Source: Desulfamplus sp. (GTDB lineage Bacteria > Desulfobacterota > Desulfobacteria > Desulfobacterales > Desulfobacteraceae). Taken from it: DNA of 64,000 nt. Shown piece after piece: positions 1 through 64,000 of the stretch. Each line of letters starts with the position of its first letter. The stretch's first letter is position 1. The stretch covers positions 1 through 64,000 of the forward strand of contig JADFZQ010000006.1 of the NCBI GenBank assembly GCA_015232455.1, in the 5' to 3' direction. The notes beneath the pieces were generated by a model. That model saw nothing but the letters and a program-made list of their open reading frames with translations, ran no database searches and was not told the origin of the DNA. The translations under genes and the position numbers were made by a program.

Positions 1-118
1 CCTCATGGGGACAAAAAACAGTTTTCGGATTCATAAGAACTCATGCATGAAAGGTTGCAGAAAGTTCTTAAAATCTTCATTTTTATAACAAATTCAAGTT
101 CAACCACGGTTAAGTGGG

Positions 119-367
119 GTGCTACCAGAACAAAATAAAGAGCAAAATGGGGTTGATATAGAGCCTCTTATTATAAAATTAGCTGCTTTACTTAAGGCAG
201 ATGACTCTGAAGCGGTTGATTATTTTGAATCTGTAAAAAGTAATCTTCTTGTTGCAATCTCAATTGAAGAGTATGAAAACTTAGAAAAGGCTCTTGAAGG
301 ATATGAGCTTGACAATGCTCTAAATATACTGCAACCATTTATAGATAAATTTAATATTGTATTATAA
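119..367 (+). CDS. small acidic protein, possible C-terminal remnant of a two-component regulator
   Basis: This is an 82-residue frame with a GTG start and no convincing ribosome binding site. An in-frame stop lies just upstream at 86-88, so the frame does not extend further left. The composition (helical, acidic, 'LLKADDSEAVDYF' followed by 'EEYENLEKALEGYELDNAL') resembles the short helical tail often found at the C-terminus of Desulfobacterota hybrid kinases and HPt-like modules; that likeness is from memory. I infer a decayed or truncated regulator tail lying next to an intact kinase gene. A genuine small standalone protein cannot be excluded. Confidence 0.4.
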   Translation: MLPEQNKEQNGVDIEPLIIKLAALLKADDSEAVDYFESVKSNLLVAISIEEYENLEKALEGYELDNALNILQPFIDKFNIVL

Positions 368-449
368 AAATATGTTCATATTTTTTGTAGAAGACCCACT
401 GCTCTGTAGAACGTCCACTCTTTCGTAGGAGGTATTATTAATAGGTTAT

Positions 450-1769
450 ATGGCTAAAGATTGCTGCAAAGACTTTCATACAAAAGTTTATAAAAAAAAT
501 ATGGGCGATAACACTAAGAAAGATACTATCCTTATAGTTGATGACTCACCTGAGAATATCTCTTTAATAAGCTCTTTATTAAAGGGGATATATAAAATAA
601 AAGTTGCTATTAACGGAAAGAAGGCTTTACAAATTGCATCTTCAAACGACCCGCCAGATTTAATTTTGTTAGATATAATGATGCCTGAAATGGATGGATA
701 TGAGACATGCCGCCATCTTAAAAGCGATCTAAAGACCGCTGCTATTCCTGTTATTTTTCTTACTTCAAAAGATCAGACCGAAGATGAACAGATGGGGCTT
801 GAGCTTGGAGCAGTAGATTATATTACAAAACCTGTCAGCCCCCCAATTGTATGTGCAAGAGTAAAAAATCACCTTGAGCTGAGTCGTGCCTACAAGCACC
901 TTAAAGCTCAAGCTGAATGTTTAAAAGATCAGGCTGAATGCCTAAAAGAGCAAGCAGAGTGCCTAAAAGATCAGACAGAACAGTTAGAGATACAAAATAA
1001 AGAACTAATTGAAACAAATCGTCTTAGAGAAGATATTGAGCGTATAACGAGGCATGATCTTAAATCACCACTTAACGGTATTATTAATTTTCCTGAATTA
1101 ATCAGACTTGAAGGTGGACTTAATGAAAAGCAGACAAAATATCTTCAAAGGATTGTTGAAGGCGGCTATAAAATGTTGAGCATGATCAACTTATCCTTAG
1201 ATATTTTTAAAATGGAGCGAGGGATTTATCCTTTTAAACCAGAATCTGTAAATATTTTAACAGTTATAGATAATATAACAAGAGAGTTGCAAAATTATAT
1301 TCAACTCAAGAATATATCCATATCTATTATTTTGAATGACACATTGATTAACAAGAATGAGCTATCTAATAGAAGTATAGCTTTTTTTGTTCAAGGAGAA
1401 GAGTTGCTATGTTACTCAATGCTTTCAAACCTATTGAAGAATGCGGTTGAAGCATCGCCTCAATCTGGGACAATCAATATTTCTCTTACTGATACGATTA
1501 CTCATAGTATTGAAAATTATAATGTTTTCCAAAAAGATTTAAAAATGTGCAAAAAAAAAGCGGTAATTCGCATCCACAATCAAGGAGCAGTACCACACGA
1601 TATTCGCGATCGCTTTTTTAATAAATATATAACATCTGGTAAGCAAAAAGGTACGGGACTCGGCACTTATAGTGCAAAACTAATTGCACATACTCAAAAA
1701 GGTGAGATCACAATGGAGACCTCAGAAGAGGGTGGAACGTCAATTATTATTTGTTTAAACAGAGCGTAA
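450..1769 (+). CDS. response regulator-histidine kinase (REC-coiled coil-HisKA-HATPase)
   Basis: A cytosolic two-component protein of 439 residues. A receiver domain covers about residues 25-140, with acidic residues in 'ILIVDDS', predicted phosphoacceptor Asp75 in 'LLDIMMPEMDG' and the conserved Lys in 'YITKP'. A coiled coil of about four heptads follows (151-178), then a HisKA domain with His202 in 'RHDLKSPL', and a HATPase with the N-box 'NLLKNAVEAS' and G-box 'GTGLGTYSAK'. No membrane segment or PAS domain is present, so input probably arrives by phosphotransfer to the receiver. An AGGAGGT sits at 427-433, rather far from the ATG; a second Met at residue 18 is possible. It is probably monocistronic, ending at the terminator at 1851. 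Confidence 0.9.
   Translation: MAKDCCKDFHTKVYKKNMGDNTKKDTILIVDDSPENISLISSLLKGIYKIKVAINGKKALQIASSNDPPDLILLDIMMPEMDGYETCRHLKSDLKTAAIPVIFLTSKDQTEDEQMGLELGAVDYITKPVSPPIVCARVKNHLELSRAYKHLKAQAECLKDQAECLKEQAECLKDQTEQLEIQNKELIETNRLREDIERITRHDLKSPLNGIINFPELIRLEGGLNEKQTKYLQRIVEGGYKMLSMINLSLDIFKMERGIYPFKPESVNILTVIDNITRELQNYIQLKNISISIILNDTLINKNELSNRSIAFFVQGEELLCYSMLSNLLKNAVEASPQSGTINISLTDTITHSIENYNVFQKDLKMCKKKAVIRIHNQGAVPHDIRDRFFNKYITSGKQKGTGLGTYSAKLIAHTQKGEITMETSEEGGTSIIICLNRA
900..983 (+). repeat. 21-bp tandem repeat, about four units, within the kinase linker
   Basis: Four successive 21-bp units each encode a heptad of the type L-K-x-Q-A-E-C. They build the coiled-coil linker between receiver and kinase domains of the 450-1769 gene. 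The units differ mainly at third codon positions, so this is not a very recent expansion. Confidence 0.85.
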
Positions 1770-1850
1770 ATGATATATAGAACTTTTATTTCATGTATTA
1801 ATTAAAGGTATAATTTTTTTTGACAACATATTGATAGACGATACAAAATA

Positions 1851-1878
1851 AAAAGCCCTTGATTTCTCAAGGGCTTTT
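1851..1878. terminator. bidirectional intrinsic terminator
   Basis: A perfect 12-bp inverted repeat (AAAAGCCCTTGA / TCAAGGGCTTTT) with a TTTC loop. The A-tract on one side and T-tract on the other allow termination in both directions. It lies between the converging kinase gene and the tRNA gene. Confidence 0.85.
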
Positions 1879-1909
1879 GTATGTTTCTGGACTACTCAAA
1901 ATGTATAAA

Positions 1910-1985
1910 TGGTAGGCACGATCGGACTCGAACCGATGACTTCTACCTTGTCGAGGTAGCACTCTACCAACTGAGTTACGCACCT
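1910..1985 (-). tRNA. tRNA-Val(GAC)
   Basis: On the minus strand this folds into a full cloverleaf of 76 nt with encoded CCA. The acceptor stem AGGTGCG pairs with CGTGCCT through two wobble pairs. The anticodon stem CTACC/GGTAG encloses the loop TCGACAA, placing GAC at positions 34-36. The T arm is ATCGG-TTCGAGT-CCGAT. The loop has C rather than the near-universal U at position 33. The short variable arm argues against serine. Confidence 0.92.
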
Positions 1986-2037
1986 AAATTGCACTATAAA
2001 TAATTGTTTGGTTGAATATCACCGACTTTTTTTGATG

Positions 2038-3198
2038 TCAAGAAAATAATCCAAAGATAAGATGTTTCAAATCTTCAAACGTAATTTTTTCTACAATAGC
2101 ACTACCAATGCCATTTAGAAAAACAAAGCTAATTTTATCATTATCTTTTTTCTTATCTTTAGTTACTGCACTGATAATATCTTTCATTAAAGCATTCAAA
2201 TTTTTGTTAGAACTATCAACCCTGTTCAATAGCACGTTATTACTACAAATCTCTATTTTGTTATCCAAATGGTTAAACTGATTAAGTTCAATTGGTAAGT
2301 TCAAAGATTTAAGTATTCTTTTGACTCTTAAAAACTCACTTTCAGTGATAAATCCCTTTTTTTGAGAAAAAGAAGTTGCTGCAACCATACCAATACTAAC
2401 AGCTTTTCCATGTCCAATTGGTTCTATTTTTTCAAGAGCATGTGCTAATGTATGGCCAAAATTAAGTTTTTTTCTTTCTCCCGACTCTTTTTCATCTTTC
2501 TGGACAACTGAGGATTTAATTTTAACTGAATCCTCTACTAATTTTGAAATAACTTCATTATCAAGAGAAAGTGCATTTTCAATGTTTGTTTCAATATATT
2601 CAAGAAGTTCGGCATCAGCAATTAAAGCATGTTTAACAATCTCTGCAAATCCATTTGAAATTTCCTCTTTTGGCAAAGTTTTTAAGAGAGAAATATCGCA
2701 TATAACAAATTGCGGTTGACAAAAAACACCTATCATATTCTTATAAGAGTCAAAATTTACTCCGTTCTTCCCACCTACACTTGCATCTACCTGAGATAGT
2801 AAGGTTGTTGAGACAAATCCAAAATCAACGCCACGCATGTAAATGGAAGCAACAAAACCTGTTATATCACAAACAATTCCACCTCCAATGCCCAAAATAA
2901 AGGTGGAGCGATCTGCACCAATATCGATAAGCTCTCTAAAAATCATCTCAACTGTTTTTAGTGTTTTTATCTCCTCACCTGTGGATATTGTTATTACAGG
3001 AATCTTTGTTGAACTTGAGCCATCTGGAAAAGACGGAAAATCATTTTCATAATAAAGTTTTACATTATGATCTGTTATAATTACACATCTTTTGCCTTCT
3101 GGGAGATATTTGCTAACATTTTTTAATAACTCACCAACATAAATTTTGGATACACCTTGACTACCCTTAACCTCAATTATTTTCACAATACTCTCCAA
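2038..3198 (-). CDS. aroB: 3-dehydroquinate synthase
   Basis: This 386-residue cytosolic enzyme converts DAHP to 3-dehydroquinate, the second step of the shikimate pathway, using NAD and a divalent metal. The NAD-binding glycine-rich loop 'ILGIGGGIVCDITGF' is present, as are the 'STTLLSQVDASVGGK' block, the metal-ligand region around 'GFAEIVKHALI', and the His motifs 'LNFGHTLAHALE' and 'GHGKAVSIGM'. It is slightly longer than usual because of a lysine-rich stretch near residue 345. The gene starts 3 nt after aroF stops, so the two form an operon and are probably translationally coupled. Confidence 0.95.
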   Translation of the reverse strand: MESIVKIIEVKGSQGVSKIYVGELLKNVSKYLPEGKRCVIITDHNVKLYYENDFPSFPDGSSSTKIPVITISTGEEIKTLKTVEMIFRELIDIGADRSTFILGIGGGIVCDITGFVASIYMRGVDFGFVSTTLLSQVDASVGGKNGVNFDSYKNMIGVFCQPQFVICDISLLKTLPKEEISNGFAEIVKHALIADAELLEYIETNIENALSLDNEVISKLVEDSVKIKSSVVQKDEKESGERKKLNFGHTLAHALEKIEPIGHGKAVSIGMVAATSFSQKKGFITESEFLRVKRILKSLNLPIELNQFNHLDNKIEICSNNVLLNRVDSSNKNLNALMKDIISAVTKDKKKDNDKISFVFLNGIGSAIVEKITFEDLKHLIFGLFS

Positions 3199-3201
3199 TC
3201 T

Positions 3202-4218
3202 TTAAAATGAAGCACAACCAGTTATGGAATGTATTTTATTAACCATCTGCATAAGTTTCTCAAATTGTTCAGGATATAAAGATTGGGCACCGTCACTCAT
3301 CGCTTCTTCAGGTTTATGGTGTACCTCAACCATAAGACCGTCAGAGCCAACAGCTACAGACGCACAAGCTAATGGGATTACCTGATCTCTAACTCCTGCT
3401 GCATGGCTTGGATCAACGATTACAGGTAGATGGCTCTCTTTCTTCACTTCAGTAACTGCGGATAGATCAAGAGTATTTCTGCTATGTCTCACAAATGTTC
3501 TGATTCCACGTTCGCACAAAATAACCTGACTGTTACCCTCTTCCATAATATATTCTGCCGCCATCAACCATTCTTGAAGCATTGCAGACATGCCGCGTTT
3601 TAATATAATCGGTTTTTTTGCCCTTCCTGCCCGTTTAAGAAGGCTGAAGTTTTGCATATTTCTTGTTCCAATTTGAATTACATCTGAATATTCTTCAACT
3701 AAATCAAAACTCTCAATATCCATAACTTCTGTGGCAAAAGGTAATCCAGTCTCCTCTCTTACATTTGCAAGGATTTCAAGACCTTTCTTCCCAAGCCCTT
3801 GAAAATCATAAGGTGATGTCCTTGGTTTAAAAGCTCCTCCGCGAAACATTGCAGCCCCTGCTTTTTTTACAGCCTTTGCAATAGTTATAGCCTGTTCTTG
3901 GCTTTCAACTGCACAAGGTCCAGCAATTATAGGCATTGAACCATTACCAAAACACACATTACCTACTTTTATAACACTATTCTCATTTTTGAATTCACGG
4001 CTTACTAATTTATATGGTTTTGTTACTGGAATTACCTCCTTAACACCTTCAAGTCCCATGAAGCGACCAGCATCAACAGAACCTTTATTGTATAAGATTC
4101 CTATGGAGACACGATCTCCACCTGGAATTGGGCGGGCAGTGTATCCACGTTTTTCAGCAGCTTCTACAACATTTTGAATACTCTCTTCAGTTGCACCTTT
4201 TTTCATTACAATTAACAT
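3202..4218 (-). CDS. aroF: 3-deoxy-7-phosphoheptulonate (DAHP) synthase, type I-beta
   Basis: Catalyses condensation of phosphoenolpyruvate and erythrose 4-phosphate, the entry to aromatic amino acid synthesis. The N-terminal ferredoxin-like regulatory domain ('IVMKKGATEESIQ') is typical of the I-beta class. The catalytic TIM barrel shows 'IIAGPCAVES', 'FRGGAFKPRTSPYDFQG', 'KRGMSA' and 'VIVDPSHAAG'. I chose the ATG at 4218 rather than the TTG one codon upstream, because GGGAGA lies 6 nt before it. First gene of an aroF-aroB operon. Placing these two first-step enzymes together implies shared transcriptional control; no leader or attenuator was seen. Confidence 0.94.
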   Translation of the reverse strand: MLIVMKKGATEESIQNVVEAAEKRGYTARPIPGGDRVSIGILYNKGSVDAGRFMGLEGVKEVIPVTKPYKLVSREFKNENSVIKVGNVCFGNGSMPIIAGPCAVESQEQAITIAKAVKKAGAAMFRGGAFKPRTSPYDFQGLGKKGLEILANVREETGLPFATEVMDIESFDLVEEYSDVIQIGTRNMQNFSLLKRAGRAKKPIILKRGMSAMLQEWLMAAEYIMEEGNSQVILCERGIRTFVRHSRNTLDLSAVTEVKKESHLPVIVDPSHAAGVRDQVIPLACASVAVGSDGLMVEVHHKPEEAMSDGAQSLYPEQFEKLMQMVNKIHSITGCASF

Positions 4219-4421
4219 CAATTATCTCCCTTTTACGACTATCAATATTTCCTTCCCATTCTAAGGATAAATAGTATTTTTTTATTTTTTATTGCTAAAG
4301 GTTGAAATTCAATACTATTTATAGATTATGAATGCAACACCAAATTATTTTTGCAAAAAAACTGTTTTTTGTTCATAATGCAATAACTTTAGCCAACCAT
4401 TTAACCATTTCTAAATTAGAT

Positions 4422-4490
4422 TATACTTCTATCGGTCATAAATTGAGTTTTGCATATATAAAAGCTAAATTTATTTTCGTTTAAAGTATA
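4422..4490. repeat. TATACT-ended inverted-repeat element, copy 1
   Basis: A 69-bp element bounded by TATACT and AGTATA, with long imperfect inverted arms (left GGTCATAAATTGAGTTTT, right AAAAGCTAAATTTA). It shares its left arm with elements at 41079, 61997, 38509 and 44053. It sits within the 351-nt gap between aroF and the protease gene. The rest of that gap is AT-rich and shows no gene. Confidence 0.7.
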
Positions 4491-4569
4491 TAAGAAATGT
4501 CTAATAGGCTCTATGGTAGGGCTATAAAATAACCTTCAATGATAACATTTATTAAAAAAGGGGGAAATT

Positions 4570-7275
4570 ATGAAAAAACTATTGATTACATTAAGTTCTA
4601 TTATTTTTGTAGTATTGTTTACCATGATTGAACAGGCAAGGGCAGATTGTGCGACTGTAAGTGATGAACTAACTATTTATATTCCATCTGCAGAAATCGC
4701 TGGTTTTCCAGCATCCGATAGGTATAGTGTTACCCTTGATATTTACAATAATGCCATTGATCCTTCTAATTTTTATTTTTCGTTAAGTGATGTTAGAGCC
4801 TCAGAGTCGCAAGCTCCCTCATCATCTGCTTTTATTGATAATAATCTTAACATTAATATAGTCTGTGCCAACGTTCTTGGCATTAACTATAAACTATTGT
4901 TGTCAACATATAAGCATCCTCAAAATAACTGGTTTTACTGGAAATTTGTTAATGCAGTGCCTGTTGCTAATGGTGAAAACAATAAGCCTATAGCAGAATC
5001 TGCCTCTTTAAATGTTGACTCCACAGTGCCATACATTGTTCAGCAACTAATAGCTCATGATCCAGATAGCGATACAATTACCTATGAACTTACCTCACCT
5101 TCAACAGGACAAGGTTACTCTTCAGCTTACATAAATCCATTAAGTGGAAAACTCTACTTAACCCATGAACCTGATGGCAATCAGTCATTTACCATCTCAT
5201 TTAGAGTAACTGATGGTAAGTTGTTCAGCGACCCAGCAAGTGTTACGGTTCAGGTAAGCTACCTCTCTAATGATAACAAAGAGACTGGAAAGATTGATGT
5301 TTCACCTGAAGAGTATTCAACCTTCTCTATAAGTGCAATAAATTCTAAACTTTTTGGTGCGGTAGGAGAGCAACCAACTGTACCAAAATCAATTGATCTT
5401 AGTGTAAATTTTCCAAACCCTGGAGATCAGGGAAACCAAAGTAGCTGCGTAGGCTGGGCAACTGCTTATGCTCTAAAATCTTATCATGAGAAAGTTGAAA
5501 TTGGTTGGGAATTAAACACGCCATCTCATCTCTTTAGCCCAGCTTTTATTTATAACCAGATTAACGGGGGGCAAGATAATGGCTCATATATTGATGAAGC
5601 TCTTGATCTTGCTGTGAAAAAAGGGGTAGCAACCCTCTCTACAATGCCATATTCTGATAGAGATTACAAAACACAACCATCTTCAGCAGCTTTTACAGAA
5701 GCAGCAAAATTTAAAGCATTAACTTGGAATAGAATAAGTGGTACGGCCCAGATCAAGGCGGCATTAGCAAACCGTAAGCCAGTTATTGGCGGTATTGATG
5801 TATATCAGCAGTTGATGGATTTAAAAGGTTCAGACTCTGTTTATAATACTGCATCAGGACAAAATCAGGGTGGACACGCAATTACAATTGTGGGTTATGA
5901 CGATAATAAATATGGCGGAGCTTTTAAAGTTATCAATTCATGGAGCCAGAATTGGGGAGACAAAGGTTTTTTTTGGATTACTTATAGTTTTGCATCAAAT
6001 ATTATGTCAGAAACCTATGTCCTTGAAGATGCTACAAATTCAGAAACAGTAATACCTGTAGAGCCTACAAAGCCAGAACCTAACAATAACATTCTTCCAA
6101 ATCTTACTATTGTTGACTGGAATGCAAGCTATGATCCACGTCCAAGAGGTTATGGAGAGTTAACTTATAATGTTAAAAATACAGGTTCTGGAGTTGCTTA
6201 TGCAGGGGCTGATGTTAGCTTGCTTCTATCTGCTGACACTGAATTTACTATCAATGATGATTATGTGGTTTACGAGACAATTCCTTTTGATCTTAAAACT
6301 GGAGAGAGTGTTTATAGAGATAGCAATAACTCCATTCCTTTTATGTTTCCAGATCAATTAAATTCTGGCACATATTACATGGCTTTGTGGGTTGATGATA
6401 TGGATATTCTCGAAGAGTCAAATGAAGATGATAATATATCTGTAGGAACTACTCCAATTAACATTGAAAACACACTCCCCGATCTTCAGGTAAATACATG
6501 GTATGCAAAATGGGATAGGTATGGAAACGGCACTCTTACTTATGAGATAATTAACAGCGGTTCATCTTCTACTACAAGCATGGATTGGGATATAAATTTG
6601 ATTCTTGATAAAGATCAGGTTGTTGGAAACGAAAACGAGATATATCTGTTTTATGAAACAACTAATTTCTTTCTTGCTCCAGGAGAGATAGTTTATAGAA
6701 GAACAGCTAACCCCACATATTTTAATTTATATACAACTTATGATGGTTATACCGTTCCATCTGGCACTTATTACATGGCTTTATGGGTTGACGATATGAA
6801 TGTTGAATCTGAGAGCAATGAGTTAAATAATGGCTCTTATAGCTCTGGAACAGTTCGTATAGGTGGTCGTTCTGGTCTAAATAGTTCACAAAATAGAGAT
6901 TCAAACCGTTCAGATGATACTTCAACCCAAGGTTTAGATGTTGAAGGCAGTGCATACAATGGGAAAGTCTTACCTAATGCTAATAAACTTAGCTGGAAAA
7001 AGGTTGAGATAACAAGAGGTGAAGATGGTGCCACGACCATGAAAATTGTTGAAGATGGTAAAGAGGCAAATTATGAAATTACAGATGAAGAACAAAAGTG
7101 CAAAGATGATGCTCTAAAACAAGGAACATTTGCCAGTGAGGCGTCTTCTCAAGGATTAGATACTGAATCTAATGATAAAGAGAGTCAAATATACACAAAG
7201 ACCATTGAGGCTAAATCAAAGGTGATTTTCCCAAGCTCATCATCAGTTCCAATGCCATCTATCTCCAATCCTTAA
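4570..7275 (+). CDS. secreted papain-family (C1A) cysteine protease with CARDB domains
   Basis: A 901-residue exported protein. It has a Sec signal peptide (about 1-25, ending QARA), a cadherin/Ig-like domain (about 140-230, 'IAHDPDSDTITYEL'), and a C1A peptidase core (about 275-490). The catalytic residues are visible: Gln in 'QGNQSSCVGWA', Cys293, His436 in 'GGHAITIVGYDD' and Asn456 in 'VINSWSQNWGDKG'. Two CARDB-type adhesion domains follow (about 510-640 and 640-760), each ending in 'SGTYYMALWVDDM'. The tail is Ser/Gln-rich without an obvious sorting signal. No propeptide inhibitor domain of the usual type is visible. It probably acts outside the cell on protein substrates; target unknown. 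A GGGGG ribosome binding site precedes the ATG. Confidence 0.88.
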   Translation: MKKLLITLSSIIFVVLFTMIEQARADCATVSDELTIYIPSAEIAGFPASDRYSVTLDIYNNAIDPSNFYFSLSDVRASESQAPSSSAFIDNNLNINIVCANVLGINYKLLLSTYKHPQNNWFYWKFVNAVPVANGENNKPIAESASLNVDSTVPYIVQQLIAHDPDSDTITYELTSPSTGQGYSSAYINPLSGKLYLTHEPDGNQSFTISFRVTDGKLFSDPASVTVQVSYLSNDNKETGKIDVSPEEYSTFSISAINSKLFGAVGEQPTVPKSIDLSVNFPNPGDQGNQSSCVGWATAYALKSYHEKVEIGWELNTPSHLFSPAFIYNQINGGQDNGSYIDEALDLAVKKGVATLSTMPYSDRDYKTQPSSAAFTEAAKFKALTWNRISGTAQIKAALANRKPVIGGIDVYQQLMDLKGSDSVYNTASGQNQGGHAITIVGYDDNKYGGAFKVINSWSQNWGDKGFFWITYSFASNIMSETYVLEDATNSETVIPVEPTKPEPNNNILPNLTIVDWNASYDPRPRGYGELTYNVKNTGSGVAYAGADVSLLLSADTEFTINDDYVVYETIPFDLKTGESVYRDSNNSIPFMFPDQLNSGTYYMALWVDDMDILEESNEDDNISVGTTPINIENTLPDLQVNTWYAKWDRYGNGTLTYEIINSGSSSTTSMDWDINLILDKDQVVGNENEIYLFYETTNFFLAPGEIVYRRTANPTYFNLYTTYDGYTVPSGTYYMALWVDDMNVESESNELNNGSYSSGTVRIGGRSGLNSSQNRDSNRSDDTSTQGLDVEGSAYNGKVLPNANKLSWKKVEITRGEDGATTMKIVEDGKEANYEITDEEQKCKDDALKQGTFASEASSQGLDTESNDKESQIYTKTIEAKSKVIFPSSSSVPMPSISNP

Positions 7276-7290
7276 TCCCCTGATTTTCAT

Positions 7291-7325
7291 AAGATTTGAC
7301 AACTTTTAAAAAGTTGTCAAATCTT
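7291..7325. terminator. 35-bp palindromic terminator repeat, copy 1
   Basis: Perfect 17-bp arms, AAGATTTGACAACTTTT and its complement, around a single A. It lies just after the protease gene. The same arms recur at 17972, 45474 and 50068. Confidence 0.75.
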
Positions 7326-7410
7326 TAAATAGCATAAAACTTAAATTTATAACCGCTTACAGTATAAATGAATTCTTAACTATAATTGAATCCTTAAGCG
7401 AGATTACTTA

Positions 7411-7677
7411 ATGAAAAAACACTACTTAATTTTTTTGATAATATTTATATCTCTCATCTCCTGCAATGTTAATACTGCTGGAGAAAATGAAAAATTAGAA
7501 ACAAATAAGCAAACAATTGCAAATCCTGCTGCAACTCGTTGCGTTAATGATGGATATAAACTTGAACCTGTAATTGAAAATGGCGTAACTGTTGAATATA
7601 TCTGCATTAATCCTGAAACAGGTCTTGAGTGTGAAGTATGGAGATATTTTCGTAAAGAGTGCCAACTTACACGCTGA
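7411..7677 (+). CDS. DUF333-family putative lipoprotein
   Basis: An 88-residue exported protein. The N-terminus is a hydrophobic signal with lipobox 'LISC' (Cys18), so it is probably lipid-anchored. The mature part matches the small DUF333 (putative hemolysin/YoaF-like) family: 'NPAATRCVNDGYKLEPV', a central 'ICINPETGLECEVW' and the closing 'FRKEC', with four cysteines likely to form disulfides. The function of this family is unknown. It stands alone between a palindromic terminator and the HMGL-like gene. Confidence 0.75.
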   Translation: MKKHYLIFLIIFISLISCNVNTAGENEKLETNKQTIANPAATRCVNDGYKLEPVIENGVTVEYICINPETGLECEVWRYFRKECQLTR

Positions 7678-7720
7678 GGTTCTCTATTTTTTTTAAACGA
7701 TAAGTTTCTTGAAAGTATAA

Positions 7721-7748
7721 GTAGGGGCGAATTTTCAACCGTCCCTGC
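7721..7748. repeat. imperfect GTAG...CTGC palindrome
   Basis: A 28-bp imperfect inverted repeat with arms GTAGGGGCG and CCGTCCCTGC. Its length and ends resemble the 28-bp GTAG...CTAC palindromes at 32351 and 47157. It lies between the DUF333 and HMGL-like genes. Confidence 0.4.
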
Positions 7749-7810
7749 TTATTATTTTTTATACTGGAAATTGTGAGAAAATTTAAGGTCAGTAAGGATA
7801 AACCGTATAT

Positions 7811-9001
7811 ATGGAAAAAAGATCGATTATTGTAATTGATGAGACTATACGAGAAGGAATGCAGTATCAAGGAGTTGTCTTTTCTCAAACACAGAGAGAG
7901 ACAATTCTTGAGTTTCAAGAGAAACTTGGTGTTGATATTTGTCAAGCTGGATATGCGTTAGCTCATATTACAGAGCATGACAATATAAAGCATCTCAATA
8001 AAATTGTTCAGCAGCGTGGCTATAAAATTAAAATTGCAGGAATGGGCAGAGCATCAATTAATGATGTTGATGCTCTTATAAGCACAGGTATTACTGATTT
8101 TCATCTTCATGCTCATATAAAAAATGATTTGAATATATCTGATGTGGATAACATTGCAGATACAGATAGTAAGTTCAAAGAGATACAAGAGGCAATATAT
8201 CAAATTAGAAGCAAAGTTTCTAATTCACAAATATCAATCGCTGTGCTTGATATTGGCACATCTTCATCTGAATTTCTTGATAAAATAGCCGTTTTTTTTG
8301 TAAACGATCTTTGTATTGATATTTTGTCTCTTCCAGACACATCAGGCATAATGTCTCCAGACGCTTTTTATAATAAAATAAAAAGGTTAAAAGATAATAG
8401 TAAGAATTATATATCTAAGAGCAATACCCAAATCAGCGTTCACTGCCACAATGATCTTGGGATGGCTTCTGCAAATAGTATTATGGGTGTAAAGGCTGGT
8501 GCAACTGTTGTAGAATTATCTGTTTTAGGAGTTGGTGAAAGAAACGGTATTGGCGATATTTTTACAGTTGGTAAGATACTAAAAGAAAAAGGATATATCC
8601 TAAATCTTGATACTGACAATGTTAAAATTTTTAGAGAATATTATAACTATGTAAGCAATATCTGTGAATCTCAAACAGGAGAAAATCTTCTTAACTACAA
8701 CACCCCATTTTTTGGAGATGGTGTCAGAACGCACGTAGCTGGAACTCATGCTAAGAGCGGTTTTGGCTTATTTGCCCAAAAAAATGATAGCTCTTCCAAA
8801 GAACCTACCTATAAAAAAGAGAACTATTATCTCAATGTTCTATGTGGAAAAAAACTTGTGAAGCATTACCTTGATTCAATCGGAATAAGTTATATACCAG
8901 AGAAACTTCATAGAATTACAGATATGATAAAATCAAAGAGTGCTGAGCTTAGCAGAAGATTAGAAAAAGAGGAAATAATTGATATTGTTTTAAAAATTTG
9001 A
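7811..9001 (+). CDS. HMGL-like (isopropylmalate/homocitrate synthase-family) enzyme
   Basis: A 396-residue TIM-barrel enzyme of the HMG-CoA lyase/LeuA/NifV superfamily (PF00682). The N-terminal catalytic motif 'DETIREGMQ' corresponds to the usual 'LRDGEQ' with substitutions. The metal-binding His pair is in 'SVHCHNDLGMA', and the glycine-rich motif is 'LGVGERNGIGD'. It lacks the C-terminal regulatory domain of LeuA (about 500 residues), so it is closer in size to homocitrate synthases or citramalate-type enzymes. The altered first motif makes the exact substrate uncertain. It is a single gene with no leu or nif neighbours, so context gives no pathway. Confidence 0.75.
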   Translation: MEKRSIIVIDETIREGMQYQGVVFSQTQRETILEFQEKLGVDICQAGYALAHITEHDNIKHLNKIVQQRGYKIKIAGMGRASINDVDALISTGITDFHLHAHIKNDLNISDVDNIADTDSKFKEIQEAIYQIRSKVSNSQISIAVLDIGTSSSEFLDKIAVFFVNDLCIDILSLPDTSGIMSPDAFYNKIKRLKDNSKNYISKSNTQISVHCHNDLGMASANSIMGVKAGATVVELSVLGVGERNGIGDIFTVGKILKEKGYILNLDTDNVKIFREYYNYVSNICESQTGENLLNYNTPFFGDGVRTHVAGTHAKSGFGLFAQKNDSSSKEPTYKKENYYLNVLCGKKLVKHYLDSIGISYIPEKLHRITDMIKSKSAELSRRLEKEEIIDIVLKI

Positions 9002-9145
9002 CAACTTCAATTTTCAGCACATATTTAAAGCAATTTTAATTTTAAAGATTCTTGGTATTGATTTGACGCTTTGTTAAAAATTATCAACTCTTTTAATTAT
9101 GACTTATTAACGATTTTTCATTATGGATAATATTTTTAGGACAAC

Positions 9146-10465
9146 ATGAAATTTGAAAAATACCATATTTCACAAGAGATAAAGGACAACCTCGCAACAC
9201 TTGGTTTTAGAAGACCAACTGATATTCAGTTTAAATCAATTCCCCACATAATGAATGGAGAAGATGTTCTTGCCATTGCTCAAACAGGCACTGGAAAAAC
9301 AGCAGCTTTTGCCATTCCTATCATTGATAGGATTCACAGAAGAAAAACAAGCCAGCGTTCAGATGGAATTCAATGTATTGTTATGGTGCCAACTCGTGAG
9401 CTTGCCATGCAAATTGGTGATGTGTTCAATGAAGTATCGCGTCATACACGCACAAAGCCATTTGCTCTTGTTGGTGGTGTTGAACAAGATGCCCAGATAA
9501 AAAAACTTCAGCATGGAATTGATATTCTTATTGCGACTCCGGGAAGAATGTTTGATCTTATAAGTCAAGGTTATATAAATCTTCACAGGATTGATACGTT
9601 AGTTCTTGATGAAGCTGACCACATGCTTGATTTAGGGTTTATTGATGATATAAAATCAGTTAAGAGAATGCTAAAACAGAAGCACCAGACGCTTTTCTTT
9701 TCAGCAACTATTAACGAAGAGATAAAAAAGTTAGCATATTCTCAGGTTAAATCTTCGGCAATACGAATTGAAATATCTCCTGATGACCCAGTTTCTAAAA
9801 ATGTCTCTCATGCAGTTATGTTTGTTGAGATGGACGACAAACGTTTTTTCCTTGAAAGATTCATTAAAGAACACCCTGAAAGTAAAATTATTGTGTTTGT
9901 AAGAACAAGAGTTAGGGCAGAACGTGTTGAAAAGGCAATGGCAAGGGTTGGCATAACTTCATACAACCTTCACGGTGGAAAAGAGCAATCTGACAGAACA
10001 AAAGTTATGAACAGCTTTAAAATGGGAGAGTTCCAAATTTTAATAGCAACTGACGTAAGTGCCAGAGGTATTGATGTAGCTGGTGTTCACTATGTTATCA
10101 ATTATGATCTACCTGAAAAAGCTGAAAACTACGTTCATCGTGTGGGGCGAACAGGCAGAGGCACACAAAAAGGGATAGCTCTTTCATTTTGCAGTAAAGA
10201 AGAAGAGCCACGACTTAAAGAGATTCAAGAGTTTATTCATAAGCCAATTGAGGTTATCCAAATAAGTAAGAGAGAGTATTCTTCTACTGTTGAATCTTCT
10301 GATGAATCAACATCTTTGGTCTCTGATTTAGCTTCTAAATCTATATGGGATACAGAGTCCCCGTCTCAAGTAGATAAGAGCATTCGCAAATTAATTGATG
10401 AGTATGAACAATCAATCAAAAAAAAGAGAAAGAAAAAGAATCTATCTAAAACTAAGAAAAAATAA
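9146..10465 (+). CDS. DEAD-box ATP-dependent RNA helicase
   Basis: A 439-residue cytosolic RNA helicase, RhlE/CshA-like. All core motifs are present in order: Q motif 'GFRRPTDIQ', Walker A 'AQTGTGKTAA', Ia 'PTRELAMQ', 'TPGR', 'DEADHMLD', 'SAT', then in the second RecA lobe 'VFVRTR', 'ATDVSARGID' and 'HRVGRTGR'. The C-terminal 60 residues are Ser-rich and end in a very basic lysine tail that probably binds RNA. No RNA-recognition (DbpA) domain is visible, so it is not DeaD. Likely roles are ribosome assembly or cold-related RNA remodelling (inference). Confidence 0.92.
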   Translation: MKFEKYHISQEIKDNLATLGFRRPTDIQFKSIPHIMNGEDVLAIAQTGTGKTAAFAIPIIDRIHRRKTSQRSDGIQCIVMVPTRELAMQIGDVFNEVSRHTRTKPFALVGGVEQDAQIKKLQHGIDILIATPGRMFDLISQGYINLHRIDTLVLDEADHMLDLGFIDDIKSVKRMLKQKHQTLFFSATINEEIKKLAYSQVKSSAIRIEISPDDPVSKNVSHAVMFVEMDDKRFFLERFIKEHPESKIIVFVRTRVRAERVEKAMARVGITSYNLHGGKEQSDRTKVMNSFKMGEFQILIATDVSARGIDVAGVHYVINYDLPEKAENYVHRVGRTGRGTQKGIALSFCSKEEEPRLKEIQEFIHKPIEVIQISKREYSSTVESSDESTSLVSDLASKSIWDTESPSQVDKSIRKLIDEYEQSIKKKRKKKNLSKTKKK

Positions 10466-10506
10466 ATAGTGATTTAATTCACATTTAATGGAGAGCGTTA
10501 TTTATA

Positions 10507-11538
10507 ATGGTACCTATATATCCAGAATTTGTTGATATTCATATAGGTTTAAGAGAGATACTTCACCCAATGTTTCAAAGATTGCCTGATGGCATATCTG
10601 AATTTACATTTGCAAATCTATATCTTTTCCAAAAGCCTCACAATTATAAAATTTCAAGAGTTAACCCCAACAGCGTTGCAAGACTTAACCCAAATAGCAT
10701 TAAATATGGTTCTTTATCCAAAGATAGCTTTTCACAAGATGATTTAAAGATATCCAAAGATATTTTTTCACAAGATGACTTAGAGATTTTGGTTATTACA
10801 GGAGAGGATCGTTCAAAAAACGGGGATACGCTAAAGTTTAATAAAGAAAAATTTTTTATGCTGCCATTTGGGATTCCTCAAAAGCAGATTTTGGATCAAT
10901 TATTTGATGAACATTTAACCTTAAAGTGTGCATCAGAAAATCAGGCAGATTTCTTCTTAAATCTTGGTTATGACGTTGTTGAAGATCGTGATAATTTTGA
11001 TTATATCTATAAAAGAGAGCATTTAGCAGAGCTTCCGGGAAGAAATTATCATAAAAAGCGGAATCTTATAAAAGCATTTGTAAATAATCATAACTATGAA
11101 GGTCGTCCTCTTCTTGAAGAGTATTTACCAGATGCTTTAAAAGTTCTTGAAAAATGGAGAGAATATAGAGTTGAAAATGGGAATGAAGATGGAGATTACA
11201 GTGCTGCAAAAGAGGCTCTTGAAAAAGGAGAGCAACTTCAACTGTGCGGTGCAATCTATTATGTAGAAGATACTCCAGTTGCATACTCACTTGGCGAAGA
11301 GCTTGCTTGCGGTAAGAGTTTTGTAATCCATTTTGAAAAAGCTGTAAATGGATATAAAGGTTTGTGGCAATTTGTAAATCAGGCATTTGCATCTATTATT
11401 ACCGAACATTACGAAACAATTAACCGTGAGCAAGATTTAGGAGATGAGGGCTTAAGACATGCTAAATTAAGTTATCACCCTACAAGTTTTGTTAAAAAAT
11501 ATAAGGTAAAACCTAAAACTGTTTTAGATAGACAATAA
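10507..11538 (+). CDS. DUF2156 / GNAT-fold protein (LPG synthase C-terminal-like)
   Basis: A 343-residue cytosolic protein matching the DUF2156 family (PF09924), the acyltransferase-fold domain also found at the end of lysyl-phosphatidylglycerol synthases. The N-terminal 'EFTFANLYLF', the central 'YHKKRNLIKAF' and the C-terminal 'GYKGLWQFVNQAFA' with 'KLSYHPTSFVKKY' are typical. No membrane domain is present, so this is the soluble version, whose substrate is unknown. Residues about 52-94 are an insertion built from tandem repeats: 24-bp units near 10660-10707 and two 36-bp units at 10717-10788 encoding SKDxFSQDDLxI. Its 3' end overlaps the convergent Smr gene by 26 nt. Confidence 0.78.
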   Translation: MVPIYPEFVDIHIGLREILHPMFQRLPDGISEFTFANLYLFQKPHNYKISRVNPNSVARLNPNSIKYGSLSKDSFSQDDLKISKDIFSQDDLEILVITGEDRSKNGDTLKFNKEKFFMLPFGIPQKQILDQLFDEHLTLKCASENQADFFLNLGYDVVEDRDNFDYIYKREHLAELPGRNYHKKRNLIKAFVNNHNYEGRPLLEEYLPDALKVLEKWREYRVENGNEDGDYSAAKEALEKGEQLQLCGAIYYVEDTPVAYSLGEELACGKSFVIHFEKAVNGYKGLWQFVNQAFASIITEHYETINREQDLGDEGLRHAKLSYHPTSFVKKYKVKPKTVLDRQ

Positions 11539-12229
11539 TTGACCCGCTTTGGCTTTTTGTCCTTTTATCCCACTCAAACCAAAGAGCAATTCCCTCTCTC
11601 TTGAGTCTGATTAACAAATCTTCAACCAAATCAGGAAGAACAGCACCATAGGGAGAGTGAATACCTCTGCCAACAATAACCTGAACCGTAAAAAGCCCTT
11701 CTCTCCAGCAATTTCTCAAATATGCCTCAGCTTTAGATTCAGCCTCTTTTGCAGTGTATCCATGAAGGTCTATCTCATCTTGAGGAGGTGGATACCGTTT
11801 TAATCTCTTTTTTAATGGGACAGGATCGGGTAATGGCTTATCTGATTTTTCACGCATCATCTCATCTCTATTTTTGCCTTTTAATGACTCTTCGACTAGT
11901 TCAAAGAAACTCTTATTATCTTCTGATTCATCTATCTCCTCTACATTATAATCTCTTTCTGGGTTCTTATATTTTTCCATTTTATCACTATCTGTAAATA
12001 TTTTGTACAAACTTTGCCCTTTATCTAAAAATGGCATACCATTTTTATCAAACCTTAGCACCTTTATATTTTTTTCATTTATGTTATCTTGCTCTTGGTT
12101 TGAAACTTCATCTTGTTGACTATATTCTCTTTTTATAGAGGATTTTTCTAAAGACGCCTTTTCTATGAATAGATTAAAAATATCCTCATTTTTATTAATA
12201 ACTACTATTCCATTTTTGTCTCTATTCAT
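11513..12229 (-). CDS. Smr-domain protein
   Basis: A cytosolic protein with a C-terminal Smr (small MutS-related) domain: 'EIDLHGYTAKEAE' and 'VIVGRGIHSPYG' carry the LDLHG and GxG motifs of these nucleases/nucleic-acid-binding modules. The N-terminal 120 residues are charged, low-complexity and probably disordered, including two 'FDKNGMPFLDKG'/'RDKNGIVVINKN'-type segments. I place the start at the ATG at 12229, since AAAGGTGA lies 4 nt upstream; a TTG at 12247 opens the same frame. Smr proteins act on branched DNA or on collided ribosomes/mRNA; which applies cannot be told here. Confidence 0.82.
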   Translation of the reverse strand: MNRDKNGIVVINKNEDIFNLFIEKASLEKSSIKREYSQQDEVSNQEQDNINEKNIKVLRFDKNGMPFLDKGQSLYKIFTDSDKMEKYKNPERDYNVEEIDESEDNKSFFELVEESLKGKNRDEMMREKSDKPLPDPVPLKKRLKRYPPPQDEIDLHGYTAKEAESKAEAYLRNCWREGLFTVQVIVGRGIHSPYGAVLPDLVEDLLIRLKREGIALWFEWDKRTKSQSGSIIVYLKQF

Positions 12230-12405
12230 AGTTTCACCTTTCAACAAAGTTAAGCTCTTTTTATAGTATTGTTTGCCGTATATTCAAAATTTGTGTTAGA
12301 AGGAAAAATATTTTAAATTTCAATTCAATCAATAAATAAACTTCACAAAATAACCAACATAATTTTTTGTGACAACACAAAAAATCAATAGTATAAGGAG
12401 AGTTC

Positions 12406-15400
12406 ATGGAAAACCCTGAAATGTCTAACAAAGCAGAGTATATATCAAAATCAAGCTATATAATTGATAAAGCACAAAGTGTAAACCTTGATACCCGTAT
12501 TTTATATGAAGCAGTAATTGATCTTGCGTCAGAAGGGCTTATAACTGCTGGTTGTATTAATATGGCTGCTGGGATTTTACTAAACGACCTTGATTTACCA
12601 AACTATTTTTTTGAACACATTAAAAAAGAGTCTCTAAAACATATTTTATCCTCAATTGCAACAAGCATGAGGTTTCAAGATGGCAAAGTAACCCTTTACG
12701 GACTTGTAGCTGATATTGATTTTAACTTAGAGATAGCATCAGATGCCCAAAGGGTTAGAATTGCCACCCAAGAGACAAGGGATAAAATGGAGAACATTCT
12801 TGCACCTCTTATGTCAGGGCATCGGCGAGAATACCACTACAGCCCCAAAAGCAATTATTACACATACCTCATAAGACCTGAAACAGTCCAAGATTTTACC
12901 AAAAAAGAGTTTGAACAGTCGAGATTCTTATTCAATCTTGCTGGTGATTATAAGGCAACTCCAGAGCCAACAAGAAGGCGTTATGAAAATTTCTTAAACT
13001 CGTCTGAAAAATCAGTAACTCCTCTGATAGAGACCTTTAATCTTCCAGCTACTGGCGAGACAAGGCTTATGTTTAACAGCGATTTTCCAACTCCTCAATT
13101 GCCTGTTTTTAGGAAACTTTTTCAAGATCATGATCTTATTTTAAACAGAGCTTACTGGGAGCCATATTGGGGAAAATCATCTATTCCTTCATCAATATGT
13201 TCACTTTACGCACTTGGAGAGCTTTCCATAAAAAAAGAGGTTTTACTTGTAAATGATCTTTGTGCATACCTATCATTTAGAGTAAGCGATATAACCGAAC
13301 TTTATGTCCAAGACAAACTTACATTTAAAGAGATGCTTTTTGCCGGCAATGCAATTGATTTTGTTAGAATGTTTATCTACAAAGAGAGTGAAAACCTAAC
13401 CGATAGAGAGATTATGTCAAGCCTTTCCAATGACGATTACAAAGATGCTTTTGCTTCAAGGGTTCACACATCTAACAAATCAACATATACTGCTGCAATA
13501 GTTATGGAAATTGTTAAAAAACACCCAGACTTGATTAAATTTTTATTCAATATTTTTGATAGCCGTTTCAACCCTTCAGCCATAAGACAAATATCAGATG
13601 AAAAACTTAATCAAAAATTAGGTGAATTTGATAAAATAATATCAGGAAGATTTATGGATTATAAACTTGGGTATGATATTTTTAAATTCATCTCCAAATT
13701 TGTATCTTGCACTCTTAAAACTAACTTTTATAAGCCTGAAAAACGGTCATACGCCTTCCGCTTTGACAACTCAATTCTTGATCCTCTTGTATTCAGCCAA
13801 TTTGTTTATGGTATCTTTTATGTAAATGGACACTATGCAAGCGGCACACATCTTAGAGCAAGCGACATCGCAAGGGGAGGATTGAGATTAATAAGAGTAA
13901 CTCCATCAAACCACAGCACAGAGCTTGACAATGCTGTTCTTCTCAATTATGCGTTAGGTCCAAAGGCTCAAAGACTTAAACATAAAGATATTTGCGAAAG
14001 CGGCTCAAAAGGTGTTGTTGTGCCTCATGCTGATTATGCAAATGGTTATGCTCTTGATGCTCTCTATGATTACACAGAAGGTATTATTGATTTAATGCTT
14101 GGGCATGAGACAATCGTGGATTACTATGGCAAAACAGAGATGATATTTTTTGGTCCTGATGAGGGGACAGCACCTCTTATGGACTCTATCTCATACCATG
14201 CAAAAGAGCGTGGGTATAAATATTGGAGAACAATCACAACTGGTAAAAGTTTTGGTATCCCGCATGACACTTATGGAATATTTTCAAATGGTGATGTTTT
14301 TGGTCTGTTTGACAGGGGACAAAGTGGAACAGAGTTGCAGATAAATGGTGAACCAATAGTAACCACAACTGACATGAATCAAATAATTGCTAAAATATTT
14401 GAAAAGAGCGAAATTTCAGATTCTCAAGAGAGTTCTATTTCAAAAAGTTCTTTAGTAAACACCTCTTCCCTGCAATCTCAGGCAAATTATATCTCAACAA
14501 GCGGAATGACAAACACAAACGGTATCATTACCACAAGCGGAATGACAACGACTTGCATTATGAGTTCGTTTAGAACCATGATCGACCACTATGGATCAAA
14601 AGAGGAGAACCTAAATCTTATGATGACAGGAGGTCCAGATGGTGATCTTGGAGCAAATCAGATTCAGTGTTACAAAGGAAAAATATGCCTGATTATTGAT
14701 GGCGGTTCAATTTTGTTTGACCCAGAAGGTCTTGATAAAAATGAGTTAATGAAAATTGCATTTATGCGTCATACTTCACCAAGGGCAAACTCTCTTGCAT
14801 TTCCAATTGAGAAATTAAGTCCTGATGGATTTATGGTTCCGCTTAAATCAAAAGAGATAACCCTGCCAGATGGCACTTTTATTGAAAATGGGGCAATGTT
14901 CCACAGAACGTTCTTAACTGATCCCGCAAACCGTAAATTTATAGCTAAAGCAAATATTGAGGCGTTTATACCTTGCGGAGGTTTTAAAGATACAATCAAC
15001 CATTCAAATGTTCAAAGTTTTATTAATAATTTCAAAGAGTTAAAATTCATTGTTGAAGGTGCAAATGTCTTTTTTGATGATGCTTCAAGGCGATATATTG
15101 CCACATCAACCAATATCAAACAGATAAAAGATTCAACAGCAAACAAGGGTGGAGTTTTTAGCAGTTCAATTGCAGAGGTTTTGACAGCTTTTCTTTTAGG
15201 AGAAGATTATGAGGAGAAGCTCCTTAAAGATGTTGCTACAAAATGGGCATTGACAAAGGATATTATGCTGCTTGTTCAAAAATATTCATCTGCTGAAACT
15301 GGAATGCTCATTAAAATCCATGATGCAAACCCATCAACTCCACTTTTTGAGCTCTCTGAAAAAACAAGCGAGCAGATTTTCAGCCTTCAAGATATTTGTG

Positions 15401-15666
15401 AAGCAAACCTTTCAACAATTCTTGAAAATGATAGAATTGTCTGGAATATTATGGAAAATTATATTCCACAAATTCTTATAACCAAACTTGGCAAAGATGC
15501 AATTATGAAGACTTTGAACTCTGATGAGATGGTTTCTTACAGAAACGCCATTATAACCAAAAAGCTCTCTTCAATGGCATTTTATAAGTATGGTCTTGAG
15601 TGGGAAGATTTTATGATAAGTGTGGATAAAAATTTCATAAAAGCAATTGAATTAGCAGTAAGCTAA
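12406..15666 (+). CDS. large NAD-dependent glutamate dehydrogenase
   Basis: At 1086 residues this belongs to the large (about 115 kDa) class of NAD-GDH, which oxidatively deaminates glutamate to 2-oxoglutarate. The N-terminal 400 residues are a regulatory region. The catalytic part begins near 'GTHLRASDIARGGLRL' and contains 'GSKGVVVPHADYANGYALD', 'FGPDEGTAPLMD', 'TTGKSFGIPHDTYG' and the nucleotide-binding 'MMTGGPDGDLGANQI'. Between about residues 667 and 712 there is a Ser/Thr-rich low-complexity insert with duplicated 'TSGMT' units. AAGGAG precedes the ATG closely. Together with NADP-type GdhA at 38664, this suggests separate catabolic and anabolic glutamate enzymes. Confidence 0.9.
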   Translation: MENPEMSNKAEYISKSSYIIDKAQSVNLDTRILYEAVIDLASEGLITAGCINMAAGILLNDLDLPNYFFEHIKKESLKHILSSIATSMRFQDGKVTLYGLVADIDFNLEIASDAQRVRIATQETRDKMENILAPLMSGHRREYHYSPKSNYYTYLIRPETVQDFTKKEFEQSRFLFNLAGDYKATPEPTRRRYENFLNSSEKSVTPLIETFNLPATGETRLMFNSDFPTPQLPVFRKLFQDHDLILNRAYWEPYWGKSSIPSSICSLYALGELSIKKEVLLVNDLCAYLSFRVSDITELYVQDKLTFKEMLFAGNAIDFVRMFIYKESENLTDREIMSSLSNDDYKDAFASRVHTSNKSTYTAAIVMEIVKKHPDLIKFLFNIFDSRFNPSAIRQISDEKLNQKLGEFDKIISGRFMDYKLGYDIFKFISKFVSCTLKTNFYKPEKRSYAFRFDNSILDPLVFSQFVYGIFYVNGHYASGTHLRASDIARGGLRLIRVTPSNHSTELDNAVLLNYALGPKAQRLKHKDICESGSKGVVVPHADYANGYALDALYDYTEGIIDLMLGHETIVDYYGKTEMIFFGPDEGTAPLMDSISYHAKERGYKYWRTITTGKSFGIPHDTYGIFSNGDVFGLFDRGQSGTELQINGEPIVTTTDMNQIIAKIFEKSEISDSQESSISKSSLVNTSSLQSQANYISTSGMTNTNGIITTSGMTTTCIMSSFRTMIDHYGSKEENLNLMMTGGPDGDLGANQIQCYKGKICLIIDGGSILFDPEGLDKNELMKIAFMRHTSPRANSLAFPIEKLSPDGFMVPLKSKEITLPDGTFIENGAMFHRTFLTDPANRKFIAKANIEAFIPCGGFKDTINHSNVQSFINNFKELKFIVEGANVFFDDASRRYIATSTNIKQIKDSTANKGGVFSSSIAEVLTAFLLGEDYEEKLLKDVATKWALTKDIMLLVQKYSSAETGMLIKIHDANPSTPLFELSEKTSEQIFSLQDICEANLSTILENDRIVWNIMENYIPQILITKLGKDAIMKTLNSDEMVSYRNAIITKKLSSMAFYKYGLEWEDFMISVDKNFIKAIELAVS

Positions 15667-15688
15667 ATAAGTTAATTGATATATACTT

Positions 15689-15755
15689 GACCTCTTGCAA
15701 AACCTATTTCTTATCCAGTAAAATCAAGGGAACAACTCAAGTTTTGCGGGAACTC
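15689..15755. repeat. MITE-like element with terminal inverted repeats
   Basis: About 67 bp with imperfect inverted ends: left GACCTCTTGCAAAAC, right GTTTTGCGGGAACTC. It has no coding capacity. It lies just after the NAD-GDH gene. I recall similar 'CCTCTTGCAAAAC' ends as common small repeats in related genomes, which I could not check. Confidence 0.5.
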
Positions 15756-15783
15756 TACTGAACAACATATTAATTTGTTTTGC

Positions 15784-15870
15784 AGCCCCGAGCTAAAGTT
15801 CTGGGCTTAATTGTCCAATTCCTCTTAAGAGGAATTATTTTAACTTAGCCGATGGTTTTGACCATCGGCT
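15784..15870. repeat. three stacked hairpins upstream of a response regulator
   Basis: Three separate inverted repeats lie within 87 nt: 15784-15807 (AGCCCC...GGGCT, one mismatch), a perfect 20-bp palindrome at 15817-15836 (AATTCCTCTT and complement), and 15847-15870 with perfect 10-bp arms AGCCGATGGT around TTTG. None is followed by a clear T-tract in the forward direction. They end 42 nt before the regulator ATG, so they would lie in its 5' leader if transcription starts upstream. This may be a compound REP-type repeat or a structured RNA leader. Confidence 0.6.
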
Positions 15871-15912
15871 GAAAGTAAAGATTAAATAAAAATAAGGAGA
15901 TTCTTTTTTTTT

Positions 15913-16293
15913 ATGGAAAATTTAAAAAAAATAATGCTTGTTGATGATGATCCATCTGTTACTACACTTCTTAAAACAAAATTTGAAAAAACGGGAAAAT
16001 TCAGTGTTGTATTTACTAATAAAAGCAAGCAAGCCTTAGAACTTGCTAATACAGAAAAACCAGATTTGATAATCTGCGATATTGAGATGCCGGGTGTTGA
16101 TGGCGGTGATGTTGCAAGAGCTATATTTGACGATGAAGAGACTAAAGATATTCCTCTTCTCTTTTGTTCCTCGCTTGTTATGCCATCAGACACTAAAGAT
16201 GGAATGGTTGGAAAGCAGCACATGATGTCAAAATCATCTCCATTTAAGGACCTTTTAGCCAAAGTAGAGTCTATGCTCTCGACATCAGCCTGA
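15913..16293 (+). CDS. single-domain response regulator (CheY-like)
   Basis: A 126-residue receiver domain without an output domain. It has the acidic pocket in 'IMLVDDDPS', the phosphoacceptor Asp in 'LIICDIEMPGVDG', the Ser pair in 'LLFCSS' and Lys in 'MMSKSSP'. It probably relays phosphate between kinases or binds a target protein. No kinase is adjacent; it stands between the NAD-GDH gene and the PHA locus, next to which a link to storage-granule regulation is only speculation. AAGGAGA lies 12 nt before the ATG. Confidence 0.88.
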   Translation: MENLKKIMLVDDDPSVTTLLKTKFEKTGKFSVVFTNKSKQALELANTEKPDLIICDIEMPGVDGGDVARAIFDDEETKDIPLLFCSSLVMPSDTKDGMVGKQHMMSKSSPFKDLLAKVESMLSTSA

Positions 16294-16363
16294 TTTGAAG
16301 ATGCAAAATTGATAATATATGTTATTTAGCAATGTTCTAAAGCCATACATAAAGAACACTATT

Positions 16364-17920
16364 TTAACTTTTTTTGTCCTTCTCAGATGTAACTATTGGG
16401 GTATCTAAATCCATCTGAAACCTTACGGGACCGCGATACTGTTTATCTTTACCAAACCGAGTATGAAGAGCGTAAGCAGATTCGGGGTGAGACCATGATG
16501 TTGCAATGGCAACATGACCTTTTGGAAAAGGTGTTGTCTCAACTTTTATGTAGTCTAATGGAGCAAGTGCTGTCTCTTTTTCTACAAGATCGTCATTTTC
16601 GCCATAACAGAGAAGCCAAGGAATCTTTTTATCCTCAATTGTTTTAAAATTGAGAGGTTTTCCAAACATGGTTACAGGAAGAGTGCCATCTTCTTTTACT
16701 GGGACATTGTATGAAGCAAAGCTCATTGCTGTTATTGCAAGTGGAATATCTGTTCTTTCGTTTTTAAGCCAATAATTTAAAGCTAAAGCTGTTTTACTTA
16801 GCTTGACTGATTTCTCTTCTGCTTGTGCAACCATAAACATATCTCTGAAAAAAGATACAAGAGGTGCTTCATGTTCAATGCTTTTTAGCTTATAAACCCA
16901 ACCCATGAGATTGCCGTCAGCGACCTTATTACCGTTAGGCAGGGTCTTTGTTCCATAAAGCAAATTATTAAATCTTGTAGGAAGAGCCCTAAGAAAATTC
17001 CCAAGACCTTTACTTCTTGTGCCGTCCATTGGGGCAACACAGGTTATAAGTGCATCAACTACAGAATCAAGCTCTCCAGAAAGAATATTGCACAAAGCAC
17101 TATACCCACCTTGACAATATCCATTAAGAGTTACTTTTTTACCATGTTTTTCCATAATTTTTTGACAAAAGAATCGGGTATCAATAGCGTCCTCTTCCAT
17201 TGTCATAACCTGAAAAGCAGGTGTTGTATTTATATCTTTCATTATACGAATATATGTTGGAATCCCTTGATTTGCAAAGCAATGGGCATAACTTCTGTTC
17301 TCTTTCGGTAAAAAACCAAGGATATTGCTGCCAAGAACAAACGGTGGAATTATAAGAACAGGCTTTGCCGTTTTATCTATCGTAATTTTGCTATCTGTTG
17401 GTATAACAGGATATACTAAAAAGCGTTCTGTCTCTGCAAATGGCTTTTGATCTCCTCTCTCAAAGTGAAATCCATATTCTGGCTCAATATCTTTAACAGC
17501 TTTTGGAAAATCTTGAGTAACACCTTCAATTATATCAAATTGGCGTTGAAAAAAATCGGTAAGTTTTTCTCCATCACGATTAAACACTGTGTTGTAAATT
17601 GCAAGTGATAACTCTTTAGACTCCTTTTCAATAAAATCTTCTAAAGCATCAACACTGCCTGAATGGTATCGAGATAATATTTCTAAATTAAACTCAAGCA
17701 GTTTCATATATGCAATCCACTGCTCTAATGGAGAATCTTTGTGCACCCCTGACATTTCAACATTATTAAAATAAAATGTTGCTGTAAGAAAGGGCATAAA
17801 GAAATCACTATTATATTTTGTTATACCTGAAACAAGATTATTGGTCGCATTAAAATATCCTAAAAGTAATTTGGGAATCTCTTCTATTTCTGAATCTGAA
17901 AGAGTTTTAGCATTATCCAC
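16364..17920 (-). CDS. phaC: PHA synthase-like alpha/beta hydrolase
   Basis: A 518-residue protein of the polyhydroxyalkanoate synthase family, which polymerises hydroxyacyl-CoA into storage polyester on granules. The nucleophile is Cys269 in the lipase-like box 'GYCQGG'. The later 'LLCYGENDD' supplies the acidic residue and 'FPKGHVAIATSW' the His. The N-terminal 150 residues are helical and less conserved. The start is GTG with GGAG 7 nt upstream. It is the most downstream gene of a leftward group with two phasin genes, from which it is separated by hairpins at 17947-18006. It differs from the classic PhaC in several blocks, so polymer type is uncertain. Confidence 0.8.
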   Translation of the reverse strand: MDNAKTLSDSEIEEIPKLLLGYFNATNNLVSGITKYNSDFFMPFLTATFYFNNVEMSGVHKDSPLEQWIAYMKLLEFNLEILSRYHSGSVDALEDFIEKESKELSLAIYNTVFNRDGEKLTDFFQRQFDIIEGVTQDFPKAVKDIEPEYGFHFERGDQKPFAETERFLVYPVIPTDSKITIDKTAKPVLIIPPFVLGSNILGFLPKENRSYAHCFANQGIPTYIRIMKDINTTPAFQVMTMEEDAIDTRFFCQKIMEKHGKKVTLNGYCQGGYSALCNILSGELDSVVDALITCVAPMDGTRSKGLGNFLRALPTRFNNLLYGTKTLPNGNKVADGNLMGWVYKLKSIEHEAPLVSFFRDMFMVAQAEEKSVKLSKTALALNYWLKNERTDIPLAITAMSFASYNVPVKEDGTLPVTMFGKPLNFKTIEDKKIPWLLCYGENDDLVEKETALAPLDYIKVETTPFPKGHVAIATSWSHPESAYALHTRFGKDKQYRGPVRFQMDLDTPIVTSEKDKKS

Positions 17921-17971
17921 AGGTGGTCTCCATTATCTTTAATTAGATTTGATAAAGTTTTATCAAAGATA

Positions 17972-18006
17972 AAGATTTGACAACTTTTAAAAAGTTGTCA
18001 AATCTT
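17972..18006. terminator. 35-bp palindromic terminator repeat, copy 2
   Basis: Identical 17-bp arms to the copy at 7291, again around a single A. A second smaller hairpin (TTTGATAAA / TTTATCAAA) lies beside it at 17947-17966. Both stand between the phasin gene at 18030 and phaC, where they could attenuate phaC relative to the phasins. Confidence 0.7.
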
Positions 18007-18029
18007 TAAATCATTTTTTTAAATAAAGA

Positions 18030-18338
18030 TTATTTTTTAATGCTGCTTGAATCTGCTGACTCATTAAGTTGAAAGATATCTTTAACCTTCATGAAGTTTG
18101 TATCAACGTATGATTTATAATTTTTTCTATTTTTCTTGATAAAATCCATCCAATAAGTGCATACTTTAATAGTATCGTTAGGAACTAAAGGATTTTTTTC
18201 AATAGCTTTGCTGAAAAGCTGTTCGCCTTGCTCTTGAATATTGCTTAACATTGCATAAGAGTTTTCAAACATATTTTTTTGAAAATCAACAAGTTGAGAA
18301 AATATTTTTTTATTACTATCTATTATTTTGCTATCCAT
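18030..18338 (-). CDS. phasin-family granule-associated protein (second copy)
   Basis: A 102-residue helical, amphipathic protein with the phasin pattern: an N-terminal 'FQKNMFENSYAMLSNIQEQGEQ' type helix region, a short Pro-containing break and a lysine-rich second helix. Phasins coat PHA granules and control their size. It is divergent from the phasin encoded at 18444-18704 (shared helix with 'FQK..F.N...A...QDQ'-like spacing), suggesting an old duplication. AGGAA precedes the ATG. It is likely cotranscribed with the upstream phasin gene. Confidence 0.7.
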   Translation of the reverse strand: MDSKIIDSNKKIFSQLVDFQKNMFENSYAMLSNIQEQGEQLFSKAIEKNPLVPNDTIKVCTYWMDFIKKNRKNYKSYVDTNFMKVKDIFQLNESADSSSIKK

Positions 18339-18443
18339 TTTTTTATTCCTAAATTATTATTGTTAATCTGTTTTTTTCATCTTCAATGTTTAAACTCACA
18401 TTTAAGATGAGGATATTGAAAATACCAAGTTGGAAAACTTAAT

Positions 18444-18704
18444 CTATTTTTGTTCAAACATCTGCTCAAATTTTGCATAACCATCATCAACAGCTTTTTT
18501 AAAATCATCTCTTGCTTTTTTAGCAAAATCAATGCTCTCTTTTACCTGTTTTTTGACATCTTCGGTCATTAATGGAAACTGTCCTAAAAATCCATTGAGC
18601 ATACTCTCTGTTTGGTCTTGAACAATTGCCATTGCATTAAAAGTGTTGTTAAATACTGTTTTCTGAAATCCTATCATCTGTTTTGCTATTTTAGTTGTTT
18701 CCAT
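18444..18704 (-). CDS. phaP: phasin-family granule-associated protein
   Basis: An 86-residue helical protein: 'MIGFQKTVFNNTFNAMAIV' then 'SIDFAKKARDDFKKAVDDGY', the typical two-helix phasin layout. It probably coats PHA granules. AAGGAGT lies 8 nt before the ATG. It is the first gene leftward from the shared control region with phaR, behind a near-consensus promoter and a TGC palindrome, so repression by PhaR is likely. Confidence 0.8.
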   Translation of the reverse strand: METTKIAKQMIGFQKTVFNNTFNAMAIVQDQTESMLNGFLGQFPLMTEDVKKQVKESIDFAKKARDDFKKAVDDGYAKFEQMFEQK

Positions 18705-18794
18705 CTTTTTTGACTCCTTAAATTTATAATATTTAAAATGTAGCGACTTAAATTAATATCAGCCGCTTTTTAAGTAACTCTGCGATATGGAGTT

Positions 18795-18845
18795 AATATA
18801 TAAGTTTTTTAGTCTTTGTCAATTAAAAAATTGTGCAATGCACAA
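18795..18845 (-). promoter_or_regulatory. phasin promoter with upstream PhaR-type palindrome
   Basis: Reading leftward, TTGACA (18817-18822) is followed after 16 nt by TATATT (18795-18800), a strong sigma-70 pattern. Directly upstream is a perfect palindrome TTGTGCAATGCACAA at 18831-18845. It contains TGC-N3-GCA, which fits the CTGCN3-4GCAG type of site reported for Paracoccus PhaR. Promoter and operator roles are inferred. Confidence 0.65.
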
Positions 18846-18949
18846 AAAAAATATTATAAAGAATTGAGGATAATAATCTTTAATTTATACCTTAATATAA
18901 CTGTAAAATAAGAAAATATCAATTTGTTCTACTTTACAATGAAATAATG

Positions 18950-18978
18950 TTGACAAAAAAAATGGTGCAATGTAGCAT
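18950..18978 (+). promoter_or_regulatory. phaR promoter overlapping a TGC/GCA site
   Basis: TTGACA (18950-18955), 17-nt spacer, TAGCAT (18973-18978). The spacer and -10 contain TGCAATGTAGCA at 18966-18977, a spaced version of the palindrome at 18831. A bound repressor there would block its own promoter. The 332-nt region 18705-19036 holds only these control sites. Confidence 0.55.
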
Positions 18979-19036
18979 CTAACAAAAATCATTTTTTTAA
19001 ATATAACAGTTAAATATCTTTGGAGGACAATAGCGT

Positions 19037-19462
19037 TTGCCAAATAAAATTTCGATAAAAAAATATCCAAATAGACGATTATATAATACTCAACAAAGTG
19101 AATATGTAACATTAGAAGATGTTGCAGAACTTGTTAAAAAGGGATTCAGAGTAGAAGTTACAGATGTGAATACAGGAGAAGATGTAACTGCATTAGTATT
19201 AACACAGATCATTATGAACAAAGCTAAAGATGCTAAAGGGCTTTTGCCAGTCTCTCTTTTGCATCTTATAATTCAGTTTGGCGAAAACCTTTTGCATGAG
19301 TTTTTTGAAAAATATTTAGAAAAAAGCATCGAAAATTATTTAGATTACCGTAAACGAATGGACGACCAGATAAATGCTTACAATGCCTATCTTGAAATGG
19401 GCATGGATTTTTCAAGAATGGACTTTTCAAGTTTTACTGGAAAAACATCTAAACAAAAATAG
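19037..19462 (+). CDS. phaR: PHA synthesis repressor PhaR
   Basis: A 141-residue regulator with the PhaR DNA-binding N-domain (PF07879): 'IKKYPNRRLYNTQQSEYVTLEDVAELV' spans the hallmark block, split here as 'IKKYPNRRLYNT' and 'YVTLEDVAELV'. The C-terminal part carries a PHB-accumulation-type helix. PhaR senses polymer granules: free PhaR represses phasin genes and itself, and is titrated by nascent PHA. The start is TTG, supported by GGAGGA at 19022-19027 with a 9-nt spacer. It leads a rightward operon with the hydratase and DUF3141 genes. Confidence 0.9.
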   Translation: MPNKISIKKYPNRRLYNTQQSEYVTLEDVAELVKKGFRVEVTDVNTGEDVTALVLTQIIMNKAKDAKGLLPVSLLHLIIQFGENLLHEFFEKYLEKSIENYLDYRKRMDDQINAYNAYLEMGMDFSRMDFSSFTGKTSKQK

Positions 19463-19476
19463 GAGATAATTTCATT

Positions 19477-19902
19477 ATGAGTAGAACAATAGAAGAGCTT
19501 AAAATTGGCGATTTTGAAGAGTTTTCAAAAACAGTTTCAGAATCAGATATTTATCTGTTTGCTGGTGTAAGCGGTGATATGAACCCTGCACACATTAATG
19601 AACAGTATGCAGCAAATACATTTTTTAAAGGCAGAATTGCCCACGGTATTTTAGTTGGTAGTTTTATCTCAACAGTTATTGGAATGAAAATACCCGGACC
19701 TGGAACAATATACCTTGAGCAGAGTTATAAATTTTTAGCCCCTGTTCGTATAGGAGACACAATAACTGCACGAGTTGAAGTTATTGAGATAAAAAGCGAA
19801 AAAAACAAAGTTAATCTCAAAACTCAATGTTTTAACCAAAATGGCGTTATGGTAATTGATGGAACAGCTCTTGTAAGCCCCCCAAAACAGAAAAAGCAAT
19901 AA
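19477..19902 (+). CDS. phaJ: MaoC-like (R)-specific enoyl-CoA hydratase
   Basis: A 141-residue hotdog-fold hydratase. The hydratase-2 motif is present: Asp in 'VSGDMNPAHINEQYA' and His, followed by 'FKGRIAHGIL'. PhaJ-type enzymes turn trans-enoyl-CoA from beta-oxidation into (R)-3-hydroxyacyl-CoA, the monomer for PHA synthase. It lies 14 nt after phaR, so it belongs to the same operon. This links fatty acid breakdown to polymer supply in this organism (inference). Confidence 0.87.
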   Translation: MSRTIEELKIGDFEEFSKTVSESDIYLFAGVSGDMNPAHINEQYAANTFFKGRIAHGILVGSFISTVIGMKIPGPGTIYLEQSYKFLAPVRIGDTITARVEVIEIKSEKNKVNLKTQCFNQNGVMVIDGTALVSPPKQKKQ

Positions 19903-19932
19903 CGGACAATTTATTTTAAGGGATATTATATT

Positions 19933-22290
19933 ATGAAAGAATTTATATTTCCAAAATCCATAATGCCAGAATCAGTAGAGAAAATTTCCCATATCTTTGA
20001 AGATGGATATGACTACATGATAGATGCTGCCCAAAGATCAACTCTATTTTTGGATATTCTAAGAAAAAGAGGCAATGGTTATCTTGAACACCTCCACCAA
20101 GGGCAGCCTCCTGTTCTTGTGTTTGATTATGAGGTAATAAGCGATGGAAGAAAAAGAGAAAAGCCAGTTAATTATCAGTTAGTCAGAATAGTTGGCTTTA
20201 AGCCAGAGGCAAATATCACAACACCTCCAAAAGAGACACCTATTGCCCCAAATAAACGCCCGATTGTTGTTATGGACCCAAGAGCAGGTCATGGACCGGG
20301 AATTGGTGGCTCAAAGATGGATTCTCAGATAGGGGTTGCAATGAGAGCAGGTTATCCTGTCTATTTTATGATGTTTTTTACAGAACCAATGCCCGGTCAA
20401 ACAATTGCAGATGTTCAGCAGTGTCAGGTGCATTTTCTTGAAGAGGTTTTTGCTCGTCATCCTGAAGCCCCAAAACCAGCCATTATTGGCAATTGCCAAG
20501 CTGGTTGGGCAGCATCGCTTATTGCTGCTGATAGACCTGATGTTACTGGTCCCCTTGTATTGAATGGCTCACCCCTATCATATTGGGGAGGCGTTAGAGG
20601 TGGACACCCAATGCGTTATCGTGGTGGACTTTTTGGCGGAAGTTGGCTTGCATCTTTATCAAGTGATCTTGGAAATGGTAAATTTGACGGTGCCCAGCTT
20701 GTTGAAGGTTTTGAAAAGCTTAACCCTGCAAATACGTTGTGGAGTAAGCTTTATAATGTCTATTCAAAAGTTGATACAGAAGAGCAGAGATTTCTTGATT
20801 TTGAAAAATGGTGGGGCGGTTTTTTTCTTATGAGCAGGGAAGAGATAAAGTTCATTGTGAGTCATCTTTTTATAAGTGATGAACTTGAACAGGGGTTTCT
20901 CAAGCTCCATGAAGGCAGGTATATAAATCTTAAAAATTTCAAAAGTCCTATTTTGGTATTTGCCTCAAGAGGCGATAACATAACACCTCCACAACAGGCT
21001 CTAAACTGGATACCAAGAGTGTATAAAACCACCGAAGAGATCAAAAAATTTGGACAGGTAATTATCTATATGCTTCACGAAGATGTGGGACATCTTGGTA
21101 TTTTTGTATCAAGTAAGGTAAACCAAAAAGAACACAAAGAGATAATTGGGTGTGTTGAGGCAATTGAGTTTCTCTCTCCGGGTCTTTATGAGATGGTGAT
21201 TCAAGAGGGACCAAGCCAACCTTGGCTGCATGATCATGGGGTAAAGTTTATTGAGAGAGATGTTAAAGATATTCTTGCTATGGATGATGAATCAGAAGAG
21301 GAAGAGGCTTTCCACTCTGTGGCTGCCGTCTCTAACTTTAATGATAAACTTTATCAAGATTTCTTAAGTCCGTGGGTTAGAATGCTCTCCTCTGATTTTT
21401 CAGCAGAGATTGTGCGTCAGATGCACCCTTTAAGAGTTGAAAGATATATCTGGTCTGATATGAACCCAATGATGGCTTTAATTAAACCTATGGCAAACAT
21501 AGTAAATGCAAGCAGATTTAAGGCAAAAAAAGATAATGCTTTTACTAAAATTGAGAAACATTTTTCAGATATGGTTGTTGATACTTTAGAGCTTTATCGC
21601 CAAACTCGTGATAATCTATTTGAAACCATGTTTTATAGTATGTATGGCAATGATTGGTCAAAATCTCTATTTTTTAATCCTGAAAGCCAATCTACTGAAA
21701 GCGATCTTGCAATTAAAAAGAAAAAAACAGAGCTTTTTGAGGAGATTCAAACCCAATTTTGGCATACTGCAATGAAAAAGGGTGGTTTTGAAGAGGCAAT
21801 TATCCGAATCATTGTCGCTGTTACAAAAGCAGATAGTGTAATGGGTATGAGCGAATATGGTGCTGCTGAAGAGTATATTAGAAATGACGAGCGTCTTAAA
21901 AAAATTAAGCCTGAACGGTTAAAGAACATGATACGTGAGCAGTCTGCTATTATAGAAAAGGACAAAGAGCTTGCTCTTACAACCTTAGCTGATCTATTGC
22001 CTGATAGAGAAGATAGAATTACAGCAGTTGAGTTTGCAAATATCATTGCCAATGCTGACGATCAACTCAATCCTAAAGAGATTTCTGTTCTTAAAACCAT
22101 AGAGACCGTGCTGCTTAAAGATGTTTTTTCTTTTCCATCGGTTAAGAAAGAGGAACAGCCTGTGGTTGTTAAGAAAGATGATAACACTGTAAGCGTTAAG
22201 AAAGATGAGCAAACTGTGGTTGTTAAAAAGAATGACAAAGCTGTTAGCGTTAATAAAGACGAGAACCTCGCAAGTGTTAAGAAAAAATAA
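19933..22290 (+). CDS. DUF3141 protein, PHA synthase-like
   Basis: A 785-residue protein of the DUF3141 family (PF11339), commonly found in PHA loci. An alpha/beta-hydrolase-type half includes Cys188 in 'GNCQAGWA', which fits the G-x-C-x-[GA]-G nucleophile box of PhaC. 'ASRGDNITPP' and 'EDVGHLGIF' offer acidic and His partners. The C-terminal 350 residues are helical and of unknown role ('DDRLNPKE'-like acidic segments near the end). The last 50 residues are repeats of the type V-V-V-K-K-D-D/E, very lysine-rich. It could be a second polymerase or a depolymerase/granule protein. Third gene of the phaR operon, 30 nt after phaJ. Confidence 0.8.
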   Translation: MKEFIFPKSIMPESVEKISHIFEDGYDYMIDAAQRSTLFLDILRKRGNGYLEHLHQGQPPVLVFDYEVISDGRKREKPVNYQLVRIVGFKPEANITTPPKETPIAPNKRPIVVMDPRAGHGPGIGGSKMDSQIGVAMRAGYPVYFMMFFTEPMPGQTIADVQQCQVHFLEEVFARHPEAPKPAIIGNCQAGWAASLIAADRPDVTGPLVLNGSPLSYWGGVRGGHPMRYRGGLFGGSWLASLSSDLGNGKFDGAQLVEGFEKLNPANTLWSKLYNVYSKVDTEEQRFLDFEKWWGGFFLMSREEIKFIVSHLFISDELEQGFLKLHEGRYINLKNFKSPILVFASRGDNITPPQQALNWIPRVYKTTEEIKKFGQVIIYMLHEDVGHLGIFVSSKVNQKEHKEIIGCVEAIEFLSPGLYEMVIQEGPSQPWLHDHGVKFIERDVKDILAMDDESEEEEAFHSVAAVSNFNDKLYQDFLSPWVRMLSSDFSAEIVRQMHPLRVERYIWSDMNPMMALIKPMANIVNASRFKAKKDNAFTKIEKHFSDMVVDTLELYRQTRDNLFETMFYSMYGNDWSKSLFFNPESQSTESDLAIKKKKTELFEEIQTQFWHTAMKKGGFEEAIIRIIVAVTKADSVMGMSEYGAAEEYIRNDERLKKIKPERLKNMIREQSAIIEKDKELALTTLADLLPDREDRITAVEFANIIANADDQLNPKEISVLKTIETVLLKDVFSFPSVKKEEQPVVVKKDDNTVSVKKDEQTVVVKKNDKAVSVNKDENLASVKKK

Positions 22291-22380
22291 TATCAAATAA
22301 GCGTAAAAAAAAGATTAATCACCATGAATTTTAAGTCTTGTTCGGGAGTTTCAATCGGACATTAATTGCAGTGCCGCTGG

Positions 22381-25068
22381 TCAGGCAATAGACTGCACAG
22401 AAGCCAAACGTGTCACTGAAGAGAGACGTAATCTTTTTTCAGTGACCTCCAGCAGCTTCCAGAGGACGATAGGGGCGTCCAGAATCATGCACCATGGAAT
22501 ACGGATGAGTTCGCACTCGCCGCTGGCCTGAAAATTCCACCTTATATCAACAGTGCGAAAGTGCCGGTGTTCACCAAAAAATGCATTAGGATTTAATGTT
22601 TCAAGAAGTTCTCCTGAAGTATCTCTCATCATAATCCGACCTTTTTTAATGAGCCATAAACAGGATTCATCATCTATATTGACAAATGCTTTGTCCGGCA
22701 GCGAAACCGAGCTTAAGGATTGCGAAAGGGTATTTAGAAAGGAAAATGAAGTCTGTTCTCCAAATAACCATGTTCCTCGCAGAAACCTAATCTTCTCCAG
22801 ACGTCCTGCAAGCTTTTCCATAATGCCGTTAGTTTCCAGAAATATCCTAAACAGAGTAGAAGCTATCATTATTGTCGCTGTATGGGAAGCAGCCCTGTAT
22901 GTCCCGTTGTCCATGATTCCATCGTTTAATATCTGTCTTAGACCCATGAAAGAACCAAATCCGAGGTAATTATTTATCCCATGCTCTGCATTCAGATATA
23001 GCACCCTGCCAGCAATGATCATTTCTACGACAGAGCTCTTTTCATCGTGTCGGCTGATTATTGTACCTGCGTTATATTCTTTTATATGCCCATTTAGAAG
23101 CATTCGAATATCATCATCAGAAGTTTCAGGAAATAAATCTCTAAGAGCGTAGAATGCCCTCTGTCGACGATGATCCTGCTCTCCAGGTATAAGGATGTCG
23201 ATAGCACCCAGAGATGTTTCGGAACCGATTTCCATCTCTTTTGTAGTCAATCTACGGGCAAAGTGCGATAGAATTAACCTTTTTGAGGGATCATTGAGAA
23301 AATCAAGGGCAGAACCATGGATAAGTCCTCCACCTATGTCTAATTTTTTTAAATCTGCCGGAAGCAGATACGCTTTTTTAACCCCTTCAATAAAATCGAT
23401 GGGAACATCTGCTTCTCCTTCACCGACCATTTTATCAAGAACCTCGAAAGAAGAAATATCTGCCCAGTGGGCGTATGTCTTATAACCTGTTCCATCTAAA
23501 GCACGGAACATAAACAGGTTTGTTTCCACAGGATGGGGGGAGTAAATGGGCATGACTTCTAATCCGCCGAATCTGTTCCATGTATCGAATTTTAGATCAT
23601 GAATGTCAAAAAAGTGTCCAAACTTATCCACTTCAATGGACATGAGGGCGGCAAATTTTCTGGCAACCGATTCACGGATCAAAGGTGTGGCATAATATTT
23701 TATCCGCCGATCTGTCCTTATCAGATCAGGTAAGCCGGCAAAATGATCATCATGGGCATGGGTGTGAAAGATCCCCTCTACCTCACTAATGTCTATGCCC
23801 AGGGCGTTGAGAGTATTGAGAACACCAGGTGCGGCATCAATGAGATATATTCGTCCTTGGAACATGATAACACTACCCATGCTGGGACGTTCAGTATCCC
23901 ATCCATCTCCTTCTCCTGTGTGTATTACTGCAAAATAGTGGCGTTGAACACGATGATAAGGTAAAGGATATGGAGATGTGTATAGCACTTTATTTGGCAG
24001 GTTCAGATCAATATCAGCACTTTCTCCCCTGTAGGTAAAACGAAACCTGTTAAAGTCAATACGTTGAACAAAAACTCCTTTGCAGATTTCCACTGGCATT
24101 TTATCTACTACAATAGTCTCCAAAAATGCACTCGGTTCTCGAATCTGACCAAAGGCAAACTTCAACTTGATCCGCATTATAATTTCAGCGGTTTCTTGAT
24201 CAATACCGGAAGCTAGAATCTCTTCCATGGAAAGAAGACCGTAATTACCGCGATGTATATATTCAAGTTGAGCTTTGACTTGATCAGCAGAACCTATAAG
24301 TATAGGTTTGCGTCCTGAGTTGTTAGGGTGGCCGGGTATCGCCATGCCCTGTCTGTAGAGCATTTGAAGTACAGGAAATTCCGCCAGGTTGGCAAATCTT
24401 CCGTTCTGTACCAGCAAATCGGAAAGGAGGATGGCGTTGGGTCCAGTTTCAAAGCTGATACCATCTTTAACAGCCGGGCTGTTAAGCCCTTTGCGCATAA
24501 GGAGCTTTACTACTTCTCCGGGACAGCCGCAGAGTATCCTTAAATCCACTTCAGGCACTTGCAACCAATAAACACCTTGTCCGACCGTTATAGTTAGAAG
24601 GTTTCCCATAGCTTTTCTAAGGGCGTCCTGTGTTTTTAAAAGTTCGCTTGTACGCAAACTAACCTCTTTTTCAAGGAGCTGTTTCTGATTAGCCATGGAC
24701 AAATGGATACGCAACCTGGCAGATAGGATAGCAGGGCTAAAAGGTTTGGTGAGATAATCTACTGCCCCTGCCTCCAATCCTTTTGTCTCATCTATCTCCT
24801 GCCCTTTTGCAGTAATAAAGATAACAGGAATCTCTTTTGTAGTCTCGTTGGCCTTCAATCGTTTACACACTTCAAAACCATCCATCTCAGGCATCATAAC
24901 ATCCAGCAGAATAATATCTATGGAAGGTTCAGATTGAGCCATTTTTAATGCTTGCTCTCCATTTTTAGCAACTATGATCCTGTAGTGATCTGACAGCAAG
25001 TTGATGAGTATGTGAATATTAACCTTTTGATCTTCAACAACCAGTATTTTGGGCTTTTTTTCTATCAC
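22381..25068 (-). CDS. REC / metallo-beta-lactamase / tandem cNMP-binding fusion
   Basis: An 895-residue cytosolic fusion. Residues 7-125 are a receiver with Asp56 in 'ILLDVMMPEMDG' and Lys108. Residues 160-370 are an unrecognised region starting 'NLLTITVGQGVYWLQ'. A metallo-beta-lactamase-fold domain follows (about 375-620) with the metal motif H437-x-H439-x-D441-H442 and a later 'SPHPVET' His. Two cyclic-nucleotide-binding-like beta-rolls close the protein (about 650-760 and 775-885). Composition is visibly richer in G+C than both neighbours, and it stands alone between convergent and divergent genes, suggesting transfer. It may be a phospho-regulated hydrolase or an oxygen/redox sensor (diiron MBL proteins exist); its substrate is unknown. 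Confidence 0.8.
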   Translation of the reverse strand: MIEKKPKILVVEDQKVNIHILINLLSDHYRIIVAKNGEQALKMAQSEPSIDIILLDVMMPEMDGFEVCKRLKANETTKEIPVIFITAKGQEIDETKGLEAGAVDYLTKPFSPAILSARLRIHLSMANQKQLLEKEVSLRTSELLKTQDALRKAMGNLLTITVGQGVYWLQVPEVDLRILCGCPGEVVKLLMRKGLNSPAVKDGISFETGPNAILLSDLLVQNGRFANLAEFPVLQMLYRQGMAIPGHPNNSGRKPILIGSADQVKAQLEYIHRGNYGLLSMEEILASGIDQETAEIIMRIKLKFAFGQIREPSAFLETIVVDKMPVEICKGVFVQRIDFNRFRFTYRGESADIDLNLPNKVLYTSPYPLPYHRVQRHYFAVIHTGEGDGWDTERPSMGSVIMFQGRIYLIDAAPGVLNTLNALGIDISEVEGIFHTHAHDDHFAGLPDLIRTDRRIKYYATPLIRESVARKFAALMSIEVDKFGHFFDIHDLKFDTWNRFGGLEVMPIYSPHPVETNLFMFRALDGTGYKTYAHWADISSFEVLDKMVGEGEADVPIDFIEGVKKAYLLPADLKKLDIGGGLIHGSALDFLNDPSKRLILSHFARRLTTKEMEIGSETSLGAIDILIPGEQDHRRQRAFYALRDLFPETSDDDIRMLLNGHIKEYNAGTIISRHDEKSSVVEMIIAGRVLYLNAEHGINNYLGFGSFMGLRQILNDGIMDNGTYRAASHTATIMIASTLFRIFLETNGIMEKLAGRLEKIRFLRGTWLFGEQTSFSFLNTLSQSLSSVSLPDKAFVNIDDESCLWLIKKGRIMMRDTSGELLETLNPNAFFGEHRHFRTVDIRWNFQASGECELIRIPWCMILDAPIVLWKLLEVTEKRLRLSSVTRLASVQSIA

Positions 25069-25270
25069 TTTTGATTTTTCTCCATATATGCTGCGTTAGA
25101 GTTTTTATAAATTGACATGGCAGAAACCAGCCTTTAAACTCAATTTATATGCCCTGCGAGGTTTCTTCCCTAAGTTCCATGTTTAGTTGTTCCAGACAGG
25201 AGATTGGCGTTATAAGAGAACTGTTAAAAAAAGTCGTTAGACCTGAGACATTTTCAATATACAGAATGAT

Positions 25271-25396
25271 ATGGAATATGGCAAAGAGGAAATTGCAGGT
25301 CAATCGCATGAAGTTGATAATTCACTTATTCCGATCACTAAAGAGAAGCAACACAAAAGCGTTAAAAGGGGCGGTTTTCTGCTCCAGAATTTATGA
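25271..25396 (+). pseudogene. possible 3' remnant of a lost gene
   Basis: The 413-nt gap between the REC-MBL gene and the macroglobulin start has no clear gene. This 41-codon frame (ATG at 25271) reads 'MEYGKEEIAGQSHEVDNS' and ends '..RGGFLLQNL', with a natural-looking soluble composition but stops just upstream and no ribosome binding site. It may be the tail of a decayed gene. A competing frame at 25149-25403 looks random. A half-copy of the AAACTCAATTTAT repeat arm lies at about 25134-25150. Confidence 0.25.
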
Positions 25397-25481
25397 GTAT
25401 TGACAGGTGATTGAATTGCTATATAAGGATTCTTTGAAGGATAGGTTATCTAATAAAAGGTTTATAGGGAGGTATTTTGAT

Positions 25482-28400
25482 ATGAAGAATTCATTTATTG
25501 CTACCTTAATTGCTATTTTTGTCTCTGTTGTGATTTTATCTCCTCTATCTCTAATATCGTGTTTTAAGACCGTTCATGCAGAAAATGCTTCAAAAGCACC
25601 TCTTACAATCACAAGAATAACTCCATCTGGTGAGGATATTGATAACCAAAGCCAGATTGTGATTCAATTTGACCAAAAGGTTGTTCCTATTGGAAAAATG
25701 GAAAGAGATGGAAAAGAGATTCCAATTAAAATAACTCCTGAACTCAAAGGTCAGTGGAGATGGCTAAATTCTTCTGATCTTTCATTTAATGTTGATCTTG
25801 CTGACAAAATGAAGTTAGCAACTAAATATACAATTACCATAAGTCCAGGAATTATGACGCAAGATGGAGCAACACTTGCAAAGCCTTTTGTTCATACATT
25901 TATAACTCGGCGACCTTCAATCTCCTATTACGAATTTCGCACATGGAGAACCCCTGGCACTCCTGTAATTGCACTTCACTTTAATCAACCAGTAACTAAA
26001 GATTCTGTTTCTCAAAAGATTATATTTTCTCTTGAAAATGACTCTCTTTATAACAACCCTGTTCAGGTTGAGAGTTCTAAAAAAGGGATAGAAAATAATA
26101 ACAGCATAGGAGAAAAAAATAGAGAGATAAAAGTTGATACAACATGGCTTATCTCCCCTACAAATGAGCTTCCTTTAGATAGCAAAATACGATTGATTGC
26201 AAACTATGGAATTTTGTCGGCTCTTGGCAGCGAAACAAGCATTGAGAGAAAAGATATTGTAGAATTTAACACTTTTCCTGAATTTAAGTTCGCTGGAATA
26301 AGATGCTACACAATAAAAGATAACAATCCAATTATAATATCGCCTGAGCAATCATTATCAGGAGATTTAGAGCATATTGTTGATCCAAGGGGTTATACAG
26401 AGCTTCTATTTACAGCTCCTGTAAGTTTTGAAGAGATTAAAGATAATGTCATCTTTTTACCTGATCTTGCTCAAGGTCAAAAAGATTATGACCCTTGGGC
26501 AAATGCCTACAATAACTATGGACTCAATTTCCCACACACAAAAGGAGAGCTTTATGGTGTTGCTTTTCCCCAATATTTAAAGGCATGGCAGCAATATACA
26601 ATTTTTCAAAAGAGTGCCGAAAGAGTGCAAGACTCTACCGTTGGCTCTTACGTTAAAGATATGTTTGGTAGAACGCTTGATAAGCCTATTGACTTCACAT
26701 TTTACACAGATCACAGAAAAGCAGGGTATCAGATTCTCCATGAGACAGGCGTTTTAGAAAAAAATATTGACAGCGAAGTTCCTGTGGCTGTTACTAACAT
26801 TGACGAAATGACCATCTCCTACAATGTTTTAACAAGCCCTATCAGCCCCACCTCCTCCCCCCTCCCCAATGGAGAGGGGAATAATAATTACTCCCTCCCC
26901 TTGGAAAGGGCTGGGGAGAGGCAGAATAAAGCAGCTCAAACTGCCCCATATTTCAAAAAAAACATTGTTAAATCAAACTTGAGAGTTCAAGACCTTGCTT
27001 ACTTTATACCTCTTGGTGTTCGTGAAATGTTAAATAACAATAGCGGTGCAGTTTATGGAAAGGTAGTATCAACATTGCCTGCTATTGAGAAAAATGAGAG
27101 AGATACCGTATTTTTTACTGTAGTAACTCCTTGGCAGATTCACGCAAAAGTTGGACATTTCAACACATTAGTATGGATTACAAGTCTTGTAACTGGAGAA
27201 CCAGCCTCTGGTGTTACTGTAACGGTGCATCGTGATCTTGTGGAAAATCTAACTCTAAATAACCAACCAATTGCTGAAAGCATAACTGACGAAAATGGAG
27301 TTGCAATGCTTCCCGGTATGGTTATTCTTGATCCAAAGCGTGAAACCTTTAATGACTCGTGGGAATATGGACATCAAAGGCTTATCATAAAAGCAGCAAA
27401 GAATAACGATGGCAACACTGCTCAAAAAATTGCGGGGAAAGCGGAGCAAAACAGCGATCTCGCAATCATGCCGCTAACCTATAGCCATGATTTTTCTGTG
27501 TCGCTTTGGAGAGTATCAGAAGGGAATATATCTTCTAATACAGAGCCTAAATATGCTCATATTCACGCATGGGGAACAACCCCGCAAGGAATCTACAAAG
27601 CAGGAGATTCCATTGACTATAAAATTTATGTAAGAGATCAAAATAACAACACTTTTACCCCTCCTCCGCAATCAGGATATAACTTAGCAATAACTGACCC
27701 AACTGGTAAAAACGTATTTGAGCAGAAAGATATAAACCTTTCAGAATTTAGTGCATTTCATGGACAATATACAGTGCCTAAAAATGGTGCAATTGGGTGG
27801 TATCGATTTAGTTTATCAGCATCTTTTTTAGATAGATCGTGGGAACCCCTTAAAGTATTAGTTACCGATTTCACACCATCGCCATTTAAAGTCTCAACTG
27901 AACTTAACGGAGATCACTTTAAACCAGAAGATACTCTCAACATTGAAACTTCAGCTTATCTTCACTCTGGCGGTCCATATAGCGATGCCTCTGCCCGTGT
28001 AACTGTAAGGTTAAAAGAGATATTGTTTGAGCCTGATAACCCTATTGCAAATGGCTTTATATTTTATAAATCTGCTGGTGGAAGTGAGAATGATTTTGCA
28101 ACTCATAATGAGGATAATGAAAATAGCGTTAAATTAGCTGATTCTAATCAAGAGCTTGAAAAAACATCTGATTCTATTCAAGAGTCTGAAGAGGAATATG
28201 ATGAAGGTGATGAATATAATGAGAGTGATGAAGTTGAATACCCTTCAGATGCTCCTGAACTTTTGTTAGAAAAAACAGCAACTCTTGACGATCAAGGTAT
28301 ATTAAAAAATAGCCTTCCTTTATCAAATATATTGGAAAGCTCTACAAATATATCCTCAAACTCTGCAAATTTCTCTTCAGAGGCTAAAATTTCATCAGAG

Positions 28401-31400
28401 CTTAATCGTCAGCAGATGCAGCCCATTTCTACAATTTCTTATGGTAGAATTGAAGTTGAGAGTGCTGTCAAAGATGATCGAGGCAGATCAGTTTCTAACC
28501 TAAAGAGTGCTACTTATATTGGCAGAGACTTTTTTGTTGGTCTAAAAAGTCTAAAATGGGTTTATGAATCTGGGAAACCTGCAATGATTCAGGCAATTGT
28601 TGTTGATGGAAATGGTAATCCTGTAAAGGAGAAAGAGGTTAAAATTGCGATTCAACATAGAGTTACAAAGGCAGCTCGCATCAAAGGTGCTGGTAATGCT
28701 TATCTAACTAAATATATAAACGAGTGGGTAAATACGGAAGAAAAAACTCGTATCTCAACACTTGAGCCTCTTGAATTTAATTTTAATCCATCAGAACCCG
28801 GAGATTATAGGATAGTTGCCAAAATCAATCAAAATTCAACTCCCCATATTTCAAGCATCTCGACATGGGTTACTGGTAAAGGGCAGGTTTTGTGGCAAGC
28901 CCCTAATGATTATAGCCTTAGCATCATTCCAGAACGCAAAGAGTATAAAGCAGGTGAAACCGCAAAATATTTAGTAAAAAATCCTTTTCCAGGAGCTTAT
29001 GCACTTATAAGTTTGGAGCGTTATGGAGTTTTGCGTCAATGGGTTCAGCGTCTTGAAAATTCAACCCAACTCCTTGAAGTTCCTCTAAACTCTGATGATG
29101 TTCCCGGATTTTTTCTATCGGTTACTATAGTCTCTCCAAGAGTATGGGATAACAAAGGTGGTTCGCTAAAATCTCCTACAGAAGTACCTCCACCACTTGA
29201 TGGTGTTGATCTTGGCAAACCTACATTCAGGTTAGGTTATGTTGAGACTAAGGTAAAAGAGTCAGAGCATGATATTAGCGTTACAGTTAAACCTGAACAA
29301 TTGGTTTATAAGCCGTCAGATATGGTTAAGGTAACTCTTCATGCAGAAGTTGCCCCACCCCCTTCCCCCTCCCCAATGGAGAGGGGAAATAATTACTCCC
29401 TCCACTTGGGGAGGGTTGGGGAGGGTCAAAATAATTATCTGGAAAGCTATAGTAGGAAAATTGAGCTTGCTGTGGCTGTTTTAGATGAATCTGTATTTGA
29501 TTTGATTGCATCAGGAAGAGATCACTTTGATATTTTTAAAGGATTTCACACTTTAGATGGTCTTGATGTTGAAAATTATAGTCTTCTTACCAATATAATT
29601 GGAAGGCGTAAATTTGAGAAAAAAGGAGCTGCTGTTGGCGGTGATGGCGGTGCTGGGCTAAAGATGCGATCAAATTTTAAATATGTAAGTTATTGGAATC
29701 CATCTATTACTACAGATGAAAACGGTAATGCAGATATTGAATTTAAAGCACCAGATAACCTTACAGGCTGGAAGATATTTGCAATAGCAGTTGATAAAAT
29801 AGACTCGATGGGACTTGGAGAGAGCAGTTTTAAGGTCAACCGTCCAACTGAGATAAGACCTGTTATGCCAAATCAGGTTACTCTTGGAGATTCATTTGAA
29901 GCTGGTTTCAATATTATGAATAGAACAGATAAACCAAGAACTCTTCAAGTTTCAATTAAAATGGAAAATCATGATTCTAAAGTGCATAATGTGCAATCAA
30001 AAGAGAGTGAGGAAAATATAATAACAGAACAAATTGAGATTATGCCGTTTAAACGTAAAACTGTTTTCTTACCTATTAGAACAGAAGCAATAAAATCGTC
30101 AGGAACAATAACCTTTACAGCTAAGGCACAAGATGAACTTGATGGAGATGCAATAACTCATATCCTGAAAGTAAATAAAAAGAGTTCTCCTATAACAGTT
30201 CTCAATTACGGCATGATACCGAGCAAAGAGACTCAAAATGTTATTGAGCATCTTCTCTATCCTGAAAATATAGATACTGACATAGGAGAGACTAAAGTAA
30301 CCTTCTATCCAACAGTCATTGGAAATATGGAAGAGGCTTTTAGGTATATGGCAAAATACCCTTATGGCTGCTGGGAACAAAAGATCAGCAAAGCTGTTAT
30401 GGCTTCCCACTTCATGGAGCTTAAAGATTATCTTAACACTGAAACGCTCTTATGGGAGGAAGCTCCACAACTTCCTGATAAAACCTTGCAATTAGCATCA
30501 CAATTTCAAGCACCAAATGGCGGAATGGCATATTTTACTCCAGATGACAATTATGTCTGCCCATATCTTTCTGCATATACAGCCCTTACATTTGGCTGGC
30601 TTAAAGCAAGAGGATTTAAAATTCCTCAAGATGTTGAACAAAAATTGTGGGACTATCTTGCAACTCTTCTTAGAAAAGATGTTTTTCCAACTTTTGAAAA
30701 TGGTGGAAATATTGGAAGAAGATACAGCAGTGGTATGGCTTCGACTGTTAGGGCAGTTGCACTTGCAGCATTTGCTAACTCTGGAAAAATCAACATTTCA
30801 GACATCACCCGCTATGAACCACACGTAAAAGAGATGAGCCTTTTTGGTAAAGCTCATTTTCTTATGGCGGCTATCAAGGTAAAAGGTGCTGAATCAATTG
30901 CAAAAAATGTTTGGGAGATGCTCCTTTCAAGTGCAAACTACAGCTCTGGAAAGGTTGTTTTTAGTGAAACTCTTGACACAGAATTTGGAACTATTCTTGA
31001 ATCAGAGCTTAGAACTCAAGGTGCTATTTTGTCTGCTATTGTGCAGTATGGACAAATTAATTATGAACAGATAAATAAAACTCAAAAGGGAAAGAACGCT
31101 AATCCCCAAATGACTAAAAAAAATAAAGCAGCAGAGGCGAAAAAAGATAACGCAGAAGATGCAAGAGAAGTTGCATTCAAATTGGTTCGCACCATTACAG
31201 ATACAAGAGGCAGGGATAAATCAGGCGAGAACACACAAGAAAATATCTTTTGTATGAATGGGCTTGCTGACTACAGTGCTAAATATGAAAGGTTTGAAAA
31301 TAATGGCGATGACAAAATAACAGTTGCACAAAATAGCAAAATAACAATTGAACAAAATGGTATTGGTGAAAATTCTATTCAAGCTAAAGCTACCTTAAAT

Positions 31401-32264
31401 CATGAAGTAAGAGGAGAAGAGGTTATGGGAGTTGCTATTTTCAAAAGCCTTAAAGATGCTCCTGTTAAATTAATCAAAAATATTACACAATCTGATTTGG
31501 GCAAAAAAGCAGATATAGTAATAACAAGAGATACTTCTGAAAAGAGTGAAGGTATCAATAAACTTGGAGATACTAATAACAGTGGGAAAGCCAGTGAAAA
31601 TAACAATAAAGCTGGAACAATCTACTATTCAGCGGGTATGAGCTATTCGCCAAAAGACGATTTCACACAACCAATTAATGCTGGCATGGAGATTAGAAGA
31701 GAATATAGTGTTGAAAAAGATGGTAAATGGAAACTTCTAAACTATAGTGATAACAATTCCAATGATGATTTAACCATAAGCAATAACAATGTGAAAGCAA
31801 CTGGCAGTAACTTAAATTCACCCGTTAATATTAATCAGGGCGACCTTGTTCGGGTAGATATTTTTCTCTCTTTGCCAGCAGCACGAAACTTTCCAGTGAT
31901 TAGCGACCCTGTTCCAGGTGGTCTTGAGCCAGTAAACAAAGACCTTGCAACCGCATCTGTTATTGATGCTGAAAAAGCAGATTCTCTATTACCTGAAGGT
32001 TCATGGTTGTTTAAATTGCCAAATTGGTATGAATTTAATGAGTCAAGATGGAGCTTTTATCACCAAGAGATTGGACATGATTTTGTGAGGTATTACGCTG
32101 ATTATCTACCTGCTGGAAATTATCACCTCTCCTATATTACTCAAGCGATTGCAAAGGGTAATTTTATAGCAATGCCCACCCATACAGAAGAGATGTATAA
32201 TGCAGATATATTTGGTAAAGGAACAACGCAAAAGATAGTAATTTCAGAAAGTTCTAAACAGTAG
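25482..32264 (+). CDS. bacterial alpha-2-macroglobulin with thioester
   Basis: A 2260-residue exported protease trap. The frame opens at a GTG at 25407, but I start it at the ATG at 25482, which has GGGAGGT 8 nt upstream and leads straight into a signal sequence. 'LISC' in this signal could be a lipobox, giving an inner-membrane lipoprotein like E. coli YfhM. MG-type beta domains follow. The thioester Cys-x-Glu-Gln is present: Cys1630 in 'YPYGCWEQ'. Also visible are 'GGDGGAGLKMRSNF', the alpha/alpha-toroid thioester domain and a C-terminal receptor-like domain. An acidic low-complexity insert lies near 28150-28260. Two in-frame palindromic repeats are inserted. No pbpC gene, the usual partner, is adjacent. 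Confidence 0.93.
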   Translation: MKNSFIATLIAIFVSVVILSPLSLISCFKTVHAENASKAPLTITRITPSGEDIDNQSQIVIQFDQKVVPIGKMERDGKEIPIKITPELKGQWRWLNSSDLSFNVDLADKMKLATKYTITISPGIMTQDGATLAKPFVHTFITRRPSISYYEFRTWRTPGTPVIALHFNQPVTKDSVSQKIIFSLENDSLYNNPVQVESSKKGIENNNSIGEKNREIKVDTTWLISPTNELPLDSKIRLIANYGILSALGSETSIERKDIVEFNTFPEFKFAGIRCYTIKDNNPIIISPEQSLSGDLEHIVDPRGYTELLFTAPVSFEEIKDNVIFLPDLAQGQKDYDPWANAYNNYGLNFPHTKGELYGVAFPQYLKAWQQYTIFQKSAERVQDSTVGSYVKDMFGRTLDKPIDFTFYTDHRKAGYQILHETGVLEKNIDSEVPVAVTNIDEMTISYNVLTSPISPTSSPLPNGEGNNNYSLPLERAGERQNKAAQTAPYFKKNIVKSNLRVQDLAYFIPLGVREMLNNNSGAVYGKVVSTLPAIEKNERDTVFFTVVTPWQIHAKVGHFNTLVWITSLVTGEPASGVTVTVHRDLVENLTLNNQPIAESITDENGVAMLPGMVILDPKRETFNDSWEYGHQRLIIKAAKNNDGNTAQKIAGKAEQNSDLAIMPLTYSHDFSVSLWRVSEGNISSNTEPKYAHIHAWGTTPQGIYKAGDSIDYKIYVRDQNNNTFTPPPQSGYNLAITDPTGKNVFEQKDINLSEFSAFHGQYTVPKNGAIGWYRFSLSASFLDRSWEPLKVLVTDFTPSPFKVSTELNGDHFKPEDTLNIETSAYLHSGGPYSDASARVTVRLKEILFEPDNPIANGFIFYKSAGGSENDFATHNEDNENSVKLADSNQELEKTSDSIQESEEEYDEGDEYNESDEVEYPSDAPELLLEKTATLDDQGILKNSLPLSNILESSTNISSNSANFSSEAKISSELNRQQMQPISTISYGRIEVESAVKDDRGRSVSNLKSATYIGRDFFVGLKSLKWVYESGKPAMIQAIVVDGNGNPVKEKEVKIAIQHRVTKAARIKGAGNAYLTKYINEWVNTEEKTRISTLEPLEFNFNPSEPGDYRIVAKINQNSTPHISSISTWVTGKGQVLWQAPNDYSLSIIPERKEYKAGETAKYLVKNPFPGAYALISLERYGVLRQWVQRLENSTQLLEVPLNSDDVPGFFLSVTIVSPRVWDNKGGSLKSPTEVPPPLDGVDLGKPTFRLGYVETKVKESEHDISVTVKPEQLVYKPSDMVKVTLHAEVAPPPSPSPMERGNNYSLHLGRVGEGQNNYLESYSRKIELAVAVLDESVFDLIASGRDHFDIFKGFHTLDGLDVENYSLLTNIIGRRKFEKKGAAVGGDGGAGLKMRSNFKYVSYWNPSITTDENGNADIEFKAPDNLTGWKIFAIAVDKIDSMGLGESSFKVNRPTEIRPVMPNQVTLGDSFEAGFNIMNRTDKPRTLQVSIKMENHDSKVHNVQSKESEENIITEQIEIMPFKRKTVFLPIRTEAIKSSGTITFTAKAQDELDGDAITHILKVNKKSSPITVLNYGMIPSKETQNVIEHLLYPENIDTDIGETKVTFYPTVIGNMEEAFRYMAKYPYGCWEQKISKAVMASHFMELKDYLNTETLLWEEAPQLPDKTLQLASQFQAPNGGMAYFTPDDNYVCPYLSAYTALTFGWLKARGFKIPQDVEQKLWDYLATLLRKDVFPTFENGGNIGRRYSSGMASTVRAVALAAFANSGKINISDITRYEPHVKEMSLFGKAHFLMAAIKVKGAESIAKNVWEMLLSSANYSSGKVVFSETLDTEFGTILESELRTQGAILSAIVQYGQINYEQINKTQKGKNANPQMTKKNKAAEAKKDNAEDAREVAFKLVRTITDTRGRDKSGENTQENIFCMNGLADYSAKYERFENNGDDKITVAQNSKITIEQNGIGENSIQAKATLNHEVRGEEVMGVAIFKSLKDAPVKLIKNITQSDLGKKADIVITRDTSEKSEGINKLGDTNNSGKASENNNKAGTIYYSAGMSYSPKDDFTQPINAGMEIRREYSVEKDGKWKLLNYSDNNSNDDLTISNNNVKATGSNLNSPVNINQGDLVRVDIFLSLPAARNFPVISDPVPGGLEPVNKDLATASVIDAEKADSLLPEGSWLFKLPNWYEFNESRWSFYHQEIGHDFVRYYADYLPAGNYHLSYITQAIAKGNFIAMPTHTEEMYNADIFGKGTTQKIVISESSKQ
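26845..26928. repeat. CT/GA-rich palindromic repeat inside macroglobulin, copy 1
   Basis: 84 bp with self-complementary blocks (CCCCTCCCC...GAGAGGGG, then CTCCCTCCCC...GGGCTGGGGAG). It is translated as a Pro/Ser/Gly/Asn-rich insert. It is closely similar to the block at 29352-29432 and foreign in composition to the AT-rich gene. Confidence 0.85.
29352..29432. repeat. CT/GA-rich palindromic repeat inside macroglobulin, copy 2
   Basis: 81 bp, the same repeat as at 26845. The two copies differ by one codon (AAT) in the centre and scattered changes. The left part is read in a different frame than in copy 1, while the right part (encoding NNYSL) is read in the same frame. Confidence 0.85.
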
Positions 32265-32274
32265 CCGTGCGTTT

Positions 32275-32378
32275 TATACCAAATCAGAAATAAATTGAGA
32301 TTTTATAGTTAGGAATGAAATAAAATAACACCATAAATTTATCTAAATTGGTAGAGACGCACGGCCGTGCGTCTCTAC
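32275..32378. repeat. partial TATACT-type element plus 28-bp palindrome
   Basis: ATAAATTGAG at 32290 follows a TATACC end at 32275, like the left arm of the element at 61997. At 32351-32378 there is a perfect 28-bp palindrome with half-site GTAGAGACGCACGG. Short fragments GCCGTGC flank it on both sides. It lies between the ends of the converging macroglobulin and PPDK-N-like genes. Confidence 0.65.
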
Positions 32379-32408
32379 TTTTATAGCCGTGCAATTTATT
32401 TCAAAGCG

Positions 32409-35400
32409 TTATTTTAAAACTACAGCACTTGATGCTCTGCCATTAATTTTTAAAATAACAGGGTCAGAGAGTTTAATATATCGCAAAAAATTTGTCTCTA
32501 CCTCTGCTTTTAGACCATCTAACCATGACCAATCAATAAAGTTCTTATCTTTTGCCGGCACTCCAAGATAGTTAATACCTAATGATGTAATATTATGGAA
32601 AAAATGGCTGCCTTGAGATGGATCAGCGTTTAGTTTATCTGATACTGTCTCAATTATTGTTCCAACATGAGTAATGTTGCTCCATTTTACAGGTATCCCA
32701 AGCCATCTATCTGATGTTCCCCATCTGCCTGGACCTATTAAAAGATATTTTACCTGCTGATCTTGTTTAAATTCTCCTTTTAGTTCGTTATTTCTACTAT
32801 TTTGTATATCAAATAATCCATTTAATTTATTAATCTCTTCAGCAATTTCAACTGTTTTGGCAGTATCAAAGGAGTCTGGTTTAACATAAATAATGTGATA
32901 AATGTCTGTAATCTGGCTGCTTCCCATAGCCTTATCAGAATAACAAAATGCGTTATCAATATCATCTTGTGTTATATCCACATCAATATTGTGCCTTGCA
33001 ACCATCATTGGTCTTATCTGAAGAAGTGAAAATTCAGCCTTTTTGTTATCATGGAGATTTACAGCAAACTCAACTTCAACAGAGCAGCCCATTCCATTTT
33101 TACCAATCTCCAATAGTTCTGAAAGTATTTCGCCAAGTGGGAATGATTTGAATTTTAAGATAGAGGCAAAAGTTAAAACAGGGTAGCCATCTTGAGTAAA
33201 AAAATCTCTTATTCTGTTATCTTCTGGGATGTAAGAGCTTACCAATTTTTTTACTGGAATGTGGTCAATTGCATCGTCAACATCTAATTTCGTAAGTTCA
33301 CAATCAGCCGACTCTTCGCAGCTTTTTGCCAAACAAGTTTTAAAGAGATCAACTCCATCTTGTTTATTAAAGAATTCAACCCCCTCTTGTTTATTAGATA
33401 TATTGTTTGTATCTGTCTCTTTTTGTCCTTCTACACCTTGATTGTGTGTAAGTTTTAAGGCGTAAAAGTATCGCTGTGCATTTTTCAAAATATTATCAAC
33501 TGACGAAAATTGAGGCAGAAACTCAGGGTATTTTGGAGAAAACCTTAAAGCAACCCCGCCATCAACAACAATTTTGCCAAGACCTAAAGCAATATGGGCA
33601 ACACCCTCTTCAGGCTTCATGTATGAGACAGGGTAAAAATTCCACGATTGGGCAACTCCTGAAATTGCTGGATAAAAATAGTCTCCATTAACTGTGCCTG
33701 ATAACTGCTGGATAATCACAGCCATCTTATCCTCTTCTGGACGAAATACTGAATTTCTTGCAAGTGTTCTTGGCATCTCTTGATAGATAGAAGCATAGAC
33801 CAATTTTATTGCCTGAATAAGTTGTTGAAGCCTAACTTTAAGCTCTGGGTGGTTATTGGCAAGCATATAGGTTTTATAAGCTCCAGCACTTGGGCGGTAG
33901 TGGGCATCTTCTAAAATTGCAGACGATCTGACAGCAAGCGGATATTTAACATGTTTAAGATAGGCTTTAAGGTCATTTGAGAGCCACTCTGGAAACTCTG
34001 CTTTTTTAAAATGTTCAATTATCTCTCTGTCACTTAGGGCGGTATCGTTATTTAATAAGAGTTTTGTATTTAAAAACGATCTGGTGTTATTTAGGCTTTC
34101 AAAGTCGTCAAAACCTTCTGTGGTAATCACAACTGTTTTAGGAAGTGTAATATCTACATTTAAAAACTTTGCCTGAAACTCTGATTTTTCCCTGAAAAGA
34201 TTTGAGATAAATGCAAGTCCTCTTGCTTTTCCGCCAAGTGAACCGCGACCAATCTTTACAAAATCACTTTCAGGATCAAACTCCTCTTTTATAAAATCAG
34301 AGACCAAACCTTTTTGACGAATTTTCAGCTTATTTCTAATAAGGGTTCTGATATGCTCTTTAAGGTGTCTTGTAGTTGGAAAATCACTAAGTTTTAATGG
34401 GCGAATTTTGCTTGCAAGCTGCATCTCAAATCTTGCCATCAGCCATCTTGAAAAGTCATTTCTATTTGCATGATATGCAATAGATTCACTTGGAACTGAA
34501 TGGAGAATAATGCTCATGCTTCTTAAATTTGATGCCCTTGCCACAACTGTTCCGTCATTTAGCCTAAATATGAAATCGCCAAACCCTAAATAATGCACCA
34601 AAAAATATCGTATATCTGCATGAAGAGAGGGAGAACGTTTATCAAGGAAAAAAGCTGGAATCTTTTCAGCTTTCTCTTTATTAATAACTTCTGACGATAA
34701 CATAAGAAGTGGAATATCTGGAATATCTTGGCGGATTTTTGTTAAAAGTTTTATTCCAGCTTCTGGATCTTCATGCCCCTCTCTTTGATAGCGAACATCA
34801 GAAATTACACAAAGCAGGTATTTACGATATTTTTCGTAAAGCTGTAAGGCATCTTCATAATTTTCAGCTACTAAAATTTTTGGACGGGCTCTCATTCTCA
34901 ATATACGATCATTCTCATTAAGTGAGTCGTCCATAACTGCTTGGGTCTGCATCACAATCTCTTTATAGATATAAGGCAGAATTGAGGATAGGTAGAGAGG
35001 AGAATCTTCAACAAAAATAATGACACGCACATCAGCAAGCTCTGTGTCGTGGTCAACATTCATAAAATCTTCGCGGCTCTTAACAAGAGCCATCAAAAGA
35101 TCAGTGTTGCCACCCCATATAAATATCCTATCAATAATGCTGCGTTCACAACATTTTTTATCTTCCATCAACCGCTTTTTATTTTCTTGCAGCCACTTCT
35201 CATTTTCCAACAATGTCCTGACATCATAAGCAAAATAATAGACCGCAATATCTTTAAATTTATCTTTTATTGCTGCACAAAGCACATAAGCATCCATATC
35301 GCTTATGTGCGGCATTACAATAACAACATCGTAATTTCTATTTTCAAGTTCTGCCATTGCTTCGCTGGCATTAGATACCCATGTAAGTCTTGGAGGTCTT

Positions 35401-35588
35401 GTTAAATTTAATCCTCTGTATTCGTGGATAATCCGCTCTGACAGCCTTCCATCTTCTTGCATTATAAATGCGTCATAAGGGCTTGAGACTAATAAAATCT
35501 CTGCCACACGTTTAGTCATAAGTTCGTGAAATGATGTAAAGTAGAGGCGTTCTTTTTCTGTATCGTAAGTTTGTGGAAGGTAAGGCAT
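32409..35588 (-). CDS. REC-like protein fused to PEP/pyruvate-binding (PPDK-N) domain
   Basis: A 1059-residue cytosolic protein. Residues 30-150 resemble a receiver but the phosphoacceptor position is not Asp ('VVIVMPHISDMDAY'). A second receiver-like domain (about 185-350) retains Asp in 'CVISDVRY'. After a linker, an ATP-grasp PEP/pyruvate-binding domain (about 460-870) shows 'IGRGSLGGKARGLAF', 'PLAVRSSAILEDA' and 'LLQIRPMM'. The phosphohistidine swivel and PEP-barrel of true PEP synthase or PPDK are absent. A conserved-looking extra domain ends the protein ('LIGPGRWGTSDRWLG'). A 27-bp tandem duplication (33341-33394) gives 'NKQEGVEFF'/'NKQDGVDLF'. Role unknown; probably signalling rather than carbon metabolism. 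Confidence 0.8.
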   Translation of the reverse strand: MPYLPQTYDTEKERLYFTSFHELMTKRVAEILLVSSPYDAFIMQEDGRLSERIIHEYRGLNLTRPPRLTWVSNASEAMAELENRNYDVVIVMPHISDMDAYVLCAAIKDKFKDIAVYYFAYDVRTLLENEKWLQENKKRLMEDKKCCERSIIDRIFIWGGNTDLLMALVKSREDFMNVDHDTELADVRVIIFVEDSPLYLSSILPYIYKEIVMQTQAVMDDSLNENDRILRMRARPKILVAENYEDALQLYEKYRKYLLCVISDVRYQREGHEDPEAGIKLLTKIRQDIPDIPLLMLSSEVINKEKAEKIPAFFLDKRSPSLHADIRYFLVHYLGFGDFIFRLNDGTVVARASNLRSMSIILHSVPSESIAYHANRNDFSRWLMARFEMQLASKIRPLKLSDFPTTRHLKEHIRTLIRNKLKIRQKGLVSDFIKEEFDPESDFVKIGRGSLGGKARGLAFISNLFREKSEFQAKFLNVDITLPKTVVITTEGFDDFESLNNTRSFLNTKLLLNNDTALSDREIIEHFKKAEFPEWLSNDLKAYLKHVKYPLAVRSSAILEDAHYRPSAGAYKTYMLANNHPELKVRLQQLIQAIKLVYASIYQEMPRTLARNSVFRPEEDKMAVIIQQLSGTVNGDYFYPAISGVAQSWNFYPVSYMKPEEGVAHIALGLGKIVVDGGVALRFSPKYPEFLPQFSSVDNILKNAQRYFYALKLTHNQGVEGQKETDTNNISNKQEGVEFFNKQDGVDLFKTCLAKSCEESADCELTKLDVDDAIDHIPVKKLVSSYIPEDNRIRDFFTQDGYPVLTFASILKFKSFPLGEILSELLEIGKNGMGCSVEVEFAVNLHDNKKAEFSLLQIRPMMVARHNIDVDITQDDIDNAFCYSDKAMGSSQITDIYHIIYVKPDSFDTAKTVEIAEEINKLNGLFDIQNSRNNELKGEFKQDQQVKYLLIGPGRWGTSDRWLGIPVKWSNITHVGTIIETVSDKLNADPSQGSHFFHNITSLGINYLGVPAKDKNFIDWSWLDGLKAEVETNFLRYIKLSDPVILKINGRASSAVVLK

Positions 35589-35801
35589 TTAAGATAACCT
35601 CCTAAAATATGTAGAATTTGAATAAGTAGAGTCTAATTTATTGAGCTATTTTCTGTTTTTTTTTAATGTTCTTGCAAAAAGAGATGGTTGTCATTACATT
35701 AGTGCTATAAATACAACATATAAAAACAAAAAACCAGATAAAAACTGATTAACATAAGGTTCTGGTAATCGCTTCAAAAAAACTAAAGAGGGCAAACAAC
35801 T

Positions 35802-37520
35802 ATGAGATTCTTCAACACAGCAGGACCAACCAATGCCAAAGACCACTATTGCATTGACCCTTTATCCCGCATAAATATTGATGACATTATGATGTTGATT
35901 GAGCAGAAGAAATATTTTGTCCTCCACGCACCCCGCCAAACTGGAAAAACATCTTGTATGCTTGCGCTTATGCACCATTTAAACAAAGAGGGAAAATATG
36001 TCTGTTTATATGCCAATATTGAGGCGGCACAAGGGGCAAGAGAGAATGTAGAACAGGCAATGTATGATATTTTAAACGAACTTGCGGGACGTGCTAAATA
36101 TTTTCTCAAAGACCCTTTTCCAGCAGAGGCTTTGGGAAATATATTTATAAAAGGCGGTTATGGAACAGCATTAAACCAGTGTTTGACTCAATGGTCAGAG
36201 CATCTTGCAAAGCCTTTGGTTCTTTTGATTGATGAGATTGACTCTTTAATTGGCGACACGTTAATTTCAGTTTTGCGGCAAATAAGGAGCGGTTACGATA
36301 AAAGACCAGATGCGTTTCCGCAATCAATAGTTCTTTGCGGAGTTCGTGATATTCGAGATTACAGGATTCACTCATCACGCGAAAAAGAGATAATCACAGG
36401 AGGAAGTGCATTTAATATCAAGGCTCGGTCGCTGCGTATTGGGGACTTTAATCAAGATGAGGTTTTTTCTCTTCTTGATGAGCATATAAAAGAGACGGGT
36501 CAACAATTTGAGGATAAGGCAAAAGAGCTGATATGGTATTACACAAGCGGTCAGCCGTGGCTTGTTAATGCCTTAGCTTATGAAGTCTGTTTTGAGATGA
36601 AAGAGGGCAGAGATAGAAATAAACCCGTAACAGCCCAAATGGTAAAAGATGCCAAAGAAAACCTGATTTTACGGAGAGAGACCCATCTTGACCAGTTGGC
36701 AGATAAGTTAAGAGAAGAGCGGGTAAGAAGGGTTATTGAGCCGATTATAAATGGAGATATGCTGACCGGATCAATTCCAGAAGATGATGTTCAATATTTA
36801 ACTGACCTTGGACTTATAAGACGAAAACCCTCAATTATGGTGAGTAATCCGATATATATGGAGATAATCCCGCGAATGCTCACCTCCACAACTCAAGATT
36901 CTATTTCTCAAAAAAGTATATGGTATGTAAAGCCAGACGGCACACTTGACATGGAAAAACTAATATCGGCTTTTCAGGAGTTTTTTCGAGAGCATTCTGA
37001 ACATTGGGTTGAAAGATTTGATTACAAAGAGGCTGGTCCCCAGCTTTTGATGCAGGCATTTCTGCAGAGAGTTATAAATTCAGGCGGTCAGATTGAGCGG
37101 GAATATGGACTTGGCAGAATGAGAACAGATTTGCTTGTGATTTGGCGGTGCAATAAAAAACCAGATAATGCTTCTTTGGGTGTTGAAGGTAGTAATGCTT
37201 TTGTTGCTACAGATAGTAATTCTTTGACTGTTTCAAAAGAGCGTGTTCAAAAAATCGTAATAGAACTAAAACTTCTCTACAAATCGTTAGATAAAACCAT
37301 AAAAGATGGAGTTAGACAGACTCTTGAATATATGGACAGATGCGGAACAGACGAGGGGCATCTTATTATATTTGACAGAACAGAAGGCAAATCTTGGGAA
37401 GAGAAGATTTTTAGAAAAGAAGAGTTAAGGCAAAATGAAAAAATAGATACTGCCAATTGCACAAACATTGACAATACAAAAGTGTGCAAAGAGAAAAAGG
37501 TGATTATTTGGGGAATGTAA
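35802..37520 (+). CDS. AAA-like ATPase with C-terminal nuclease-like domain
   Basis: A 572-residue protein. The N-terminal half is an AAA/STAND-like ATPase: Walker A 'APRQTGKTSCM', Walker B 'LVLLIDEIDSL', and a sensor-like 'VLCGVRDIRDYR'. The C-terminal 180 residues carry 'GLGRMRTDLLVIW', 'IVIELKLLY' and a downstream 'GVRQTLEYMDRCG', a PD-(D/E)XK-type order (D...ExK...Q..Y). This class is widespread and multicopy in Desulfobacterota and Bacteroidota with no settled function; defence or selfish roles have been proposed. The gene stands alone with a 213-nt upstream gap. Confidence 0.75.
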   Translation: MRFFNTAGPTNAKDHYCIDPLSRINIDDIMMLIEQKKYFVLHAPRQTGKTSCMLALMHHLNKEGKYVCLYANIEAAQGARENVEQAMYDILNELAGRAKYFLKDPFPAEALGNIFIKGGYGTALNQCLTQWSEHLAKPLVLLIDEIDSLIGDTLISVLRQIRSGYDKRPDAFPQSIVLCGVRDIRDYRIHSSREKEIITGGSAFNIKARSLRIGDFNQDEVFSLLDEHIKETGQQFEDKAKELIWYYTSGQPWLVNALAYEVCFEMKEGRDRNKPVTAQMVKDAKENLILRRETHLDQLADKLREERVRRVIEPIINGDMLTGSIPEDDVQYLTDLGLIRRKPSIMVSNPIYMEIIPRMLTSTTQDSISQKSIWYVKPDGTLDMEKLISAFQEFFREHSEHWVERFDYKEAGPQLLMQAFLQRVINSGGQIEREYGLGRMRTDLLVIWRCNKKPDNASLGVEGSNAFVATDSNSLTVSKERVQKIVIELKLLYKSLDKTIKDGVRQTLEYMDRCGTDEGHLIIFDRTEGKSWEEKIFRKEELRQNEKIDTANCTNIDNTKVCKEKKVIIWGM

Positions 37521-37591
37521 AACTAATTTTTATTTAAACCCATACTTTCCAACATCAAATGCAACATCATTCATAATTAATTTTAGATGAT

Positions 37592-38470
37592 TTATTCTAC
37601 ACGATATTTATCGTAAAATTCTTTTATTATTTTAGCAACAGTGCCATCTTTAATCAAATCGTTATTGACCACATTGAATTCAATCATACGGCTTGCAAGT
37701 GGGGATTTCTTACTTATTGCCATATAAACATTTGATATATCGTTGTGTTCATAGGTTGATTTTTGAATTTTATGGTTAAATCCCTCTGTTACTAAAATAT
37801 AGTTGACCGTATCCACGTAGCCCGCAAAAGCGTTAAAACGTTCTTCTAATAACATCGGAATAAGTTGCTCTTGAGAATTTACCTCATATTTTCTTACCTT
37901 TTTATCGTTATCAAACCTATCAAAGTAACTTGCACCTCTTAAAACACCAAATACAGTATTTAGCCTATAAATATCATCATATTTCTCAATGCAATATTGT
38001 TTGTCTCTTAGGGTGTAAAAAGCTATGGGTAGATGATTTAGATAAGGAGTTTCAAAGTAATTGAGATATATTTCTCTTTCTGGCTTTTTAAATACACTGC
38101 TTAAAATATCAGATTCTCCAGATTCCATTAAAGCAAGGCATCTTTTCCATGGACATCTCTGGATTTTAAGTCTCATATTCATACGTTGAGCTATAACTCT
38201 TATTATTTCAACATCTACACCCGTAATAGCTCTGTCGTTTATATCATTCTCATTTTTACTATCTTCGATACTTGCTTTTTCTAATAAACCTTTATTCTCT
38301 GGTCTATTTTGATTGTTGTCAATCATATAGGGTGGAGCAGGAAAAATAAGGTAATTCAATATGGTCTCTTCTGCAAAAGATATTTGAATCAGAAGATGCG
38401 GCAATAATATGCTGATAAAAAGCGTTATAAAAAAGATAATTTTATAATTAGCTCCCAACTTTTTTTTCAT
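37592..38470 (-). CDS. periplasmic solute-binding protein, family 3
   Basis: A periplasmic binding protein resembling the amino-acid ABC transporter SBP_bac_3 family: signal peptide ending 'ISFA', early 'FPAPPYM', 'GVDVEIIRVIAQRMNM', 'CLALMESGESDIL' and C-terminal 'GTVAKIIKEFYDKY'. An acidic, Asn-rich insert of about 30 residues precedes the first conserved block. I use the ATG at 38470, since GAGGG lies 5 nt upstream; a TTG at 38482 also opens the frame. No permease or ATPase gene is adjacent, so it may be a sensory or orphan binding protein. Confidence 0.8.
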   Translation of the reverse strand: MKKKLGANYKIIFFITLFISILLPHLLIQISFAEETILNYLIFPAPPYMIDNNQNRPENKGLLEKASIEDSKNENDINDRAITGVDVEIIRVIAQRMNMRLKIQRCPWKRCLALMESGESDILSSVFKKPEREIYLNYFETPYLNHLPIAFYTLRDKQYCIEKYDDIYRLNTVFGVLRGASYFDRFDNDKKVRKYEVNSQEQLIPMLLEERFNAFAGYVDTVNYILVTEGFNHKIQKSTYEHNDISNVYMAISKKSPLASRMIEFNVVNNDLIKDGTVAKIIKEFYDKYRVE

Positions 38471-38508
38471 AACGACCCTCAATTGTTAAAACCGCATCTC
38501 CTAAGATT

Positions 38509-38574
38509 TATACTATTCAAGGTCATAAATTTAGTTCTACCTAAAATGTAGAGACGCACGGGCGTGCGTCTCTA
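38509..38574. repeat. TATACT-type element (decayed) with GAGACGCACG palindrome
   Basis: TATACT at 38509 followed by GGTCATAAATTTAGTTCTAC, matching the element left arm, then TAGAGACGCACGG/GCGTGCGTCTCTA at 38549-38574 (one central mismatch). The right arm is not recognisable. It lies between the gdhA and solute-binding protein genes. Confidence 0.65.
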
Positions 38575-38663
38575 TTATCAGTTTTTTTTTTGCGATTAGA
38601 CGTGCTTAGGGATTAATTAAATTTTCATTCCTAATTGTCTTAAAATTTATTACAATAAGTAAT

Positions 38664-40031
38664 TTACACTAATCCTTGATCCAACATTGCATTTGCAACT
38701 TTGACAAATCCAGCAATATTAGCACCATTTACATAATTACCAGGAGTTCCGTATTCTTGTGAAGCATCAACACATGATTTATGGATACTCTTCATAATTT
38801 GCTTTAGTTTGTTGTCAACCTCTTCTCTTGACCACCTAAGCCTCATGCTATTTTGTGTCATCTCAAGACCAGAAACTGAAACACCGCCTGCATTTGCAGC
38901 CTTACCTGGTCCATAAAGGATTTTTTTATCAATAAAAAGATTGACCCCATCTGGTGTGGTTGGCATATTTGCACCTTCTGACACAAGATATACGCCATTA
39001 TTAAGAAGATTTTGAGCATCTTTACCGTTGATTTCGTTTTGTGTTGCTGATGGAAATGCACAATCTGCTTTGTGATCCCAAAGTGGATTATAATCTTTTG
39101 ATGGATCAACAGGCGTATAAACGGCATTAGGATATTTCTGAGCATACTCACCTATTCTGCCACGTTTTACATTCTTGAGCATCATAACATATTTAAGTTT
39201 ATCTGGTGTTATGCCAGCTTCATCGTAAATATAGCCTGAAGAGTCAGACATAGTTACAACTTTACCACCAAGCTCAAGAATTTTCTGAACAGTATATTGA
39301 GAGACATTACCAGAACCAGATACAAGGCAGATTTTCCCTTCAAGAGTTTTATTCTGTGTTGCAAGCATTTCTGAGGCAAAATAGACAGAACCATAACCAG
39401 TTGCTTCAGGACGAATAAGGCTTCCACCCCAATTAAGACTTTTACCTGTCAAGACACCCGTAAATTCGGTTCTGATTCTCTTATACATTCCAAAAAGATA
39501 GCCAATTTCGCGCCCTCCAACGCCAATATCGCCAGCAGGGACATCAGTATCAGCACCAATGTATTTTTGAAGCTCTAACATAAAGCTTTGGCAAAATCTC
39601 ATCACCTCTGCGTCAGATTTTCCTTTTGGATCAAAATCTGAACCACCTTTACCACCACCCATAGGCAATGTTGTGAGGGCATTTTTAAATACTTGTTCAA
39701 ACGCAAGAAATTTCAAAATTGAAAGGTTGACAGAAGGGTGAAATCTTAAACCTCCTTTGTAAGGACCAATTCCACTATTCATCTGGATTCTAAATCCTCG
39801 ATTTACGTGAATCTCTCCTCTATCATCTGTCCATGGTACTCTGAATATAATTACTCGTTCTGGCTCAACAATTCTCTCTAAAATTTTTGCTTTCCCATAT
39901 TCAGGATTTCTATCCATAACAACTTTCACAGACTCAAAAACCTCATGCACTGCCTGTAAAAACTCTTTTTCGCCAGAATCTCTACTTACGACTTTATCGA
40001 AAACTTCTTTAGTATTATATATACCACTCAT
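38664..40031 (-). CDS. gdhA: glutamate dehydrogenase, NADP-type hexameric
   Basis: A 455-residue enzyme that aminates 2-oxoglutarate to glutamate. It has 'GPYKGGLRFHPSVN', the catalytic 'LPMGGGKGGSDFDPKGK' Lys motif, 'DVPAGDIGVGGREIGY' and nucleotide-binding 'CLVSGSGNVSQYT'. Length and the N-terminal 'EFLQAVHEVFESV' are as in E. coli GdhA; the NADP preference is taken from family membership. AAGGAGATAAG precedes the ATG. It is monocistronic. The organism therefore has both this small GDH and the large NAD type at 12406. Confidence 0.94.
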   Translation of the reverse strand: MSGIYNTKEVFDKVVSRDSGEKEFLQAVHEVFESVKVVMDRNPEYGKAKILERIVEPERVIIFRVPWTDDRGEIHVNRGFRIQMNSGIGPYKGGLRFHPSVNLSILKFLAFEQVFKNALTTLPMGGGKGGSDFDPKGKSDAEVMRFCQSFMLELQKYIGADTDVPAGDIGVGGREIGYLFGMYKRIRTEFTGVLTGKSLNWGGSLIRPEATGYGSVYFASEMLATQNKTLEGKICLVSGSGNVSQYTVQKILELGGKVVTMSDSSGYIYDEAGITPDKLKYVMMLKNVKRGRIGEYAQKYPNAVYTPVDPSKDYNPLWDHKADCAFPSATQNEINGKDAQNLLNNGVYLVSEGANMPTTPDGVNLFIDKKILYGPGKAANAGGVSVSGLEMTQNSMRLRWSREEVDNKLKQIMKSIHKSCVDASQEYGTPGNYVNGANIAGFVKVANAMLDQGLV

Positions 40032-40408
40032 TATCTTATCTCCTTGTTATTTTTATTTTAGATTATTTGATTATGTTATTAAAAGGCAGTGGATTAGCAA
40101 TAGACCTTAATTTGCTATATTAAATCTTAGGATAAAAATGACGATTTCATGTTCGTAATCTCTTTTAATCGAGAGGTAGTGCATCTTATTGAATTTTGCA
40201 AGTAAAATTTGGTTTGAAAAGATTGGAAATTAAGCTATTCTATTTTTAATTTTTTAAATCAGTTTTAATGAACAATTCTAATGTTGAAAAAGGTTTTATG
40301 ATAATTCTCTATCCATGAAATTTATGTCAGGGGTGTAAAAATTAATAATCTATAAAACACTGTCAAATTTAATAACTAAACAAATTAAAATTTAAGGAAG
40401 GATAAGCA
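40032..40408. other. 377-nt intergenic region without a recognised feature
   Basis: Divergent gap between gdhA and the glutaredoxin-like gene. It must hold both promoters. It is very AT-rich and I see no strong palindrome, repeat or coding frame. The only clear signal is AAGGAAGGA just before the ATG at 40409. Confidence 0.5.
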
Positions 40409-40663
40409 ATGAGCGAAAATGAAACATTAATCTATGCACTCAGCACATGCAGCCACTGCAAAGCTGCAAGAAGATTTTTGACAGAATGCCAGATTGACTT
40501 CAAATGTGTTGAAGTTGACTGCTTAACAGGTGAAGAGAGACAAAACACCATATCAGATATTAAGAAGATCAATCCAAGATGCTCGTTTCCTACAATTGTT
40601 ATCAACGATAAGGTTATAGTTGGTTTTCAAGAGGATCAAATAAGAGAAGCATTAGGTATTTAG
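40409..40663 (+). CDS. glutaredoxin-like protein
   Basis: An 84-residue thioredoxin-fold protein. It has the redox motif CSHC in 'LSTCSHCKAARRFL', cis-Pro in 'SFPTIVIND' and the terminal 'GFQEDQIREALGI'. The CxxC motif differs from the CPYC of classic glutaredoxins. With the FTR-like gene 65 nt downstream it probably forms a two-gene thiol-redox unit in which the iron-sulfur protein reduces this partner. Confidence 0.88.
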   Translation: MSENETLIYALSTCSHCKAARRFLTECQIDFKCVEVDCLTGEERQNTISDIKKINPRCSFPTIVINDKVIVGFQEDQIREALGI

Positions 40664-40728
40664 AAATTTCATCAAAATTGTTATTATAAATATTTATATG
40701 CAACACCTAACTATAAGGAATATAAATC

Positions 40729-41058
40729 ATGGAAATTAAAACATTGTATGAAAATCTGAAGAAAAGTCAGGAGCCTAAAGGATATTTTTTCAATAAAGAT
40801 ATTGATCTTGTCCATGAACTTCTTGATTCTCTTATGAAAAATAGAGAAACCTACGGTTATATGGCTTGCCCTTGCCGCCTTGCTTGCGGAGATAGAGAGG
40901 CAGATAGAGATATTATCTGCCCGTGCGAATATAGAACAGAAGATGTAAAAGAGTATGGTTCATGTTTTTGCGGACTCTATGTTTCAGCAGATTTGAATAA
41001 TGGTAAGATTGAAGCTCAATATGTTCCAGAAAGACGACCTCCTGAAAAGGTGTTTTGA
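40729..41058 (+). CDS. ferredoxin:thioredoxin reductase catalytic-chain-like protein
   Basis: A 109-residue protein with the FTR catalytic-chain cysteine pattern: 'MACPCRLACG', 'IICPCEYR' and 'GSCFCGLYV'. In plant-type FTR these cysteines bind a 4Fe-4S cluster and form the active disulfide, passing electrons from ferredoxin to thioredoxin. FTR-like proteins without a variable chain are known in anaerobes. Its place next to the glutaredoxin-like gene suggests that protein is its partner (inference). Confidence 0.88.
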   Translation: MEIKTLYENLKKSQEPKGYFFNKDIDLVHELLDSLMKNRETYGYMACPCRLACGDREADRDIICPCEYRTEDVKEYGSCFCGLYVSADLNNGKIEAQYVPERRPPEKVF

Positions 41059-41078
41059 TATTGTAAAAAATAATTATA

Positions 41079-41150
41079 TATACTCTAAGCGGGCATTAAT
41101 TGAGCTTTTTCTATTTAAGTAGAACTCAATTTATGACCTTGATCAGTATA
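41079..41150. repeat. TATACT-ended inverted-repeat element, simplest full copy
   Basis: 72 bp from TATACT to AGTATA. The left arm GCATTAATTGAGCTTTT and right arm GAACTCAATTTATGACC are inverted relative to each other with about 11 nt between. This copy lacks the inserted GAGACG palindrome seen in the copy at 61997, so it may be the ancestral form. Confidence 0.75.
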
Positions 41151-41199
41151 GATGCTCTTTTTTAAATTTTATTAAAAATATCAAATAATTAACTGTCTA

Positions 41200-42768
41200 A
41201 TGAAAAAACTACCTATCGGAATTCAAAGTTTTAGTAAGATAAGACAAAACTTAGAAGAGTTTTATTATGTAGATAAAACCATGTTTATAGAGCTTCTTCT
41301 AAAGGGTGGGGGATACTATTTTCTTTCCCGCCCCCGAAGGTTTGGTAAAAGCCTTTTTTTAGATACATTAAGACAGGCTTTTTTGGGTAAAAAAGAGTTT
41401 TTTCAAGGACTTTATCTTGAAAACAATTGGGATTGGCAGACAACTTATCCTGTAGTTTATATAAGTTTTGGTGCAGGGGTTGTAAGAAACTTAGATGAGC
41501 TTAAAAACAGCTTTGAATCAATTCTCATTGACCTTAAAAACCAATATGGTTTTAGCTACGAAAAAGCTCAAACTAAAGACAAATTCCTTGAAGCTATTGT
41601 CAAAATTTCCAAACAAAACAAGAGACAAGTTGTAATTCTTATTGATGAGTATGATAAACCTATTTTAGATCGTATTGAAGATAAAGAAGTTGCAATAGAG
41701 ATTAGAGAGGAGCTTAAAAATTTCTACTCTGTAATTAAAGAAGCTGATCAATATCTGAAATTTGTTTTTATAACAGGTGTTAGTCGATTTTCTAAAGTAT
41801 CTCTATTCAGCGGACTTAATAATCTAAACGATTTAACCTTAGATAGCAGATACGCCACACTTTATGGCTATACCCAAAAAGATTTGGAGTCTGTTTTTAG
41901 AGATAGGGTTTGCAGTTTTGATAAAGCTAAAATGGATAGAGTTAAACAGTGGTATAATGGTTATAGATGGCTTGGGGAGAGTGTATATAATCCTTTTGAT
42001 GTTCTGCTATATTTTGATAAAGAAGAGTTTCGACCATACTGGTTTGAAACTGGAACACCATCATTTTTAATTAATTTAATGATTAAGAACCAATATTTTA
42101 TACCTTTAGCTGAAGATATGGAGCTTGGAGATGAGTTAATTGGTGCGATTGATATTGATAATATATTTATTGAAAATTTGCTGTTCCAAACTGGCTACTT
42201 AACAATTAAAGAGAGAACTGCTTTAGATGGCGATTCTATTATTCGCTATAGGTTAGGCTATCCAAACTTAGAGGTTAAATATAGCTTGACCAATGTTTTG
42301 CTAAACTCCCTTGTCTCAGATTATCAAAAAAAAGAGAAAAATAAGACATCATTTTATAAGGCTTTTACTCAAGGGAATTTAGAAGAGCTTAAATCTATTT
42401 TTCACTCTTTTTTTGCCTCAATTCCCCATGATTGGTATCGTAAAAATCAAATTTCAGGCTATGAAGGCTATTATGCTACAATCTTCTATTGCTATTTTAC
42501 TGCCTGCGGATTTGAAGTAAAGGCAGAAGACACTACAAATCATGGAAAGATTGATATGGCGGTCTTCTATAAGAACAGATGTTGTCTTTTTGAGTTTAAG
42601 GTAATAGAGCTTATTTCAAGAGGTGATGCTCTTGAGCAACTAAGGAAGAATAAATATCAAGAAAAATACCTTGATAAATACAAAGAGATAGCTTTAATCG
42701 GAGTTGAATTTTCAAAAGAGAGCAAAAATATCGAAAGATTTGAGATAGAGTGGGTAAAATTAGGATAG
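41200..42768 (+). CDS. AAA-ATPase-like / PD-(D/E)XK (PF09820-PF08011) protein
   Basis: A 522-residue protein of the common 'AAA-ATPase-like plus PDDEXK_9' type. The N-terminus 'LPIGIQSFSKIR' and 'YYVDKTMFI' lead to a Walker A-like 'SRPRRFGKSLFLDTL', Walker B 'VVILIDEYDKP' and 'FVFITGVSRFSKVSLFS'. The C-terminal nuclease-like domain shows 'GKIDMAVFY' and 'LFEFKV'. Function is not established; these genes are multicopy and mobile-looking in anaerobes. No ribosome binding site is visible before the ATG. Confidence 0.85.
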   Translation: MKKLPIGIQSFSKIRQNLEEFYYVDKTMFIELLLKGGGYYFLSRPRRFGKSLFLDTLRQAFLGKKEFFQGLYLENNWDWQTTYPVVYISFGAGVVRNLDELKNSFESILIDLKNQYGFSYEKAQTKDKFLEAIVKISKQNKRQVVILIDEYDKPILDRIEDKEVAIEIREELKNFYSVIKEADQYLKFVFITGVSRFSKVSLFSGLNNLNDLTLDSRYATLYGYTQKDLESVFRDRVCSFDKAKMDRVKQWYNGYRWLGESVYNPFDVLLYFDKEEFRPYWFETGTPSFLINLMIKNQYFIPLAEDMELGDELIGAIDIDNIFIENLLFQTGYLTIKERTALDGDSIIRYRLGYPNLEVKYSLTNVLLNSLVSDYQKKEKNKTSFYKAFTQGNLEELKSIFHSFFASIPHDWYRKNQISGYEGYYATIFYCYFTACGFEVKAEDTTNHGKIDMAVFYKNRCCLFEFKVIELISRGDALEQLRKNKYQEKYLDKYKEIALIGVEFSKESKNIERFEIEWVKLG

Positions 42769-42813
42769 AATATAATTCCAAATATTCAATTTTTATATGG
42801 AGATTTTATTATT

Positions 42814-43995
42814 ATGCAAAACGAATGCACACCAATACTTGATACTGGTTTAAGAGGTGCAAGTGTAGCAAGCACAAAAATTAGTGATGTAAACGGTAAA
42901 TTAGGAAAACTCTTGTATCGTGGTTATTTAGTTGCTGATTTGGCAGAAAAGACCTGCTACGAAGAGATTGTTTTCCTTCTTTTGTATGAGAGGCTGCCAA
43001 AAGATAATGAACTTAGAGAGCTAAAGGCAAAATTGAGAGAAAAGAGAAAACTGCCCGAATCTATTTTTAATTTCCTTAAAAATATACCATCAGACACAGA
43101 ACCAATGGATATGCTTCAAGCGTCAGTTCCAATTCTTGTTAAGTTAGATGGAAAGGTGAAAACAAGAACTCTTGATAATGTTAGAGATAGTGCTTTGAGC
43201 TTGATTGCTGGTATTCCAGTTATTATTGCCGCTTGGGATAGGATAAGAAATGGCAAAGAACCTGTTATGCCGCACGAAACTTTAGATCATGGGGCAAATT
43301 TTCTCTATATGTTAAAAGCAGAAGAGCCAAATAAAGAGATGGCTCACTTTTTTGATACAGCTCTTGTTCTTCATGCTGAACATTCATTTAATGCTTCAAC
43401 CTTTACAGCAAGGCAGGTTGCATCAACAAGGGCGACCATTTATGCTTCAATCTCTGCTGCAATAGGCTCTCTTTCTGGTGAGCTTCATGGCGGTGCAAAT
43501 GTGCAAGTTATGGAGATGCTCAAAAAAATTGGCTCTGTTGATAAAATTGATGAATATATCGAAAACACATTAAATGCTGGTGGTTTAATCATGGGTCTTG
43601 GACACGCAGTTTATCAAGTTGACGATCCAAGGGCTTTGATTCTTGCCCCTATGTCTAAACGTCTTGGAGAAATTGTTGGAAATAGACTCTGGTATGAACT
43701 TTCAACTGAGGTTGAAAAGAGAGCGAAAAAGGTCTTTAAAGCACGTAAAAACATGGATATATTTGTAAATGTTGATTTTTACAGTGCATCGCTTTTTTAC
43801 TCAATGGGAATTCCAACCGATCTATTCACACCTATTTTTGCAATCTCAAGGGTAAGCGGCTGGGCTGCCCACGTTCTTGAAGAGCAGTTTGCACTTGCTG
43901 CCCCAAAACCTGCTCTTTATCGTCCTGGTGCATCTTATATTGGAGATTATTGCGGACCAAATGAGTGTACATTTGTTGATATTGATGCACGCTAA
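42814..43995 (+). CDS. citrate synthase (or 2-methylcitrate synthase)
   Basis: A 393-residue citrate synthase-family enzyme condensing acetyl- or propionyl-CoA with oxaloacetate. Catalytic His residues lie in 'LHAEHSFNASTF' and 'GLGHAVYQVDDPRA', with 'SGELHGGANVQVMEML' between. The catalytic Asp region 'NVDFYSASLFYSMGIP' follows. It is a two-domain bacterial type with a short N-terminus, near the length of methylcitrate synthases, so substrate is not fixed by sequence. A GGAG precedes the ATG. It is monocistronic. Confidence 0.9.
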   Translation: MQNECTPILDTGLRGASVASTKISDVNGKLGKLLYRGYLVADLAEKTCYEEIVFLLLYERLPKDNELRELKAKLREKRKLPESIFNFLKNIPSDTEPMDMLQASVPILVKLDGKVKTRTLDNVRDSALSLIAGIPVIIAAWDRIRNGKEPVMPHETLDHGANFLYMLKAEEPNKEMAHFFDTALVLHAEHSFNASTFTARQVASTRATIYASISAAIGSLSGELHGGANVQVMEMLKKIGSVDKIDEYIENTLNAGGLIMGLGHAVYQVDDPRALILAPMSKRLGEIVGNRLWYELSTEVEKRAKKVFKARKNMDIFVNVDFYSASLFYSMGIPTDLFTPIFAISRVSGWAAHVLEEQFALAAPKPALYRPGASYIGDYCGPNECTFVDIDAR

Positions 43996-44052
43996 CACGC
44001 TGAAATTTAGTTAATAATAGTTCATGGTATCTGGTAATACTGGTAATAGATC

Positions 44053-44083
44053 GAAAACTCAATTTATCACCCTGCTGGGTATA
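44053..44083. repeat. solitary right arm of the TATACT-type element
   Basis: GAAAACTCAATTTATCACC followed by GGGTATAG, corresponding to the right arm of the element at 61997. No left arm is clear. It lies in the leader upstream of the rubredoxin-domain gene. Confidence 0.5.
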
Positions 44084-44135
44084 GTTAAATTTTCACATTA
44101 ATTTTCATATCAATTTAAGGAGAGATTAACAACAG

Positions 44136-44834
44136 ATGAAAAAATGGAAATGCACAATTTGCAGATATATTCACGAAGGAGATGAACCACCAGAACGCTG
44201 CCCAATATGTAAAGCTCCAGCGTCAAAATTTATTTTGGTTGAATCAGAAATTGACCAAAAATCAAAAGACGCATTAAGAATAAAAGCACTTGAGAAACAG
44301 ATTGCTGAACGAAAAGCAATTATTGAAGCAAGTAAACCAAGGGGGTTAAGGTTTTATGCTGCTTTTCAAAATTTTCTTGTAAAACACCATGCTCACCCAA
44401 TTTCTGTCCATTTTCCAAATGGTGTTTTACCTGTAGCTGTAACTTTTTTTGTATTGGCATTTATCCTTAACACGCTCTTTTCACCAAATGATATTGTAAA
44501 TACCTGCCAAGTTAGTGGTATCTCAACGCTGCTTTCAATTGCTGGTTTTTTCAACATTCTATTTGTCTTGCTTGTTTTGCCTTTTGTTATGTTTGCTGGC
44601 TACGTTGAGTGGATAAAAAAATATAACAAAGCAATGACATCTCTATTCGTTATAAAGATAACCGCTGCTACTATAACTGCTATAACATCTGTTTTGAATG
44701 TAGTGTGGTATATTATTGATCCTGAAGTTTTATCTTCTAACCTTTCGTTAGTATTTATACTTCTAAATGTAATTATGTTGGCATCAGCAGGTATTGCTGG
44801 TCATCTTGGCGGTAAGTTGGTTTTTAAGGATTAA
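44136..44834 (+). CDS. rubredoxin-domain membrane protein (DUF2231-like)
   Basis: A 232-residue membrane protein. The N-terminal 35 residues are a rubredoxin/rubrerythrin-type zinc or iron site: 'CTICRYIHEGDEPPERCPIC'. After a charged helix, four membrane segments follow (about 98-116, 128-150, 165-185, 197-220) with the DUF2231-like 'HAHPISVHFPNGVLP' at the start of the first. It could pass electrons from a cytosolic rubredoxin to a membrane cytochrome-like partner, as the His-rich helix might bind heme. That role is inference. AAGGAGAG precedes the ATG. Confidence 0.8.
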   Translation: MKKWKCTICRYIHEGDEPPERCPICKAPASKFILVESEIDQKSKDALRIKALEKQIAERKAIIEASKPRGLRFYAAFQNFLVKHHAHPISVHFPNGVLPVAVTFFVLAFILNTLFSPNDIVNTCQVSGISTLLSIAGFFNILFVLLVLPFVMFAGYVEWIKKYNKAMTSLFVIKITAATITAITSVLNVVWYIIDPEVLSSNLSLVFILLNVIMLASAGIAGHLGGKLVFKD

Positions 44835-44919
44835 CAGCTAGTTTTTTAATTTTACTGGAGATTTTTTATACACAAGCAGTAAAGGCTGTAAATATAATAT
44901 AGCAATATTAGGAAATTCA

Positions 44920-45456
44920 ATGAATAAAGAAAAGTTAAAACCTAAACGTGTTAAAGATACTATGGTAACCCTTGCCAGAGTTATGCAGCCTTCAGACGCA
45001 AATCCTGGCGGTATTGTTCATGGTGGCTCTGTTATGAAAGAGATTGATAACGCTGCTGGTGTGGTTGCAATAAAACATGCGGGAAATCTTGCTGTTACTG
45101 CATCAATTGATAGAATTGATTTTCATAACATGATTTTTATTGGCGAGATGATAACGATAAAAGCGTCAATCAATATGGCAGGCAGAACATCTATGGAGAT
45201 TGGCGTTAGGGTTGATGCTGAAGATTTGCTTAAAGGAACATTAAGACATGTTGCATCTGCCTATCTCACGTTTGTTGCTGTAGATAAAACAACTGGCAGA
45301 CCTCTTGAAGTGCCAGAGCTTATTTTGGAAACAGATGAGGAAAAACGAAGAAACAAGCAGGCTTTGAAAAGAAAAGAGCTAAGAATGGCTATTAAAAAAT
45401 TTGAGACAAGTTGCAAGTTAGATCCAAATGCTTGCATAAATTTAGATATAAGTTGA
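44920..45456 (+). CDS. acyl-CoA thioesterase, hotdog fold
   Basis: A 178-residue thioesterase of the YciA/BACH type. The core motif 'NPGGIVHGGSVMKEIDNAAG' is followed by 'DRIDFHNMIFIGEMITI' and 'SAYLTFVAVD', with a basic helical tail. It hydrolyses acyl-CoA thioesters, probably housekeeping CoA release. It ends beside a convergent palindromic terminator. The longer C-terminal tail with Cys residues is unusual for the family but not diagnostic. Confidence 0.87.
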   Translation: MNKEKLKPKRVKDTMVTLARVMQPSDANPGGIVHGGSVMKEIDNAAGVVAIKHAGNLAVTASIDRIDFHNMIFIGEMITIKASINMAGRTSMEIGVRVDAEDLLKGTLRHVASAYLTFVAVDKTTGRPLEVPELILETDEEKRRNKQALKRKELRMAIKKFETSCKLDPNACINLDIS

Positions 45457-45473
45457 ATTAGATAGATAAGTAT

Positions 45474-45508
45474 AAGATTTGACAACTTTTTAAAAGTTGT
45501 CAAATCTT
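45474..45508. terminator. 35-bp palindromic terminator repeat, copy 3
   Basis: The same 17-bp arms as at 7291 and 17972, here around a single T. It stands between the convergent thioesterase and serA genes, so it can end both transcripts. Confidence 0.8.
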
Positions 45509-45524
45509 TGATATTTAAAATAGA

Positions 45525-47105
45525 TTACAATGAAAAATTGATAATAGAGTGAACTTTATCAAGATTTTTTATCTCTTGAGAAACAGCCTCAGATACTGGG
45601 GTGTCAGTTTTAATGAAAATGATATTTCTATCTCCATCGTCCTCTCTACCTACGGTCATCTTACCTATATTTATACCGTGATTTCCAAGGCATGTTCCAA
45701 TACTTCCTATTGCACCCGGAACATCTTTATTGTGAATAAGGGACAGATAACCATCTGGAACAACCTCAAGCCTGAATTTGTTGATCCTGATAATTCTTGC
45801 ATCATCTTTACCAAAAATTGTGCCTGCTATAAGGTTTGTCTTATTTTCATAAACAACAGTGATTCTGATAAGATTTATATAATGATCACTCTCTTGGCTT
45901 GATGTTTCAGATATTTTGATTCCCATATCTTTTGCCAATGCCATAGCATTTACAAAATTAACCTCATAAGTTGCAATCGGAGTAAGAATACCCTGTAATG
46001 CAGCAAGAGTTACGGGCTTTAAGTCAAGATCAAGGAAATTACCAGCATACTCAATTTTTATCTCTTTTATAGGACCATCAGACATAAATGTGTGCATCTT
46101 GCCGATTCTTTCGCCAAGATAGAGGTATGGCTGAAGTTTTTTCAGAAGCTCACCAGTTACTGAAGGAACATTGACCGCATTAATAACAGTGTTTTGAGTA
46201 AGATAGGCGACTATCTGGTTGGCTACAGCAACCGCAACGTTTGTCTGTGCCTCTTCTGTTGATGCTCCAAGGTGTGGAGTTGCAATTACCTGATCAAGTT
46301 TTAAGAGTGGAATATCTCCTGGTGGCTCTTTTGCAAATACATCAAGTGCAGCCCCAGCAACTTTTCCAGAGACAATTGCATCATAGAGATCATCTTCATT
46401 GATTATTCCGCCTCTTGCACAGTTGATGATCATGACCCCTTTTTTCATCATCTCAAAAGTCTTTTTATTCAAAAGATTTGTTGTGCTTTCCAATTTTGGA
46501 ACATGAATGGTGATATAGTCAGCACGACGGTAAAGCTCTTCAAGAGAGACGCTCTCAAAACCTGCTTTTCTAATATGCTCTGGAGTAACATTAGGGTCAG
46601 CGATAATAACCTGCATCTTAAGCCCTTGGGCACGGTTTGCAACAATCGATCCTATGTTTCCAAAACCAATTAAGCCAAGAGTCTTGTTAAAAAGCTCACG
46701 TCCTTGAAGGCTTTTTTTCTCCCAAAGCCCTTGTTTCATGGTAGCAGTTGCTTTTGGAATATTTCGAGTTAAAGCCATCATCATGGCAATTGCATGTTCT
46801 GCTGTTGTTACTGTGTTGCCCCCGGGTGTATTCATAACTGCAATACCCTTCTGGGTAGCCGCTGGAATATCAACATTGTCAAGACCAATACCAGCACGCC
46901 CAACAACTTTAAGATTTGTAGCAGCGTCTATTATCTCTTTAGTAACCTTTGTGGCACTTCTAATTGCAAGACCATGATATTGACCAATAATCTCTTTTAA
47001 CTCCTCAGGTTTCAGCCCTGTCTTTACATCAAGCTCAATTCCTTCAGCTTTTCTAAATATCTCAAGACCCTCTTCACCCATCTTATCACTTACAAGGACT
47101 TTCAT
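45525..47105 (-). CDS. serA: D-3-phosphoglycerate dehydrogenase
   Basis: A 526-residue enzyme for the first step of serine synthesis (3-phosphoglycerate to 3-phosphohydroxypyruvate). It has the NAD-binding 'LGLIGFGNIGSIVA', 'INCARGGIINEDDL', catalytic 'TPHLGASTEEAQ' His, and substrate-binding N-terminal 'GLAIRSATKVT'. The long form is present: an allosteric substrate-binding intervening domain (about 310-450) and a C-terminal ACT domain ('GAIGSIGTCLGNHGINI') that mediates serine feedback. serC lies upstream in the same direction, 108 nt away, so the two are probably cotranscribed. Confidence 0.95.
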   Translation of the reverse strand: MKVLVSDKMGEEGLEIFRKAEGIELDVKTGLKPEELKEIIGQYHGLAIRSATKVTKEIIDAATNLKVVGRAGIGLDNVDIPAATQKGIAVMNTPGGNTVTTAEHAIAMMMALTRNIPKATATMKQGLWEKKSLQGRELFNKTLGLIGFGNIGSIVANRAQGLKMQVIIADPNVTPEHIRKAGFESVSLEELYRRADYITIHVPKLESTTNLLNKKTFEMMKKGVMIINCARGGIINEDDLYDAIVSGKVAGAALDVFAKEPPGDIPLLKLDQVIATPHLGASTEEAQTNVAVAVANQIVAYLTQNTVINAVNVPSVTGELLKKLQPYLYLGERIGKMHTFMSDGPIKEIKIEYAGNFLDLDLKPVTLAALQGILTPIATYEVNFVNAMALAKDMGIKISETSSQESDHYINLIRITVVYENKTNLIAGTIFGKDDARIIRINKFRLEVVPDGYLSLIHNKDVPGAIGSIGTCLGNHGINIGKMTVGREDDGDRNIIFIKTDTPVSEAVSQEIKNLDKVHSIINFSL

Positions 47106-47156
47106 TAAAAACTTCTCCTATTTTCCTATTTTAAATTGCAGAATATTAAAAATTTT

Positions 47157-47184
47157 GTAGGAAACAACGATCGTTGTTCCCTAC
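47157..47184. repeat. 28-bp GTAG...CTAC palindrome between serC and serA
   Basis: Half-site GTAGGAAACAACGA with its near-perfect complement (one mismatch). Length and GTAG/CTAC ends match the 28-bp palindrome at 32351, though the core differs. A partial repeat of the right half (ATCGTTGCTCCTAC) follows at 47195-47208. Confidence 0.65.
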
Positions 47185-47213
47185 TACTTTTCAGATCGTT
47201 GCTCCTACTAATT

Positions 47214-48320
47214 TTACTTTCCAGTTGCAAAAGATTTCATAAAGTTAATTAATGCCGCAATTCCTTCCATTGTTGTGGCATTGTAGATAGACGCACGGCA
47301 TCCTCCAACAGAGCGATGACCTTTAAGACCGCCAAGACCACTTTTAGTTGCTTGAGAGATAAACTCTTTTTCAAGCTCTTCGCTTGGCAGACGGAAGGTT
47401 ACGTTCATCAAAGAACGGCTATCTCTATCAGCAGTTGCACGGTAAAAGTTGCTGTTATCAATAAAATCATAAAGCATTTTACCTTTTTCTTGATTGTGAG
47501 ATTCCATCTTTGCAAGACCGCCCATATCTTCTTCTATCCATTTAATCACAAGCTGAATAGTATAAATACCAAAGCAGTTTGGAGTGTTATACATTGAATT
47601 TTGTGATGAATATGTGTTGTAGCGAAGCATATTTGGAAGTGTTTTGTTTTCGCTTTGCAAAAGCTCTTCTGAGAGTTTGAGCATATCATCACGCAAAATA
47701 ACCATGCACACACCAGCGGGTCCCATATTTTTCTGGGCACCTGCGTAAATCATTCCAAATTTGTCCATCTCAAGCGGTCTGCTAAAAATATCTGAAGACA
47801 TATCAGATACTATTGGCACTCCGTTTGTGTCTGGAAATTTATGCCACTGTGTCCCTTTTATGGTGTTATTTGAAGTGATGTGAACATATTTGGCATCTTT
47901 ATTAAACTCAATATTTTGAGGAATATAGCAAAAATTTTTATCCTCTGAAGAAGCAGCAACATTTACCTTTTTTTCAAGAAGTTTTGCCTCTTTGATTGCC
48001 TTTGTTGACCATGTTCCTGTGTTTACATAGTCTGCTGCTGCATCTTTTCCTAAGAAATTCATAGGAATCATTGCAAATTGAAGACTTGCACCGCCTTGAA
48101 TAAAAAGAACATGATACTTCTCGTCAATATTGAAAAGACGCCTTGTTCTTGCCACAGTGTCGTTAATCACCTCATCAAACAAGCCTGAACGGTGGCTGAT
48201 TTCGGTGATTGACATTCCAGAACCTTTGAAATTCAAGAAAGATGCTTGTATCTCTTTAAGAACTGTAAGGGGCAAAGCTGAAGGTCCTGCATTAAAGTTA
48301 AAAATACGATTTTCGGTCAT
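47214..48320 (-). CDS. serC: phosphoserine aminotransferase
   Basis: A 368-residue PLP enzyme that transaminates phosphohydroxypyruvate to phosphoserine. It shows 'FNAGPSALP', 'FIQGGASLQFAMIPMN', the PLP-lysine motif 'IYAGAQKNMGPAGVC' and the C-terminal 'GLKGHRSVGGCRASIYNA'. It belongs to the serC-serA pair, upstream of serA. AGGAG precedes the ATG. Serine synthesis is thus encoded with its second enzyme first. Confidence 0.96.
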   Translation of the reverse strand: MTENRIFNFNAGPSALPLTVLKEIQASFLNFKGSGMSITEISHRSGLFDEVINDTVARTRRLFNIDEKYHVLFIQGGASLQFAMIPMNFLGKDAAADYVNTGTWSTKAIKEAKLLEKKVNVAASSEDKNFCYIPQNIEFNKDAKYVHITSNNTIKGTQWHKFPDTNGVPIVSDMSSDIFSRPLEMDKFGMIYAGAQKNMGPAGVCMVILRDDMLKLSEELLQSENKTLPNMLRYNTYSSQNSMYNTPNCFGIYTIQLVIKWIEEDMGGLAKMESHNQEKGKMLYDFIDNSNFYRATADRDSRSLMNVTFRLPSEELEKEFISQATKSGLGGLKGHRSVGGCRASIYNATTMEGIAALINFMKSFATGK

Positions 48321-48394
48321 TTTATTTTCTCCTTAAAATTTATATTGTGGAACTGTTTTTAATTTTATCTATTTAAAACTAATAATTTGAAAAA

Positions 48395-50056
48395 TTAGTT
48401 ATACTCTCTTGTTTTATGGAACTTTATATCAGGCCAAGCCTCTACAGCAAATCCAAGCTGGTATTCGCTTGTGGTCAAAAATGCTGTCCAGCCTTCTGAA
48501 TCGGTTGCAATTGCCCCTGAATTTTTTCTTATAAACTCTTTTAGCCTCTCGTCGTTATCACAGGTAACCCATCTTGCAACTGAAAAATCAATAGGCTCAT
48601 AGGCAGCCGCCACACTGTATTCTGCCATGAGCCTTGACATTGTAACATCAAACTGAAGAACTCCAACAGCACCGAGAATATAGTCATTATTGATTTTTGG
48701 ACGAAAGACCTGAATTGTTCCCTCTTCTGCAAGCTGGAAAAGCCCTTTTTGCAATGCTTTTGTCTTAAGGGGATTTTTAAGTATAACCCTCCTGAAATGT
48801 TCAGGTGCAAAACTTGGTATGCCAGTAAATTTTAACGGCTCTTTTTCTGTAAAAGTATCACCTATCTTTATTGTGCCGTGGTTATGAATACCAATAATAT
48901 CACCAGGATACGCTTCATCAATATTGCTTCTCTCCTGAGCCATAAAGATTGTGGCATTGGAAATTATCACATCCTTTCCGATTCTGTGATGTTTTACTTT
49001 CATTCCGCGTGTGAATTTTCCTGAGCAGATTCTGAAAAATGCAATTCTGTCCCTGTGAGCAGGATCCATATTTGCCTGAATTTTAAAGGTAAATCCTGAA
49101 AACTCTCTCTCTCTTGGGTCAACATCGCGTGTAGAAGTTTTGCGGATACTTGGGGAAGGGGCTATCTCAACAAACGAATCAAGCATCTCACGCACACCAA
49201 AATTATTTATTGCACTTCCAAAAAATACTGGGGTTTGTGAACCTTTGAGATATTCGTCCATGTCAAAAGGGTATGATGCTCCTTGCAAAAGCTCAACATC
49301 ATCTCTTAACTCTTGTGCCTGATTTCTCAAATATTCATCTAACTTTTTATCAGCTAAATCCTTTATCACCACTCCATCGCCATCTTTTGGTGTGTAGCCA
49401 GCAGAGAAAAGACCAAGCTCATTATTGTGTAGATGATATACCCCTTGAAACCGTTTACCCATTCCAATGGGCCAAGTTATTGGAGTGCATTCAATTTGAA
49501 GTTTCTCCTCAATATCTGCAAAAATTTCAAGAGGCTCAAGCCCTTCTCTGTCTAACTTATTGATAAAAGTTATTATTGGGGTGTTACGCATTCTGCAAAC
49601 TTCCATGAGCTTTTGAGTCTGCGGTTCAACACCTTTTGCACTATCAATTATCATTACTGCACAATCAACCGCTGTAAGAACTCTGTAAGTGTCTTCTGAA
49701 AAATCTTTATGTCCGGGTGTGTCCAGAAGGTTTATCTCATATCCTTTGTAGTTAAATTTCATAACAGAAGATGAGACGCTGATGCCTCTTTCTTGCTCAA
49801 TTGAGAGAAAATCACTGGTTGCTTTTTTTTCAGTTTTCCGAGATTTTACAGCCCCTGCCTGCTGAATTGCTCCTCCAAATAGTAAGAGTTTTTCAGTTAG
49901 CGTAGTTTTGCCAGCATCAGGGTGGCTGATGATTGCAAATGTGCGGCGTTTTTGAATCTCTTTGAGGGTGCGAGAGTCGGTGTTAAAGTTTAAAATTTGT
50001 AAATCATTGTTTATGTTATTCATAAAATGCCAGATGGTTACAGCTATATTATTCAT
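48395..50056 (-). CDS. prfC: peptide chain release factor 3
   Basis: A 553-residue translational GTPase that recycles RF1/RF2 from the ribosome. G motifs are clear: '[13 protein letters not shown]', '[12 protein letters not shown]' and 'NKLDRE'. The domain order (G, II, III) and length fit RF3. The first Met lacks a good ribosome binding site; a second at residue 12 (50023) is equally possible, and E. coli RF3 would align from near residue 30. It forms a leftward gene with ettA upstream, separated by a palindromic terminator. Confidence 0.95.
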
Positions 50057-50067
50057 TAATGGAATTC

Positions 50068-50101
50068 AAGATTTGACAACTTTTAAAAGTTATCAAATCT
50101 T
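50068..50101. terminator. palindromic terminator repeat, copy 4
   Basis: Left arm AAGATTTGACAACTTTT, right arm with one mismatch (TTaTCAAATC). It lies between ettA and prfC, both leftward, so it probably ends ettA transcription. Confidence 0.7.
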
Positions 50102-50154
50102 TCAAGAAACATTCAAATTATAACATTGCAAAATCAATATCAAATTTATAGAAA

Positions 50155-51837
50155 TCATCTTGTCAGATGGCGATACTTAATGCGTTCTGGCTGATCAGCT
50201 TTAATTCCAAGTCTCTTTTTTCTATCTTTTTCATAATCAGAGTAGCTTCCTTCAAAGAAAACAGTCTGGCTGTCCCCCTCAAATGCTAAAATGTGAGTTG
50301 CAAGTCTATCTAAAAACCATCTGTCATGGCTGATAATTATGGCACACCCTGCAAAATTTTCTAAAGCCTCTTCTAAAGCTCTCATGGTATTGACATCAAG
50401 ATCATTTGTAGGCTCGTCAAGCAAGAGAAGGTTTGCCTCTTCTTTTAACATTCTTGCAAGATGGACACGGTTTCTCTCTCCGCCTGAGAGCATTCCAACC
50501 TTTTTTTGTTGGTCTGTTCCTGAAAAGTTAAATTTTGAAACATAAGCTCTTGAATTAACTTCTCGTCCTCCAAGCAAAATTGTCTCATTGCCATCTGATA
50601 TGACTTCCCAGATACTTTTATCAGGATTGAGAATATGCCTGTCTTGATCCACGTAAGCAATTTTTACGGTTTCACCAATCTCAATATTTCCTGCATCAGG
50701 CTTTTCCTTGCCGGTTATCATGTTAAAAAGTGTTGATTTTCCAGCACCATTTGGTCCTACAACTCCGATGATACCACCAGCAGGTATTATAAAATCCATA
50801 TTCTCAACAAGCAGTTTATCTCCAAATGCCTTAGTAACTCCATTTGAAACAACTACTTTATCACCAAGCCTTGGACCTGGCGGAATATAAATCTCAAGGT
50901 CTTTTTCTCTATCTTTTACGTCCTGTTTAAGCAGTTCATCATAAGAGGTTATTCTTGCTTTGGCTTTTGAGTGCCTTCCCTTTGGAGACATCTTTATCCA
51001 CTCAAGCTCTCTTTCTAAAGTTTTCTGGCGTTTGCTCTCTTTTTTCTCTTCGTTTTTTAGCCTGTTCTGTTTTTGCTCAAGCCATGATGAGTAGTTGCCT
51101 TTCCATGGAATCCCCTCACCTCTATCAAGTTCAAGTATCCAGCCAGCCACATTATCAAGAAAATATCTATCATGGGTAACGGCAATAACTGTTCCTGCAT
51201 ATTGACTTAAATGCTGCTCAAGCCACGCAACAGAGGCAGCATCAAGATGGTTGGTTGGCTCATCAAGAAGGAGAATATCAGGTTTTTGGAGAAGAAGACG
51301 GCACAAGGCAACGCGGCGTTTCTCACCACCAGATATTACATTTACAGGTGTATCTTCAGGAGGACAACGCAAAGCATCCATAGCCATCTTAAGTTTTGAA
51401 TCTAAGTCCCACGCCTCTAAGTGATCCAACTGCTCTTGCAATACCCCTTGTCTTTCAATGAGCTTGTCCATCTCATCATCTGACATTGGTTCTGCAAATT
51501 TTTCATTGATAGATTCATACTCTTTGACAAGATCAACCGTCTCCTGAACACCTTGCTCAACAATCTCCTTAACGGTTTTAGTAGAGTCAAGAAGAGGCTC
51601 TTGCTCTAAATATCCAACAGAAAAACCTTTGGATAAAATTGTCTCTCCGTTGTAATCTTTATCAATGCCTGCCATGATTTTAAGAAGCGAGCTTTTACCA
51701 GAACCGTTAAGACCAAGCACTCCAATTTTTGCACCGTAAAAATAGGAAAGCGATATATCCTTTATAACTGGCTTTTTATCGTAAAATTTACTCACCTTCA
51801 TCATTGAGTAAATAACTTTTTTGGTATCTTCTGACAT
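50155..51837 (-). CDS. ettA: energy-dependent translational throttle ABC-F protein
   Basis: A 560-residue soluble ABC-F ATPase that binds the ribosomal E site and gates the first elongation step by ATP/ADP ratio. Two nucleotide-binding domains are present: 'GLNGSGKSSLLK' with 'SGGEKRRVALCRLL', and 'GPNGAGKSTLFNM' with 'LSGGERNRVHLARML'. Both have 'DEPTN' Walker B continuations. The arm region inside the first domain and the inter-domain linker with 'SPKGRHSKAKARI' are typical of EttA. No membrane domain is present. Confidence 0.95.
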   Translation of the reverse strand: MSEDTKKVIYSMMKVSKFYDKKPVIKDISLSYFYGAKIGVLGLNGSGKSSLLKIMAGIDKDYNGETILSKGFSVGYLEQEPLLDSTKTVKEIVEQGVQETVDLVKEYESINEKFAEPMSDDEMDKLIERQGVLQEQLDHLEAWDLDSKLKMAMDALRCPPEDTPVNVISGGEKRRVALCRLLLQKPDILLLDEPTNHLDAASVAWLEQHLSQYAGTVIAVTHDRYFLDNVAGWILELDRGEGIPWKGNYSSWLEQKQNRLKNEEKKESKRQKTLERELEWIKMSPKGRHSKAKARITSYDELLKQDVKDREKDLEIYIPPGPRLGDKVVVSNGVTKAFGDKLLVENMDFIIPAGGIIGVVGPNGAGKSTLFNMITGKEKPDAGNIEIGETVKIAYVDQDRHILNPDKSIWEVISDGNETILLGGREVNSRAYVSKFNFSGTDQQKKVGMLSGGERNRVHLARMLKEEANLLLLDEPTNDLDVNTMRALEEALENFAGCAIIISHDRWFLDRLATHILAFEGDSQTVFFEGSYSDYEKDRKKRLGIKADQPERIKYRHLTR

Positions 51838-51993
51838 TTTTATTTTAATCCTGTTTATTAGATTTTGTTTATTAAATCATCTTTCTGAAATATCTTATTA
51901 AATCTTGTTCATTAAATATATTTACATCGCATTATGATAGATTCTAAATTTATAAATAGCTATGAGCTATTGCTAAAAATAGGCATTTTAATC

Positions 51994-52281
51994 TCACTTG
52001 TTTTGTTTGTCAATAGGTCTGTAACCGTGCTTTTTGGAGTGTTCTGGAAAAAGGTCAATAGCCTGATTTAATGGAATAAACCCTGAAAATGCTCTCACTT
52101 TCATCATTTTGTAGTTTTTAAATACCTGACTCCAACCAATTAGGCATGAATTACCAAACAGAGAATCACGCTCTGACCATAAATTATTATTCACCCCAAA
52201 CCGCTTTGTTTTAAAAAGCAGGTGGATAACCATTTTCCAGTTTTCAATAAAATATATAATATTTTTCTTAATTTTCAGCAT
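51994..52281 (-). CDS. unknown small basic protein overlapping mobB
   Basis: A 95-residue protein I do not recognise. It is basic and aromatic, with no signal peptide or clear motif ('SLFGNSCLIGWSQVFKNY', 'LFPEHSKKHGYRPID'). Its ATG overlaps the mobB stop as ATGCTGA, the kind of overlap used in translational coupling, which supports it as a real gene. The preceding gene makes a role with a molybdenum cofactor enzyme imaginable but nothing more. Confidence 0.55.
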   Translation of the reverse strand: MLKIKKNIIYFIENWKMVIHLLFKTKRFGVNNNLWSERDSLFGNSCLIGWSQVFKNYKMMKVRAFSGFIPLNQAIDLFPEHSKKHGYRPIDKQNK

Positions 52282-52844
52282 ATTAGATATTGTTTCTCAA
52301 TAAAATCAGCAACTAATTTTGTATCATTAAGTCCAAAGCAAGGAACATTCACTCGGTAATCTGAATCAGTAATAAAGCCAACAAGGTTTTTATCATCAAT
52401 AAAGAGAGGTTTATTGTGTCCAGCAGCAACTCTAAAAATTTCAAATTTAGGAATTGGTGCATATTTAAACCCTTCAACAATTATAATATCCATATCAAAC
52501 AGGTAATTTTTTGCGTTTTCAATAAGCAGTGATTCATAATAGTTAATATTTTCTTTTTTAGCATCTATAAGCTCTTCAACAAAATCTGGCTCTTTATAAT
52601 CTTTAACCATTGAGATAAGGTTAGGAGATATTACAAGAGTTGCGGCAGCACCAGCATTCTTATGCCTCCAACTGTCTTTACCCTTTTTCTCCATCTCAAC
52701 TTTGCAATGTGCGTGTTTAATAACTCCAATACGATAACCCTTTTTACTCAAATGCGGTATCAATTTTTCCAAAAAAGTGGTCTTACCAGAGCCTGATTGA
52801 CCTGCAATTGATATGATATTGGCTTGAACTTTTTTATTATCCAT
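52275..52844 (-). CDS. mobB: molybdopterin-guanine dinucleotide biosynthesis protein MobB
   Basis: A 189-residue P-loop GTPase that assists attachment of GMP to molybdopterin. It has Walker A 'IAGQSGSGKTTFLEKLI', the family-specific 'IGVIKHAH' and 'DSWRHKNAGAAATLV', and 'IIIVEGFKYAPIPKFEIFR'. No mobA or moe gene is adjacent. Its ATG directly abuts the TAA of the upstream REC-PAS-kinase gene, so it is probably read with that operon. This implies bis-MGD enzymes (formate dehydrogenase-like or similar) in the organism. Confidence 0.9.
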   Translation of the reverse strand: MDNKKVQANIISIAGQSGSGKTTFLEKLIPHLSKKGYRIGVIKHAHCKVEMEKKGKDSWRHKNAGAAATLVISPNLISMVKDYKEPDFVEELIDAKKENINYYESLLIENAKNYLFDMDIIIVEGFKYAPIPKFEIFRVAAGHNKPLFIDDKNLVGFITDSDYRVNVPCFGLNDTKLVADFIEKQYLIC

Positions 52845-54557
52845 TTAATATTCCATTTTATTACTGTCGGCTATAACAGGCGTTGATTTATGAAGTGGCA
52901 GCTTGATTGTAAATTCAGTGCCTTGCCCCTCAGTTGACAAGACGCTAAGTGTGCCTTTATGATCCTCAGTGATAATAAAATATGAGATAGATAAACCAAG
53001 TCCTGTTCCACTCCTTCTGGTTGTAAAGAAGGGTTGAAATATCTTTTTACTTACCTCTTCTGGCATTCCTTCGCCGTTATCAGCAATTGCAATTGATGCC
53101 ATATTATCAGTTATACCGATAGTTATATTAAACCGCTTTACAGCACCATATTCTATATTTTCCATTGCCTGCAATCCATTTTTAAAGATATTGAGTAGAA
53201 CTTGCTGGATTTTGCTTGGCTGGCATGAGATTAATGGCATATCTTTTTGATAATTCCTAATAATTTCAATATCTCCAATATCTTTTTCAGATTTTGTTTT
53301 ATAGTCTGCTATTGCTAACTTTATAGATTTTTCTACAAGCTCTTGTAAATTCTCATCTTTCAAAGTTCCTTCATGTTTACGGCTAAAACTTAGCATATCA
53401 TCAACAATTTGTGCCGCACGATTTCCAGCTTGTTGAACAGAGTCCATCATACGTAAAATTTCACGTTTATCCATATATTGTCTTATAACTTCAAGCGATA
53501 GACCACACTCATTAGCCGCCTTATGATTAGCAGGCAGATCACCATAAATTCTATTTCTGATAACTTGAATATTTTGAATAATGCCAGCAAGCGGATTGTT
53601 GATCTCGTGTGCCATACCAGCAGCAATTCCACCCATTGAGAGCATCTTTTCAGATTGAATTACAATTTCATCCATTTTAACTCTCTCTGTTACATCATCA
53701 ATTCTGATAACCGCACCTTTATTATCATTAAAACTAAATGGGTAGATGGCAAAATTATTAATTACAAGTTTACCTTTGATATAAACAGGAATACGATTTT
53801 TTTCAACAAGCTCGCCTATCTCAATAGCATTTTGAATATTTTTGGTAATAAATCTGTAAAAAGGAAAAACTTCAGAGATAGATTTAGAAGCCACAAATTC
53901 TAAGCCAATATTTGTCATTACATCTGTGCCAAAACCAATGTTTGCTAACTTCTGGGCATGGCTGTTCATATCTGTAATTTTACCTTCGCTATCTACACTT
54001 ATTAGGCAAGATGAGATTGAGTTGATAACTTTTAGAAGATATGCCCTTGCTCGTTCAATTTCACAAGTTGCCTCAAGATTTTTCTCTATCTGCTCTTTTA
54101 ACTCTTTATTTGTATGGCTTAATTGAGCAGTTCTTGCTTCTACAATCTGCTCTAACCCATTTTTAATTTTATGAAGCTCAAGAAAGACATTGACCTTGCT
54201 TAAAAGAATAAATTTATTTAAAGGCTTAAATATAAAATCAACTGCACCAGTGCCATAACCTTTAATCTCTTTTGCATCATCTCTGTCAATTGCAGTAACA
54301 AAAATAATGGGGATATTTTCCGTTTTTTCATTGGATTTAAGTATCTCTGCAACCTCATATCCGTCCATCTCTGGCATCTGAACATCAAGAATAATAAGGG
54401 CAAATTCGTGATCTAAAATGCAAGTCAAAGCCTCGTTACCTGAAGAGGCACGGAAAATTTGGGCATCTAATTTTGATAGAATCTTCTCTAATGCAAAGAG
54501 ATTCTCAGGAATGTCATCTACAATGAGAATTTTGGGCTTAAATATGTTGCTATCCAT
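52845..54557 (-). CDS. REC-PAS-histidine kinase
   Basis: A 570-residue cytosolic kinase. A receiver covers about 9-125 ('KILIVDDIPEN', Asp in 'LIILDVQMPEMDG', Lys in 'FIFKPLNK'). A coiled coil and PAS domain (about 175-295) follow. The kinase core starts at His317 in 'GMAHEINNPLAGI', then 'NIFKNGLQAME' N-box and 'GTGLGLSISYFI' G-box. Residues 1-300 are closely similar to the next gene (54566), which carries HD-GYP instead of kinase. It is the fifth gene of a leftward signalling operon. Confidence 0.9.
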   Translation of the reverse strand: MDSNIFKPKILIVDDIPENLFALEKILSKLDAQIFRASSGNEALTCILDHEFALIILDVQMPEMDGYEVAEILKSNEKTENIPIIFVTAIDRDDAKEIKGYGTGAVDFIFKPLNKFILLSKVNVFLELHKIKNGLEQIVEARTAQLSHTNKELKEQIEKNLEATCEIERARAYLLKVINSISSCLISVDSEGKITDMNSHAQKLANIGFGTDVMTNIGLEFVASKSISEVFPFYRFITKNIQNAIEIGELVEKNRIPVYIKGKLVINNFAIYPFSFNDNKGAVIRIDDVTERVKMDEIVIQSEKMLSMGGIAAGMAHEINNPLAGIIQNIQVIRNRIYGDLPANHKAANECGLSLEVIRQYMDKREILRMMDSVQQAGNRAAQIVDDMLSFSRKHEGTLKDENLQELVEKSIKLAIADYKTKSEKDIGDIEIIRNYQKDMPLISCQPSKIQQVLLNIFKNGLQAMENIEYGAVKRFNITIGITDNMASIAIADNGEGMPEEVSKKIFQPFFTTRRSGTGLGLSISYFIITEDHKGTLSVLSTEGQGTEFTIKLPLHKSTPVIADSNKMEY

Positions 54558-54565
54558 TGATTTTC

Positions 54566-56185
54566 CTAAGTCATAAGTTTAACTATGTCATCAGCAATTG
54601 CACATTGATTGATAAAAGAGACTTTTGCTTCTTCGTTAAATGGCTGAATTTTTATTTTCAAAATTTCATCTAAAATCTCAAAAAAGGCATCAACAACATC
54701 TGGATCAAAGTGGCTGCTTTTACCTTCTCTTATTATTTGATATGATTTTTCTAATGAAAACGGCTCTTTATATGGTCGTTTTGTTGTTAATGAGTCAAAC
54801 ACATCTGCAAGTGCAACAATACGGCTGACCATTGGAATTTTAGTTCCTCTAAGTCCCATAGGATAACCTGTTCCGTCCCATTTTTCGTGATGTGTCATAG
54901 CAATAAGTTCACCAAGTCTTATAAATCCTGATTTTGAACCTTTAAGGATTTTTGCCCCAATTACTGTATGGCGTTTCATTATCTCCCACTCTTCAGGAGT
55001 CAACTTTCCGGGTTTTAATAAAATACGGTCAGGTATTCCTATCTTCCCAATATCGTGCATTGGAGCTGCATAAGATATTGACTCAACAGTGTTAGGATTT
55101 ATGTTAAGTCTTTTTGCAATTGCAGTGCTGTAGTTGCTCATTCTCTGGATATGAGAGCCTGTATCTTCATCTTTATATTCAGATGCCCATGTAAGCCTAT
55201 GGATAGTGTCAATGGTAAGTTTCTTTTCATTCTGAATCGCCATCTCTTCACGTTTTACACGCTCAGTAACATCATCAATTCTTATTACTGCCCCATGGTT
55301 ATTGTTAAAGCAAAAAGGGTAGATAGCAAAGTCATTGATAATAGGCTCATTATAAGTTGTAAGGTTGTTAATAGGGCATCTACTCTTAGAATCTAAACCT
55401 TTGATGAATTGTTCTTTGTCAATAAAGCCTCTTTGTAAATAGACAGGAATACGATGTTTTTCGACAGGTTGCCCCGAAGCTATTGCCTGATGAATCATCT
55501 GAGTTAGCATTGTATAAAAGGGGAAAACTTCAGCAACAGGCCTTCCTACAGCGTTTTTTGGAGTAATCCCTGATATAATCTGCCCTTGACAGTTCATATC
55601 AGTTATTCTACCAAGATAGTCAACGCTAACAAGACAAGAAGATATAGAGTCAATTACCTTTAAAAGATATGAATGAGAATACTCAATTTCACGAGTTGCC
55701 TTGATATTTGTCTTTATAAGCTCTTTTAGTTTTTGGTTTGTCTGGTTAAGCTCACGGGTTCTCTCATTAACGAGATGCTCCAAACCATTCTTTATTCTGT
55801 AAAGTTCTAAAAAGACATTTACTTTGCTTAACAGAATCTGTTTATTCAAAGGTTTAAATATGAAATCAACAGCACCTGTAGTATATCCCTTTATCTCTTT
55901 TGAATCTTCACGGTCAATTGCGGTAACAAAAATAATCGGGACATTTTCTGTCTTTTCATTAGATTTAATAAGCTCTGCCGCCTCATATCCGTCCATATCT
56001 GGCATTTGAACATCAAGGATTATTAATGCAAAATCGTGGTCAAGAATAAGTGTCAGTGCTTCATTGCCTGAAGATGCTTTGACTATTTCAGCATCAATTT
56101 TACCAAGAATTCTCTCAAGAGCAAAAAGGTTTTCAGCAATATCATCAACGATCAAGATTTTAGGTTTGAAGAGGTTGTCATCCAT
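54566..56185 (-). CDS. REC-PAS-HD-GYP cyclic di-GMP phosphodiesterase
   Basis: A 539-residue protein. The N-terminal receiver (about 9-125) and PAS (about 175-290) are near copies of those in the adjacent kinase. The output is an HD-GYP domain (about 325-520) with 'MHDIGKIGIPDRIL', 'MTHHEKWDGTGYP' and 'ALADVFDSLTTKRPYK'. These residues bind the metals that hydrolyse cyclic di-GMP. It probably lowers c-di-GMP when its receiver is phosphorylated by the operon's kinases. Only 8 nt separate it from the kinase gene. Confidence 0.92.
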   Translation of the reverse strand: MDDNLFKPKILIVDDIAENLFALERILGKIDAEIVKASSGNEALTLILDHDFALIILDVQMPDMDGYEAAELIKSNEKTENVPIIFVTAIDREDSKEIKGYTTGAVDFIFKPLNKQILLSKVNVFLELYRIKNGLEHLVNERTRELNQTNQKLKELIKTNIKATREIEYSHSYLLKVIDSISSCLVSVDYLGRITDMNCQGQIISGITPKNAVGRPVAEVFPFYTMLTQMIHQAIASGQPVEKHRIPVYLQRGFIDKEQFIKGLDSKSRCPINNLTTYNEPIINDFAIYPFCFNNNHGAVIRIDDVTERVKREEMAIQNEKKLTIDTIHRLTWASEYKDEDTGSHIQRMSNYSTAIAKRLNINPNTVESISYAAPMHDIGKIGIPDRILLKPGKLTPEEWEIMKRHTVIGAKILKGSKSGFIRLGELIAMTHHEKWDGTGYPMGLRGTKIPMVSRIVALADVFDSLTTKRPYKEPFSLEKSYQIIREGKSSHFDPDVVDAFFEILDEILKIKIQPFNEEAKVSFINQCAIADDIVKLMT

Positions 56186-56214
56186 TTGAATTTTCCGTAA
56201 ATTGAGTTATATAT

Positions 56215-56793
56215 TTACAATCTAAGTAATTTTTGAATAAATATAGGTATCTCATCAAGGTGCAATATGTGATCAATAGCATTGGTTCTAATTGCACAAG
56301 ATGGCATATAATCAACTTCCGCAGTTTCGGGATTCTCTGCAATGGTTATGCCTCCAAGGGACTTTATCTTTTTAATTCCTTTACTACCATCAAAGTTAGC
56401 TCCAGTTAAAATAACACCTATAAGAGCTGAACCAAAAGCATCGGCTGCTGATTCAAACAGAACATCAATTGATGGACGGCAATAACAAACTGGTGGATCA
56501 ACTGAAAGAGCAAAGTGAAGAACTTCACCTTTTTCAACAAGCAGATGATAACCTCCCGGGGCAATATATATTATTCCAGATTCAATGTTTGTTTTATCTA
56601 ACGGCTCTTTCACGGGAACCTGACATTTCTCGTTCAAAGAGTTTATTAAATAAGAGTCAAAATCAGCTTTACGATGTTGAACAATTATAATGGGAACTGA
56701 TAAATCCTTCCTAAACATGGGCAATATTTTATGAAGAGCATTAAACCCTCCAGCAGAAACACCAAGCACAACAGCCTTGATTGGAGCTGTCAT
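56215..56793 (-). CDS. standalone CheB-type methylesterase
   Basis: A 192-residue CheB catalytic domain without the N-terminal receiver of chemotaxis CheB. The Ser-His-Asp triad is visible in 'LGVSAGGFNAL', 'IIVQHRKAD' and 'ILTGANFDGSKGI'. It probably removes methyl groups from glutamates of a partner protein. Its place beside CheR and a hybrid kinase, with no methyl-accepting protein, suggests a non-chemotaxis adaptation module. It lies 2 nt after cheR. Confidence 0.9.
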   Translation of the reverse strand: MTAPIKAVVLGVSAGGFNALHKILPMFRKDLSVPIIIVQHRKADFDSYLINSLNEKCQVPVKEPLDKTNIESGIIYIAPGGYHLLVEKGEVLHFALSVDPPVCYCRPSIDVLFESAADAFGSALIGVILTGANFDGSKGIKKIKSLGGITIAENPETAEVDYMPSCAIRTNAIDHILHLDEIPIFIQKLLRL

Positions 56794-56795
56794 TT

Positions 56796-57710
56796 TTAAT
56801 ATGCTCCATAATGTATATCTTCTAACTCTTTATCTTTGTAATCTATATCTTCTGACGATTTATCTCCTGAATCCTTGTTTCCTAAACTTACAAAATCTCT
56901 CTTTTTCTTAAAAATTCTGGTTATCTTATCAATAGGCTCATATAAGGAGGAACTTGTGGAAAATTCAATGCTCTCCTTAGTTCCAAGACATAAAAAACCA
57001 TTTATCCTAAGGCTTTTGCTGAAAAGCTCTAAAACATAATCTTGTAGCGTTCTATTAAAATATATAAGCACGTTGCGGCAGATAATCATGTTCATTTCGC
57101 CAAAAACTCCATCAGTAACTAAATTATGATTTGCAAATACAATATTTTTTCTAAGAGAGCTATCAAAGATTACTGAGTTATAATCTGCATGAAAATATTT
57201 TGCAAATGACTCTTTTCCGCCTGAGTTCTGATAGTTAGCAGTATTTAATTTCATCTCTGAGGCAGGGTATATACCTTTTTGGGCAATCTCTAATACACTA
57301 TCGTTAAAATCAGTTGCATAGAGTACAAAATTATCACCAATTCCCTCTTCTTTAAGGATAATTGCAAGAGAGTAAATCTCTTCGCCAGTTGAGACTCCTG
57401 CTGCCCATATTTTTATGAAAGGATAGGTTCTAAGGTATGGTATAACCGTATTTCTAATGGATAGGAAAAATTGGGGATCACGAAACATCTCCGTTACATT
57501 TACCGAAATGTTTCGTAAAAAAAGATTAAAAAAATCAATGTCATGGATAATAAGAGGGAGCATTTCGGAAACAGATTTAAAACGGCTATCTTCCATAATT
57601 TTCTTAATACGCCTTTTCATTGAAGCATATGCATAGTTTGTAAAATCATAGCCATGTTTCAACTTTATAGCGTCGAGAATCAATTTTATTTCAATATCTT
57701 CGTTATCCAT
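56796..57710 (-). CDS. CheR-type methyltransferase
   Basis: A 304-residue S-adenosylmethionine-dependent glutamate methyltransferase. It has an N-terminal helical domain, then 'TEMFRDPQFF', the SAM motif 'WAAGVSTGEEIYSLA' (GVS replaces the more common GCS), 'YATDFNDSVLEIA' and 'IICRNVLIYFN'. The C-terminal 30 residues are acidic and low-complexity. It lies between the hybrid kinase and CheB genes. The target could be the kinase itself, whose coiled coil is rich in Glu/Gln (inference). Confidence 0.92.
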   Translation of the reverse strand: MDNEDIEIKLILDAIKLKHGYDFTNYAYASMKRRIKKIMEDSRFKSVSEMLPLIIHDIDFFNLFLRNISVNVTEMFRDPQFFLSIRNTVIPYLRTYPFIKIWAAGVSTGEEIYSLAIILKEEGIGDNFVLYATDFNDSVLEIAQKGIYPASEMKLNTANYQNSGGKESFAKYFHADYNSVIFDSSLRKNIVFANHNLVTDGVFGEMNMIICRNVLIYFNRTLQDYVLELFSKSLRINGFLCLGTKESIEFSTSSSLYEPIDKITRIFKKKRDFVSLGNKDSGDKSSEDIDYKDKELEDIHYGAY

Positions 57711-57725
57711 GATTATCTTTTTATC

Positions 57726-60700
57726 TTATTTGTCATACAGCCATACCCTCAAAAGGGTCAGAAGTTTTGATGTATCCAAGGGTTTAGAAAGATAATCACT
57801 TGCACCGCATTTTATACATTCGTCCCTATCAGAAGACATTGCTTTTGCTGTAAGGGCAATAATTGGAGTGGCTTGAAACTCTTTTTTATTTCTTATCTGT
57901 CTCATAGTCTCATAACCATCCATAACAGGCATCATAATATCCATCAAAATAATATCTGGTCTCTCTCCATCATCAAGAACCTTTAACGCTTTTTCACCAT
58001 TATTAGCAATTATAACCCCCATACCTTTGGATTTTAAAAATTTATTCAAGGCAAATGCGTTTCGCATATCATCATCTACTACAAGAACCTTTTTATCTTT
58101 TAAGAAGGTCTGCTGCTCACGAACTTTCTTAATCATCTTTTTCTGATTTTCAGGCATTTCGCTCTCAACTCTATGGAGAAAAAGGGCAGTTTCATCAATT
58201 AATCGCTCCATTGATACCGCGTTTTTCAACACAATGCTTGTAGCATACTGCTCTAATTTCTCTGTCTCTTCTGCTGTTAAATCTCTTCCTGTAAAAATTA
58301 TAACAGGAAGCATATCTATCTTAGGATCGCTACTTATTCTGTCTAATAATTCAAATCCTGAAATATCAGGTAATCCAAGGTCAAGAATCATGCAATCAAA
58401 ATATCTATCTTTAAGTAAGGCTATTGCATCTTCTCCAGTAACAGCGGAGGTAACCTTAATGTCATTGGTTCCCATAAGTTTTAAAATACTTAGTTGAAGC
58501 TCGCTGTTATCTTCAACTACAAGTAGATGTTTTACATCATTTGAAAGAACTGTCTCAATCTTTTGTAGAGCTTTATTTAAGCCTTCGCTTGATACAGGTT
58601 TGGTCAAATAGCCTACAGCTCCTTTTTCAAGACCTTTACGGCTCTGGTCATAACCTGACATTATATGAACAGGAATATGACGGGTATCAGGATTTGTTTT
58701 AAGTTCATTCATAACAGCCCAGCCATCAATCCCGGGAAGTGAAATATCAAGAATAATTGCAGTTGGTTTTTGATCAATTACATATTTTATACCATCTTCA
58801 CCATTTGACGCTATTACAGTTCTGTATCCATTTTTGTTAAAGAAGTTAGATAGAATTTTTGCAAATTCAGAGTCATCTTCAATTATCAGCATTGTTTTAC
58901 TATCTATAATGTTTAGTGGTCTATCAGGCAGTGGGTCTATTCTATCAGGTATAGGGGAAGGAGCTGTTTTCTCCTCTTTAGGAGAACTTTTATAAGCTGT
59001 AGAAGATGGTTTATCTAAATTCGACTTAGCTGGGATATTAGAAATAGTTGAAGCATTTTTAGTGCTTTCTGAAACAGATAACGATTTTGAATCATCACTA
59101 AAATTTTCAGGAAGATATAGAGTAAATGTTGACCCTTTACCAAATTCGCTCTTAACCTTAATCTCTCCGCCAAGAAGCTGTGCAAGCTCTTTAGATATTG
59201 ATAAACCAAGACCTGTTCCTTCATGTTTTCTGCGAATAGATCCATCTACTTGCTTAAACGCTTCAAAAATTGCATCAAGTTTATCTGGCGGAATACCAGG
59301 ACCTGTATCAATAACAGATATTGCAACCATGTTCTGAGCAGTCTTTTCTAAAATATTACTTGAATATGGCTCATCAGATAACATTGCATTCTCAAAGCAG
59401 AGCGTAATAGAGCCTGTTTCAGTAAATTTAACAGCATTGCCAATAAGATTTCTGATAATCTGTTCAAGCCTGTGCATATCAGTTGATATCATCTCTGGCA
59501 GATTATCGTCCATAATTACTCTAAACTCTATTCCCTTTGCCTTTGCCATGTGCAAAAATTCTGTCTTAAAATGAGCACCTGTCTCTTTTAAAGAGAATCT
59601 TGAAATATTAAGCTCAATCTTTTTTGCCTCTATTTTGGAGAGATCAAGAATGTCGTTTATCAAGTGCAAAAGGTTTTGACCGCTGCGATATATTGAGGCT
59701 GCTGACTCTATCTGATCTGGTGTTAGATTTTCCTCTTCATTCTCTGCAAGCATATTTGCAAGTATCAGAAGACTATTTAGTGGAGTTCTTAACTCATGGG
59801 ACATATTGGCAAGAAACTCTGATTTATATTGGGTCTCCATACGAAGCTGATCAGCTTTCTCCTCAATTTCCATCTGTTTTGACTGTAGAATTTCGTTACT
59901 CTTCTCAATCTCACGTTTTTGTGCCTGTAATATTTTAGTCTTCTCTTCAAGCTCTTCGTTACTTGCTCTTAACTCCTCTTGCTGGGACTGCAACTTCTCC
60001 TCTGATGCTCTTAGTATTCTTGCCTGTTCTTCAAGTTCTTCGTTAGTGGCTTTAAGCTCTTCTTGCTGTGCTTTAAGCTCTTCTGCCTGCTCTTTTGTCT
60101 GCTCTAAAAGAAGTGAGAGTTTTTCGTTAAAAATTGCTCCATTTATTGAAACAGCAAGAATTTCTGAGGCAATCTCAAGAAATTCCATTTGGAGAGGAGA
60201 GAAATCTAAAACAGAGCCAAGTTCAATAACTCCTTTTACGTCATCTTCGTATATGACAGGTAAAACAATAATATTTTTTGGTGAGATATTTCCAAGAGAG
60301 GATTCGATTCTAATATAATCTTCGGGAATTTGTGTAAAAATAATAGATTTTTTCTCTAATGCAGCCTGTCCTATTAAACCTTCACCTGACTTAAATCGAT
60401 TAGATAGACCTTTTCTGGTTTTAAAAGCATAAGATGCAGCCATTCTAAAATCATTTTTAATATCATCTTTTACAAATAGTGTCCCAATAAGAGCGTTTAC
60501 ATAAGAGGCAATAAAATCAATGGCTTTATTTGCAAGTTTAACTATATCTTGCTCTCTTCCAATTATGCTGCTTAGCTCTGCTTGCCCATTTTTAAGCCAG
60601 CTTTGATTTCGCTTTACAATATCAGCATCTTCAAGAGTTTGCATAACTTTGTTTAAAGACAAAGCAAGCTCATCATTTTCAGATTCAGGCGTTATTCTAA

Positions 60701-61685
60701 GCGAATAATCAGCATGATCTATTGCTATTTGAAGATTTGAGAATAGATAGTTAAAGCGTTCAAGACTCTTTTCAAGAGTTTCATAAAGCGTATTACGCTC
60801 CATCTCTTTTTGCCGTATCTGCTCAATCATCTTAACAAAACCATTGACAAGAATACCAACCTCGTCAATCCTATCTGACTTATTAATCTTTACAGAGAAA
60901 TCATTATCTTGAGCAATTTTTTCTGAGGCTCTGGCAAGTTCAAGTAGAGGTTTGTTTATCTTAGAAGCTCCCATCATCATAATTGTAATTATAAGCACTC
61001 CAATGATTATAAATGATAAAATCATTCTATTGTTTGACTGAAGAATGGCGTTGAGTATAAACTGCTCTGTGTAGAAAAGCTCAAATTTGCCAACAGCTTT
61101 ACCTTTAAGAATTATATTGCCAGAGATCTTTTTTATATGAGACTGCTCTAATGGTATCTGGTATGGAACTTTAAGCTTTACTATTGGATACTCTATTGAG
61201 TTGTCCTGAAATAATATTTTGCTTTGTGAGACAACAAAGTCATCTGAATCATGCCATTGTTGTCTCTCTTCCTCTTCTGGTGAAGTTCCTTCTGCTTTAT
61301 TTAACGAAACTACCTCTTCTTTAGAAGAGTCTATCTCTGACATTATGTTAGAAAATATATCATCTGATGGTTTAGGAATTTTTTTAGTGCTACCAGTTAA
61401 AAAATTTTCCATATCAAATACATTTATGGCAATAATTAATTTATTTTTTAATATAACATTGCTCAAACGCGAGATTTCCTCTTCGTTATAATCCCAGAGA
61501 GGTTGACCATAACCCATCTCTGAAAAATAGATTGCGTTGGATAGAGAGATTTTAAGGTATTCAGTTAGGTTTTTTTTGTTGACATGATTAAAGTAAAAAG
61601 TAGAGATTATACTAACTATAGTTACTATAAAAATAATTACACATGCGAGTTTTGCAGCTATCTTTTTTTGTATTTGATGAAACAT
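57726..61685 (-). CDS. membrane hybrid histidine kinase with GAF and three receivers
   Basis: A 1319-residue inner-membrane sensor. Transmembrane segments at about 13-33 and 221-241 flank a periplasmic region of about 185 residues with an acidic stretch. A HAMP domain (about 245-300), a GAF domain (about 375-510) and a long Glu-rich coiled coil (about 515-615) follow. The kinase core has His630 in 'ANMSHELRTPLNS', 'GNAVKFTETG' and 'GTGLGLSISKELAQLLGG'. Three receivers (about 925-1040, 1053-1170, 1190-1315) end the protein, each with an Asp motif ('ILDISLPGIDG', 'ILDLGLPDISG', 'LMDIMMPVMDG'). It heads the leftward operon ending at mobB and the small unknown gene. Confidence 0.93.
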   Translation of the reverse strand: MFHQIQKKIAAKLACVIIFIVTIVSIISTFYFNHVNKKNLTEYLKISLSNAIYFSEMGYGQPLWDYNEEEISRLSNVILKNKLIIAINVFDMENFLTGSTKKIPKPSDDIFSNIMSEIDSSKEEVVSLNKAEGTSPEEEERQQWHDSDDFVVSQSKILFQDNSIEYPIVKLKVPYQIPLEQSHIKKISGNIILKGKAVGKFELFYTEQFILNAILQSNNRMILSFIIIGVLIITIMMMGASKINKPLLELARASEKIAQDNDFSVKINKSDRIDEVGILVNGFVKMIEQIRQKEMERNTLYETLEKSLERFNYLFSNLQIAIDHADYSLRITPESENDELALSLNKVMQTLEDADIVKRNQSWLKNGQAELSSIIGREQDIVKLANKAIDFIASYVNALIGTLFVKDDIKNDFRMAASYAFKTRKGLSNRFKSGEGLIGQAALEKKSIIFTQIPEDYIRIESSLGNISPKNIIVLPVIYEDDVKGVIELGSVLDFSPLQMEFLEIASEILAVSINGAIFNEKLSLLLEQTKEQAEELKAQQEELKATNEELEEQARILRASEEKLQSQQEELRASNEELEEKTKILQAQKREIEKSNEILQSKQMEIEEKADQLRMETQYKSEFLANMSHELRTPLNSLLILANMLAENEEENLTPDQIESAASIYRSGQNLLHLINDILDLSKIEAKKIELNISRFSLKETGAHFKTEFLHMAKAKGIEFRVIMDDNLPEMISTDMHRLEQIIRNLIGNAVKFTETGSITLCFENAMLSDEPYSSNILEKTAQNMVAISVIDTGPGIPPDKLDAIFEAFKQVDGSIRRKHEGTGLGLSISKELAQLLGGEIKVKSEFGKGSTFTLYLPENFSDDSKSLSVSESTKNASTISNIPAKSNLDKPSSTAYKSSPKEEKTAPSPIPDRIDPLPDRPLNIIDSKTMLIIEDDSEFAKILSNFFNKNGYRTVIASNGEDGIKYVIDQKPTAIILDISLPGIDGWAVMNELKTNPDTRHIPVHIMSGYDQSRKGLEKGAVGYLTKPVSSEGLNKALQKIETVLSNDVKHLLVVEDNSELQLSILKLMGTNDIKVTSAVTGEDAIALLKDRYFDCMILDLGLPDISGFELLDRISSDPKIDMLPVIIFTGRDLTAEETEKLEQYATSIVLKNAVSMERLIDETALFLHRVESEMPENQKKMIKKVREQQTFLKDKKVLVVDDDMRNAFALNKFLKSKGMGVIIANNGEKALKVLDDGERPDIILMDIMMPVMDGYETMRQIRNKKEFQATPIIALTAKAMSSDRDECIKCGASDYLSKPLDTSKLLTLLRVWLYDK

Positions 61686-61996
61686 GGAGTTATGTTCTCC
61701 TGCTCTTATATAAATAGTTGACTCTATAATTTTCTTTAATTTTGGGTTTTCCGATAAATAGCAGAGCTTATTTCCATAAATATAAGTATATTAAGTTTCA
61801 GAAAATCATGACATTTAGATAATATTAAGCATATTTTTCTACTAAAGTTACTTGGGATTTGAATTCTAAAATCACATTAAAGTTCACTATACTTTCATGG
61901 AAATTTTTTAGTCAAGAAGTTTTGTTTAGTCAAATGAATAATGGTTTAATAGTTGAACATAAAATTAGTATATGGCGTTAAATCAAATTTTATCTT

Positions 61997-62104
61997 TATA
62001 CTCTAAGCGTGCATAAATTGAGCTTTTTTATATTTAAGTGGAGACGCACAGCCGTGTGTCTCTATAGTTTAGGTAAAACTCAATTTATGACCTTAAACAG
62101 TATA
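61997..62104. repeat. TATACT-type element with nested GAGACG palindrome
   Basis: 108 bp from TATACT to AGTATA. Left arm GCATAAATTGAGCTTTT, right arm AAACTCAATTTATGACC. Between the arms lies an inserted palindrome, GAGACGCACA...GTGTGTCTC (about 62041-62063), absent from the 72-bp copy at 41079. It lies in the 456-nt divergent gap between the hybrid kinase and Nudix genes; the rest of that gap is AT-rich and shows no gene. Confidence 0.75.
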
Positions 62105-62141
62105 AAATATTTATTATTAAGAATTATGGAGAGATAACAAG

Positions 62142-62813
62142 GTGTTATTAGATACTACTTTATCAAACAAAGTGTTATTAGAAAATAATTTATCAACAAA
62201 TAGCGGCTGCTATGAGTCTCTTATAAAAGCAGTAAAAGAGGCTCATCACCCAGAAGCTCCAGATAGTAATTTGTTTAAACCAACAAGCGTTATGGCTCTT
62301 TTTACTCCTGAAGAGGAGACAGGTCTCATTTTAATTCAAAAGGCTGATATAGAAGGCTATCCGTGGAGAAATCAGATGGCATTTCCGGGTGGTAACTGCG
62401 ACCCTGAAGACTTAAACCGTGAGACGACAGCATTAAGAGAGCTTAGAGAGGAGATGGGGATTCCACCAGAAGAGGTTGATCTTATTGGTTCAATTGGACA
62501 CTTTCAGACCATTAACAGTAAAGATATCGAAGCATTTTTGGGAATTTGGAAGAAAACGGGAGACATTGATTTTAATTTATCAAATATTGAATTTGATAAG
62601 TCTGAAATCGCAAGAGTTTTTAAAATACCTATAAAGCATTTAATTGGGGTTCATAAATCTAAGAATTTTCTTGGCAGATTACCAAATATTTATGAGCTTA
62701 CCTATCCATACCAAGATGTTGTTATATGGGGAGTAACAGCTAAAATTATTCACCATCTCATGGAAATTATTATGCCTAATATTACTTTAGATTGCCATTT
62801 GATTAACTCTTGA
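62142..62813 (+). CDS. Nudix hydrolase, CoA pyrophosphatase-like
   Basis: A 223-residue Nudix enzyme. The Nudix box is clear: glycine in 'MAFPGGNCDPEDLNRE' then 'RELREEMGIP', giving the GX5EX7REUXEEXGU order. The surrounding 'FPGG' and 'IGSIGHFQTINS' resemble CoA diphosphatases such as NudL. The start is GTG behind GGAGAG. Codons 1-20 consist of a 30-bp tandem duplication (62142-62201) that repeats the start codon, so the N-terminus is recently extended. Its 3' end overlaps the convergent membrane-protein gene by 11 nt. Confidence 0.85.
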   Translation: MLLDTTLSNKVLLENNLSTNSGCYESLIKAVKEAHHPEAPDSNLFKPTSVMALFTPEEETGLILIQKADIEGYPWRNQMAFPGGNCDPEDLNRETTALRELREEMGIPPEEVDLIGSIGHFQTINSKDIEAFLGIWKKTGDIDFNLSNIEFDKSEIARVFKIPIKHLIGVHKSKNFLGRLPNIYELTYPYQDVVIWGVTAKIIHHLMEIIMPNITLDCHLINS

Positions 62814-63078
62814 TATGACGCCAGACTATCCGAAATAGAACGCTAATCATAATAGCACAAGATAAGCCAGCAAGCACTAATGGAAACCATAAATATTTAT
62901 GAAAACCTTCTGTTGCAATAGCAATTTTTAAACCTATAAGTGCAAAAATAAATATAGTTGTAGAACATAAAATGAGTATGAAAGATACAAGATACGATTC
63001 ATACCAAGGTGTAAGGATTCGTCTGCAAAAATTAGTATTGTCAAGTTCCATATTCTCTATGATTTCCTCTGTTTTCAC
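62803..63078 (-). CDS. small two-helix membrane protein
   Basis: A 91-residue protein with two strong membrane segments (about 28-50 and 62-84) joined by a short loop, and a basic end 'FRIVWRHIKS'. I do not recognise a family. The frame opens at GTG (63078); an ATG at residue 10 is a reasonable alternative, neither having a strong ribosome binding site. It lies divergent from nrdD, whose promoter region is shared. Confidence 0.55.
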   Translation of the reverse strand: MKTEEIIENMELDNTNFCRRILTPWYESYLVSFILILCSTTIFIFALIGLKIAIATEGFHKYLWFPLVLAGLSCAIMISVLFRIVWRHIKS

Positions 63079-63119
63079 GTTTTTTATTGACTCTGTTTCA
63101 CATCAACTTATCTATTTTA

Positions 63120-63170
63120 ACACAATATATCGAATTTTAGCTTGACATTAAACTACATATTGATTATTCT
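63120..63170 (+). promoter_or_regulatory. nrdD promoter with two NrdR-box-like sites
   Basis: TTGACA (63142-63147), 17-nt spacer, TATTCT (63165-63170). Box 1, ACACAATATATCG, ends just before the -35; box 2, CTACATATTG (63153-63162), lies in the spacer. Each fits 9 of the 10 core positions of the NrdR consensus (CWATATATWG). Core starts are 30 bp apart, about three helical turns, as in known paired boxes. Occupancy would block transcription of nrdD. Confidence 0.72.
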
Positions 63171-63367
63171 CATTATTACTCGCCATTATTGAGCTAACCG
63201 GTTGCTTCATAAAAAATGGCTAATATATTTATATGATAGCCAGAAATTCAAATTAAAAAATAATAACAATTAGCACTACAAAAAAGTTCTTGAAATATTT
63301 TCTAAGCATTAAATAATCTAATAGTGCGTCTATTTCAAGTGTAGCTTCTATTTAAAGAGGTGTATCA

Positions 63368-64000
63368 ATGTTTGAAAAGATAAAAAAAAGAGATGGAAGG
63401 GTTAGTGATTTTGACTCCTCTAAAATTAGTGATGCCATAGCAAAAGCTGGTGAAGCGACAGGAGAATTTGACGAGCGCGAGGCAAAGAAACTTACACTTA
63501 AAGTTATAACTCTTGCAAGAGAACTCCGTCTTGGAAATTGCCCAGATGTTGAAGAGATACAAGATATTGTAGAGCGTGTTCTCCTTGATTCTCCTTTTTA
63601 TAAAACTGCTAAAGCATATATTATTTACCGTGAGCAACACAACCAAATAAGAAAGATTACCATACGTGAACATGTTGAGTTGATGGATAGCTATATCCGT
63701 AAGATGGACTGGAAAGTGAAGGAAAACAGCAATATGAGTTACTCACTTCAAGGGCTTAATAATTACATCTCATCGGATATAACCGCCGAATACTGGCTAA
63801 ACTGCATCTACCCTCCTGAGGTGAGAGACTCTCATAATAGAGGTGATATACATATACACGATTTAAGTCTTCTTTCTGTTTATTGTGTTGGATGGGATTT
63901 GCAAGACCTTTTAATGGAAGGCTTTAAAGGCGTTGCTGGTAAGGTTGAAAGCTCTCCTCCCCGCCACTTTAGAACTGCATTGGGGCAGATGGTAAATTTC
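63368..64000 (+). CDS. nrdD: anaerobic ribonucleoside-triphosphate reductase, N-terminal part
   Basis: Runs off the window; 211 residues are visible. The first 90 residues are an ATP-cone allosteric domain ('MFEKIKKRDGRVSDFDSSKI', 'IYREQHNQIRK'). The start of the NrdD catalytic domain follows ('NMSYSLQGLNNYIS', 'HNRGDIHIHDLS', 'GWDLQDLL'). The glycyl-radical site near the C-terminus lies beyond the window. The enzyme makes deoxynucleotides without oxygen and needs the activase NrdG, not seen here. AGAGGTG lies 6 nt before the ATG. Regulation by NrdR is likely from the upstream boxes. Confidence 0.93.
   Translation, partial: MFEKIKKRDGRVSDFDSSKISDAIAKAGEATGEFDEREAKKLTLKVITLARELRLGNCPDVEEIQDIVERVLLDSPFYKTAKAYIIYREQHNQIRKITIREHVELMDSYIRKMDWKVKENSNMSYSLQGLNNYISSDITAEYWLNCIYPPEVRDSHNRGDIHIHDLSLLSVYCVGWDLQDLLMEGFKGVAGKVESSPPRHFRTALGQMVNF

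Follow-up and report, generated by a model that had tools for sequence, protein, structure and literature searches.

Protein-coding palindromic repeats have been under discussion since 2000, above all in Rickettsia, where the Rickettsia palindromic elements (RPE) were reportedly described by Ogata et al. in 2000 and 2002; NCBIfam holds models of them. According to the sections that two papers devote to them, the RPE are palindromic repeats of 105-146 bp, found in intergenic DNA and also, in frame, within numerous conserved genes that are unrelated to each other (PMC2229807, PMC10969869), and Table 1 of the 2007 review gives their target duplication as '?' and their terminal TA as +/- (PMC2229807). 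The part of that review on enterobacterial and Neisseria MITEs (ERIC, YPAL/RU-2 and the 107-bp Correia element) describes elements whose open frames form in-frame fusions with genes, several of them with a terminal TA, hosts that are free-living or host-associated, and a Yersinia MITE peptide rich in hydrophobic residues (PMC2229807). Regarding the REPs, the GTAG and CGTC palindromic repeats are placed inside ORFs of several free-living species, including replication and repair genes, and are 20-40 bp long and tied to tyrosine transposases, in the portion of PMC3733652 that concerns them. Furthermore, stand-alone palindromic in-frame insertions of Wolbachia and Methanocaldococcus jannaschii are cited in a passage of PMC2996958, whose account of the PARCELs describes palindromic protein-coding repeats that spread between genomes and form tandem arrays with a 25-residue unit, in ORFs lacking an assigned function.

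Here we describe a short mobile element of a sulphate-reducing bacterium, Desulfamplus, that sits in frame in dozens of unrelated genes. It has the RPE habit, being a palindromic repeat of around 100-150 bp that lies in frame in unrelated conserved ORFs and also between genes, but its host belongs to another phylum and it comes with a TA duplication and a matching IS630. No relation to the RPE was detected by the NCBIfam models with four element peptides at E up to 10, and the same peptides had no Pfam match. The element works like an RPE and yet, at the level of these family models, appears to be a separate family. With the IS630/Tc1-type MITEs it shares the short length, the lack of a transposase, terminal inverted repeats (TIRs) in common with IS630 and the TA target duplication; unlike them, the intact consensus units of both its subtypes lengthen the target by a multiple of three bases and leave a single sense frame open, a hydrophilic one, and around half of its places are found inside intact-looking genes. 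From ERIC, YPAL/RU-2 and Correia it differs in sequence and host, and its peptide is hydrophilic whereas the Yersinia one, as characterised in that part of the review, is rich in hydrophobic residues. The Wolbachia and M. jannaschii repeats are also stand-alone in-frame palindromes, a likeness that goes by their brief description only. We rejected a REP, since the unit is 137-140 bp long with IS630-like terminal repeats and not a 20-40 bp palindrome. We also rejected a PARCEL, equally palindromic and protein-coding in the account available, since the inserts have 45 or 46 codons, are mostly single per site and lie in genes of known families, in place of tandem 25-residue amphipathic repeats.

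Two inserts in an alpha-2-macroglobulin gene

The window, that is, the whole stretch of 64,000 nucleotides analysed in this genome (G000), contains the following features:

25407..32264, + strand: bacterial alpha-2-macroglobulin (A2M) gene, from ORF and Pfam; 2285 aa counted from the first GTG
26838..26929, + strand: insert 1, degraded sense copy of type 1, both terminal repeats lost; encodes PISPTSSPLPNGEGNNNYSLPLERAGERQNK
29350..29451, + strand: insert 2, sense copy of type 2, left end lost and right end intact; encodes VAPPPSPSPMERGNNYSLHLGRVGEGQNNYLESYS
29435..29451, + strand: right terminal inverted repeat TTATCTGGAAAGCTATA of insert 2, from an exact TIR match and alignment

Both inserts lie within the single stop-free frame of the gene, whose product matched MG2, A2M_BRD (bait-region), A2M and bMG10 above the Pfam cut-off and bMG3 under it. 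The ATG at codon 26 is likelier to be the start than the first GTG, because a lipoprotein-like signal sequence would follow it. The sequence-only reading had put two blocks of one repeat into this frame, at 26845-26928 and 29352-29432, and the alignments agree with it (ungapped identity of 80% in family D10 and 95% in D13, 87% by BLAST). The places were right and the extent was not, as the matches reach the limits listed above and the right terminal repeat of copy 2 had gone uncounted. It had also recognised that the left halves are read in two frames (SPLPNGEG / SPSPMERG) and that the frame is nevertheless kept, which we can now describe as two subtypes with a linked length change whose total stays a multiple of three. 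The right halves share a frame (NNYSLPLERAGERQ / NNYSLHLGRVGEGQNNYLESY). Its comparison with a protein-coding palindromic element of Rickettsia type in an unrelated host is supported by the copies and the orthologues. The host gene was rightly named, but with the element spread through many unrelated genes there is nothing special about the A2M context.

Insert 1 was present in one of the 12 A2M orthologues covering its site (that of G005), and was missing from the G006 orthologue, which is 85% identical, and from the other 10 aligned orthologues spanning the site. Insert 2 was present in none of 11; G005 is among those without it, and its A2M is 93% identical to that of the window over the flanking parts. 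Distant carriers, which had been named as a sign of native domains, were not seen in these orthologues. The final two bases of TTATCTGGAAAGCTATA, TA, are the target dinucleotide and are found in the empty G005 site GATAGTAGG; at this insert TA is supported on the right side only. Among the aligned orthologues the linkers at both sites vary, and some contain much Asn and Gln. A placement in surface loops would be grounded in this alignment and not in a structure model, as the model of residues 1160-1420, made without an alignment, had a mean pLDDT of 39.7, too poor for loops, and was not used. The PDB sequence matches for A2M reached neither insert; for MnmE and EpmA, the best ones end at or before the insert and resume well beyond it.

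The repeat family and its IS630-like ends

Both A2M blocks are degraded copies of an element of 137-140 bp (two consensuses, of 137 and 140 bp) that, when intact, runs from TATAG to CTATA and has 17-bp terminal inverted repeats. Its two subtypes, ATTAGCCCC..GGATAATAATTAC and TTGCCCC..GGAATAATTAC, differ by one base plus two bases, and as these changes are linked the left halves can be read in two frames. The net gain per insertion is 138 or 135 bp depending on the subtype. Only two of the six frames are open in either consensus, one sense and hydrophilic (IVFQINKLAIPISPTPVPLPNGEGDNNYSLPLGRAGEGQNNYLESY, plus a type-2 variant) and one antisense and hydrophobic. An example of a peptide predicted from the element is AGEGQNNYLESY.

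The search for further copies, proposed by the sequence-only reading, found many of them inside and outside genes. In the fetched parts of G000, to which the copy counts refer, the element occurs at 58 places, with 28 copies inside 22 open ORFs, all of them with at least one Pfam match (MnmE, PBP1C, CheA, PKS/NRPS and A2M are included). The core TCCCCAATGGAGAGGGG (17 bases, up to 3 mismatches) had 33+37 genome sites against 1+2 for a reversed control pattern, and the repetition of the A2M blocks is far beyond chance. The TIR TATAGYWTTCCAGATAA (up to 2 mismatches) had 32+29 sites against 7+6 for its reversed control. Among 98 genomes searched the element was present in Desulfamplus only, and in a phylum-wide sample of 395 genomes, none of the others belonging to this genus or family, the core was found in G000 only.

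We obtained one exact two-sided empty site, in CheA, where GAAAATAGAAC of the sister genome G005 corresponds to GAAAATATAG..GCTATAGAAC of G000; the target TA is duplicated there and the gene is 45 codons longer. The MnmE insert, directly after the NKxD motif, is in G000 and G005 and absent from the other 18 of 20 aligned orthologues, including that of G006, which is 92% identical over the N-terminal part. The HypF insert is present in G005 and missing from the G000, G006, G009 and G004 sequences. Not all junctions are clean: at A2M insert 2 and in HypF, the linker sequence next to the element is different or missing.

The ends of the element, TATAGTATTCCAGATAAATAAATTG and TATAGCTTTCCAGATAATTATTTTG, are shared with the IS ends TATAGATTTCCAGAAAAATAAATTG (L321) and TATAGTTTTCCAGATAAATAATTTG (L311, L323). 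A complete IS630 element of 1107 bp with the same kind of ends is present in G045, from a neighbouring genus of the same bacterial family (transposase of 319 aa, NF033545 E 7e-50), and in Desulfamplus the broken relatives of G003 and G007 carry this same repeat at their ends. An intact matching IS630 was not found in G000 or G005, whose draft assemblies may lack repeats; the DDE_3 genes seen there are broken or only 33-34% identical to the matching element, and among 16 DDE_3 loci of the genus that were scanned, the exact repeat was at the broken G003 locus only. A MITE need not have an intact mobiliser in its own genome, as its transposase can be lost. The element has many copies, is shorter than about 300 bp and carries no transposase, and because its ends match an IS630 transposon and TA is duplicated at the empty site, it is very probably a non-autonomous MITE of IS630 type that contributes a linker peptide. 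This one family combines terminal repeats with an exact duplication of the target, a transposon that matches, insertions specific to single species and a control for orientation from intergenic copies. Its mode of movement is readable from the sequence.

Orientation, reading frame and selection

The sense strand is read at 46 of the 48 distinct intragenic sites (four genomes), the two antisense sites meaning that the bias is not absolute, whereas the intergenic copies between co-directional genes, with 16 in sense and 21 in antisense, showed no orientation bias. Copies of less than 56 bp were left out of this comparison, for which the Fisher p was 5e-7 with all rows, not all of them independent, and 1e-3 with G000 alone. 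The hydrophobic antisense frame is used at none of the 48 sites, with the doubtful ORF L381 of G005 set aside. This antisense row pair with a hydrophobic peptide was excluded as a gene, being a 184-aa ORF without Pfam match; if it is a gene, it would be the sole user of that frame. The terminal repeats are symmetric and both orientations suit the same codon phase. The length gained is divisible by three for 8 of 8 intact intragenic copies and for 2 of 11 intact intergenic ones, a comparison that is partly circular because open ORFs define the intragenic group. We discarded a motif test of the sense frame, since it failed to recognise two intragenic sense copies and accepted an antisense one; it had scored the frame as kept in 3 of the 27 intergenic copies that cover both halves.

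Summed over six orthologous pairs, pN/pS was around 0.76 in the element against 0.22 in the flanking host sequence, and therefore the element is close to neutral. A histidine-kinase pair was dropped because it is not orthologous (the flanks differ at 56% of nonsynonymous sites, and the G005 sequence of the pair matched, on one side only, the site in the ABC transporter); with it the values were 0.73 and 0.37.

Proposed origin of the inserts and other explanations

We propose, with a probability of around 0.9 for the explanation as a whole, that an IS630-type MITE of the genus Desulfamplus gave rise to these inserts. An IS630-family transposase acting in trans would insert the element at a TA dinucleotide, whose duplication would make the net gain 135 or 138 bp. 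With TA across a codon boundary (NNT/ANN), the element would be read through in one of its two open frames, the hydrophilic sense frame or the hydrophobic antisense one. The survivors would be hydrophilic, probably disordered linkers in a tolerant loop or between domains, in proteins that are presumably expressed and retain their function. Insertion itself would be unbiased and all other insertions would be purged at the protein level, which is the best reading of the sense bias. In A2M two such events would have occurred.

That the two A2M segments are native low-complexity linkers, similar by accident, fits the variable linkers at both sites, but it is practically untenable given that the same DNA recurs at 58 places, some between genes and others within unrelated ones, and that the intact copies have terminal repeats in common; the empty sites in close orthologues and the copies elsewhere in the genome refute it. 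Hardly more credible is a loss of the insert from the message, or its skipping by ribosomes (an element resembling an intron or an intein, or a bypassing one), leaving the protein unchanged. One intact copy does have a very stable hairpin (z -6.5; the window copies are moderate, z -2.0 and -2.6), but such an element could do without a constant frame and orientation and without a hydrophilic peptide; an Rfam scan of window positions 25000-33000 gave no match, and the family searches with the four peptides were negative. Horizontal acquisition of an RPE or another known protein-coding palindrome would explain the size and the in-frame insertion into conserved genes (as described in the relevant part of PMC10969869). 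We rejected it as very improbable, since among the 98 genomes searched the element is restricted to the genus and its ends belong to an IS630 element of its own bacterial family; the phylum-wide core search and the NCBIfam result, which judges by family models and not by RPE sequences, also stand against it.

Two further alternatives touch only the last step, purging and neutrality, and leave the rest of the MITE explanation unaffected. The sense bias is strong enough to suggest a preference of the transposase or the replication fork relative to transcription, but intergenic copies show no such bias and the symmetric repeats fit the codon phase either way, so we rejected this as distinctly unlikely. 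Recruitment of the peptide for a function, as an adaptable linker or interaction tag maintained by positive or purifying selection, would agree with a peptide recognisable across dozens of genes and with an ABC-transporter copy that is identical in G000 and G006 although 25% of the synonymous sites in its flanks are different; the pN/pS of the element speaks against it, and we consider it unlikely.

A tentative addition to the MITE explanation, possible although we lean against it, is that the element itself evolved to be tolerated by proteins: both subtypes have an in-frame length, the sole open sense frame gives a hydrophilic linker, and intragenic copies, long-lived because selection on the host gene keeps their frame, would be the sources of new copies. 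The 135 bp length would arise here via linked one-base and two-base losses. However, several well-conserved intact intergenic copies, such as L350 and L346 of G005 (96-97% identical to the consensus), are out of frame, so recent spread does not depend on an in-frame length. If true, this would be a selfish element with coding sequence as its refuge, lengthening linkers proteome-wide in passing.

Whether the peptide is a neutral passenger or a usable protein part is testable, because the transposon features are defined and filled and empty orthologues of MnmE, CheA, HypF and A2M exist. MITE-derived peptides inside conserved enzymes can also mislead annotation and the prediction of structures.

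An element dispersed inside and between genes

The alpha-2-macroglobulin (A2M) gene of the window holds two CT/GA-rich blocks:

25407-32264, open reading frame of a bacterial A2M
26838-26929, + strand, A2M insert 1
29350-29451, + strand, A2M insert 2

The sequence-only reading took these blocks for copies of one repeat, and this was confirmed; the repeat is there, but when the copies are read with their flanks, the 84 and 81 bp proposed for it turn out to be only the core of a longer unit. Its intact consensus, TATAG..CTATA, measures 137 or 140 bp and ends in imperfect terminal repeats of 17 bp, TATAG[CT][AT]TTCCAGATAA. The terminal-repeat pattern (up to 2 mismatches) occurs at 32+29 sites of G000, the 4.35-Mb bacterial genome containing the window (98.5% complete), against 7+6 for the reversed control.

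Regarding the number of copies, the first block as query found 48 matching pieces in G000 (40 of 52 first-look candidates scored), some being the palindrome matching itself. The two full-length consensus strings, searched against 0.44 Mb fetched from G000 (the surroundings of those pieces and of other pattern matches), gave at least 58 places, although two listed places may be pieces of one copy, for example contig 6 positions C6:9815 and C6:9851. The earlier reading had proposed a search for copies in and outside genes, and both kinds exist: at least 28 places fall within open ORFs of 150 aa or more, with 40 aa or more on each side of the copy, and at least 30 do not, most of these falling in short gaps between ORFs. 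The A2M gene is thus a single instance of something that occurs throughout the genome.

Of the 98 genomes searched, 6 contained the whole element, G000 counted, all of them Desulfamplus, with a weak match in one of them (G002); 4 of the 10 Desulfamplus genomes searched gave no match to it. A 26-base core piece (up to 2 mismatches) was confined to G000 in a set of 395 genomes that spanned the phylum but included no other member of its genus or family, and an exact 24-base end pattern matched 26 stretches in the genome collection, all in Desulfamplus. Rfam had no match within 25000-33000 of the window, and four peptides encoded by the element matched nothing in Pfam or NCBIfam with E as high as 10.

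Host genes, empty sites and a candidate mobiliser

All 22 of the 22 insert-carrying G000 ORFs had at least one Pfam match, as had 19 of the 20 ORFs scanned in the compared genomes G005, G006 and G004, one of the 19 (locus L347) only below the cut-off. The host names beyond the Pfam labels are our interpretation. In G000 the hosts are radical SAM/B12 proteins, hybrid histidine kinases, PEP synthase-like enzymes, MnmE, an EpmA-like tRNA synthetase, PBP1C, adenine deaminase, an ABC transporter, PKS and NRPS proteins, CheA, an ABC permease, an HrpA-like helicase, a protein-kinase/histidine-kinase fusion and A2M. Further hosts in G005 include MutL, a MiaB-like radical SAM protein, a tetrapyrrole-methylase-family protein, FapA, CobB, Fic, aldehyde ferredoxin oxidoreductase, HypF and an aminopeptidase N-like protein. 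Many inserts lie between annotated domains, and some are inside one: those of EpmA, an NRPS adenylation domain, the A2M bait-region domain and, by alignment, the G domain of MnmE.

The comparison with orthologues lacking the inserts, also proposed earlier, found empty A2M sites in close relatives. Insert 2 is absent from all 11 aligned orthologues covering the site, including that of G005 (93% identical over the flanking parts). Insert 1 is common to G000 and G005 and absent from the other 11 of the 12 covering its site, among others those of G006 (85% identical), G004 and G009, where the linkers are unrelated or shorter. In G000 and G005 the MnmE insert comes immediately after the NKxD motif; the remaining 18 of the 20 aligned orthologues (20 of 55 genomes having a match) lack it, including G006, 92% identical over the N-terminal part. 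HypF carries an intact copy in G005 and none in the G000, G006, G009 and G004 sequences. These presences and absences point to several recent insertions, in which close relatives are not alike.

The target is TA, duplicated on insertion, as observed in CheA, where the G000 gene has an intact copy (ATTATTGAAAATATAG..GCTATAGAACT) and the uninterrupted G005 orthologue the empty site ATTATTGAAAATAGAACT; the net gain is 135 bp. The right junction of A2M insert 2 obeys the same rule, with a TA target (GATAGTAGG being the empty site in G005), and at this insert the element lacks its left end and the linker is partly gone. By its terminal repeats and TA duplication, the element belongs to the IS630-type MITEs.

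The IS630 endonuclease domain (PF13358) was matched in 6 of the 10 Desulfamplus genomes searched. The Desulfamplus genome G003 has one broken IS630 gene followed about 30 bp further on by TTATCTGGAAAACTATA. The gene fragment, as query against 98 genomes, found a complete 1107-bp IS630 element in G045, from another genus of the same family, with a transposase of 319 aa and terminal repeats TATAGTTTTTCAGATAATTAATTT and TATAGATTTCCAGAAAAATAAATTG. The MITE ends resemble these, judged by eye, over about 25 bp. A search of G000 and G005 yielded no intact copy of this IS630 element; the IS630 genes matched there share only 33-34% identity with it. The terminal repeats of the element also flank unrelated cores at L218 (C4:20435-20606), L226 (C56:2677-2771) and L232 (C9:10762), a pattern that fits several MITE families being moved by a single transposase, which may be of the IS630 kind.

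Orientation, reading frame and selection

Each consensus has only two open frames among its six, and in both of these a codon boundary falls within the target TA. Mean hydropathy for the two consensuses is -0.37 and -0.47 in the sense frame versus +0.42 and +0.12 in the open antisense frame. The intragenic places of G000 are sense in 26 of 28 cases, and the two antisense copies read another frame, open in those copies and hydrophilic in both (-1.21, -1.02). In G000 and three relatives, 54 intragenic rows (for the relatives, among the places listed, the doubtful ORF L381 left out) represent 48 distinct sites, of which 46 are sense and 2 antisense. G005 locus L375 and the ABC-transporter site, each matching the other on one side only, may be a single site. 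The antisense copy in adenine deaminase is common to three genomes.

As a control for insertion bias, intergenic copies flanked by co-directional ORFs (ORFs called mechanically, at least 100 aa) were 16 sense and 21 antisense; another 9 copies lay between ORFs of opposite direction and 7 had no flank. The intragenic rows in the same analysis were 48 sense and 4 antisense. Fisher's test gave p 5e-7 for all rows, too small a value since some sites are shared between genomes, and 1e-3 for G000 alone. We conclude that insertion is unbiased in orientation, and we infer that selection acting on the protein removes antisense, hydrophobic insertions from genes. The length gained from an intact copy is a multiple of three in 8 of 8 intragenic cases and in 2 of 11 intergenic ones, a partly circular comparison, as open ORFs define the intragenic group.

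Summed over six orthologous pairs, pN/pS was about 0.76 for the inserts versus about 0.22 for the host flanks (0.73 and 0.37 if a histidine-kinase pair, excluded as not orthologous, is included), so the element peptide drifts almost freely while its frame stays open. The ABC-transporter inserts of G000 and G006 (L178, L388) are identical, though 25% of synonymous sites in their flanks differ, which may reflect gene conversion among copies. At or close to this site, G005 (L375) may carry a longer form.

Known systems and other repeats

Rickettsia palindromic elements are described as 105-146 bp long, occurring both between genes and, in frame, within many conserved ones (PMC2229807, PMC10969869), and similar inserts are cited for Wolbachia and Methanocaldococcus jannaschii in PMC2996958. 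Palindromes inside genes as such are already known, since MITE or REP sequences fused in frame have been described in enterobacteria, Neisseria and several REP-rich species (PMC2229807, PMC3733652). The proposal of a protein-coding palindromic element like that of Rickettsia in an unrelated host is supported, the likeness shown being one of size and habit. Among the open-licence papers listed by literature searches, none described such an element from Desulfamplus in its title or abstract. New here are the full extent of the element, the duplication of TA, an IS630 partner, empty sites that are specific to a species, and the control drawn from intergenic copies.

Other repeats were also seen, in the window unless a contig is given:

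7291-7330, 9058-9097, 17972-18011, 45474-45513 and 50068-50107, five copies of AAGATTTGACAACTTTTAAAAAGTTGTCAAATCTTT, a second inverted repeat of short length that may be a terminator family or a further MITE
4414-4463, 38506-38572, 41079-41153 and 61997-62112, members of a third family of dispersed inverted repeats, CTCAATTTATGACC / GGTCATAAATTGAG, often with TATAC nearby
32352-32382 and 38544-38574, copies of the palindrome TAGAGACGCACGGCCGTGCGTCTCTA
C20:40270, C22:121 and C23:27311 of G000, a related GC-rich repeat with other ends (GCCTCACCCCTAACCCCTCTCC..)

A variant of TAGAGACGCACGGCCGTGCGTCTCTA adjoins an element copy near position 9,900 of G000 contig C6. The C20 copy of the GC-rich repeat overlaps a mechanical ORF, and those of C22 and C23 lie between ORFs or at a contig end. 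Finally, 27-bp tandem repeats at 22141-22302 code for a VKKDE-type charged tail that ends the 19933-22290 ORF.
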